The position numbers and the translations under genes are program-made. From Citricoccus sp. CH26A (GTDB taxonomy: Bacteria > Actinomycetota > Actinomycetes > Actinomycetales > Micrococcaceae), in the NCBI RefSeq assembly GCF_000224415.1, contig NZ_AFXQ01000028.1:1-37610 (forward strand): 37,610 nt of DNA. Direction: 5' to 3'. The first letter of the stretch is position 1; every line of letters begins with the position of its first letter. Positions 1 to 37,610 of this stretch are shown here, one piece after another. Below the pieces are notes generated by a model. The model had not been told where the DNA came from and did not search any database. It saw nothing but the letters and a program-made list of their open reading frames with translations.

Positions 1-2
1 GG

Positions 3-215
3 TTATGAGAAATCGGAATACCGGGCCGAGCCGTCGGTGTACTTATAGCCGATGGGGAACTGCTCGATGATGACATGCCCGGGAAACTCATCCTGGACCG
101 CTTCCGCGAACTTATCGGCGTCACCCGGGTCGTCGAATACTCCCAAGACGACGTTGTCGGGCGTTTTGTCCTGCTGCACGATCCACACCCTGCGCTCATG
201 CCTCCGCCATCTCAT
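3..215 (-). CDS. small hypothetical protein, 70 aa
   Basis: I do not recognise this gene. It encodes a short soluble protein of about 70 residues with a basic N-terminus, followed by an alternating strand/helix pattern (VWIVQQDK, then VVLGVFDDPGDADKFAEAV, then HVIIEQFPIG). This resembles the small one-domain phage and actinobacterial proteins that carry a VFDDxxxA segment, but no function can be given. The stop is the TAA at the very left of the window. I chose the ATG at 213-215. An in-frame TTG at 303-305 would add 30 low-complexity residues and abuts the stop of the remnant upstream. Neither start has a convincing ribosome binding site. Confidence 0.55.
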   Translation of the reverse strand: MRWRRHERRVWIVQQDKTPDNVVLGVFDDPGDADKFAEAVQDEFPGHVIIEQFPIGYKYTDGSARYSDFS

Positions 216-305
216 GCCGCCAGCATAGGTTTCAGCGCGCGGGAGCCCGAGGCCGGGCCTCCGCGCTGCAAGGGGATCGTCATCCGGGGTCAGTTTGTGA
301 GTCAA

Positions 306-529
306 TCATCCAACCCTGTCCTGCAGGGCCCGGCGTTGGTGGCGGAAGACTGGCCTCCCCCTGTGGACCGCGAAGACCATGAGCAGCACGCCGAAGGGAG
401 GCAGGAATCCCGGGGGAAGGTAATGCCGGTCAGGCCCGGAACCTCGGCGTCGACCAGCACGAGCCCCGCGGCCAGGCTCGCGCCCAGGATCCGCCACCAG
501 GCGCGGTGCTGGGCTGGCGCGAGGGGCCG
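306..529 (-). pseudogene. possible frameshifted membrane-protein remnant
   Basis: Two reading frames of the minus strand each carry half of what looks like one small membrane protein. The upstream frame gives WWRILGASLAAGLVLVDAEV. After a C-rich run near 415-420 the next frame continues YLPPGFLPPFGVLLMVFAV and ends at 306-308. The upstream frame has no good start codon and is preceded by a stop at 530-532. This could be a decayed gene, a sequencing indel at the C run, or chance hydrophobicity in GC-rich DNA. Confidence 0.25.
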
Positions 530-534
530 TCAGG

Positions 535-945
535 CTACTGGGCGTTGCCGGCCGGCTGGAACAGCCATGTGACAGAGGTGACCATCAACAGGGCGGGAAC
601 CCCGGTCATCACCTGGGGCTGTGATGCACCCAGGACCAGGAACAATAGGAGCAGGCAGCCTGCCGCCATCACCCCGGCCCAGATGTACCTCCACCGTTGG
701 CCCGTGAGCTCCGGGGCCCGGCCCCGGGACCGCAGCCCGATCCCGATGAGGATCAAGATCGCGGCCGCAATCGCCACGGTCCCACACGCTGCCGCCAGCC
801 ACGCCACCATGCGGGCGGCCTCGTCGGGGCCGAACCGGTAGGGCCAGTTCACCACCCAGGGAACCAGCCCCAAACACACGATCAGGACCCCGCCTGCGAT
901 CCGTACCTGCTTGGCGCGGGCGTGCGAGGTACTTGTCGAGGCCAC
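535..945 (-). CDS. hypothetical four-helix membrane protein, 136 aa
   Basis: An integral membrane protein of no recognised family. After a short basic N-terminus (STSHARAKQVR) there are four hydrophobic stretches. The first is around residues 16-34 (IAGGVLIVCLGLVPWVVNW), then AARMVAWLAAACGTVAIAAAILILIGIG, then YIWAGVMAAGCLLLLFLVLGA, and a C-terminal one (GVPALLMVTSVTWLF). The GTG at 943-945 is chosen because GAAGGAG lies 5 nt upstream; an ATG further upstream has no such site. The gene is in the less GC-rich left edge of the window beside another unrecognised membrane gene. Confidence 0.6.
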   Translation of the reverse strand: MASTSTSHARAKQVRIAGGVLIVCLGLVPWVVNWPYRFGPDEAARMVAWLAAACGTVAIAAAILILIGIGLRSRGRAPELTGQRWRYIWAGVMAAGCLLLLFLVLGASQPQVMTGVPALLMVTSVTWLFQPAGNAQ

Positions 946-1070
946 AGTGGCTCCTTCGCATGTTTCGGTGAGCTCAGCGCATGTGCGGCCTCGCTGGTAT
1001 GGCCCCATCATTCGATTTGACTAGGCCTGACCGCAATACCTGGCAGCAAACCGCCGTGCCTCTAAGGGAT

Positions 1071-1102
1071 CCCTTCACGCCACGCTGGCGTCGTCTGAAG
1101 GG
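1071..1102 (-). terminator. stem-loop downstream of the 1181-1765 gene
   Basis: CCCTTCA (1071-1077) pairs with TGAAGGG (1096-1102). Inside it CGCCA (1078-1082) pairs with TGGCG (1086-1090), leaving a 5-nt bulge on one side. It lies about 80 nt past the stop of the minus-strand membrane gene and before the next minus-strand gene. There is no U tract, as is common in actinobacteria. Confidence 0.4.
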
Positions 1103-1180
1103 CTGGGTAGTCAACCTGAACTCATCGCAAGCTGCGTCGATAGCTGAGGCGGCGGCTCAGCAAAGTGCGGACCCGCCGGG

Positions 1181-1765
1181 TCAGGGCGTGGTGGGTTGCC
1201 GGTTCGCCGTCGGCACCGAACGCACGGCTTGCCACGCGAGAAAGCCGACGATCGCGATGTTCAGGACGACCATGGAGGCCTCGACGGGCAACGGAATAAG
1301 CCGCCACGCCAACACCTGGCTCAACCCGACGGCCAACACGACGACGCCAGACACGACCACCGCGGTGCGGTCACGTCGCTCGCGCCAGGAGAGCAGCCCG
1401 GAGCCCAGCAACCACAACCCCACCAGTGCGCTGGGGCCCACGGCAAACGAAGTCAACGCCAGCGCTGCCACGCTGACGCCAACAGCGCCAACTAGGAGCT
1501 GCAGTCCAGAACCGAGCTGGCCAGTTAGTCCAGCCAGGATCACCATGCCGGCCAGGGGCACCAATAAGCAGACGATGACGGCAACGCCCGCCCAAGGCCA
1601 CCCGGTCCAGTTAAACCAGATCGTTGGTGCGAGGGCACCGGCCAGGGCACCTACTGCCGAACAGGCCAGCAACAGGCACGCATGCCAATCGGACACTGCC
1701 CAAGCGGCCGTCGACGGTTTCGGAGACCGCCCGTAATGCGTCGCAGATTCTTGAGCATCCCCCAT
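1181..1765 (-). CDS. hypothetical multi-pass membrane protein, 194 aa
   Basis: An unrecognised polytopic membrane protein. After about 20 polar residues it has roughly six hydrophobic segments, starting with ACLLLACSAVGALAGALAP and ending with VVLNIAIVGFLAWQAV, with a short basic loop (WRERRDRT) before the last pair. The start is placed at the ATG at 1763-1765. The frame stays open for a further 58 codons upstream, but that part is arginine/glycine-rich and looks non-coding. The ribosome binding site is weak. An 8-bp inverted repeat lies 34-56 nt upstream and may act in regulation. It could be a divergent member of a small actinobacterial membrane family; no function is assigned. Confidence 0.55.
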   Translation of the reverse strand: MGDAQESATHYGRSPKPSTAAWAVSDWHACLLLACSAVGALAGALAPTIWFNWTGWPWAGVAVIVCLLVPLAGMVILAGLTGQLGSGLQLLVGAVGVSVAALALTSFAVGPSALVGLWLLGSGLLSWRERRDRTAVVVSGVVVLAVGLSQVLAWRLIPLPVEASMVVLNIAIVGFLAWQAVRSVPTANRQPTTP

Positions 1766-2102
1766 GGGTCGGAGCCTACCGCCGCCCCTCGAACTGCCCC
1801 GTAAGTGGAACGACTTACGGCCACGCCAACAGCTCATCTGGACAAGCGACAGCGTGCCTCGGGCATCGTCCCGTAGGCCCCGTCCGGTGGTCCGTCCCGG
1901 TGACGGGACGCCATGCGACACGCCCATGAACAGGTCCATCTCCGGTGACGCGGTGTAAAGGTGCCTGCACGGAGATCATTCACCCGTCGCCGGCGGGTGT
2001 CATCCAGCTCAAGCGGCCGGCCTCGCGGACGAGAAGACGGAGCTCAGTATGCAGTCGACTTCTCGTCGATGACGGGCGAACGCCTGCCTCCGGCATGCCG
2101 CC
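1766..2102. other. gene-free stretch with several hairpins
   Basis: No convincing gene is visible here. Besides the repeat at 1799-1820 it holds two short hairpins: CGTCCCG/CGGGACG at 1893-1910 with a GTGA loop, and CACCCG/CGGGTG at 1981-1999. A longer inverted repeat, GACGAGAAG (2028-2036) with CTTCTCGTC (2059-2067), lies 36 nt past the stop of the YcsI gene. The last is the best candidate for transcription ending of the NRAMP-like/ycsI operon; the others may be nested termination or leader structures. Confidence 0.4.
1799..1820. repeat. 8-bp inverted repeat upstream of membrane gene
   Basis: CCGTAAGT (1799-1806) and ACTTACGG (1813-1820) are perfect arms separated by 6 nt. The repeat sits just upstream of the minus-strand gene starting at 1765. 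It could be a regulator operator or a 5'-UTR hairpin. Confidence 0.45.
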
Positions 2103-2954
2103 TCACGGCACCAGGTAGTCCGAGTCCCGGGCATCCGTGATGAGCATGTGGCCCGGCGCGTGGCCGATCGCCAGGGGAGGCCGGGACTCCATGACCGCGG
2201 CCTGCGGGGTGACCCCGCACGCCCAGAACACCGGCAGGTGCCCCTCCGGGACCTGCACCGGATCGCCGAAGTCCGGACGCGAGAGGTCCTCGATGCCCAA
2301 CTCGTGCGGCGCGCCCACGTGCACGGGTGCTCCGTGGACGGCCGGATAGCGCGAGGTGATCCGCACGGCGTCGGCCACCTGGGCGGCCGGGACCGGGCGC
2401 ATCGAGACCACCAGCGGCCCGGCGAGTCCACCGGCCGGGGCGCAGCGCACCGAGGTGCGGTACATCGGCACGTTCACGCCCTGCTCCTGGTGCGCGACCG
2501 GCACGCCCCCGGCCACCAGGGCCGCCTCGAAGGTGAAGGAACAGCCGACGATGAACGTCACCAGGTCCTCCCGCCAGTACTCGGTGACCGACGTCGGCTC
2601 GGCCACCGGCACGCCGTCCTCGTAGACCACGTACTTCGGCACGTCGGTCCGGACGTCCCCGCCGGCCAGCAACTCGGAGGTGACCTCGCCGGCGTCGAGC
2701 ACGCCCAGCAGGGGCATCGGCTTCGGGTTGCGCTGGGCGAACAGCAGCAGATCGAAGGCATGGGAGCGCGGGACGATGATCAGGTTCGCCTGTGCATAGC
2801 CGGCGGAGAAGCCCGACGTCGGCCGCACCAGTCCGGCGCGGAACAGGGCCCGGGCCTCGGCGGGGGAGAGCGCCTGGGCCTCGGCGGGGGACGGTGACGG
2901 GGTGGCCGACGGCCGGTCCCCGGAACCGGGTGCGGCGGGGGTGGTCAGGTTCAT
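2103..2954 (-). CDS. ycsI: DUF1445/YcsI family protein (putative hydro-lyase)
   Basis: A 283-residue protein of the DUF1445 family, to which Bacillus YcsI and mammalian D-glutamate cyclase domains belong. Visible hallmarks are [25 protein letters not shown] at the start of the domain (about residues 34-58), [13 protein letters not shown] in the middle, NVPMYRTSV, and the C-terminal [12 protein letters not shown] and [12 protein letters not shown]. Members are annotated as hydro-lyases or D-glutamate/oxoproline-related enzymes, but the substrate here is unknown. The first 30 residues are a low-complexity Pro/Ser/Ala leader. The ATG overlaps the upstream transporter stop as ATGA, so the two are translated together. 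In Bacillus subtilis the same pair (ycsG, ycsI) sits beside the 5-oxoprolinase genes; no pxpABC genes are in this window. Confidence 0.85.
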
Positions 2955-4222
2955 GCGCCGGTCATCATCTCGATGGCGGGGACGAAGGAGTTGACGGACA
3001 GGAACGCGGTGATGAGCCACACGGCCACGCCGATCACGATCAGCCACACGGGGTAGCGGTACCCGTGCAACAGGTCCCGGCGGCGGATGGCCACCCACAG
3101 CAGCACGCCGAAGCCGATCGGCAGGATCAGCCCGTTGAACGCGCCGGCGAAGACGAGCAGGGTCTGCGGCGCCTGGCCGAGCAGCAGGAAGGCGATGGTG
3201 CACACCACGATGAAGGCGACGGTGAGCAGGTTGCGACGGCGGGGGTTGCCGTCGGACCGGGTGACGAAGGAGATGGAGGTGTAGGAGGCGCCGATGACCG
3301 AGGTGACGGCCGCGGCCCACAGGATGACCCCGAACATCCGCAGGCCGATCTCACCGGCGGCGCTCTGGAAGGCCTCCGCGGCCAGGTTGTCACTGGTCAG
3401 CGCCACACCGCCGGCGACCACGCCGAAGATGGCCAGGAACAGCAGGGTGCGCATGACGGCCGTGACGATGATGCTCAGCACGGAGGTGCGGCTGATCTGC
3501 TTGATCGCCCGCTCGCCCCGGACGCCCGAGTCGATCATGCGGTGCGCCCCGGCGTAGGTGATGTACCCGCCGACGGTGCCTCCCACGAGGGTGGTGATGA
3601 CCAGGAAGTCGACCTGCTCGGGGAACACCGTGTTGCGCAGGGCCTCCCCGACGGGCGGGGCGGCGACGATCGCCACGTAGAGCATCAGCAGGATCATGAC
3701 CGCGCCGAGCAGGACGACGATCCGGTCCAGGGCCATGCCCGCCCGCTTGGACAGGAAGATCAGGATGGCGATGACCGCCGAGGCGGCGCCGCCGATCTTG
3801 GGGTCCAGGCCGAACATCGCGTTCGCCCCGAGGCCGGTTCCGGCGATGTTGCCGATGTTGAAGATCGCCCCGCCGACGAACACGAGCGCGGCGAGCACCC
3901 AGCCGACACCGGGCAGGACCTTGTTCCCCAGCTCCTGGGCCCGCAGTCCGGAGATGCCGATGACCCGCCACACGTTGAGCTGGACCGCGATGTCGACGAG
4001 CGTGGAGACCACGATCGCGAACGCGAAGGCGGCGCCGAGCTGGACCGTGAAGGTGGCGGTCTGCGCGATGAAGCCCGGGCCGATCGCGCTGGTGGCCATC
4101 AGGAACATGGCGCCGAGCAGCGCGGTGCGCTGGGCCTTGACGGTCAGGGGGACCTTCTCGGGGTGCCCTCCCGCGGACCCGGCGGGGTCCGTGCCGGTGG
4201 CCGGCTTCGCAGTGTCCTTCAT
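2951..4222 (-). CDS. ycsG: NRAMP-like transporter (YcsG type)
   Basis: A 423-residue inner-membrane protein with about 11 hydrophobic segments, related to the NRAMP/divalent-metal family and closest in context to Bacillus YcsG. In true metal NRAMPs helix 1 carries an Asp-Pro-Gly-Asn motif. Here the matching stretch is [14 protein letters not shown], with no Asp and no Asn, so metal transport is doubtful. A small organic substrate linked to the DUF1445 partner, possibly a pyroglutamate-like compound, is my inference. The ATG at 4220-4222 follows GGGAGGAACC. The gene is first in a two-gene operon overlapping ycsI by 4 nt, and the region upstream carries two palindromic operators. Confidence 0.8.
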
Positions 4223-4273
4223 GGTTCCTCCCGGGGGGTGGGTGACTGGCATCACAGATGCAGGCTGGTGAGA

Positions 4274-4303
4274 AGGCTACCGGTTGTTCAACAATCCACG
4301 CAA
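4274..4303 (-). promoter_or_regulatory. predicted promoter of the NRAMP-like/ycsI operon
   Basis: On the minus strand, TTGCGT (4298-4303) is followed after 18 nt by TAGCCT (4274-4279), about 45 nt before the transporter start. The spacer contains one of the two palindromic operators and the other lies just upstream of the -35, an arrangement suited to repression. Confidence 0.4.
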
Positions 4304-4319
4304 GACATTGTTCAACAAT
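4284..4319. promoter_or_regulatory. paired TTGTTCAACAA operators
   Basis: Two palindromes share the core TTGTT-C-AACAA: one at 4284-4294, and one at 4307-4319 that extends to ATTGTT-C-AACAAT. Their centres are 24 bp apart. AT-rich symmetric sites like these stand out against the GC-rich background and fit a dimeric GntR/FadR- or IclR-type repressor. No such regulator gene lies in the window, so the regulator is unidentified. Confidence 0.7.
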
Positions 4320-4410
4320 CACGGCTGCAGGCGCAGGTGCAGGCGCGGGCGCCGGTAGAGGTGCAGGTGTGGGAAGGGCACCGCTGGACGTGCCGGGCCC
4401 GCCCCGGCAC

Positions 4411-4440
4411 TTGAACTTCCGCCGTCGGCCGGAGAACACT
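4411..4440 (+). promoter_or_regulatory. predicted leaderless promoter of Rho_N gene
   Basis: TTGAAC (4411-4416), an 18-nt spacer and AACACT (4435-4440) end 6 nt before the ATG at 4447. This spacing is typical of actinobacterial leaderless transcripts and agrees with the weak ribosome binding site. Confidence 0.5.
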
Positions 4441-4446
4441 GGGGTC

Positions 4447-4719
4447 ATGCCCCAGAAGAACGACGACGCCCCGCAGCTCAAGGACCAGGAGATGTACGAG
4501 TCCCTCCGCGAGCAGGGGGCCAGCAAGGAGAAGGCGGCCCGGATCTCGAACGCCGCCGCCCGGGACGGCCGCTCCGAGGTGGGGGAGCGCGGCGGGGAAT
4601 CCGGGTCCTACGAGGACTGGACGGTCGAGGAACTCAAGGACCGGGCCAGGGAACTGGAGATCACCGGATACTCGGACCTGCGCAAGGACGAGCTGATCGA
4701 GAAGCTGCGCAACCACTGA
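4447..4719 (+). CDS. Rho termination factor N-terminal-like domain protein, 90 aa
   Basis: A 90-residue acidic soluble protein with two parts. Residues about 10-45 form a helical segment (MYESLREQGASKEKAARISNAAA) like the DUF7218 region found in actinobacterial homologues. Residues about 57-90 (WTVEELKDRARELEITGYSDLRKDELIEKLRNH) match the Rho_N/SAP-like helix-extended-loop-helix that binds nucleic acid. Proteins of this kind are often annotated as Rho termination factor, but there is no ATPase domain here, so it is a stand-alone nucleic-acid-binding module. It is convergent with the topoisomerase gene, 21 nt away. A direct role in repair is suggested only by its neighbours. Confidence 0.8.
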   Translation: MPQKNDDAPQLKDQEMYESLREQGASKEKAARISNAAARDGRSEVGERGGESGSYEDWTVEELKDRARELEITGYSDLRKDELIEKLRNH

Positions 4720-4740
4720 GCCTCCGGGCAGGTCCTGGGC

Positions 4741-5811
4741 TCAGTCACCGTCGCCCCCGGTCAGCAGGGCCAGCAAGGCCCGGTCCGGCTGGCGCCTCAG
4801 GTCCATGACCCGGCCCTTCTCGAACAGGTCCAGCACCCGGGGGTCGATGTAGGACTCCCGTGCCACGGTGGGGGTGTTGTGCAGCAGCTCGGCGCTGGCC
4901 CGCACGGCGATCCGCACCGCCTCCGGTGAGGTGGCCCCCGCCCGGTGGGACCGCGCCAGCGACCGGGCCGCGGCCATCGTGCCCTGCCACGTGCGGAAGT
5001 CCTTGGCCGTGAACTCCAGCCCCGCGATCTCGGTCAGGTACTCGTTCACGGCCTCGGCCGAGACGCCCCTCCACTCCTTGCGGCGTCCGGTCCTCACCGG
5101 GTAGCAGACCGCGGGCGCCGTGCGCGGGGCGAGCGGCACGCCGGCGAAGAACTCCGCCAGGTCCGCGTCCCGCAGGCTGAGGTCCCATTCGCTGCCGGAC
5201 TTGCCCCGGAACACCAGGCGGACCTCCTCCCCCTGGACCTCGACGTGCCGCCGCTGCAGGGTGGTGGCTCCGAAGGCCTCCAGCTGCCCCGAGTGCTCCT
5301 TCCCGCCGACGCGCAGGGCGCCGCGGTCCATCAGGCGCACGGCCGCTGCCAGGGCCCGACGCCGGCCGGTCGCCTCCGCCGGGGCGGTTCCCGTCCCGGC
5401 CCGCCCCGTCCCGCGGCCGGTGCCGGCCGGGTGTGGGGCGGCGCCGCCGTCGTGGTCCTGCGCACCGGAGCGCAGATCCCGGGTGACCCGCCGGCGCAGG
5501 GAGGGCAGGGTCTGGCCGAACGAGATCGACTTCTCGAACTTCTCGGCGTCCCGGTCCGCGCGCCACTGCGGGTGATAGAGGTACTGGGTGCGCCCGGCGT
5601 CGTCCACGCCGGTGGCCTGGATGTGGGAGTTCTCCTCGGCGGCGATCCACACCTGGTTCCAGGCCGGCGGGATCGCCAGTGCCCGGATCCGCCCGAGGGT
5701 GTCCTCGCGGGTGATCCGGCGGCCGTTGGCGCCCCAGTAGGTGAAGCCCCGTCCCGCCCGGCGCCGGGTGTACCCGCCGGTGCCGGGCGAGACCGTCTCC
5801 AGCCGCGGCAC
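4741..5811 (-). CDS. DNA topoisomerase IB
   Basis: A 356-residue poxvirus/bacterial-type topoisomerase IB, which relaxes supercoils through a 3'-phosphotyrosine. The N-terminal domain carries GRGFTYWGANGRRI and IPPAWNQVWI. The catalytic set can be read as Arg167 (ALRVGG), Lys204 (FRGKSG), Arg273 (KDFRTWQGT), Asn312 and Tyr321 (ARESYIDPRV). The Arg-to-Lys distance of 37 residues matches vaccinia and Deinococcus enzymes. As in Deinococcus TopIB, Asn replaces the fourth-position His of vaccinia. A Gly/Ala/Thr-rich insertion lies at about residues 117-145. The GTG start at 5809-5811 is 1 nt past the Ku stop, so translation is probably coupled. No separate promoter is visible. Confidence 0.9.
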   Translation of the reverse strand: MPRLETVSPGTGGYTRRRAGRGFTYWGANGRRITREDTLGRIRALAIPPAWNQVWIAAEENSHIQATGVDDAGRTQYLYHPQWRADRDAEKFEKSISFGQTLPSLRRRVTRDLRSGAQDHDGGAAPHPAGTGRGTGRAGTGTAPAEATGRRRALAAAVRLMDRGALRVGGKEHSGQLEAFGATTLQRRHVEVQGEEVRLVFRGKSGSEWDLSLRDADLAEFFAGVPLAPRTAPAVCYPVRTGRRKEWRGVSAEAVNEYLTEIAGLEFTAKDFRTWQGTMAAARSLARSHRAGATSPEAVRIAVRASAELLHNTPTVARESYIDPRVLDLFEKGRVMDLRRQPDRALLALLTGGDGD

Positions 5812-5812
5812 C

Positions 5813-6898
5813 TCAGGCGCTCTTGCGTCGAGAGGACGAGGTCCCGGTCTTCTTCCGCGGGGACCGGCCGGAGGACTTCGCCGTGGTCTTCGCGGACTTC
5901 GCCGAGCCCCCCGACGAGCCCTTCGCCGAACCCCCCGACGAGTTCTTCGTCGAGCCCTTCGAGGACGTCGTCCCGGAGGCACCCTTCCGGCCCGAGGCGG
6001 CCGACTTCTTCGAGGCCCCGGAGGCGCGCGACGTCGAACTGCCCTTCGCGGACCCGGACCTGCCGGACCCGGTGGACCTGCCGGAGCGGGTGGTGCGGCC
6101 CCGGCCGCGCTTGCGGTCCAGGGAGGCCTTGAGCGCCTCCATCAGGTCGATGACCTCCGCGTCCTCACCCGCGTCCTCGTCGGACCCGGACGCCCCGAAG
6201 GTCGCCTCGGTGTCCAGGGAGTCACCCTGCTCGAGCTTGGCGTCGATCAGCTTGCGCAGCTCCACCTGGTACGTGTCCTCGAACTCTTCCGGCGTGAAGT
6301 CGGAGGCGAACTGGTCCACGAGCGCCTTGGCCAGCTTCTTCTCCTTGGGGCTGATCTTGGCCCGGGACCGGGTGGCGGGGAAGTCGACCTCCCGGATCTC
6401 GTCCGCCCAGTGCATGCCCTGCAGCACCAGCACGTCATCCTGCACCCGCAGCACGCCCAGCCGGGTCTTCTGCCGCAGCGCGAAGGTGACGATCGCGGTA
6501 CGGTCCGTGGACTGCAGGGCCTCGCGCAGCAGCAGGTAGGACTTGGGCGACTTGCCCTGCGGTTCCAGGAAGTAGCTCTTCTCGAGCGTCACCGGGTCCA
6601 CCTGGTCGGAGGGGACGAACTGGACCACCTCGATCTCGTCATTGGTGGCCTCGGGGAGGGCCTCGAACTCCTCCTCGTGGATCACCACGGTCTGGTCGCC
6701 GTCGTCGTAGGCCTTGTCGATGTGCTCGTAGTCGATCTTCTTCCCGCACACCTCGCACCGGCGCTGGTACCGGATCCTGCCGCCGTCGGCGTCGTGGACC
6801 TGGTGGAAGGACACGTCATGGTCGGTGGTGGTGGAGTATGCCTTGACAGGGACGTTCACCAGCCCGAAAGTGATAGATCCAGACCAAATGGCTCGCAT
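5813..6898 (-). CDS. ku: non-homologous end-joining protein Ku
   Basis: A 361-residue bacterial Ku, which forms a homodimeric ring on DNA ends and recruits LigD. The core (residues 1 to about 260) begins with the family-typical MRAIWSGSITFGLVNVPVK, has a CEVCGKK pair, the YFLEP segment near 109-113 and the KTRLGVLRV strand. Residues about 262-361 form a long Ser/Gly/Lys/Arg-rich tail with short repeats (GSAKGSSGGSAK), resembling the basic tails of some actinobacterial Ku proteins that help DNA binding. The ATG at 6896-6898 is preferred because it matches the family start and lies 7 nt after a TATGCT box. An ATG 4 codons upstream is the alternative. It is divergent from ligD, with only 42 bp between the starts. 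Confidence 0.95.
   Translation of the reverse strand: MRAIWSGSITFGLVNVPVKAYSTTTDHDVSFHQVHDADGGRIRYQRRCEVCGKKIDYEHIDKAYDDGDQTVVIHEEEFEALPEATNDEIEVVQFVPSDQVDPVTLEKSYFLEPQGKSPKSYLLLREALQSTDRTAIVTFALRQKTRLGVLRVQDDVLVLQGMHWADEIREVDFPATRSRAKISPKEKKLAKALVDQFASDFTPEEFEDTYQVELRKLIDAKLEQGDSLDTEATFGASGSDEDAGEDAEVIDLMEALKASLDRKRGRGRTTRSGRSTGSGRSGSAKGSSTSRASGASKKSAASGRKGASGTTSSKGSTKNSSGGSAKGSSGGSAKSAKTTAKSSGRSPRKKTGTSSSRRKSA
6843..6871 (+). promoter_or_regulatory. predicted ligD promoter inside ku
   Basis: A perfect TTGACA (6843-6848), a 17-nt spacer and GAAAGT (6866-6871) lie about 70 nt upstream of the ligD GTG. This is inside the first codons of ku on the opposite strand. The -10 is weak but the position is right. 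Confidence 0.4.
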
Positions 6899-6905
6899 GG
6901 CGGTC

Positions 6906-6911
6906 AGCATA
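6906..6911 (-). promoter_or_regulatory. -10 box for a leaderless ku transcript
   Basis: On the minus strand TATGCT ends 7 nt before the ku ATG, the usual distance for leaderless actinobacterial mRNAs. No ribosome binding site precedes the ATG, and no clear -35 is seen. Confidence 0.4.
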
Positions 6912-6940
6912 TGCGGCCGCCGGGGGGCGCGGGAGGGCAC

Positions 6941-9547
6941 GTGGCACGGACAACCCGCCAGACCTACACCGTGGGGCAGAGATCGCTCTCCGTCTCCAAC
7001 CTCGACAAGGTCCTCTACCCGGCCACCGGCACCACCAAGGCCGAGGTGATGCGCTACTACCTCGGGGTCGCCGACGTGCTCATCCCGCAGGTCGCCCGCC
7101 GGCCGGTCACCCGCAAGCGCTGGGTCGACGGCGTGGGAACCGCGGACAGGCCCGGCACCGTGTTCTTCCGCAAGGACCTCGAGGACTCCGCCCCAGCCTG
7201 GATCCCCACCGGCCGGATCGTCCACGCCGAGCGGACCAACACCTACCCGCTGGCCGACGAGCCGGCCGTGCTGGCCTGGTTCGCGCAGGTCGCGGCCCTG
7301 GAACTGCACACCCCGCAATGGCGCTTCGGCCGCAACGGCCAGCCGCGCAACCCGGACCGGCTCGTGCTGGACCTGGACCCCGGCGAGGGCGCCGGGCTCG
7401 CCGAGTGCGCGGAGGTGGCCCGGTTGTGCCGTGACCTGCTCACGGACATGGGGCTGGAGGCCTACCCCGTCACCTCCGGGTCCAAGGGCATCCACCTGTA
7501 CGCGGGGCTGGACGGCAGGCACAATGCCGAGGCCGTCAGCGCGGTCGCCCACGAACTGGCCCGCGCCCTGGAGGCCGACCACCGTGACCTGGTGGTCTCG
7601 GCGATGAAGCGGTCCCTGCGCGCGGGCAAGGTGTTCGTGGACTGGAGCCAGAACAACGCCTCCAAGACCACGGTCAGCCCCTACTCGCTGCGCGGACGGG
7701 AGCACCCGTGGGTGGCCGCGCCCCGGACCTGGGAGGAACTGGAGGACCCCCGGCTGCGCCACCTCGAGTTCGAGGAGGTCCTGGAACGGGTGGCCGGGGG
7801 CCTGGACCCCCTCGCCCCGCTGGGCTGGACCCCGGACGGCCCAGGCGGTGGGGGTGGCGGCGATGGGGACGACGACGGTGGCGCGGGTACCGGCAGCGGC
7901 ACGGCCGAGGCCATCGACAGACTCTCCAAGTACCGTTCCATGCGCGACCCGGACAAGACCGCCGAACCGGTCCCGGCGCAGCCTCCGGCCGAACGGGAGC
8001 TCGGTGAGGGACAGCTGCCCGGCTTCGTGATCCAGGAGCACCACGCCCGCCGCCTGCACTGGGACTTCCGGCTGGAGCACTCCGGGGTGCTGGTGTCCTG
8101 GGCCGTGCCGAAGGGCCCGCCGCTGGACACGGACCAGAACCGGCTGGCCGTGATGACGGAGGACCACCCGCTGGAGTACGGCACCTTCGAGGGCACGATC
8201 GCCCCGGGCGAGTACGGGGCCGGGGAGGTCACCATCTGGGACTCGGGCACCTGGGAGCTGGAGAAGTGGCGCGAGGGCAAGGAGGTCATCGGCGTCCTGC
8301 ACGGTCGCCCGGACGGCGGGCTCGGCGGGGTGCCCCGCCGCTACGCGCTGATCAACGCACCCGGCATGGGCGGGGAGCGCAACTGGCTGATCCACCTGAT
8401 GAAGGACCAGCCGGACACCGGGCAGGCCGCGCCCGGGGTCCCGGCCCAGGACGCGACGACGACGGAACGAAAGAAGGCGGCAGGGAAGAAAGCGACGGAG
8501 AAGAACGCCACGGGGGAGACATCAGGGACGAAGCCGGCGGGGAAGAAGAGAGCGAGGACCGGTCCCGCGGCCTCCTTCGGCCCGGAGGACCTGCCGGCCC
8601 CCATGCTGGCCACGGTGGGCCGCCCCGCGGACCTGACCGCGGACGAGGACTGGTCCTTCGAGATGAAGTGGGACGGCTGGCGGGTGATCGCCGGGGTCAG
8701 CCAGGATCGGGTGGTCCTGGCCAGCAGGAACGGCCAGGACCTGACCGACCGCTATCCCGCGCTGCAGGAACTCACCGGGCTGCTGCGGGGCGAGGCCGCG
8801 GACCGCGGGGGAGCGGTGCTCGACGGTGAGCTGGTGGCCCTCGACGACCGGGGCAGGCCGGACTTCGGGCTGCTGCAGGACGGGACCGGGGAACTGCGCC
8901 TCATCGTGTTCGACATCCTCCAGCTCGGCCCGCCCGGCACGTCACAGCACCGTCGCCATTCGCTGCTGCGCACCGCCCACGGTGAGCGACGGGCGATCCT
9001 GGAGGCCTCCCTCGCAGAGGGGGAGGTGGTGTCCGTGCCACCGGCCTACCACGGCTCGCTGGCCCAGGCCCAGCGGATCAGCCGCGCGATGGGGCTGGAG
9101 GGCGTGGTGGCCAAGCGCACCGGTTCCGTCTACCTGCCGGGCCGCCGCGGGTCGGCGTGGATCAAGCTCAAGCTGCAGCAGCACCAGGAGATCGTGGTGA
9201 TCGGCGTCCGCGAGGGCCGGGGCGAGCGCTCCGGCGGCGTCGGCTCCCTGCTGGCGGCCATTCCGGACGAGAGCGGGACACTGCGCTACGCGGGCCGGGT
9301 GGGCACGGGCTTCTCGGCCGACCAGCTGGCAGAGGTGGAACAGCGGCTGCGGCCACTGGCCCGGGACACCCCGCCCGTGGACGACGTCCCGGCCGAGGAC
9401 CGTGCGGACGCCTGGTGGGTCACCCCGTCGGAGGTGGCCGAGGTGTCCCTGGCGGGACGCACCCGCGCCGGGCGGCTGCGCCAGGCGTCCTGGCGGGGCT
9501 GGCGGCCGGACAAGTCCGTGGACGAGGTCCGTTGGGAGGTCCCGTGA
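6941..9547 (+). CDS. ligD: multifunctional ATP-dependent DNA ligase LigD (POL-PE-LIG)
   Basis: An 868-residue LigD with the mycobacterial domain order. The polymerase domain (about 10-295) has the catalytic DLDP at 144-147, TSGSKGIHLY around 179-187 and Asp234 in VFVDW. A Gly/Asp linker follows. The 3'-phosphoesterase domain (about 328-490) shows HHARRLHWDFRLE with His and Asp metal ligands and HPLEYGTFEG. A Lys-rich linker (about 508-540) leads to the ligase domain (about 550-868), with nucleophile Lys576 in KWDGWR, LDGELVAL, EGVVAKR and WIKLK. It trims, fills and seals ends held by Ku. The GTG at 6941 has GGGAGG 4 nt upstream and is preferred to an ATG 10 codons earlier. The stop overlaps the next gene (GTGA). 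Confidence 0.95.
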   Translation: MARTTRQTYTVGQRSLSVSNLDKVLYPATGTTKAEVMRYYLGVADVLIPQVARRPVTRKRWVDGVGTADRPGTVFFRKDLEDSAPAWIPTGRIVHAERTNTYPLADEPAVLAWFAQVAALELHTPQWRFGRNGQPRNPDRLVLDLDPGEGAGLAECAEVARLCRDLLTDMGLEAYPVTSGSKGIHLYAGLDGRHNAEAVSAVAHELARALEADHRDLVVSAMKRSLRAGKVFVDWSQNNASKTTVSPYSLRGREHPWVAAPRTWEELEDPRLRHLEFEEVLERVAGGLDPLAPLGWTPDGPGGGGGGDGDDDGGAGTGSGTAEAIDRLSKYRSMRDPDKTAEPVPAQPPAERELGEGQLPGFVIQEHHARRLHWDFRLEHSGVLVSWAVPKGPPLDTDQNRLAVMTEDHPLEYGTFEGTIAPGEYGAGEVTIWDSGTWELEKWREGKEVIGVLHGRPDGGLGGVPRRYALINAPGMGGERNWLIHLMKDQPDTGQAAPGVPAQDATTTERKKAAGKKATEKNATGETSGTKPAGKKRARTGPAASFGPEDLPAPMLATVGRPADLTADEDWSFEMKWDGWRVIAGVSQDRVVLASRNGQDLTDRYPALQELTGLLRGEAADRGGAVLDGELVALDDRGRPDFGLLQDGTGELRLIVFDILQLGPPGTSQHRRHSLLRTAHGERRAILEASLAEGEVVSVPPAYHGSLAQAQRISRAMGLEGVVAKRTGSVYLPGRRGSAWIKLKLQQHQEIVVIGVREGRGERSGGVGSLLAAIPDESGTLRYAGRVGTGFSADQLAEVEQRLRPLARDTPPVDDVPAEDRADAWWVTPSEVAEVSLAGRTRAGRLRQASWRGWRPDKSVDEVRWEVP

Positions 9548-10113
9548 ACGAGGCCGGCCGGCGGGACGGCGCCGGTCCGCCGGCGGATCCGGGTCCGTCC
9601 GGGAAGCACTCCGGCCGGCCCGTGGACCCCACCGGGCTGCGGCACGAGACGCCCGCCGAGAAGCTGGACCGGAACTGGAACGACCTGCTCCAGGAGCTGC
9701 GGGTGATGCAGACCGGGACGCAGATCGTCACCGCGTTCCTGATCGTGCTGCCCTTCCAGGCCCGCTTCGAGGAGGTGGCCGGGGAGATGACCGGCTGGTA
9801 CATGGCCCTGTTGCTGGCCGCGGTGGTCCTGACGACCCTGATGCTGCTGCCCGTGGTCATCCACCGACGGCTGTTCGGCCGGCACGTCAAGGACCAGACC
9901 GTGGCCTGGGGGAACCTGCTGGTGAAGGTCTGCCTGGCCGGGCAGGGGGCGCTGCTGGCCGGGTGCGTGGCGCTCATCGCGCACGCCGTGCTCGAGCCTG
10001 ACCGGGCCTGGTGGATCGCCGGTGTCACCGCCGCGGTGATCGCGCTGCTGATGCTGGCGCTGCCACCGCGGCGGGTCCACGCGAGCGACGAGGGTGACGC
10101 CGGCGGTCGCTGA
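9544..10113 (+). CDS. DUF6328 family membrane protein
   Basis: A 189-residue membrane protein. The N-terminal 35 residues are polar and Pro/Gly-rich. The conserved start of the family follows (ETPAEKLDRNWNDLLQELRVMQTGTQI), then four hydrophobic segments at about residues 61-75, 84-105, 128-146 and 154-173. The DUF6328 family is common in actinobacteria and has no established function. The GTG at 9544-9546 overlaps the ligD stop and has GGGAGG upstream inside ligD, so the two genes are co-translated. That pairing with an end-joining ligase is curious but may only be read-through positioning. It ends 5 nt from the convergent aldehyde dehydrogenase gene, with no terminator visible between them. 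Confidence 0.75.
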   Translation: MNEAGRRDGAGPPADPGPSGKHSGRPVDPTGLRHETPAEKLDRNWNDLLQELRVMQTGTQIVTAFLIVLPFQARFEEVAGEMTGWYMALLLAAVVLTTLMLLPVVIHRRLFGRHVKDQTVAWGNLLVKVCLAGQGALLAGCVALIAHAVLEPDRAWWIAGVTAAVIALLMLALPPRRVHASDEGDAGGR

Positions 10114-10118
10114 GGCGA

Positions 10119-11542
<1,424 letters not shown>

Positions 11543-11546
<4 letters not shown>

Positions 11547-13378
11547 GATGCCTCTTCCGTGCGTGGGGTGGAATGCGTGGAGGGGGATTCGGTGGTCGGT
11601 GCTCGGGCCGTGGTCCGTGGTGGCGGGGACCGATACGGTCCGGTCGCCTCGAACGCGCAGGCTAGCCGGAGCAGGGCGGTGTCGTCGTAGGCGCGGCCGG
11701 CGAAGGTCAGCCCAAAGGGCATGCCGATGTCCGGGGCGGTGCCCATCGGGACGGTGACGGTGGGGATGCCCAGGTGCCGGGGGACCAGGTTGCCGTTGGC
11801 CACCCAGGTCCCGTTGCGCCAGGCCAGTTCGGCCGAGCGGGGGTTCACGTCGGCGTCGGCGGGCCCGACGTCGGCCAGGGCGGGGAAGACAACCGCATCC
11901 AGTCCCAGCCCGTCCATCCAGTCCTCGAGGTCGGTCCGGCGGGTCTGTTCCAGTCCGGCGAGGCCCTGCGCCAGGTGCGGGATCGACTCCACCGTGGTTC
12001 CGGGCCGGCGGGTCCGGATGATCTCGGGGAAGGCGGCGATGTCGTCGCCGAACCCCTCGTAGCGGTCCGGCAGGGCGCCGGGCGGGTGCGGGAAGATCCG
12101 GGCGCCGTCCACCCGGGCCAGCGTGTCCAGTCCCGGGTCCCCGTTGGCCTGGAGGAAGTCCTCCCAGGCCCACGCGGACAACTCGCTGACCTCCGTGTGC
12201 AGGAACTCGGGGGACACCAGTCCGCGGGTGGCGATGGTCGGGGCCCCGGGGCGGTCGCCCTCGTAGTTCGTGACGACCGGGAAGTCCACCGCCACGACGG
12301 TGGCACCGGCCGCCTCCAGGGCCGCCCGCGCCGCCTCCCAGAGCTCGATCACGGAGGCGCGCGTCTCCACGCGCCGGCCCATCGGGCCCCCGATGCCGGC
12401 GGACCCGCGGTGGTCGGGTCCGGTGCCGGCCTCCGGGTCGGCGTTGACGTACATCCGGGGCACGCCCAGTCGCCTGCCCGTCAGGGCGCCCCGGCCGCCG
12501 TCGGGCCCGGAGGCCGCGGCGAGGGCGGGGTAGGACGGTGGCCGGACGTCACCGGCCCGCGGGAGGGGGATCCACGGCTGAAGGCGCCAGAAGTCCCCGC
12601 GGGTGGTGTGGTCGTCGGCGACGATGACGTCCAGCACCTCGAGCAGGTCCGCCATGGAGCGGGTGTGGGGGACCACCACGTCCATGGTGGGCACCAGCGG
12701 CCAGTTGCCCCGCACGGAGATCATCCCGCGGGAGGGGGTGTAGGCGCACAGGGCGTTGCAGGAGGCGGGCGCCCGGCCGGACGACCAGGTCTCCTCACCC
12801 AGGCCGAAGGCACCGAGGCTCGCGGCCGTGGCCGTCCCGGAGCCGTTCGAGGAACCGGAGGCGAAGGCGCTGGTGAGGTAGTCGGGGTTGTAGGGACTCT
12901 CCGCCCGCCCGTACAGGCCGCGCTGCATGCCCCCGTTGGCCATGGGCGGCATGTTCGTCAACCCCAGCAGCACCGCCCCGGCGTCCCGCAGCCGCTCGAT
13001 GGTGAAGGCGTCCCACCGGGCCACCAGGCCGGCGAACGCCGGTGATCCGGCCGCCACGGTCAGCCCGCGGGCCATGAACGAGTCCTTCGCGGTGTAGGGG
13101 ATGCCGTCCAGCGGTCCCCGCACCGCCCCGGCGGCGCGCCGCTCGTCCGAGGCGCGGGCCTCCTCCAGGGCCCGGGGGTCGTCCACGATCACGGAGTTCA
13201 GCGGGATGCCACCGTCGGGGGCCCGGTCCGCGGCCACCGTGCCGGAGGCGGACTGCGCCGGCCGGTCATGGCGCGCGATGCGCGCCCGGTAGGCGTGCAC
13301 GAGCTCCACGGCGGTGGTGCGACCGGACTCCAGGGCCGCCCGCAGCTCGGCGATGGACCTCTCGGTGACCTCAAGCAT
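11543..13378 (-). CDS. amidase-signature family hydrolase
   Basis: A 611-residue amidase-signature enzyme. The catalytic Lys is in GIPYTAKDS (about residue 97). The Gly/Ser-rich region reads ASGSSNGSGTATAA, and the nucleophile segment is GEETWSSGRAPAS, where the usual GTDTGGSIRxPA is altered although the aligned Ser is kept. The signature spans roughly residues 85-240; a long acidic/hydrophobic C-terminal half follows. It lies between agmatine deiminase and aldehyde dehydrogenase in a coupled operon, so N-carbamoylputrescine or a related amide is a plausible substrate. This is inference; the family is too broad to tell. The ATG at 13376-13378 matches the family start. An ATG two codons upstream is also possible; both overlap the preceding stop. 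Confidence 0.85.
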
Positions 13379-14447
13379 TCCCATCGACCGACCCGCGCGG
13401 GGCGAGCGTGCCCCGGTCCGTGCCCGCGGCCGGCTGCTGCTGGGTGATGCAGTGGATGCCGCCGCCGAAGGCGAAGATGTCCCGGGCGTCCACGAGTTCC
13501 ACGGCGCGTCCCGGGTAGGCCTCGCCGAGGATCCCGGCGGCCCGCGCGTCGGCGGCGGGCTCGCCGAAGGCGCACAGGATGACGGCGCCATTGGCCACGT
13601 AGTGGTTGATGTAGGAGTAGTCGACCCACCCCTCGGCATCGCGCAGCGCTGACGGGGCGGGGACGTCCACCACGCGCAGCGGCCGGCCCTGGGCGTCGAC
13701 CGCACCGCCCAGCTCCTCGCGTAGCCGCCGGGTGACCTGGTGGTCGGGGTGCCCGGGGTCGTCCTGGCGGTGCAGCAGCACGGTGCCGGCCTCGGTGAAG
13801 GACGCGACGATGTCCACGTGCCCGCGGGTGCCGAAGCCGTCGTAGTCCCGGGTCAGCCCGCGGGAGAGCCACACCGCGTGGGTGGTGCCCAGCTGGTCGT
13901 GGATCTCGGCCTCCACCGCGGAGCGGGTCAGCCCCGGGTTGCGGTCGGGGTCCAGTTGCACGGTCTCCGTCAGCAGGACCGTCCCCTGGCCGTCGACGTG
14001 GAACCCGCCGCCCTCGTTGACCAGCCGGGAGTCCCGCGCGGGGGCCTGGGCGTGGTGGGCGACCGCTGCGGCGAGGTGCCGGTCCTGGTCCCACCGGGCC
14101 CAGGGCTGGGCCCCCCAGCCGTTGAAGACCCAGTTGACCGCCGAGAGCGCTCCGGTGGGATCCAGGGTGAACGTCGGGCCGGAGTCGCGCATCCAGGCGT
14201 CGTCGAGGACGGTGGGGAGGATCTCGACGTCGGACCCGAGCAGGTCCCGGGCCGCCGCCTCGTCCTGCGGGTGGGTCACCACGGTGACCGGTTCGTACCG
14301 GGCGATCGTGCGCGCCACGGACGTCCAGGCGGTGCGGGCCCGCCCCAGGCCTTCCGAGCCGGGGGCCCCGAACGTGTCGTTGGGGGTGGGGAAGGACATC
14401 CAGGTGCGCTCGTGGGGCGCCCACTCCGGGGGCATGACCGGGGTCAT
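13371..14447 (-). CDS. aguA: agmatine deiminase (peptidylarginine-deiminase family)
   Basis: A 358-residue agmatine deiminase, converting agmatine to N-carbamoylputrescine and ammonia. Family marks include MPPEWAPHERTWMSFP at the N-terminus, the DAWMRDSGPTF segment, NEGGGFHVDGQGT, and the catalytic Cys333 in FGGGIHCITQQQPA near the C-terminus. Length and order fit AguA well. The ATG shares one base with the permease stop (TGATG), and the amidase begins before this gene ends, so the three are translationally coupled. No nitrilase-type N-carbamoylputrescine amidase (AguB) is present in the window. Confidence 0.92.
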   Translation of the reverse strand: MTPVMPPEWAPHERTWMSFPTPNDTFGAPGSEGLGRARTAWTSVARTIARYEPVTVVTHPQDEAAARDLLGSDVEILPTVLDDAWMRDSGPTFTLDPTGALSAVNWVFNGWGAQPWARWDQDRHLAAAVAHHAQAPARDSRLVNEGGGFHVDGQGTVLLTETVQLDPDRNPGLTRSAVEAEIHDQLGTTHAVWLSRGLTRDYDGFGTRGHVDIVASFTEAGTVLLHRQDDPGHPDHQVTRRLREELGGAVDAQGRPLRVVDVPAPSALRDAEGWVDYSYINHYVANGAVILCAFGEPAADARAAGILGEAYPGRAVELVDARDIFAFGGGIHCITQQQPAAGTDRGTLAPRGSVDGNA

Positions 14448-16003
14448 CAGATGGTCAGCCCTTCCCCGGTGGTGTCCCGCGTGGACTCGGTGGTCTCCAG
14501 GGTCTCCCCGCGGAAGTAGGCCGGGTGGCGCAACCGGGTCCACAGCATGAGCACCACGCCCAGGACGAGCACGCCCATGCCCAGGACGAATACCATGCCC
14601 ACCCCGCCGATCGAGGACCCCGACCCGTAGTCCGGATTGATCGAGTCCACGGCGGTCTGGAAGAACATGACCAGCAGGACCGCGCCGCCGATGAGCGGGA
14701 AGAGGAACTTGAACACCACGTTGCGGGCCGAGGTGAACAGCTCGCGGCGGAAGTACCAGACGCAGGCCAGGGCCGTGATGCCGTAGTAGAAGCAGATCAT
14801 CAGGCCCAGGGCGGTGATGGTGTCCCACAGGGCGTTCTCGCTGAGCAGGCGGGTGATCGTGTAGAAGCCGCCGGCGGCCACGGCCGAGGAGATGGTGGCC
14901 ACGGAGGGGGTGCGGAACCGGGGGCTGATGCGGGAGAACATCGGCGGCAGGGCACGGTAGTACCCCATGGCCAGCAGGGTGCGCGAGGGAGAGATCATCG
15001 TGGACTGCAGGGAGGCGAAGGAGGAGGACATGATCGCGATGGACATCAGCAGGGCGAACGGACCCATCACCGGGCTGGCGAGCACCGCGAACAGCGACTC
15101 CTGGTTGTCCGGGTTCCCGGCGCCCAGGCCCTCGGTGCCGATGCCGGCCCAGGCGATGACGGCCAGCGCGCACAGGGTGTAGATCGCCATGATGATCAGC
15201 ACGGTCAGGGTGGCTGCCCGCCCGGAGGTGCGCTGGGGGTCCTTGGTCTCCTCGTTCATGGTCAGGGTGGTGTCCCAGCCCCAGAACAGGAAGATGGACA
15301 GCGAGATGCCGGCGGCGACGATGGAGAAGTCGTCGAAGCTGAACGGGTTGAACCAGTCGATGCTGATGGGCGTGGGGTCGAAGCCCTCCCCGTTGGCGGC
15401 CTGCACGAGGGCCGCCACGGCGAAGCCGCCCAGCACCAGCAGCTGGAAGCCCACGAGGACGTACTGGATGTGCTGGGTGGACTTCAGCCCCCGGTAGGAG
15501 ATCCAGGCCGCCACCGCGATGAACACCAGGGTGGTGGGGATGTTGATCCACAGGCTGTCCGTCAGCTCGGCCAGCGCCGGGTTGCCGAGGACCTGGGCCA
15601 GCAGCAGGTAGAAGAAGTCCACCGCCACGGCGGCCAGGTTGGACAGCACGATCACCGTGGCCGCGATCAGGCCCCAGCCGCCCATCCAGCCGATCCACGG
15701 ATTGAACGCCTTGGTGGCCCAGGTGAAGGACGTCCCGGAGTCGGGCACCCGCGAGTTGAGTTCGCGGTAGCCGAAGGCGACCAGCAGCATGGGCAGGAAG
15801 CCGAGCAGCAGGATGGCCGGCACGTGGGTGCCGACCACGGAGATGGTGGGTCCGAGCCCGGCGGTCAGGGTGTAGGCCGGGGCGATGCAGCCCACGCCGA
15901 TCACGACGGCGCCGATCACCCCCACCTGGCCCCGGGCCAGTCCCTTGGCGGAGACGGCCCGGTCCTCGGCGGGACGGGGCGGCACGGTGTTGGCAGTGCT
16001 CAT
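14447..16003 (-). CDS. APC-superfamily amino acid/polyamine permease
   Basis: A 518-residue secondary transporter with about 12 hydrophobic segments. The first helix carries the APC-type small-residue stretch (GVIGAVVIGVGCIAPAYTLTAGLG), followed by ELNSRVPDSGTSFTWATKAFNPWIGWMGGW, a typical APC second-helix region. Helix 6 has FLFWGWDTTLTMNEETKDPQRTSGRA, as in amino acid/polyamine importers. Position within the agmatine/putrescine operon suggests agmatine, putrescine or GABA uptake. The ATG at 16001-16003 is 1 nt past the UspA stop with GAAAGTGA upstream; a GTG 4 codons earlier is an alternative. Confidence 0.88.
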   Translation of the reverse strand: MSTANTVPPRPAEDRAVSAKGLARGQVGVIGAVVIGVGCIAPAYTLTAGLGPTISVVGTHVPAILLLGFLPMLLVAFGYRELNSRVPDSGTSFTWATKAFNPWIGWMGGWGLIAATVIVLSNLAAVAVDFFYLLLAQVLGNPALAELTDSLWINIPTTLVFIAVAAWISYRGLKSTQHIQYVLVGFQLLVLGGFAVAALVQAANGEGFDPTPISIDWFNPFSFDDFSIVAAGISLSIFLFWGWDTTLTMNEETKDPQRTSGRAATLTVLIIMAIYTLCALAVIAWAGIGTEGLGAGNPDNQESLFAVLASPVMGPFALLMSIAIMSSSFASLQSTMISPSRTLLAMGYYRALPPMFSRISPRFRTPSVATISSAVAAGGFYTITRLLSENALWDTITALGLMICFYYGITALACVWYFRRELFTSARNVVFKFLFPLIGGAVLLVMFFQTAVDSINPDYGSGSSIGGVGMVFVLGMGVLVLGVVLMLWTRLRHPAYFRGETLETTESTRDTTGEGLTI

Positions 16004-16004
16004 G

Positions 16005-16916
16005 TCAGTGGTCACTTTCAGCAGTGGCGGGACCGGTGTGGCCGGCGGGCACGACCACCACCGGGACCGGGACGGTGCGCAGCATCTTCGCGGCGGTGCT
16101 GCCCAGGAACAGCCGGCCGCGGGCGGCCAGCCGGGAGGAGCCCACGATGACGACGTCGTCGGGCTCCCACTCGAGGTGGGCCATGGCATGGTCCACGGTC
16201 GGCCCGGAGGCGACGAGCGTGGTGGCCCGGCCCTGGTCGAGCATCTCGGCGGCCTCGTCGGCCAACCGCCGGTTCGCGTACTGGGTGACGGAGGCCAGGA
16301 CGTCCTCGTCGTCCACGGCGGTGCCCGGGCCGGAGCCCTCCTCGGCCCGGTCCAGCAGCACGAGGGAGACCAGCCGCAACGGGATGGACCGGCGACCGGC
16401 CGCCTGGATGCCCAGGCCGACGACGTCGACGGCGCCCGGCCGCGGGCCGAACATGGCCGTCAACCGGCCCACGGGCCCGCTGTGTTCGTATCCGGCCGGG
16501 GCCAGGGCCACCGGGATCGGCGCGGTGTGCAGGAGGGTGGTGGCGACGGAGCCGAGGCGGTACCGCCGCAGCAGTCCTCCGCTGCGGCCGCCGATGATGA
16601 TCATCGAGCAGCCCAGCTGCTCGGCGGCGGCCAGCAGCCCCTCGGCGTCCGACTCGGCGGTGACCACGTGGCCGGTGGCCGGGACATCGTCCGGGACGGT
16701 GGCCAGCGCCTCGTCGAGCCAGGCGCCCAGTTGTTCCTCGAGGATGTTGCCGTACCCGCCGGCCGGCGGATAGATCCCGGCGTAGGCGCTGTCCAGCGGG
16801 GCGATCATCACCACGTGGAGCCGGGCGTCCTGCTCCCGGGCCAGCGCGATGCCCAGGTTCAGGGCGTCCCGTCCGGTGGAGGTCGCCAGGTAGCCGACCA
16901 GCAGGTGCCGGGTCAT
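16005..16916 (-). CDS. double-domain universal stress protein
   Basis: A 303-residue protein of two tandem UspA folds, about 1-150 and 160-300. Each ends in a nucleotide-binding-like loop: IIIGGRSGGLLRRYRLGSVA in the first, and VIVGSSRLAARGRLFLGSTA in the second, followed by PVPVVVVPA. These resemble the ATP-binding Gly-rich motif of the family, although the spacing in the first copy is one residue short. UspA proteins beside APC permeases are a known arrangement and may tune transport. The ATG overlaps the amine oxidase stop (ATGA), and the stop is 1 nt from the permease start. Confidence 0.88.
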   Translation of the reverse strand: MTRHLLVGYLATSTGRDALNLGIALAREQDARLHVVMIAPLDSAYAGIYPPAGGYGNILEEQLGAWLDEALATVPDDVPATGHVVTAESDAEGLLAAAEQLGCSMIIIGGRSGGLLRRYRLGSVATTLLHTAPIPVALAPAGYEHSGPVGRLTAMFGPRPGAVDVVGLGIQAAGRRSIPLRLVSLVLLDRAEEGSGPGTAVDDEDVLASVTQYANRRLADEAAEMLDQGRATTLVASGPTVDHAMAHLEWEPDDVVIVGSSRLAARGRLFLGSTAAKMLRTVPVPVVVVPAGHTGPATAESDH

Positions 16917-18469
16917 CGGAGCGTCCCCTCGGTGAGGACCGGCCGGCCGGCGTGTGCGAGGATCTGTCGCGCCGCGGCCTCGCCCATGCGCACCGCGCCG
17001 TCCACGTGCTGGTAGCCCTCGGCGGCGATGTCCGAGCAGGCGTAGTGGATGGGCCCGGTGGGACGGTTCTGCAGGTGGCCCCAGCGGTGCAGCCCGCCCA
17101 GGTCATAGCTGGCCGCGTAGGCACCGCGGGTCCACTCCTCGGCCGCCATGTCCGAGAGGTAGAAGGCGATCGGCTCCAGCGCCTGCGGCCCCAGGTAGAC
17201 GGCCAGTGCCTCCAGGACCTGTCGCCGGCGCTCCTCGGCCGGCAGGGCCCACATCCGTTCGGCGTGGACGTCCGAGATGAAGCCCACCAGGGTCCCGTGC
17301 GGGTCCTCCGTCCCGGGCTCGCCGCCGGCGAGGTTGGGGCCGTAGTTCGTGTTGTCGTAGACCTCCTGCACCAGGCGGCCGCCGCCGAAGCCGGTGCCGG
17401 ACAGGCCCTGGGCGCGCCAGAAGGGGGTCTCGTAGACGGCGTGGACCTTGATGACCAGGCCCATCGAGAGGTGCTGGTGGGCGATCTGCTGCTCGCGCGG
17501 CATCGGCGGGGTGAACTGGATGCGTGAGTAGAGGTTCGGCGGGACGGCCAGCACGGCGTTCCGCGCCCGGACGACCACGCGGTCGGAGTGGGCGACCACC
17601 CGGCCGGGGGCACCGTTCTCCGGCACGCCGTCGCGCACGTCCGCCGCGATGCCGTTCAGCGGATCCGCGGTGGCGGGGTCCGGGGTGGCCCACTCCAGCC
17701 CCCGCACGGGGGAGGACAGGTACAGGTCCTCGCCGATCTCCTCGGCCAGTCGCTCGGACACCGTCTGCATCCCGCCCACCACGCGCCGGTCGAGGATGAA
17801 GTCCTCGTCCACCAGGTTCGAGAAGGATCCCGCCGAGGCCGCCATGAGCACGGCCTGCAGCACGGAGAAGGCGTAGGAGGGCTTGGTGAGCATGCCGGAG
17901 GCCACGTAGATCGAGACGTTGTCGATCGCCTCCTGGTCGTCCGAGTGGCTGCTGAGCCAGGTCCGGAAGGAGATGGAGTCGAGCTCGGCCGCGCGGTCCG
18001 CCGCCCACGGCGCACTGGCCCCGATCTCCACGGTGAGCTCGTCCAGCAGGCCGATCAGCCGTTCCATCTCGGTGGCGGTCCGCTCCGAGACCGGCATGCG
18101 GTCACCGGTGTAGGTGTGCCGCGTCCCGTCCGGTGCCACGTAGACGGAGGCACCCTCGCGGTAGCGCGGGAAGGTCTCCAGGCCCAGCTCCTCGACCAGC
18201 TCGATCAGCCGGGTCTGGTCCGGGGAGATCCACTGCCCGCCGATCTCGATGAAGTGCTCCCGGCCGCTGGCGTCCGCCACCCGGCCGTTCCATGTCCGGC
18301 CCCCCACGCGGGGCCGCGCCTCCAGGACGGCGACGCTGTGGCCGGCGTTCCGGAGGGTGCGGGCGGCCATCAGTCCGGCCGGTCCCGCCCCGATGACCAC
18401 CACGTCGCGGTCGATGGTCGGAACGGTGCTCGCGGCGTCCCCGGACGGGGTGGGGAAGGTGATGCTCAT
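16913..18469 (-). CDS. flavin monoamine oxidase, putrescine-oxidase-like
   Basis: A 518-residue FAD amine oxidase. The dinucleotide-binding fold reads DVVVIGAGPAGLMAARTL (Gly27-x-Gly29-xx-Gly32), ending in LEARPRVGGRTW. The C-terminus has the FAD-contacting SDIAAEGYQHVDGAVRMGEAAA. At the position where mammalian monoamine oxidases carry the flavin-linking Cys, this protein has Ala (RGAYAASYD), as in bacterial putrescine oxidases with non-covalent FAD. Context (agmatine deiminase, aldehyde dehydrogenase) supports putrescine to 4-aminobutanal plus hydrogen peroxide. It is the first gene of the six-gene operon, with GGAG 7 nt before the ATG and a divergent TetR gene 139 bp away. Confidence 0.9.
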   Translation of the reverse strand: MSITFPTPSGDAASTVPTIDRDVVVIGAGPAGLMAARTLRNAGHSVAVLEARPRVGGRTWNGRVADASGREHFIEIGGQWISPDQTRLIELVEELGLETFPRYREGASVYVAPDGTRHTYTGDRMPVSERTATEMERLIGLLDELTVEIGASAPWAADRAAELDSISFRTWLSSHSDDQEAIDNVSIYVASGMLTKPSYAFSVLQAVLMAASAGSFSNLVDEDFILDRRVVGGMQTVSERLAEEIGEDLYLSSPVRGLEWATPDPATADPLNGIAADVRDGVPENGAPGRVVAHSDRVVVRARNAVLAVPPNLYSRIQFTPPMPREQQIAHQHLSMGLVIKVHAVYETPFWRAQGLSGTGFGGGRLVQEVYDNTNYGPNLAGGEPGTEDPHGTLVGFISDVHAERMWALPAEERRRQVLEALAVYLGPQALEPIAFYLSDMAAEEWTRGAYAASYDLGGLHRWGHLQNRPTGPIHYACSDIAAEGYQHVDGAVRMGEAAARQILAHAGRPVLTEGTLR

Positions 18470-18485
18470 GTCCTGGCTCCATAAA

Positions 18486-18510
18486 TGAATAGCATTCTTT
18501 TTGTGACACA
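18486..18510. promoter_or_regulatory. operator/promoter candidates of amine-oxidase operon
   Basis: An AT-rich patch upstream of the operon holds GAAT-AGC-ATTC (18487-18497) and the 9-bp palindrome TGTGACACA (18502-18510). On the minus strand TGCTATTCA reads as an extended -10 (hexamer 18486-18491) overlapping the first palindrome, about 18 nt before the ATG. This is a good location for repression by the divergent TetR protein. Confidence 0.45.
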
Positions 18511-18554
18511 GTACACGCTGTTCGAGGCCGCGCCAAGGGGTGGCGGGGGCCTCC

Positions 18555-18560
18555 TAGACT
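18555..18560 (+). promoter_or_regulatory. -10 candidate of the tetR gene
   Basis: TAGACT lies about 48 nt before the TetR ATG. No good -35 is visible at the proper distance. Confidence 0.3.
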
Positions 18561-18608
18561 GGGCACGGCGCCCGATCGGACGCCACGGCCGACGACCAGG
18601 GGAATGAC

Positions 18609-19331
18609 ATGGCAGGACCTCGGCGGCAGGCGGGCCGGCCGGTGAGGCCGGTGCTGAGCCGGGAGCGGATCGCGCAGGCGGCACTGGAGCTGGTGACGCT
18701 GGACGGGGCCGACACGCTGACGATGGCGGCCCTGGCCCGGCACCTCGGGGTGGCCGCGTCCGCGCTGTACAACCACATCGGCGGCAAGGCCGAGCTCACG
18801 GCGCTGCTGCAGGACGCCGTGATGGGACGGGTGGACGTCAGCTCCCTCGAGGCGTTCCTGGACGGTTCCGGGTCACTCGCCGCGGCGCTCGCCGACTGGG
18901 GCCGGTCCTACCGGGAGGCCTTCGCCGCCCACCCCACGTTGATCCCCCTCATCGCGACCCTGCCGATCTCCGGGGCGCCGACCACCCGGGGAATGTACGA
19001 CGTCGTGGCGGCGGCCCTGTGCCACGCGGGGGTGCCCGACGCGCGGGTGGTGCCGGTCATCATCGCCTTCGAGTCCTTCCTGTTCGGATCGGCCATGGAC
19101 GTGCACGCCCCGGCCTCCATCTTCACCTCGCGGCCCGGCGAGTCCGATGCGCCGAGCTTCCAGCGGACCGTGGACTCCTTCACGGCCGCGCTCGCGGCCG
19201 GTGACCAGGGGGCGGGCGCCGCCGGACAGGACACCGTCCCGGGGGCGGCCCAGCGCAATCCCTACGCGGATGCGCCCTTCGAGCTCGGCCTGGACGCCCT
19301 GATCCACGCCACCCTGCGGCTCGTGCCCTGA
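18609..19331 (+). CDS. TetR/AcrR family transcriptional regulator
   Basis: A 240-residue repressor-type regulator. A basic, Pro-rich leader precedes a helix-turn-helix domain at about residues 16-65 (RERIAQAALELVTLDGADTLTMAALARHLGVAASALYNHIGGKAEL). The C-terminal ligand/dimer domain contains the TetR_C-like SYREAFAAHPTLIPLIATLPI. It is divergent from the amine oxidase operon across a 139-bp spacer with palindromes, so it most likely controls that operon and itself. An inducer such as putrescine or agmatine is inference. ATG with AGGGGA upstream. It ends flush against the convergent oxidoreductase gene, with no bases between the two stops. Confidence 0.9.
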   Translation: MAGPRRQAGRPVRPVLSRERIAQAALELVTLDGADTLTMAALARHLGVAASALYNHIGGKAELTALLQDAVMGRVDVSSLEAFLDGSGSLAAALADWGRSYREAFAAHPTLIPLIATLPISGAPTTRGMYDVVAAALCHAGVPDARVVPVIIAFESFLFGSAMDVHAPASIFTSRPGESDAPSFQRTVDSFTAALAAGDQGAGAAGQDTVPGAAQRNPYADAPFELGLDALIHATLRLVP

Positions 19332-20909
19332 TCAGGAGTCGAAGCCCATGCCCAGGGCCTCGGTGAACTTCAGCCACAGCCCCTTGCGTCCGCCCCGCCG
19401 GTCGGCCCGGGCCATCTCCCGCTTGGTGATCTCGATGCCGGCCCAGGCCAGCGGGTCGGGAGGGAAGGGTGCCGGCTTGCGCCGGACCATCTGTAGCCCG
19501 GTGAGTTCGGTGTCCCGGCCCGAGAGCAGGTCCAGCATCACCTGGGCGGCGAACCGGCTGGCACCGACGCCCAGTCCGGTGAACCCGGCCGCACGCGCGG
19601 TCAGCCCGCCGTGGGCGGTGTCGAAGAAGGCGAAGAACCGCGAGCAGGTGTCGATGGCCCCGCCCCACTGGTGGCTGAAGCGCACGCCCTCCAGTTGCGG
19701 GAACGTCGCCAGGGCGTGGGCGGCGAGCCGCCGGAAGGTCTCCGGGCGCTGGTCGTAGGCGCCGGAGACGCGCCGCCCGTAGTGGTAGACCGCGTCGTAG
19801 CCGCCGAACAGGAGCCGGTCCCGGCCCGTGGCGCGGTCGGCGGCCAGCCGGTAGTAGTGGAACCGGGAGTCGGGGTCGTCCAGCCCCTGCCGGCGACGCC
19901 AGCCGAGCGCCGCGGACTGCTCGGGCGTCAGCGGCTCGGTCATCAGCGCGTAGTCGTAGACCGGGACGGTGGACAGTCCCGTGCCGGGCAGCAGGGACCG
20001 GTACGCGTTGGTGGCCAGGGCGACCCGCCGCGCCGTGACCACGGCGCGGGGCGATCCGTCCCCGGGGCCCTGGTGGCCGCCGTCGTACGTCTCCTGCGGA
20101 AGGGACCCGGCGCGGGCGGGAAGGCCCTCGACCTCCCCGCCGACCGTGGCCACCACACGGGCCCCCGCACCGGTGCCGGTGCGGCGCAGTTCCGGGACCG
20201 GTGAGTGCTCGTGGACGCGCACGCCCCGCTCCAGGCACGCACGCTTGAGCCCCCAGGCCAGCCGCGCGGGATCCACCAGCGCGGACTCCCGGTGCCACCA
20301 CAGCCCGGCCCGGTAGAGCGGCGAGGCGACCTCGGCCCGGACCTGCTCCCGGTCGAAGAAGGTCGACTGCGCCGGGTCGGCCTCGTGCTCGCGCCGCAGC
20401 GCGTCCACGTGGTGGTCCTCGACGGCCACGGTCATGCTGCCGTTCCACTCGAAGCCGCAGTCGATCCCGTACCGCTCGAGGGTCTGCCGGATCTCCTCCA
20501 CGTTCTGCTCGCCGAGCTCGTCCAGCCGGTCGACCTCGTCCGGTACGTGCAGCAGCCCGTTGGCGCGTCCGTGGGTCAGCGAGGTCGAGACGAACCCGCC
20601 GTTGCGCCCCGAGGCGGCCCAGCCGCACTCGTGCCCCTCCAGCAGCAGCACGTCCCGGTCCGGGTCCCGCTCCTTGGCCAGCAGCGCGGTCCACAAACCG
20701 GTGAAACCGCCGCCGACCACCAGCAGGTCGGTCGCCGTGTCCCGGCACAGGGCGGGCTCGGCGGGCGGCCGGTCAGAGGAATCCAACCAGTAGGACATGC
20801 CCTTGGCCCCGGCCAGCGCCGAGTCCACGACGTCGGCCGGCACCTCGCGCTCGGCCCTCTCGTAGGCGGTCAGGGGCGAGGCCTCGTCGGGTCGTGGCGG
20901 CTGCGGCAC
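19332..20909 (-). CDS. DAO-family FAD oxidoreductase, PuuB-like
   Basis: A 525-residue FAD-dependent oxidoreductase of the D-amino-acid-oxidase/glycine-oxidase fold. The N-terminal 60 residues include MSYWLDSSDRPPAEPAL, then LLVVGGGFTGLWTALLAKERDP and GWAASGRNGGF, as in gamma-glutamylputrescine oxidase PuuB and relatives. SHQWGGAIDT and GFTGLGVGASRFAAQVMLDLL are near the C-terminus. A cationic-amine substrate is likely from context, but no PuuA ligase is in the window, so a strict Puu pathway is not shown. The GTG at 20907-20909 is chosen because GGAGGTGA lies 5 nt upstream; a GTG three codons earlier would sit inside that site. Last gene of the minus-strand operon, 22 nt after the aminotransferase. 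Confidence 0.85.
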   Translation of the reverse strand: MPQPPRPDEASPLTAYERAEREVPADVVDSALAGAKGMSYWLDSSDRPPAEPALCRDTATDLLVVGGGFTGLWTALLAKERDPDRDVLLLEGHECGWAASGRNGGFVSTSLTHGRANGLLHVPDEVDRLDELGEQNVEEIRQTLERYGIDCGFEWNGSMTVAVEDHHVDALRREHEADPAQSTFFDREQVRAEVASPLYRAGLWWHRESALVDPARLAWGLKRACLERGVRVHEHSPVPELRRTGTGAGARVVATVGGEVEGLPARAGSLPQETYDGGHQGPGDGSPRAVVTARRVALATNAYRSLLPGTGLSTVPVYDYALMTEPLTPEQSAALGWRRRQGLDDPDSRFHYYRLAADRATGRDRLLFGGYDAVYHYGRRVSGAYDQRPETFRRLAAHALATFPQLEGVRFSHQWGGAIDTCSRFFAFFDTAHGGLTARAAGFTGLGVGASRFAAQVMLDLLSGRDTELTGLQMVRRKPAPFPPDPLAWAGIEITKREMARADRRGGRKGLWLKFTEALGMGFDS

Positions 20910-20931
20910 GGGGGTCACCTCCGGTCCCGGG

Positions 20932-22311
20932 TCAACCGGCCGCGTGGCGGTCCGCGACGTCGAGCGCCTGGTCCAGGATGGCCAGTCCCTCGCGGAGCAC
21001 CTCGTCCGGGGTGTTCAGCGGCGGGGCCACGTGGATCCGGTTGTAGTTGGCGAACGGCAGCAGGCCCAGCCGCTTGCACTCGCCGATCAGCTCGTTCATC
21101 TCCGGGCTCGAGCCGCCGTAGGCCGCGAGGGGCTCCTTCGTGGTCCGGTCCCGCACGAGCTCGACGGCCCAGAAGGCACCCAGTCCTCGGACGTCGCCCA
21201 CCGAGGGGTGGCGGTCCCCGATCTCCCGCAGGCGGGGGCCGATGACCTCCCGGCCGACGCGCGCGGCGTTCTCCACCATGCCCTCGTCCTTCATGGCGTT
21301 GATGGTGGCCACGGCGGCGGCACAGGCCAGCGGGTGCCCGGAATAGGTCAGCCCGCCCTGGTAGACGCGCTCGGCGAAGGTCTCGTAGACGGCGTCCGAG
21401 ATGGCCACGCCGCCCAACGGGACGTAGCCCGAGTTGACGCCCTTGGCGAAGGTCATCAGGTCGGGCTCCACGTCCCAGTGGTCGACGGCGAACCACTCAC
21501 CGGTCCGGCCGAAGCCGACCATCACCTCGTCGGCGATGAACAGCACGCCGTACTTCCGGGTCAGTTCCCGGACCCCGGCCATGTACCCCGCTGGCGGCAC
21601 GTAGATGCCGGCGGTGCCGGGGACCGACTCGAGGATCAGGGCCGCGATGTTCTGGGCGCCCTCGAGCTGGATGACCTGTTCGAGGTGCTCCAGGGCGCGC
21701 TCGGTCTCCTGCTGGTCGTCCTCGGCATGGAAGTAGCTGCGGTAGGGGTAGGGCGGCATGAAGCGGACGACGCCGGCCGCGGACCGGTCGGCGTCGAACC
21801 GGCGGGCATCACCCGTGACGTTCACGGCCAGGTCGGTGCCGCCGTGATACGACCGGTAGGCCGAGAGGACCTTGTGCCGGCCGGTGTGCAGCCGCGCCAT
21901 CCGGATGGCGTGCTCCACGGCGTCGGCGCCGCCGTTGGTGAAGAACACGTGGTTCAGGTCCCCCGGGGCCAGGTCGGTGACGAGGCGGGCGGCCTCCGAC
22001 CGGGCGTCGTTGACGTGGGCCGGGGCGATCGTGGCGATCCTCGCGGCCTGGTCCTGGATCGCGGCGATGACCTTCGGGTGGGCGTGGCCGATGTTCGTGT
22101 TGACCATCTGGGAGGAGAAGTCGATGAGCCGGCGTCCCTCGCCGTCCCAGACGTGGGGGCCCTCGGCCTTGAGGATGGTCATCGGGCTGATCTTGCGCTG
22201 CGCGCTCCACGAGTGGAAGACGTGGGCGCGGTCGAGGTCGAACGCCTTGCGGCCCTCGGCGATCAGGTCCTCGGTGATGGCGGGATCGGGGGTCACCGGC
22301 TGGATGGTCAT
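20932..22311 (-). CDS. class-III aminotransferase (polyamine/omega-amino acid type)
   Basis: A 459-residue PLP enzyme of fold type I, subgroup III. The PLP Lys290 is in MTFAKGVNSGYVPLGG. The cofactor-ring Asp is in FIADEVMVGFGRTGEW, and the phosphate-binding region begins FFTNGGADAVEHAIRMAR. Proteins of this kind include putrescine, cadaverine, GABA and beta-alanine:pyruvate aminotransferases; the substrate cannot be read from sequence. Context favours putrescine or GABA. The ATG at 22309-22311 has GAAGGAG upstream; 14 further in-frame codons upstream are ignored. A 10-bp-stem hairpin separates it from the previous aminotransferase gene. Confidence 0.88.
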   Translation of the reverse strand: MTIQPVTPDPAITEDLIAEGRKAFDLDRAHVFHSWSAQRKISPMTILKAEGPHVWDGEGRRLIDFSSQMVNTNIGHAHPKVIAAIQDQAARIATIAPAHVNDARSEAARLVTDLAPGDLNHVFFTNGGADAVEHAIRMARLHTGRHKVLSAYRSYHGGTDLAVNVTGDARRFDADRSAAGVVRFMPPYPYRSYFHAEDDQQETERALEHLEQVIQLEGAQNIAALILESVPGTAGIYVPPAGYMAGVRELTRKYGVLFIADEVMVGFGRTGEWFAVDHWDVEPDLMTFAKGVNSGYVPLGGVAISDAVYETFAERVYQGGLTYSGHPLACAAAVATINAMKDEGMVENAARVGREVIGPRLREIGDRHPSVGDVRGLGAFWAVELVRDRTTKEPLAAYGGSSPEMNELIGECKRLGLLPFANYNRIHVAPPLNTPDEVLREGLAILDQALDVADRHAAG

Positions 22312-22357
22312 CTCGTCTCCTTCGTCGAAGCTGCCTGGTCTCGATCGTGCCATGACT

Positions 22358-22394
22358 GGGCGCGCGGCGGGTGAGGCCGGTCTCCCGCGCGCCC
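22358..22394 (-). terminator. intercistronic hairpin (attenuator or partial terminator)
   Basis: GGGCGCGCGG (22358-22367) and CCGCGCGCCC (22385-22394) form a perfect 10-bp stem. A 17-nt loop contains an inner GAG/CTC pairing. It lies between the two aminotransferase genes with no U run, so it may lower read-through or protect mRNA ends. Confidence 0.45.
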
Positions 22395-22414
22395 TGTCCC
22401 GGCCGCCGGCGCGG

Positions 22415-23809
22415 TCAGATCCGCGCCCAGGCGTCCTGCAGCACCCCGCGCAGGATCTGCTCGATCTCGTCGAACTCGGACTGGCCCAAAGTCAGCGGCG
22501 GGGCGAGCTGGATGACCGGGTCACCGCGGTCGTCCGCGCGGCAGTACAGTCCGGCCTCCCACAGGGCGGGGGACAGGAAGTCACGCAGCAGCCGGTCGGC
22601 TTCCGGGCCCTCGAAGGTGGTCTTGGTGGCCTTGTCCTTGACCAGCTCGATGCCGAAGAAGTACCCGGCCCCGCGCACGTCGCCCACGATCGGCAGGTCC
22701 AGCAGCTGCTCCAGCGTGGCCCGGAAGGAGTCGGAGCAGCCCTGGACCCGCTCGTTCAGCCGCTCGCGTTCCATGATGTCCAGGTTGGCCATGGCGACGG
22801 CGGCGGCGACCGGGTGACCGCCGAAGGTGTAGCCGTGGTAGAAGGTCGAGTCCTTCGCGAAGGGCTCGAAGAGCCGGTCGGAGGCGATCATCGCCCCGAT
22901 GGGGGCGTACCCGGAGGTCATGCCCTTGGCGCAGGTGATGATGTCCGGGGTGTAGCCGAGGTCGGTGCAGGCGAACATCGAACCGATCCGGCCGAAGGCG
23001 CAGATCACCTCGTCGGAGACCAGCAGCACGTCGTACTCGTCGCAGATCTCCCGGACGCGGTCGAAGTACCCCGGCGGGGGCGGGAAGCACCCGCCGGCGT
23101 TCTGCACCGGCTCCAGGAAGACGGCGGCCACGGTCTCGGGCCCCTCGAACTCGATGGCCTCGCGGATGCGTTCGGCGGCCCAGAGCCCGAAGTCCTTCTC
23201 GTTGTCCGCGCAGAACACCGGTGCCCGGTAGAAGTTGGTGTTCGGCACCCTGAACCCGCCGGGGGTCAGGGGCTCGAATTGCTGCTTCAGTTCGGGGATG
23301 CCGGTGATGGACAGAGCGCCCTGCGGCGTGCCGTGGTAGGCGATGGAGCGGGAGATGACCTTGTGCTTCATCGGCCGGCCGGTCTCCTTGAAGTAGTTCT
23401 TGGCCAGCTTCCAGGCGGACTCCACCGCCTCGCCGCCGCCGGTGGTGAAGAACACGCGGTTCAGGTCCCCGGGCGCGTAGGTGGCCAGTCGCTCCGCCAG
23501 GTCGATGGCCGGGGGATGGGCGTAGGACCACAGCGGCATGAACGCCAGCTCCCGGGCCTGCTTCGCCGCCGCCTCCGCCAGCTCCTCGCGACCGTGCCCG
23601 ACCTGCGCCACGAACAGGCCGGCGAGGCCGTCGATGTAGCCCCTGCCGGCGTCGTCATAGATCATGTGGCCCTCGCCGCGCACGATCACCGGGACATCGG
23701 CCCCGCGCTGGATCGGGCCGTGCGCGGTCATGTGCATCCACAGGTGGTCGCGGGCCGCGTCCGTGCGCAGGGCACCGGTGGGTGTGGTGCGTACCGAGTT
23801 GTCGGTCAT
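22415..23809 (-). CDS. class-III aminotransferase (putrescine/omega-amino acid:pyruvate type)
   Basis: A second class-III aminotransferase of 464 residues, clearly different from its neighbour. PLP Lys295 is in IITCAKGMTSGYAPIGA, the ring Asp in LLVSDEVICAFGRIGSMF, and FFTTGGGEAVESAWKLAKNYF is the phosphate-binding start. HLWMHMTAHG near the N-terminus and the SYAHPPAIDLAERLA stretch are typical of omega-amino acid:pyruvate and polyamine aminotransferases. The probable role is amine-group removal from putrescine or a related diamine to pyruvate. The ATG overlaps the Lrp regulator stop (ATGA), so regulator and enzyme are made together. Confidence 0.88.
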   Translation of the reverse strand: MTDNSVRTTPTGALRTDAARDHLWMHMTAHGPIQRGADVPVIVRGEGHMIYDDAGRGYIDGLAGLFVAQVGHGREELAEAAAKQARELAFMPLWSYAHPPAIDLAERLATYAPGDLNRVFFTTGGGEAVESAWKLAKNYFKETGRPMKHKVISRSIAYHGTPQGALSITGIPELKQQFEPLTPGGFRVPNTNFYRAPVFCADNEKDFGLWAAERIREAIEFEGPETVAAVFLEPVQNAGGCFPPPPGYFDRVREICDEYDVLLVSDEVICAFGRIGSMFACTDLGYTPDIITCAKGMTSGYAPIGAMIASDRLFEPFAKDSTFYHGYTFGGHPVAAAVAMANLDIMERERLNERVQGCSDSFRATLEQLLDLPIVGDVRGAGYFFGIELVKDKATKTTFEGPEADRLLRDFLSPALWEAGLYCRADDRGDPVIQLAPPLTLGQSEFDEIEQILRGVLQDAWARI

Positions 23810-24300
23810 CGGGTTCCCCAATCGTATTCCTGCTTCCGCAGGGAGAGGTAGGTGAGGGTCTGCGTCTGCGTGACCCCCTCGGTGGTCCGGATGGCGGTGA
23901 TGACGTCCAGGAGGTGCAGGTCGTCCTCGCAGACCACCTCCACCAACACGTCCCAGTCGCCGGCGACCACCACGCAGTAGTCGACCTCCGGGATCTGCGC
24001 GAGGCGGTCGGCGGTCCCGGTCAGGTCGGCCCCGGTCTTGACGTGCACCATGGCCTGCCGGGGGAAGCCCAGCTGCATCGGGTTGGTCACGGCCACGACC
24101 TTCAGGACGTCGTCGTCGAGCAGCCTCGTCACGCGCTGCCGCACGGCGGCCTCGGAGAGCCCGACGGCGCGGGCGATCGCCGAGAACGACCGTCGCCCGT
24201 CCTGCTGCAGCTGCTCGATGATGGCCTTGGAGCGGTCGTCCAACGCTGCGGCATGGGCCTCGGACGGTTTCGCGGGGGCGAGGCTGCTCTGGGGCGTCAC
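23806..24300 (-). CDS. Lrp/AsnC family transcriptional regulator
   Basis: A 164-residue Lrp/AsnC regulator. The helix-turn-helix is at about residues 20-65 (LDDRSKAIIEQLQQDGRRSFSAIARAVGLSEAAVRQRVTRLLDDDVLKVVAV). The RAM/AsnC ligand domain follows (YCVVVAGDWDVLVEVVCEDDLHLLDVI to TQTLTYLSLRKQEYDWG). The GTG at 24298-24300 is chosen for AGGAGG 5 nt upstream; the longer frame upstream lacks a site. It heads the minus-strand aminotransferase operon and is divergent from the ABC importer, so it probably controls both in response to an amine or amino acid. Confidence 0.92.
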   Translation of the reverse strand: MTPQSSLAPAKPSEAHAAALDDRSKAIIEQLQQDGRRSFSAIARAVGLSEAAVRQRVTRLLDDDVLKVVAVTNPMQLGFPRQAMVHVKTGADLTGTADRLAQIPEVDYCVVVAGDWDVLVEVVCEDDLHLLDVITAIRTTEGVTQTQTLTYLSLRKQEYDWGTR

Positions 24301-24425
24301 GGTGCCTCCTGGCGTCCATGGGTGGGGGTGGAGTGTCGGTAGGGGCCGGCCCCGGAAAACGGATCTCGTCGGCTCGGGGTGGGCTTGCCTCATTGAATCC
24401 CACGCCCAGAGGGGGCGCAAGGGTC

Positions 24426-24465
24426 GGATTTCGTTTCCGAAAGGTAAATGCTCTGCGAAAACCTT
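24426..24465. promoter_or_regulatory. repeat elements in the Lrp-ABC divergent region
   Basis: A locally AT-richer stretch contains TTTCG (24429-24433) opposite CGAAA (24438-24442), another CGAAA at 24456-24460, and AAGGT/ACCTT arms (24441-24445, 24461-24465). Two CGAAA copies 18 bp apart fit the loose, helically phased sites of Lrp proteins. Binding by the adjacent Lrp is inference. Confidence 0.35.
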
Positions 24466-24492
24466 GTCAGTGCAGGAGTGCTCTGTCACACT
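24464..24492 (+). promoter_or_regulatory. predicted promoter of the ABC importer operon
   Basis: TTGTCA (24464-24469), 17 nt, then CACACT (24487-24492). This places the transcript start about 80 nt before the binding-protein ATG and directly downstream of the candidate Lrp elements. Confidence 0.4.
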
Positions 24493-24579
24493 CTGGTCAA
24501 CAGCCGTGGCAGTACGCAACGATCAGGTCCCGGCCCCGGGGACCCGCCGCGGCCGCTCGCGTCGATCCGAGGAGCCAGC

Positions 24580-25872
24580 ATGTCCCCCCGATCCCATCCG
24601 TCCCACCGTCTCAGCCCCCGGCCGGGCGCCACGCCCGGTCCCCGGGATCCCGACGTCGCCGCGCTGGTCCGGCTGGCCCGGTCGGCGTCGACCGGCAGGA
24701 TCAGCCGGCGGTCCCTGCTGGCCGGTGCCGGCGGGCTCGGACTGGCCTCCGTGCTGGCCGCCTGCGGAACCGGTGGCGGGACGACGCCGGCCGGGGACGG
24801 CGAGTCCTCCGCCCAGCTGACCCCCGCCGAGGACCGCTCGGCCGAGGACGGGACGCTGCGCTGGTCCAACTGGACGCTCTACCTGGACTATGACGACGCC
24901 GCGGGCGTCTATCCCACGCTGGAGCGGTTCCAGGCGGAATCCGGCCTGGAGGTGACCTACACCGAGGACATCGACTCCAATGACGGCTTCTTCGGCAAGT
25001 ACCAGAACCAGTTGTCTCGGGGGCAGGACATCGGCGCGGACCTGATCACGCTGACGGACTGGATGGCGGCGCGGTTGATCCGCCTGGGCCAGGTGCAGGA
25101 ACTGGACGCGGGGAACATCCCCCACCTGGCCAACCTGCTGCCCAACTACCGGGAGGTCGAATGGGATCCGGGACGCGTGCACTCCGCGACCTGGCAGGGC
25201 GGGTTCACGGGACTGGCCTGGAACAAGGAGGAGGTCCCCGGGGGCCTGCGTGCGCTGGACGACCTGTGGGACCCGGCGCTGAAGGGGCGCGTGGTCGTGC
25301 TGGACGAGATGCTCGACACCATGGGCCTGCTGATGATGGCCGACGGGGTGGACATCACGGGGGACTGGGGCGACACCGAGTTCGACAACGCCCTGGAGGT
25401 CCTGCAGAAGCACATCGCCAGCGGCCAGATCCGCCAGGTCAAGGGCAATGCCTACAAGGAGGACCTGATCTCCGGTGACGCCCTCGCCGTGATCGGCTGG
25501 TCCGGGGACATCACCCAACTGAACGTCGAGAACGGCGACCGCTGGGGGTTCACCCTCCCGGAGGCCGGCGGAACCATGTGGGCGGACAACCTCATGGTCC
25601 CCATGGGATCCTCGCACAAGGCCAACGCGGAGAAGCTCATCGACTTCTACTACGACCCGGCGGTGGCGGCCGAGGTCGCCGCCTACGTCAACTTCGTCTG
25701 CCCGGTGGAGGGGGCGCGGGAGGAGATGGAGAAGATCGATCCCCAGCTGGCCCAGGACCCGATGATCTTCCCGACGGACGAGTACCTGGCCAACGCCCAG
25801 ATCATCCGGGCCCTCACCCCCGAGGAGGAGACCCGGTACAACGAGTCCTTCCAGCGGGCGATCGGCAACTGA
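24580..25872 (+). CDS. potD: spermidine/putrescine ABC transporter substrate-binding lipoprotein
   Basis: A 430-residue periplasmic-type binding protein of the PotD/PotF family. A long polar N-region leads to a twin-arginine signal (RISRRSLLAG, Arg43-Arg44) and a lipobox LAAC with Cys62, so a Tat-exported lipoprotein is likely. The mature part has LRWSNWTLYLDYDD, the family-like TYTEDIDSNDGFFGKYQ and an NLMVPMGSSHKANAEKLIDFYYDP region near the C-terminus. It would capture polyamines for the permease that follows. The ATG at 24580 has GAGGAG 5 nt upstream; 44 in-frame codons further upstream look non-coding. First gene of a four-gene operon. Confidence 0.92.
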   Translation: MSPRSHPSHRLSPRPGATPGPRDPDVAALVRLARSASTGRISRRSLLAGAGGLGLASVLAACGTGGGTTPAGDGESSAQLTPAEDRSAEDGTLRWSNWTLYLDYDDAAGVYPTLERFQAESGLEVTYTEDIDSNDGFFGKYQNQLSRGQDIGADLITLTDWMAARLIRLGQVQELDAGNIPHLANLLPNYREVEWDPGRVHSATWQGGFTGLAWNKEEVPGGLRALDDLWDPALKGRVVVLDEMLDTMGLLMMADGVDITGDWGDTEFDNALEVLQKHIASGQIRQVKGNAYKEDLISGDALAVIGWSGDITQLNVENGDRWGFTLPEAGGTMWADNLMVPMGSSHKANAEKLIDFYYDPAVAAEVAAYVNFVCPVEGAREEMEKIDPQLAQDPMIFPTDEYLANAQIIRALTPEEETRYNESFQRAIGN

Positions 25873-25876
25873 GCCC

Positions 25877-27103
25877 ATGGGACAGCTGCCGACGACGACA
25901 TCGCCCGAGAGCATCCCGGGGACGGACCTGGCCGCACCCGGGCATCAGCCCGCCGGGGACCGGCCGGCAGCAGGGGGCGCAGAACTGGTCCTGCACCGGG
26001 TGCGCAAGCAATTCGCCGACTTCGCGGCCGTCCAGGCCACGGACCTGACGGTCCCGGCCGGTGAGTTCTTCGCGCTGCTGGGCCCCTCCGGTTGCGGCAA
26101 GACCACCACCCTGCGCATGGTGGCCGGCCTGGAGACGCCCACGGCCGGCAGCATCCGGATCGGTGGACGCGACGTGACCTCCCTGCCGTCCTACAAGCGG
26201 CCGGTCAACACGGTCTTCCAGTCCTACGCTCTCTTCCCCCACATGACCGTGAAGGAGAACGTGGCCTTCGGGCTGCGCCGCCGGCGGGTGCGGGACTGGA
26301 GGGGCCGGACGGAGGAGTTCCTGCGACTGGTGGAACTGCACCACCTGGCCGACCGCCGTCCCGCGCAGCTCTCCGGCGGGCAGCAGCAACGCGTGGCACT
26401 GGCCCGGGGCCTGGTCAACCAGCCGGAGATCCTGCTGCTGGACGAACCCCTGGGCGCCCTGGACATGAAGCTGCGGCGGCAGATGCAGTCCGAACTCAAG
26501 CGGATCCAGGCCGAGGTGGGGCTGACGTTCATCCACGTCACCCACGACCAGGAGGAGGCCATGTCCATGGCCGACCGGATGGCCGTGATGAATAAGGGCC
26601 GAATCGAGCAGATCGGCAGGCCGGAGGACCTCTACCACCTGCCACGCACCGCCTTCGTGGCCAACTTCCTCGGCCGGTCGAACCTGATGGCCGGGACAGT
26701 CACCCGGGGCGGTGGCGGCACGGACCCCCTGCTCGAGGTGAACGCGTCCGGCCACCGGCTCGCGGTGCACCGGGACCGGGCGGTCTCCACCACCGGCGAG
26801 GTCCTGGTGGGCATCCGGCCGGAGAAGATCCACATGCGTCCGGCGGGGGCGCGCCTGGACGGTGCCACCGCGGACGGGGGAGTGAACCGGGTGGCCGGGA
26901 CCGTCACGGACGTGGCCTTCACCGGGGTCTCCACCGAGTACCGCGTCGAGGTGCCGGGACTGGGCGAGCTCGGCGTCTTCGCCCAGAACCGCGGCGAGGA
27001 CCTGATGCGGCCCGGTGACGCCGTCGGGCTCGCCTGGGACGCGGCCCACGCCTTCGGCCTGGACGGGCGGCAGGACGCGGCGGCCGGGGACGGCGCGGTA
27101 TGA
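25877..27103 (+). CDS. potA: polyamine ABC transporter ATP-binding protein
   Basis: A 408-residue ATPase of the spermidine/putrescine importer. Walker A is GPSGCGKTT at about 69-77, the Q loop is in VFQSYALFPHMTVKENVAFGL, the signature LSGGQQQRVALARGL is near 164, Walker B is ILLLDEPLGALD and the switch His is in IHVTHDQEEAMSMADR. The C-terminal TOBE domain (about 270-395) contains VGIRPEKIHM. The first 35 residues are a variable leader. The start is 4 nt after the binding-protein stop and has no strong ribosome site of its own, so translation is probably coupled. The stop overlaps the next gene (ATGA). Confidence 0.93.
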   Translation: MGQLPTTTSPESIPGTDLAAPGHQPAGDRPAAGGAELVLHRVRKQFADFAAVQATDLTVPAGEFFALLGPSGCGKTTTLRMVAGLETPTAGSIRIGGRDVTSLPSYKRPVNTVFQSYALFPHMTVKENVAFGLRRRRVRDWRGRTEEFLRLVELHHLADRRPAQLSGGQQQRVALARGLVNQPEILLLDEPLGALDMKLRRQMQSELKRIQAEVGLTFIHVTHDQEEAMSMADRMAVMNKGRIEQIGRPEDLYHLPRTAFVANFLGRSNLMAGTVTRGGGGTDPLLEVNASGHRLAVHRDRAVSTTGEVLVGIRPEKIHMRPAGARLDGATADGGVNRVAGTVTDVAFTGVSTEYRVEVPGLGELGVFAQNRGEDLMRPGDAVGLAWDAAHAFGLDGRQDAAAGDGAV

Positions 27104-28038
27104 CCTCCCGGGTGGCGGGCCGATCGGGTCGGCAGGCCGGGTTCGAACGGGCGGCGGCGCTCGCGGACGGGACCGCGCAGGCCCGCGGCCGGGCCGGGTA
27201 CGGACTGGTCGGCCCCGGGCTGGTCTACCTGCTGGTGTTCTTCGTGCTGCCGGTCTTCACGCTGCTGGCCACCTCGCTGTACGTGAAGCCGCCCGGGGCC
27301 GAGGTGGGCCAGTTCGTCCCCGCCCTGGAGTTCGGGAACTACGCCGTCGTGCTGGGCGGGTACTGGCCCGAGCTGTTGCGTTCCTTCGGCTTCGCCCTGC
27401 TGGCCACGGTCCTGTGCCTGGTGATCGGCTACCCGATGGCCTACCTGATCGCCGTGCGGCTCCGGGGGCGGGCCTTCGTGCAGGGGCTGCTGCTGGTGTT
27501 GCTGATCGCACCGTTCTTCACCTCCTTCGTGCTGAGGACCCAGGCCTGGAAGCAGATCCTGGCGGACGAGGGGTTCCTGGTCCAGGCCCTGAAGACGCTG
27601 CACCTGATGCCGCAGGGCGCCTCCCTGGCCGCCACGTCGGTGGCGGTGGTGGCGGGCCTGACCTACAACTTCCTGCCGTTCATGGTGCTGCCGATCTATG
27701 CGAACCTCCAGGCCCTGGACCACCGGCTGCTGGAGGCGGGCCGGGACCTGTACGGCAGCGACCTCACGGTCTTCCGGACGATCACCCTGCCGATCTCCGT
27801 GCCCGGAGTGCTGGCCGGGACCCTGTTGACCTTCATCCCGGCCTCGGGGGACTTCGTCAATGCGGCCATCCTGGGCAACAACCGGAACACGACCATGATC
27901 GGGCAGGTCATCGACTCCAAGTTCATGCGCGTGCTCGACTACCCCGGTGCGGCCGCGCTGTCCTTCATCCTCATGGTGACGATCCTCGTGCTCGTGACCC
28001 TCTACGTGCGCAGGTTCGGCACCAGGGACCTGGTGTGA
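27100..28038 (+). CDS. potB: polyamine ABC transporter permease 1
   Basis: A 312-residue permease with about six membrane segments. The first is GLVYLLVFFVLPVFTLLATSLY after a roughly 35-residue basic cytoplasmic N-terminus. The ATPase-contacting EAA loop is LLEAGRDLYGSDLTVFRTITLPISVPG, followed by PASGDFVNAAILG as in PotB proteins. It pairs with the next gene to form the heterodimeric channel. The ATG overlaps the ATPase stop by 4 nt. Confidence 0.92.
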   Translation: MTSRVAGRSGRQAGFERAAALADGTAQARGRAGYGLVGPGLVYLLVFFVLPVFTLLATSLYVKPPGAEVGQFVPALEFGNYAVVLGGYWPELLRSFGFALLATVLCLVIGYPMAYLIAVRLRGRAFVQGLLLVLLIAPFFTSFVLRTQAWKQILADEGFLVQALKTLHLMPQGASLAATSVAVVAGLTYNFLPFMVLPIYANLQALDHRLLEAGRDLYGSDLTVFRTITLPISVPGVLAGTLLTFIPASGDFVNAAILGNNRNTTMIGQVIDSKFMRVLDYPGAAALSFILMVTILVLVTLYVRRFGTRDLV

Positions 28039-28057
28039 ACGGAAGGCAGGGACCGAC

Positions 28058-28987
28058 ATGACCAGTTCCGGGACGACCACCACGACGCCGGTTACCCCGC
28101 CGGCCGGCAGGCCCGCCCCCGCCGGACCCCGCACGACCGGGCGCGGCACGGACGGTTCCCGGGACGCCGGTGCGGTGGTCTCGGGACTGGGCCGTGCGTT
28201 CGGGCGCTGGGCCATCCCTGTGCTCGGCGGCCTGGCCTTCATCTACCTGCTGGTCCCGATCGCCTACATCTTCGTGTTCTCCTTCAACCAGCCGGCGCGG
28301 ACCAACCTGACCTGGCGGGGATTCACCTGGGAGAACTGGCAGAACCCCTGCGGGGCGCCGGCGGTCTGCGAGGCGGTGCAGACCTCCCTGCAGGTCGGAC
28401 TCGTGGCCACCGCGATCGCCCTGGTCCTGGGCACCCTGCTGGCCTACGGGCTGGGACGCTATGCCTTCCGGTTCCGCGACGCCGCCGGATTCCTGATCTT
28501 CCTGCCGCTGGCCACCCCGGAGGTGGTGCTGGGCGCCTCCCTGCTGTCCCTCTTCCTGAACGTGGGGATGCACCTGGGGTTCTGGACCGTGGTGCTGGCC
28601 CACGTGATGTTCTGCATGTCCTTCGTGGTCGTGACCATCCGGTCCAGGGTGGCCACGCTGGACCCGCGGCTGGAGGAGGCGGGACGGGACCTCTACGGGT
28701 CCCCGGCCCAGGTGTTCCTCCGCGTGACCCTGCCCCAACTGGTGCCGGGCATCCTGGCGGCCGGGCTGCTCTCCTTCGCGATGAGCTTCGACGACTTCAT
28801 CATCACCAACTTCACCTCCGGCACCCTGGAGACCTTCCCGAAGTTCGTCTACGTGGCGGCCGCCCGGGGCATCCCGGCGGAGGCCAACGTGATCGGCTCG
28901 GCCATGTTCCTCATCGCCCTGGTGGCGGTGATCGTCATCCAGCTGGTCTCCTGGCAGCGGCGGCGGATGACGGCCGGGCCGCGCTGA
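28058..28987 (+). CDS. potC: polyamine ABC transporter permease 2
   Basis: A 309-residue permease with a Thr/Pro/Gly-rich N-terminal extension of about 45 residues and six membrane segments. The EAA loop reads LEEAGRDLYGSPAQVFLRVTLPQLVPG. SFDDFIITNFTSG near the C-terminal third is characteristic of PotC. It is last in the importer operon, 19 nt after the first permease. No obvious terminator follows before the MarR gene 51 nt downstream. Confidence 0.92.
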   Translation: MTSSGTTTTTPVTPPAGRPAPAGPRTTGRGTDGSRDAGAVVSGLGRAFGRWAIPVLGGLAFIYLLVPIAYIFVFSFNQPARTNLTWRGFTWENWQNPCGAPAVCEAVQTSLQVGLVATAIALVLGTLLAYGLGRYAFRFRDAAGFLIFLPLATPEVVLGASLLSLFLNVGMHLGFWTVVLAHVMFCMSFVVVTIRSRVATLDPRLEEAGRDLYGSPAQVFLRVTLPQLVPGILAAGLLSFAMSFDDFIITNFTSGTLETFPKFVYVAAARGIPAEANVIGSAMFLIALVAVIVIQLVSWQRRRMTAGPR

Positions 28988-29024
28988 CCTGCCGGCACCC
29001 TCCCGCGAAGGGCCCCCGGACGTG

Positions 29025-29030
29025 GGATAC
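29025..29030 (+). promoter_or_regulatory. -10 box of a leaderless marR transcript
   Basis: GATACT ends 8 nt before the MarR ATG at 29039, and no ribosome binding site is present. This is the pattern of a leaderless mRNA, and it suggests marR has its own promoter although it follows the importer operon closely. Confidence 0.45.
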
Positions 29031-29038
29031 TCACCTCC

Positions 29039-29590
29039 ATGGACGGTGGGGAAGACGCTGACAACGTGGAGTCGGGCGGGGCTGACGGCGAGGCCCGCTG
29101 GCTGACGCCGAGGGAACGCCGGGCCTGGCTGAGCATCGTGGCCACCCACATGCAGCTCATGCCGGCCCTGGAGGCGGACCTGCACCGTGAGGGGCCGGTC
29201 AGCTTCTTCGAGTACCAGGTCCTGGCCATGCTCTCGGAGAACGACGGCCCGCTGCCCATGAGCGAGCTGGCGGCCCGGACCAACTCCTCGCTGTCCAGGC
29301 TCTCGCACGTGGCCCGGAAGCTGGAGGCCAGGGGCTGGATCCACCGCCGGCCCTCCACCGAGGACGCGCGGGTCACCCTGGCCGAGATGACCGATCTCGG
29401 CATGGACGAGGTCGTCCGGATCGCCCCCCACCACGTGGCCAGCGTGCGCGCCCGCCTGCTGGACGTCCTCGACGACGAGGACCTCGAGGACATCGGGCGG
29501 ATCGGGGCCAAGATCTTGGGCCACCTGGAACCCGGGCACTGGGTGTTCCGTGACCCCGTCCTGACCGCCGCCGGCCTCACCCCGTCCTGA
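29039..29590 (+). CDS. MarR family transcriptional regulator
   Basis: A 183-residue MarR protein. The winged helix spans about residues 55-125: FFEYQVLAMLSENDGPLPMSELAARTNSSLSRLSHVARKLEARGWIHRRPSTEDARVTLAEMT, including the recognition helix and the basic wing (RRPSTEDAR). Flanking helices would form the dimer interface. The N-terminal 20 residues are acidic. Its target is unknown; it lies between the polyamine importer and the ribosomal protein operon and appears to have its own leaderless promoter. No Cys sensor pair is seen. Confidence 0.88.
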   Translation: MDGGEDADNVESGGADGEARWLTPRERRAWLSIVATHMQLMPALEADLHREGPVSFFEYQVLAMLSENDGPLPMSELAARTNSSLSRLSHVARKLEARGWIHRRPSTEDARVTLAEMTDLGMDEVVRIAPHHVASVRARLLDVLDDEDLEDIGRIGAKILGHLEPGHWVFRDPVLTAAGLTPS

Positions 29591-29600
29591 TCGCGCCGGT

Positions 29601-29629
29601 TTGATCGCCGCGACGCCCTGCCCTAAGAT
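29601..29629 (+). promoter_or_regulatory. promoter of the rpmB-rpmG-rpsN operon
   Basis: TTGATC (29601-29606), exactly 17 nt, then TAAGAT (29624-29629). This is one of the best -35/-10 pairs in the window. It implies a transcript start near 29636 and a leader of about 308 nt before rpmB. Confidence 0.6.
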
Positions 29630-29635
29630 GGAACG

Positions 29636-29943
29636 GCGTCAAGCCACGCTGTGTCCTCGCGCGCCCGGTGCCTGCATCGGGAGGAGAGGGCGTCGGAAAA
29701 CAGCGTGACTCCCGCACATCGGATCCCGCGTCCGCCACCCGGCGACGCGCGGGGCTCACCGTCTTCCCCAGCGATCAAGGGCGCTTCGGTTGGTTCTCAC
29801 CCAGCCTGGTTATCCCTTCGGAAAGTCGCAGTAAGAGCGCGGTGTCACAACTGGTGGCGGGACTCGTGGTGCGCCGGTACGACCGGAGGCTCCACAGCGG
29901 GTTCCGCCCGTTCTTTTACTACTACTTGCAACGAGGAGTGATC
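29636..29943 (+). promoter_or_regulatory. long structured 5' leader of rpmB operon
   Basis: This stretch of about 308 nt has no convincing gene of its own. It contains an 8-bp long-range pairing (CACGCTGT 29645-29652 with ACAGCGTG 29700-29707). That closes a hairpin CCCGGTG/CATCGGG (29664-29670 with 29675-29681, CCTG loop). A second strong hairpin lies at 29725-29754 (GCGT/ACGC and CGCC/GGCG stems). A reading frame open through it and into rpmB lacks a start with a ribosome site. I could not match it to a known riboswitch or ribosomal-protein leader, and I see no Zur-type palindrome. Regulation by r-protein feedback is a hypothesis. Confidence 0.45.
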
Positions 29944-30180
29944 ATGGCAGCACACTGCCAGGTAACCGGGGCTGGGCCGGGCTTCGGCCACAGCATTTCC
30001 CACTCGCACCGTCGCACCAAGCGTCGGTTCAACCCGAACATCCAGAAGAAGACCTACTGGGTGCCGTCCCTGCGTCGCAACGTGACGCTGACCTTGTCCG
30101 TGAAGGGCATCAAGACCATCGACGTGCGCGGGATCGACGCCGTCGTCGCCGACCTGATCGCCAAGGGAGTGAAGCTCTGA
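29944..30180 (+). CDS. rpmB: 50S ribosomal protein L28
   Basis: A 78-residue L28. It keeps [26 protein letters not shown] and the C-terminal [16 protein letters not shown]. The CxxC pair that begins zinc-binding L28 proteins is reduced to a single Cys (AHCQVTG) and the second pair is absent, so this is the zinc-independent (C-) form. Start ATG with ACGAGGAG upstream. It heads rpmB-rpmG-rpsN, a set that in many actinobacteria replaces zinc-containing versions under zinc limitation; it could equally be the only copy here. Confidence 0.95.
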
Positions 30181-30181
30181 C

Positions 30182-30349
30182 ATGGCCAAGGACAAGGACG
30201 TACGTCCCATCATCAAGCTCAAGTCCACCGCCGGCACCGGGTACACCTACGTGACCCGCAAGAACCGCCGCAACAACCCGGACCGCATCGTGCTCAAGAA
30301 GTACGACCCGGTGGTCCGCCAGCACGTCGATTTTCGAGAGGAGCGCTGA
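30182..30349 (+). CDS. rpmG: 50S ribosomal protein L33 (zinc-free form)
   Basis: A 55-residue L33, too short to stand out by length but clear by sequence: [36 protein letters not shown] and [18 protein letters not shown]. None of the four Cys of zinc-ribbon L33 is present. The ATG begins 1 nt after the rpmB stop (TGACATG), and the next gene starts 3 nt after its own stop, with GAGAGGAG before the rpsN start. Confidence 0.95.
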
Positions 30350-30352
30350 GGC

Positions 30353-30658
30353 ATGGCGAAGAAGTCCAAGATTGCCAAGAACGAGCAGCGTAAGGTCATC
30401 GTGGCCCGCTACGCCGAGAAGCGCCAGGAACTGAAGAAGACCCTGGTGGACCCCAACGCCTCCGACGAGGCGCGTGAGGCAGCTCGCGTGGGCCTGCAGA
30501 AGCTCCCCCGCGACGCGTCCCCGATCCGCGTGCGCAACCGCGACGCCATCGACGGCCGCCCGCGCGGCACCTTCCAGAAGTTCGGCATCTCGCGTGTCCG
30601 CTTCCGGGACATGGCCCACCGCGGTGAGCTGCCGGGCATCACCAAGTCGTCCTGGTGA
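30353..30658 (+). CDS. rpsN: 30S ribosomal protein S14 (zinc-free form)
   Basis: A 101-residue S14 of the long, Cys-free type: [24 protein letters not shown] at the start and [41 protein letters not shown] at the end. Zinc-type S14 is about 61 residues with CxxC pairs, so the form is unambiguous. Last gene of the r-protein operon, followed 55 nt later by a very strong palindromic hairpin. Confidence 0.96.
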
Positions 30659-31017
30659 TCCACGCGCCGGTGCTCATCGCCGGCGAGGATGCCTGAACGG
30701 CGCCGCCTGATCCACGCCGGAAGGGGTGGCAGACCACGTGGTCTGCCACCCCTTCCGGCGTTCCGGGGCCCGTCCGTGTCCCGTCCGGCCCCGCCCCGGG
30801 TGCCGCTGCGCGGGCCGGCCCGGTGGGGGTGCCGGGACGTCCGGAGGGCCCGAAATGCACCCGAATGGTGGGAATTCGGGCAGAAATCACCGGAAATCCG
30901 CGTGTTCCGGCCCCTCTAGGCCATGTCGGGGGCCTTCCGGGTGGTAGCTTTCCAACCATGTGCCCGGCCCCGCCGGTCCGGGCTTGAACGAATCACCACC
31001 GACGTCCAGGAGGACAC
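30659..31017 (+). other. rpsN-HU intergenic region
   Basis: This 359-nt stretch has no gene. It holds the 48-bp palindrome at 30714-30761 and a GC-rich segment. Two inverted repeats lie nearer HU: CCCGAAT/ATTCGGG at 30860-30880 with a 7-nt spacer, and CCGGAA/TTCCGG at 30890-30910. TAGCTT at 30945-30950 is a weak -10 candidate for HU, without a clear -35. Confidence 0.45.
30714..30761. terminator. 48-bp perfect palindrome, bidirectional terminator
   Basis: Each base from 30714 to 30737 pairs with its mirror from 30738 to 30761 around a central CACGTG, with no mismatch. As RNA it forms a stem of over 20 bp on either strand. There is no U tract, which is usual for strong actinobacterial terminators. 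It closes the rpmB-rpmG-rpsN operon. Confidence 0.8.
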
Positions 31018-31302
31018 ATGGCTATGAACCGCAGCGAACTGGTTGCCGCCGTCGCCGAGAAGAACAACCTGTCCCAGTCCGCCGTGAACGGCGTGCTGGA
31101 CGCACTCTTCGAGACCTTCGCCTCCCAGGTCTCCAAGGGCGAGAAGGTCAGCATCCCCGGCTGGCTCTCCGTCGAGCGCACCGACCGCGCCGCCCGCACC
31201 GGCCGCAACCCGCAGACCGGTGAGACCATCCAGATCCCGGCCGGCCACTCGGTCAAGATCTCCGCTGGCTCCAAGCTGAAGGCCGCTGCCACCGGCAAGT
31301 GA
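31018..31302 (+). CDS. hup: HU family DNA-binding protein
   Basis: A 94-residue HU, the nucleoid protein that bends DNA without sequence preference. It has NRSELVAAVAEKNNLSQSAVNGVLDALFETFASQVSKGEKVSIPGWLSVERTDRAARTGRNPQTGETIQIPAGHSVKISAGSKLK, with the Arg-rich beta arm (RTGRNPQTG) and its tip Pro. It lacks the long Lys/Ala tail of mycobacterial HupB. The ATG at 31018 with AGGAGG 4 nt upstream is preferred to the ATG two codons later. A single-gene unit with a terminator just downstream. Confidence 0.95.
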   Translation: MAMNRSELVAAVAEKNNLSQSAVNGVLDALFETFASQVSKGEKVSIPGWLSVERTDRAARTGRNPQTGETIQIPAGHSVKISAGSKLKAAATGK

Positions 31303-31337
31303 CCTGCCGCAGGCCTGACGGCTCCGGCCGTTCACCA

Positions 31338-31367
31338 CAGGGCGTCCCGCCACGGCGGGACGCCCTG
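31338..31367 (+). terminator. HU terminator hairpin
   Basis: A 13-bp perfect stem (31338-31350 with 31355-31367) and a CACG loop, 36 nt after the HU stop. A GTTTAA tract follows closely. Confidence 0.75.
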
Positions 31368-31391
31368 GGCGTTTAATCGGCCGGATCGTTT

Positions 31392-31420
31392 TTCTACGCC
31401 CGGTAGAACTCGCGTAGAAT
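31392..31420 (+). promoter_or_regulatory. promoter/operator of the copper operon
   Basis: TTCTAC (31392-31397), GTAGAA (31403-31408) and GTAGAA (31414-31419) occur at a strict 11-bp period. The first two form an inverted repeat with a 5-nt spacer, and the third overlaps TAGAAT (31415-31420), a good -10. Repeats on one face of the helix over a promoter suggest a regulator site; copper control is inferred from the genes only. Confidence 0.5.
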
Positions 31421-31478
31421 GGGAGGTCGTCGGAACGAGAGCATTCCGAGGGTCTCGACGCGGTGGGAGGTGGACGCG

Positions 31479-32318
31479 GTGGAGCACCGTTCCCTGAGCC
31501 CCGCGCGGCACCGTCCCGCGATCCGCAGTGCCGGGCCGGGCCGCCTGCGCGGCCCGGCCCGACTGCTGCGCGGCTGGGCGGCGGCCGTCGTGGCCACGCT
31601 GGTGGCCGCCGGATCCCACACCCTGGCCGGGAGCTCCGGGCCAGGACACGACGCCGGCCCCGCACCGGTCGTCTGGATCCTCACCCTGGCCCTGGCCGGG
31701 CCGCTGTGCACCGCACTGGCCGGCAGGACCCTGTCCTGGTGGCGGCTGGGGTCCGCCGTGGCGTCCAGCCAGCTGCTCTTCCACTGGCTCTACTCGCAGT
31801 CCGCCGGCACGGGACGCCCGGCCGGTCCCGTGCCGGCGGACCCCGCCGGCCACGCCGGTCATGCCGCCCACGCGGGGCATGCCGGCCCCGCCGCCCAGTC
31901 CGTCCAGTCCGCCCAGGTCTCCCCGTCCGCCCTGGCCGCCGAGGTCTCCCCATCCGCCCTGGCCGCCGAGGTCTCCCCGTCCGCCGCTGCCCCCGGCCCG
32001 AGCGCCGGCACGCTGCCGGGGGCCGAGGTGCTGCAGTCCGCGGACCACTCCAGCCTGGCCATGGTGGCCGCCCACGTGCTGGCCGCGGTGGTCACCGTGC
32101 TGCTGCTGCGCCGCGGGGAGGCGATGGCCGCCCGCGTGGTGGAGCTCGCCGTCGGCTTCGTCCTGCAGGCCCCGGGTGCCCGGTTGGCCCGCTGGGTCCC
32201 CGCGGTCCGTCGACCGCGCCTGCCGTCCCGTCCCCTCGCCCCGGTGCTGCGCGCCGGGGCGGTCGTGTCGTCCGCTCTCCGGTTGCGGGGTCCTCCGGTG
32301 CCAGCGCTGTCCCGCTGA
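31479..32318 (+). CDS. unrecognised membrane protein with His-rich loop, copper operon
   Basis: A 279-residue protein of no family I recognise. A basic leader is followed by hydrophobic segments at about 33-47 and 66-85 (VVWILTLALAGPLCTALAG), a short one near 95-105, and another near 195-215 (SSLAMVAAHVLAAVVTVLLLRRG). Between them lies a long loop with HAGHAAHAGHAG and a repeat of VSPSALAAE, encoded by 27-bp DNA repeats. The His-rich loop and position before copC suggest metal handling, by inference. The GTG at 31479 is chosen for GGGAGG 8 nt upstream. The gene is 55 nt from copC and likely shares its transcript. Confidence 0.6.
   Translation: MEHRSLSPARHRPAIRSAGPGRLRGPARLLRGWAAAVVATLVAAGSHTLAGSSGPGHDAGPAPVVWILTLALAGPLCTALAGRTLSWWRLGSAVASSQLLFHWLYSQSAGTGRPAGPVPADPAGHAGHAAHAGHAGPAAQSVQSAQVSPSALAAEVSPSALAAEVSPSAAAPGPSAGTLPGAEVLQSADHSSLAMVAAHVLAAVVTVLLLRRGEAMAARVVELAVGFVLQAPGARLARWVPAVRRPRLPSRPLAPVLRAGAVVSSALRLRGPPVPALSR
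31917..31985 (+). repeat. 27-bp in-frame tandem repeat, 2.6 copies
   Basis: Units begin at 31917, 31944 and 31971 (the last partial). They differ by one base in the full copies and encode VSPSALAAE twice and then VSPSA. Near-identity at the DNA level suggests recent slippage or expansion in the loop of the membrane protein. Confidence 0.85.
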
Positions 32319-32373
32319 CCGCTGACACCCACCTGCCCGGCGCCGAGTACGGCCCGGGACCGCAAAGGACACC

Positions 32374-33288
32374 ATGAACCCCCCTGTCTCCCCGCTGCAC
32401 CCTGCCCTGGACGCCGACGCGTCCACCGCCCGGACCGCCCGCGCCGCCCGCTCAGCCACGGACCGGACGGCCGGCATCCGGCCCGCCGGCCGGCGTCGGG
32501 CCCCCGGCCGACACCTGGGCGGCGTCACCGCCGCGACCCTGCTCGCCCTGTCCGCGGCCACCGCCGCGGCACCCCCGGCACTGGCGCACGACCAGCTGCT
32601 GTCCACCACCCCCGAGGCCGGGGCCACCGTCACCGCGGCACCGGCCGAGCTGTCCCTGACGTTCTCCGGCACCCTCATCACCGGCCAGGGCATCCAGAAC
32701 CTCGTCACGGTGACGGACGAGGCCGGGCACCAGTGGCAGGACGGTGCCGCGCAGGTCACCGGCCCCGAGCTGACCTCGGCCCTGTGCGAGGGCATGCCCA
32801 ACGGCGACTACGACGTCGCCTACCGGGTGGTCTACTCCGACGGCCACTCCGAGGCCAAGCAGTACGGCTTCACCGTGGATGACCCCTCGGCCCCGGACAC
32901 GGCGGTCCCGCAGGACTGTGGCGTGCCGAACCCGGATGCCCCGGTCGGCAGCGGTGAGGAGGCGACGTCGGCCGATGCCGCCTCCCCGGGCGGCGCCACC
33001 GGCGACGCGGCCTCGGCCGACCCCGGTGCCGAGCCGGCCCCGGCCACCCTCGACACCCCCGGCACCACCGGCACCACCGGCGCCCCGGACACGGCCGGCC
33101 CGGCGGACGGGCAGGCGACCGCGGCAGACTCCGCCACCGCCGAGACGGCCGGCGACGCAGTGCCCACCTGGGTGTGGGTCCTCGGGATCCTGGGCGTGCT
33201 CATCGTGGCCGCGGCCGTGGTGCTCGTCTTCCGCCGGGCCCGCGCCATCGACGGCGCCTCCGGTGGCCGTCCGGGCGCGGAGGGCTGA
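32374..33288 (+). CDS. copC: CopC-domain copper-binding protein
   Basis: A 304-residue exported protein. A long basic N-region and a signal segment (about 48-70) end at ALA-HDQLL, exposing the His that usually starts CopC copper sites. The CopC domain (about 72-170) has LSTTPEAGATV, LSLTFSGTL and the YRVVYSDGHSEAKQYGFTV region, with a His usual in Cu(II) binding. A Ser/Ala/Gly/Thr/Pro-rich spacer of about 90 residues leads to a C-terminal membrane anchor (VPTWVWVLGILGVLIVAAAVVLVFRR). It sits outside the membrane and binds or delivers copper. Start ATG with AAAGGA upstream; 3 nt separate it from the next gene. Confidence 0.9.
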   Translation: MNPPVSPLHPALDADASTARTARAARSATDRTAGIRPAGRRRAPGRHLGGVTAATLLALSAATAAAPPALAHDQLLSTTPEAGATVTAAPAELSLTFSGTLITGQGIQNLVTVTDEAGHQWQDGAAQVTGPELTSALCEGMPNGDYDVAYRVVYSDGHSEAKQYGFTVDDPSAPDTAVPQDCGVPNPDAPVGSGEEATSADAASPGGATGDAASADPGAEPAPATLDTPGTTGTTGAPDTAGPADGQATAADSATAETAGDAVPTWVWVLGILGVLIVAAAVVLVFRRARAIDGASGGRPGAEG

Positions 33289-33291
33289 GCG

Positions 33292-33960
33292 ATGAGGACA
33301 GCGTTGACCACGCACCCCGTCTCCCGTCGTCCCCGGTCCGGCCCGCGCCGGACCGCACTCGCGCTGCCCGCGCTCGCACTGGCCGGAGCGCTGCTGCTGA
33401 CCGGTTGCGGCCCGTCCGCCCCGCAGGCGGCCGAGCCGGCGCCGTCCGGGGCGCACACCGGGACCGCCGGCACCCCGGTCACCGTCACCGACCCCTGGGT
33501 GAAGGCCACCGAGGAGGGCATGACCGGTGTCTTCGGGACCGTGCAGAACACCTCCGGGGAGGACCTGACGCTCACCGGGGCCAGCACCGACCTGGCCGCG
33601 ACGGCCGAACTCCACGAGACCGTGGACGACGGGACCGGCGCGACGCGCATGCAGGAGGTCGAGGGCGGTCTCACGATCCCGGCCGGCGGCAGCCTGGACC
33701 TGGTGCCCGGCGGCCACCACGTCATGCTGATGGGGCTGCGGCAGGACATCGCCCCGGGCGACGTCATCGAGGTCCGACTGGAGTTCGCGGACGGCCACAC
33801 CCAGGTCCTGACCGCGCCGGCCAAGGAGTTCGCCGGCGCCCAGGAGGACTACGGCGGAGCTGATGACATGGGGACCGGTGGGAACACGGGCACTGGCGGG
33901 GCGATGGGCCACGGTGCCGAGGACACGACCCCCACGGTCCAGGGCCATGGCGGTCACTGA
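33292..33960 (+). CDS. PCu(A)C-type copper chaperone lipoprotein
   Basis: A 222-residue lipoprotein with an Arg-rich N-region and lipobox LLTGC (Cys39). The PCu(A)C domain (about 60-180) starts with VTVTDPWVKAT. It carries the copper-binding pattern His/Met-xx-Met: AELHETV, ATRMQEVEG and GGHHVMLMGL. The tail after about 185 is Gly/Met/His-rich and ends GHGGH, which may add copper ligands. Family members load Cu(I) into cytochrome oxidase CuA or act with Sco proteins. The DyP peroxidase gene begins 14 nt before this gene ends. Confidence 0.92.
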   Translation: MRTALTTHPVSRRPRSGPRRTALALPALALAGALLLTGCGPSAPQAAEPAPSGAHTGTAGTPVTVTDPWVKATEEGMTGVFGTVQNTSGEDLTLTGASTDLAATAELHETVDDGTGATRMQEVEGGLTIPAGGSLDLVPGGHHVMLMGLRQDIAPGDVIEVRLEFADGHTQVLTAPAKEFAGAQEDYGGADDMGTGGNTGTGGAMGHGAEDTTPTVQGHGGH

Positions 33961-35323
33961 GCCGTCACGCCGTGCCCTGCTGCTCGGGGCCGGTGTCGCC
34001 GGGGGTGGGCTGATCGGCACCGCCCTCGGCTACGCCACCGGCGCCACGGGCCCCGGTCCCGTCGCACCGGACGCACTCACCGCGTCCGGTGCGACGGGCG
34101 GCGGCCCGGGGACCGGGGCGGCCGCCGCCGGGACGCCGCGGGGGACAGCGGCGCAGGCCGTCGGCTGGGCCGAGCCGGGCGGGGAGGCCGGCCGGGTGGC
34201 GGTCTCCTCCCCGGTGGGGACGGACACGGTGCCGTTCCACGGGCCCCGGCAGGCCGGGATCGACACCCCGGCGCAGGCGCACGCGGTCTTCCTGGCACTC
34301 ACGCTGAAGCCCGGCACGGACCGCCACGGGATCCAGCGGATGCTGCGGCTGCTCTCCGACGACGCCGCCCGGCTCACCCAGGGGAGGGCCACGCTCGCCG
34401 ACACCGAGCCGGAACTGGCCGCCACCCCGGCGCGGATGACCGTGACGTTCGGTTTCGGGCCGCGGCTGCTGCAGCGGGCCGCCCCCGGCCTGGCGCCGTC
34501 CTGGCTGCGGCCGTTGCCGGCCTTCGGCATCGACCGTCTGCAACCGGCCTACACCGGTGGGGACCTGCTGCTGCAGCTGTGCGGGGACGACCCGATGTCC
34601 CTGGCTCACGCGCGACGGATGCTGCTCAAGGACGCCCGCGCCTTCGCCGAGGTGCACTGGGTCCAGACGGGCTTCCGCGGTGCGCGCGGGACCCAGCCGG
34701 ACGGGACCACCATGCGCAACCTCTTCGGACAGGTCGACGGCACCGCCAACCCAGCCCCGGGCTCGGAGACCGCCGAGCGCGTGGTGTGGGGCGGGGGCAC
34801 TGGGCCGCTGCGCCTGACCCCCTGGGTGCCGGGGGGCACCTCGCTGGTGCTGCGGCGGATCGCGATGGACCTGGACTCCTGGGACGAGCTGGACCGACCG
34901 GCCAAGGAACAGGTGATCGGCCGCCGCCTCGGCACCGGGGCGCCGCTGACCGGCACCGCCGAACACGACGCGCCGGACCTGGACGCCGTGAACGGCCTCG
35001 GGTTCCCCGTCATCTCCGACGTGGCCCACCTGCGCCGCTCGCGCACCGCCAACCCGGACCAGTCCATGCTGCGGCGGGCGTACAACTACGACGACGGCCC
35101 GGGGGAGTCCGTGAGCAACACCGGCCTGCTGTTCGCGGCCTACCAGTGCGACGTGGACCAGCAGTACGTGCCGGTCCAGCGCCGGCTGGCCGAGTCCGAC
35201 CACCTGAACCTGTGGACCACCCCGGTCGGGTCGGCGGTCTTCGCCATCCCCCCTGGCTGTGACGAGGGCGGATTCGTCGGCGACGTCCTGTTCGACGGAG
35301 CTGCGAGAGAATGGAACCCGTGA
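33947..35323 (+). CDS. Tat-exported DyP-type haem peroxidase
   Basis: A 458-residue dye-decolorising peroxidase. Twin-arginine signal: SRRALLLGAGVAGGGLIG at residues 7-24. The distal motif GxxDG is GQVDG with Asp264 inside NLFGQVDGTANP. The proximal haem His361 is in ISDVAHLRRSRTANP, and the conserved RRAYNYDDG and GLLFAAYQCD follow. EfeB-like enzymes of this group use hydrogen peroxide outside the membrane. The ATG overlaps the chaperone gene by 14 nt and its end overlaps the CopD-CtaG gene, so it is an integral member of the copper operon. Its specific role there is unknown. Confidence 0.92.
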   Translation: MAVTEPSRRALLLGAGVAGGGLIGTALGYATGATGPGPVAPDALTASGATGGGPGTGAAAAGTPRGTAAQAVGWAEPGGEAGRVAVSSPVGTDTVPFHGPRQAGIDTPAQAHAVFLALTLKPGTDRHGIQRMLRLLSDDAARLTQGRATLADTEPELAATPARMTVTFGFGPRLLQRAAPGLAPSWLRPLPAFGIDRLQPAYTGGDLLLQLCGDDPMSLAHARRMLLKDARAFAEVHWVQTGFRGARGTQPDGTTMRNLFGQVDGTANPAPGSETAERVVWGGGTGPLRLTPWVPGGTSLVLRRIAMDLDSWDELDRPAKEQVIGRRLGTGAPLTGTAEHDAPDLDAVNGLGFPVISDVAHLRRSRTANPDQSMLRRAYNYDDGPGESVSNTGLLFAAYQCDVDQQYVPVQRRLAESDHLNLWTTPVGSAVFAIPPGCDEGGFVGDVLFDGAAREWNP

Positions 35324-37479
35324 CCTCCTCCCGAACCACCCCGCAACGCCAGTCCCGGGCCGGCTCGGCAACCACCCACGGCTCCACCCCGGCCGGCGGT
35401 GATCCCGGGACGACCGGCAGCGCCGGCGTCCCGGCCTGGGCGTGGCCGCTGGTCGGCGTCGTGGCGGGCGCGGTGCTCGTGCTCGCCGCCTCGCTGTCCG
35501 GCGTGGCCGCCGCGGACGAGCTGTCCGACCCCGGCGCGTTCACCCGCTGGGGGCTGCCGGTGGCCAAGCTGCTCCACAACCTGGCCATGCCCACGGCGAT
35601 CGCCGCGCTGATCTTCGCCTGCGCCATCCTGCCCCCGCGCCGCGGTGAGGACGAGCATCCCGCGTTCACCCTGCTGATGCAGGTGGCGGCGGTGGCGGCC
35701 GGCGCCTGGACGGTGTCCGCGCTGGCCGTGATGGTGCTGTCCTACTCCGATCTCGCGGGCGTGCCGCTGGACCCGAGCGCCACCTTCACCTCGGGGCTGG
35801 TCGGGTTCCTGCAGGACATCTCGGTGGGCCAGGCGTGGGTGGTGGTGACGGTGATCGCCGCGGTGGTCACCTCCCTGACCCTGGCCGTGCGCTCCGCCGC
35901 CGGACTGGCGTGGACGGCCGTGCTGGCCCTGGTGGCGATCGTGCCGCAGGCCCTGATCGGGCACTCCGCCTCGGGCGACGACCACAACGGGGCCGTGAAC
36001 TCCATCGGCCTGCACCTGCTCGGCGTGGTGGTCTGGGTGGGTGGACTGCTGGTGCTGATGCTGGTCTCCCCGCGACTGGCCGGCCCGGACGGGGCCACGG
36101 GCCGGGCCTCGGCCCACCGCCAGGGACCCGAGCCGCTGGTCTACACCGCGGTGTCCCGGTACTCGGTCCTCGCCGGGCTCGGCCTGTTCACCGTGGTGCT
36201 CTCCGGCGTGGTGAACGCCGCGATCCGGATGGACACCCTCGAGCAGCTCACCAGCCCCTACGGGCTGCTCGTGCTGCTGAAGCTGATCGGTTCGCTGCTG
36301 CTGGGCCTGGCCGGGCTGATGCACCGGCAGTGGATCATCCCCCGGCTGGCCACGGGTACCACCAGCCCGCCGCCGGCGGCCCGGCGCCTGCTGTGGCAGC
36401 TGATCGCCGTGGAGGCCGCCGTCATGGCCGCGATCATGTCCCTGGCCACCGTGCTCGCCCGGACCTCCCCGCCCGTACCGGAGGAGACCGCCCCGGATGC
36501 CTCCCCGGCCCGCATCCTCACCGGCTACGACCTGCCCCCGGAGCTGACCTTCGAGCGCTGGTTCACCACCTGGCGGTTCGACTGGCTCTGGGTGGCCATC
36601 ATCGCCTTCCTGGCCCTCTGGTACGTCAGGTCGGCCGTCCGGTTGTACCGCCGCGGGGACTCCTGGCCGGTGCTGCGCATCGCCTCCTGGCTCATCGGGC
36701 TGACCATCCTGTTCTGGGTCACCTCCGGGGCCCCGGCGGTCTACGGCAAGGTCCTGTTCAGCGCCCACATGGTGGCGCACATGACGCTGACCATGATCTC
36801 CCCGCTGTTCCTCGTGCTCGCCGCCCCGGTCACCCTGGCCCTGCGCTCGCTGCCCACCCGCACCGACGGCTCCCGCGGGCCGCGCGAGTGGATCCTGGCG
36901 ATCGTGCACTCGTGGTGGGGACGGTTCATCACCCACCCGGGCGTGGCCGCGGTGAACTTCGCCGGTTCGATCCTGGTGTTCTACTACACCCCGTTCTTCG
37001 GCTTCGCCCTGAACGAGCACCTCGGCCACGAGTTCATGAACGTGCACTTCCTGCTCACCGGCTACATCTTCGCCTCGGTGATGATCGGGATCGACCCGCT
37101 GCCGCGCACCGTGCCGTACCCGATGCGCCTGGTACTGCTGCTGGCCACCATGGCCTTCCACGCGTTCATCGGGGTCGCCATGACCTCGTCCGAATCGCTG
37201 CTCCAGGCCTCCTGGTTCGGCTCCACCGGCCGGCCGTGGGGGCTGCCGGCCATCGACGACCAGCAGATCGGCGGGGCCATCATGTGGGGCATCGGCGAGG
37301 TGCCCACCGTGATCATGGCCGTGATCGTCGCGGTCATGTGGTCCCGGTCCGACGCCAAGGAGAGCAGGCGGTTGGACCGCAAGGCCGACCTGAACGACGA
37401 GGCCGAACTGAAGGCCTGGAACCGGATGTATGAACAGCTGGCCGAAGACGACACCACCACCGGAGGAACCCCGCGATGA
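35311..37479 (+). CDS. CopD-CtaG fusion membrane protein
   Basis: A 722-residue polytopic membrane protein joining two families. The N-terminal half (about 40-370) resembles copper-resistance CopD, including GHSASGDDHNGAVNSIGLHLLGVVVWVGGLLVL and the SVLAGLGLFTVVLSGVVNA helix. The C-terminal half (about 415-690) resembles caa3_CtaG cytochrome oxidase assembly proteins: FSAHMVAHMTLTMISPLFLVLAAPVTLALR, NEHLGHEFMNVHFLLTGYIF and FHAFIGVAM, each with membrane His that may bind copper. The likely role is moving copper into or across the membrane for oxidase assembly. ATG at 35311 overlaps the peroxidase by 13 nt; a GTG at 35320 (GTGA overlap) is the alternative. Confidence 0.9.
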   Translation: MEPVTSSRTTPQRQSRAGSATTHGSTPAGGDPGTTGSAGVPAWAWPLVGVVAGAVLVLAASLSGVAAADELSDPGAFTRWGLPVAKLLHNLAMPTAIAALIFACAILPPRRGEDEHPAFTLLMQVAAVAAGAWTVSALAVMVLSYSDLAGVPLDPSATFTSGLVGFLQDISVGQAWVVVTVIAAVVTSLTLAVRSAAGLAWTAVLALVAIVPQALIGHSASGDDHNGAVNSIGLHLLGVVVWVGGLLVLMLVSPRLAGPDGATGRASAHRQGPEPLVYTAVSRYSVLAGLGLFTVVLSGVVNAAIRMDTLEQLTSPYGLLVLLKLIGSLLLGLAGLMHRQWIIPRLATGTTSPPPAARRLLWQLIAVEAAVMAAIMSLATVLARTSPPVPEETAPDASPARILTGYDLPPELTFERWFTTWRFDWLWVAIIAFLALWYVRSAVRLYRRGDSWPVLRIASWLIGLTILFWVTSGAPAVYGKVLFSAHMVAHMTLTMISPLFLVLAAPVTLALRSLPTRTDGSRGPREWILAIVHSWWGRFITHPGVAAVNFAGSILVFYYTPFFGFALNEHLGHEFMNVHFLLTGYIFASVMIGIDPLPRTVPYPMRLVLLLATMAFHAFIGVAMTSSESLLQASWFGSTGRPWGLPAIDDQQIGGAIMWGIGEVPTVIMAVIVAVMWSRSDAKESRRLDRKADLNDEAELKAWNRMYEQLAEDDTTTGGTPR

Positions 37480-37610
37480 CCACCCCCATGCGCCCCCGGA
37501 GCGCCCGTGCCGGCCGGCTGGCCGTGGCCGGGACCCTGCTGGCCGCGGTGCTGCTCGCGACCGGCTGCTCGGCGTCCCCGGAGGGAACCGCGCCTGCCCC
37601 CTCCGACCCG
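37476..37610 (+). CDS. lipoprotein, N-terminal part only
   Basis: The window ends inside this gene; 45 residues are visible. A basic leader (MRPRSARAGR), a hydrophobic stretch (LAVAGTLLAAVLLATG) and a lipobox LATGC indicate an exported lipoprotein. The ATG overlaps the preceding stop (ATGA) with GGAGGA upstream, so it belongs to the copper operon. A Sco-type copper chaperone would fit the neighbours, but nothing in the visible part proves it. Confidence 0.7.
   Translation, partial: MTTPMRPRSARAGRLAVAGTLLAAVLLATGCSASPEGTAPAPSDP

What the first reader, a model, noticed from the sequence alone, without database searches (positions are those of the whole stretch)
11543..13378. Amidase-signature enzyme as a candidate replacement for AguB
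After agmatine deiminase the product N-carbamoylputrescine must be hydrolysed, normally by the nitrilase-fold AguB. None is here; instead a 611-residue amidase-signature protein with an altered nucleophile segment (TWSSGR in place of TGGSIR) is coupled to aguA. This would be a non-orthologous replacement.
Basis: inference. Interest (0 to 1): 0.7.

Follow-up and report, generated by a model that had tools for sequence, protein, structure and literature searches.

The report
AguY amidase in agmatine-catabolism operon

Summary
Window 11543-13378 (-) encodes a 611-residue amidase-signature protein that overlaps the stop of an agmatine-deiminase gene by 8 nt, and no AguB ortholog was found in the genome. 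The interpretation also holds, but it is not new. Li et al. 2025 (PMC12283126) purified this kind of enzyme from Shewanella oneidensis and the actinomycete Microterricola gilva, named it AguY, and showed it hydrolyses N-carbamoylputrescine at least as well as AguB. The window protein belongs to that family: 980 bits with NF005127 (cut-off 575) and a full-length match to Tse8, which the paper places among AguY proteins. The 'altered nucleophile' TWSSGR is the family signature; the nucleophile serine is kept.

What I add is a survey of the bacterium's own family (120 genomes). Of 62 aguA copies resembling the window's (300 bits or more), 35 lie next to AguY, 21 next to a divergent AguB-like nitrilase and none next to both; the other 6 are in genomes with AguY elsewhere. 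The operon puo-usp-permease-aguA-aguY-aldh, and no hit above cut-off for two arginine-decarboxylase families, suggest agmatine catabolism. This protein was not assayed. The genome also has an agmatinase.

The parts
11543..13378 (-). aguY: amidase-signature N-carbamoylputrescine amidohydrolase (611 aa); triad K98, S176, S200; TWSSGR = residues 197-202
13371..14447 (-). aguA: agmatine deiminase (PAD_porph, 358 aa), 8-nt overlap with aguY
10119..11546 (-). aldehyde dehydrogenase (475 aa), starts 4 nt inside aguY (ATGA); probably 4-aminobutyraldehyde or succinate-semialdehyde dehydrogenase (inferred; below both curated cut-offs)
14447..16003 (-). APC-type amino acid/amine permease; its stop overlaps the aguA start by 1 nt
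16005..16916 (-). universal stress protein, in the same run of genes
16913..18469 (-). putrescine oxidase (flavin amine oxidase, 518 aa); best solved match 2yg3, 587 bits; 4-nt overlap with the usp gene
18651..19331 (+). TetR-type regulator, divergent from the operon (start uncertain; 18609 also possible)
19332..20918 (-). FAD-dependent oxidoreductase (DAO family); role in amine oxidation inferred
20932..23809 (-). two class-III aminotransferases (20932-22311, 22415-23809); role in amine or GABA degradation inferred
24580..28987 (+). polyamine-type ABC transporter genes (binding protein, ATPase, two permeases); only the ATPase passes a polyamine subfamily cut-off (TIGR01187); the second permease was scanned with Pfam only

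Best explanation
The gene encodes AguY. [quoted passage not shown] AguY hydrolyses the ureido group with a Lys-cisSer-Ser triad (K98-S176-S200) through a carbamoyl-enzyme intermediate, giving putrescine, CO2 and ammonia. The operon's putrescine oxidase and aldehyde dehydrogenase then take putrescine to 4-aminobutyrate. Shown here: family membership, conserved triad positions, no AguB ortholog found, translational overlap with aguA, and the partner pattern across relatives. Shown in print for relatives: the N-carbamoylputrescine amidohydrolase activity. Inferred: the activity of this protein, the acyl-enzyme step, and a catabolic role.
For: NF005127: 980.1 bits against a cut-off of 575. Full-length 819-bit match to Tse8, which PMC12283126 places inside the AguY tree at 69% identity to the assayed M. 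gilva AguY. 55 of 80 have an aguA homolog directly upstream on the same strand within 400 nt and 1 of 80 has it downstream; the genomes of the other 24 all carry a PAD_porph gene outside the fetched stretch, against 5 of 14 control genomes. K98, S176 and S200 are invariant in 81 of 81 and 42 of 42 sequences. In 120 genomes of the family, of 62 aguA copies scoring 300 bits or more with the window's aguA, 35 adjoin AguY, 21 adjoin an AguB-like nitrilase, none adjoin both, and the other 6 lie in genomes with AguY elsewhere; Fisher p = 1.6e-11 on copies, not corrected for relatedness. The window's aguA falls in a clade of 19 aguA genes (SH-aLRT 100) that all adjoin AguY. A putrescine oxidase lies in the same operon. 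No arginine decarboxylase of the SpeA or OKR_DC_1 families passed its cut-off.
Against: No assay of this protein. 24 of the 80 closest relatives kept are not linked to aguA; 13 of those 24 are Pseudomonas, the genus of the published effector Tse8. Two family genomes carry a divergent homolog (53% identity) without an aguA of 284 bits or more (G049, G066). Six further PAD_porph copies (284 bits or more with Pfam, under 220 with the window's aguA) adjoin neither partner though they keep the catalytic Cys; three of them lie in two genomes (G077, G026) in which neither AguY nor the nitrilase was found. The genome has an agmatinase, so AguY need not be the only route to putrescine. AguA scores below the TIGR03380 cut-off. 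3 of 120 genomes carry both AguY and a partner-type nitrilase, though not at the same aguA.
Confidence: 0.93

Rival explanations
1. The amidase hydrolyses a different amide or ureido compound in amine catabolism, and its link to aguA reflects a broader nitrogen-scavenging operon.
For: The amidase-signature family is chemically broad; weaker matches include allophanate hydrolase, biuret hydrolase and peptide amidase.
Against: Purified relatives, including an actinobacterial one, are efficient N-carbamoylputrescine amidohydrolases. AguY and the AguB-like nitrilase are alternatives beside aguA.
Confidence: 0.04
2. N-carbamoylputrescine is hydrolysed by one of the two CN-hydrolases elsewhere in the genome, and the amidase is accessory.
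For: Two CN-hydrolase genes match; both score weakly with the AguB model (121.7 and 81.4 bits).
Against: They score only 52-55 bits with the profile of the aguA-linked nitrilases, whereas partner-type members score 489-642 with a like profile. One fits deaminated-glutathione amidase better than AguB; the other lies next to a flavin amine oxidase. Neither is on the aguA contig.
Confidence: 0.02
3. It is a Tse8-like protein whose main role is to bind the GatCAB transamidosome rather than metabolism.
For: Full-length match to Tse8.
Against: It lies inside a six-gene amine-catabolism run with the catalytic triad positions kept, and 55 of its 80 closest kept relatives have aguA directly upstream. 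The paper derives Tse8 from AguY, not the reverse. A secretion system in this genome was not searched for.
Confidence: 0.01

Closest known systems
AguY, noncanonical N-carbamoylputrescine amidohydrolase (Li et al. 2025, PMC12283126)
   Same: Amidase-family protein encoded beside aguA, reported in Actinomycetota and Proteobacteria; same Tse8-related family
   Different: This protein is longer (611 aa against 584 for M. gilva and 568 for S. oneidensis) and unassayed; here the operon also holds putrescine oxidase, a usp gene, a permease and an aldehyde dehydrogenase, and the paper's main text has no occurrence of 'putrescine oxidase'
Tse8 (6te4, 6yhv)
   Same: 819-bit full-length match with the same ETWSSGR segment
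   Different: Tse8 is reported as a secreted antibacterial effector beside an immunity gene and not beside aguA
AguB (TIGR03381), nitrilase-fold N-carbamoylputrescine amidase
   Same: Same reaction and same pathway position; AguB-like nitrilases adjoin 21 aguA copies in the same bacterial family
   Different: Unrelated fold; no ortholog found in this genome
GatA and other amidase-signature enzymes
   Same: Lys-cisSer-Ser triad positions align
   Different: TGGSIR in the genome's GatA, TWSSGR here; GatA is a separate gene in this genome (L087, 580 bits with TIGR00132)

Membership tests
AguY / NF005127 | Scores over the family model's curated cut-off | tested here: met
   980.1 bits against 575. 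That NF005127 corresponds to AguY is my inference from the Tse8 match; NCBIfam only calls it 'amidase'
AguY / NF005127 | Encoded next to aguA | tested here: met
   8-nt overlap
AguY / NF005127 | Not homologous to nitrilase-fold AguB; genome lacks an AguB ortholog | tested here: met
   Pfam Amidase only
AguY / NF005127 | Hydrolyses N-carbamoylputrescine to putrescine | not testable with these tools
   Shown for S. oneidensis and M. gilva enzymes in PMC12283126
Amidase signature (PF01425) | Pfam match and Lys-cisSer-Ser triad | tested here: met
   162.9 bits against 27; K98, S176, S200 align with GatA (which residues are catalytic is recalled)
AguB (TIGR03381) | Match to the AguB model | tested here: not met
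   P0001 has no CN-hydrolase match in Pfam and TIGR03381 is not among its 25 listed NCBIfam matches (26 in all)
Tse8 effector | Secreted by a type VI system and paired with immunity gene Tsi8 | not tested
   Neighbours are amine-catabolism genes; no search for a secretion system was made
Agmatine deiminase AguA (P0002) | Over the TIGR03380 cut-off | tested here: not met
   258.1 against 381.8 bits; yet the closest solved structures are agmatine deiminases and the GHxD and GGGIHC segments are kept

The most novel reading that the evidence does not exclude
In this bacterial family (Micrococcaceae by matching contigs) the second step of the agmatine deiminase route is held by one of two interchangeable cassettes. 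One is aguA-aguY; the other is a divergent nitrilase gene directly upstream of aguA. The five of these nitrilases that were scanned score 185-198 bits with the AguB model, far under its 410-bit cut-off, so they may form an uncharacterised N-carbamoylputrescine amidohydrolase clade. All 62 window-like aguA copies in the sample have one or the other in the genome, never both beside the same copy, and one genome (G085) carries both cassettes at separate loci.
Probability: 0.5. Interest if true: 0.4.

Novelty: new member of a known kind. Interest (0 to 1): 0.3.

Why it matters
It supports the 2025 AguY proposal in a bacterial family that the paper's main text does not mention under the names searched. 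It also shows that annotation by the AguB model alone misses both kinds of second step: AguY, because the fold differs, and the local nitrilases, because those scanned fall under the curated cut-off. Genes of NF005127 that NCBIfam calls only 'amidase' and that lie beside aguA can be renamed with reasonable confidence.

Tried and rejected
Considered and rejected. (1) That the nucleophile is lost: the alignment shows S200 kept and TWSSGR as the family signature. (2) That absence of TIGR03381 hits above the cut-off proves absence of AguB in relatives: one search found 0 of 120 above the cut-off, but my E-value limit there (1e-60) also hid the aguA-linked nitrilases (1e-54 to 1e-58), so I aligned 20 of the 21 and repeated the survey. 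(3) That aguA without AguY points to a third unknown enzyme: 22 genomes had aguA copies of 284 bits or more but no AguY (25 copies); 20 of these 25 copies have the nitrilase directly upstream and the other 5 are divergent. (4) A structure prediction was not run, because a solved full-length homolog exists.

Rows dropped or set apart. In one search the window's own aguA was seen three times (window, L085, L090) and is counted once, giving 68 copies. Six copies scoring under 220 bits with the window's aguA were left out of the 62 (L106, L109, L110, L117, L164, L168); they score 284 bits or more with Pfam and keep the Cys of GGGI(H/Q)C, so they may be working deiminases of another subfamily. Three of them are in genomes with a partner at another aguA (G097, G114, G087) and three are in genomes where neither partner was found (G077 twice, G026). 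Fisher on all 68 gives p = 1.9e-9. PAD_porph copies under 284 bits were not examined for partners; only the window genus's paralog among them was looked at. The AguY-like genes of four genomes of one genus (G050, G074, G094, G111) are only 56-57% identical to the window's and lie about 1.7 kb from aguA or unlinked. Of 588 relatives found only the best 80 were kept by the tool; in 3 of them (Aeromonas) the linked aguA homolog is only 34% identical.

Errors on the way. One search failed to load the loci and used a wrong start for the aldehyde dehydrogenase; one search repeats it. A paper search for 'N-carbamoylputrescine' with 'amidase signature' found nothing; the AguY paper came up through 'Tse8', and 'AguY' with 'carbamoylputrescine' finds that one paper only.

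Full report
OBSERVATION. The ORF at 11543-13378 (-) is real: 611 aa, ATG start. It begins inside aguA (8-nt overlap ATGCTTGA) and its stop overlaps the next gene by ATGA. Upstream on the same strand are a permease (stop overlaps aguA by 1 nt), a universal stress protein gene and a flavin amine oxidase gene (4-nt overlap with usp); the permease ATG lies 1 nt after the usp stop. The six genes therefore form one tightly packed run: puo-usp-permease-aguA-aguY-aldh. That it is one transcript is inferred.

WHAT THE PROTEINS ARE. The amidase scores 980.1 bits with NF005127 (cut-off 575) and is Pfam Amidase. Its best solved relative is Tse8 (6te4, 819 bits, residues 1-591), which carries the same ETWSSGR segment. 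The deiminase is PAD_porph (348 bits); its nearest solved relatives are named agmatine deiminases and the GHxD and GGGIHC segments are kept, although it lies under the TIGR03380 cut-off (258.1 against 381.8 bits). The amine oxidase matches solved putrescine oxidases (2yg3, 587 bits; 2YG3 is from Rhodococcus erythropolis). The aldehyde dehydrogenase is nearest to an NADP-dependent succinic semialdehyde dehydrogenase model (478 bits, under its cut-off of 730), so its substrate is inferred. Further along are a DAO-family oxidoreductase, two class-III aminotransferases, an Lrp-type regulator and a polyamine-type ABC transporter whose ATPase passes TIGR01187 (359.7 against 355.6) while the binding protein and the first permease stay under their equivalog cut-offs. 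The whole 10-29 kb stretch looks like a polyamine-use island (inference).

THE NUCLEOPHILE. Aligned with the genome's own GatA and another amidase, K98, S176 and S200 fall on the known triad positions (which residues are catalytic is recalled). All three are invariant in 81 of 81 sequences (window plus 80 loci) and in 42 of 42 AguY ORFs from the fetched family loci. W198 is present in 81 of 81 and in 36 of 42. TWSSGR is therefore the family signature, with the nucleophile in place.

IS IT IN PRINT? Yes. PMC12283126 (Li, Baniasadi, Phillips, Michael, Biochem J 2025; I read parts 1 to 3 of 5, that is abstract, introduction, results, discussion, conclusions and part of the methods) names AguY, finds it beside aguA in Actinomycetota and in alpha-, beta- and gamma-Proteobacteria, and gives kcat/Km of 179,400 (S. 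oneidensis) and 641,800 (M. gilva) against 82,500 per M per s for P. aeruginosa AguB. It places Tse8 inside the AguY tree and describes AguB/AguY alternation among Shewanella species. Its main text has no occurrence of Kocuria, Arthrobacter, 'Micrococc', 'putrescine oxidase', 'nucleophile' or 'catalytic triad'. An older paper on Arthrobacter sp. Rue61a (PMC3534580, passages only) reports growth on agmatine, and its table calls the pathway 'incomplete, via putrescine'. Other papers were seen as listings only.

THE GENOME. It is 3.47 Mb and 99.87% complete. Two genes match PF00795. One is better described as a deaminated-glutathione amidase; the other lies next to a flavin amine oxidase gene. 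With a profile of 16 aguA-linked nitrilases they score only 52-55 bits. No other close AguY copy exists; the next matches are an amidase and GatA at 79 and 61 bits. There is an agmatinase (L088, 216.4 bits against 174.3) and a formimidoylglutamase. No arginine decarboxylase of the SpeA or OKR_DC_1 families passed its cut-off (46.8 and 14.2 bits at best); the pyruvoyl types and putrescine transcarbamylase were not searched. A catabolic role is therefore favoured, not proven.

NEIGHBOUR SURVEY, WIDE. In 80 loci (best of 588 relatives) an aguA homolog lies in 56 of 80; in 55 it is directly upstream on the same strand within 400 nt. The other 24 (13 Pseudomonas, 6 Brevibacterium, 2 Streptomyces, and one each of Humibacter, Flexivirga and Mycolicibacterium) lack it in the fetched stretch, but 24 of 24 of their genomes have a PAD_porph gene, against 5 of 14 control genomes. 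Putrescine oxidase and the permease precede aguA-aguY in 4 of 80 (L005, L027, L035, L053).

NEIGHBOUR SURVEY, OWN FAMILY. Of 120 genomes (the window's included), 42 carry AguY at E 1e-100 or better and 80 a PAD_porph gene; none has an AguB over the curated cut-off. I fetched the surroundings of all 68 aguA copies of at least 284 bits with PF04371 (67, plus the window). AguY adjoins 35, an AguB-like nitrilase directly upstream adjoins 21, none has both, 12 have neither (the window's three views counted once). Of the 12, six lie in genomes with AguY elsewhere (G047, G050, G071, G019, G111, G091). The other six score under 220 bits with the window's aguA; three are in genomes that have a partner at another aguA (G097, G114, G087) and three are in G077 and G026, where neither AguY nor the nitrilase was found. 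These six keep the catalytic Cys, so they are the exceptions if they turn out to be agmatine deiminases. Fisher p is 1.9e-9 on all 68 and 1.6e-11 on the 62, without correction for relatedness. On an aguA tree of the 62 the AguY and nitrilase labels need 2 changes, and the window's aguA sits in a clade of 19 (SH-aLRT 100), all AguY-linked. The pattern is thus a few cassette-level exchanges rather than many independent ones, which weakens the p-values but not the exclusivity. Five of the nitrilases were scanned, and all five score best with the AguB model (185-198 bits) but under its cut-off of 410. With the profile of 20 of them, 23 of 120 genomes have a match of 489 bits or more; three of these (G085, G032, G117) also have AguY, and the window genome has no match at E 1e-30 or better.

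VERDICT. The window gene is a new, unassayed member of AguY in what looks like an agmatine-to-GABA operon. What goes beyond the paper is modest: the putrescine-oxidase operon and the alternation with a divergent nitrilase in one actinobacterial family.

Noticed in passing
L091 (G000:C48:1571-2566), L173-L178: A second agmatine-deiminase-like gene that lacks the catalytic Cys (the IHC of the active site reads IRH, VRH or IRQ) is found in all 7 sampled genomes of the genus (window genome plus 6); the active-site His is also changed in 4 of 7. A LysR-type regulator adjoins it in the window genome and a homolog of it was found in 4 of the 6 other fetched stretches. Probably a conserved pseudoenzyme (the names of the active-site residues and of the LysR type are recalled).
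   Followed up: partly
L002 (G000:C49, about 6.3-8.6 kb): Flavin amine oxidase gene followed by a nitrilase-family gene; resembles an amino-acid 2-monooxygenase plus amidase pair (resemblance recalled, not tested).
   Followed up: no
L098-L105, L107, L108, L111-L116, L160-L163, L165 (nitrilases upstream of aguA): 21 divergent AguB-like nitrilases; the five scanned fall under the TIGR03381 curated cut-off and would be missed by model-based annotation.
   Followed up: partly
L135 and L165 (genome G085): One genome carries both cassettes, aguA-aguY and nitrilase-aguA, at separate loci.
   Followed up: partly
L106, L109, L110, L117, L164, L168: Six divergent PAD_porph genes with the catalytic Cys kept and neither AguY nor nitrilase adjoining; in two of their genomes (G077, G026) neither partner was found anywhere, so substrate and next step are unknown.
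   Followed up: partly
window 5813-9547: Divergent gene pair that reads like Ku and LigD of bacterial end joining (recognised by eye, not scanned).
   Followed up: no
window 4741-5811, 2951-4222, 33947-37479: Topoisomerase IB, an Nramp-type transporter, and a DyP-type peroxidase (EfeB-like, under that model's cut-off) followed by a CopD-like membrane protein (under cut-off).
   Followed up: no
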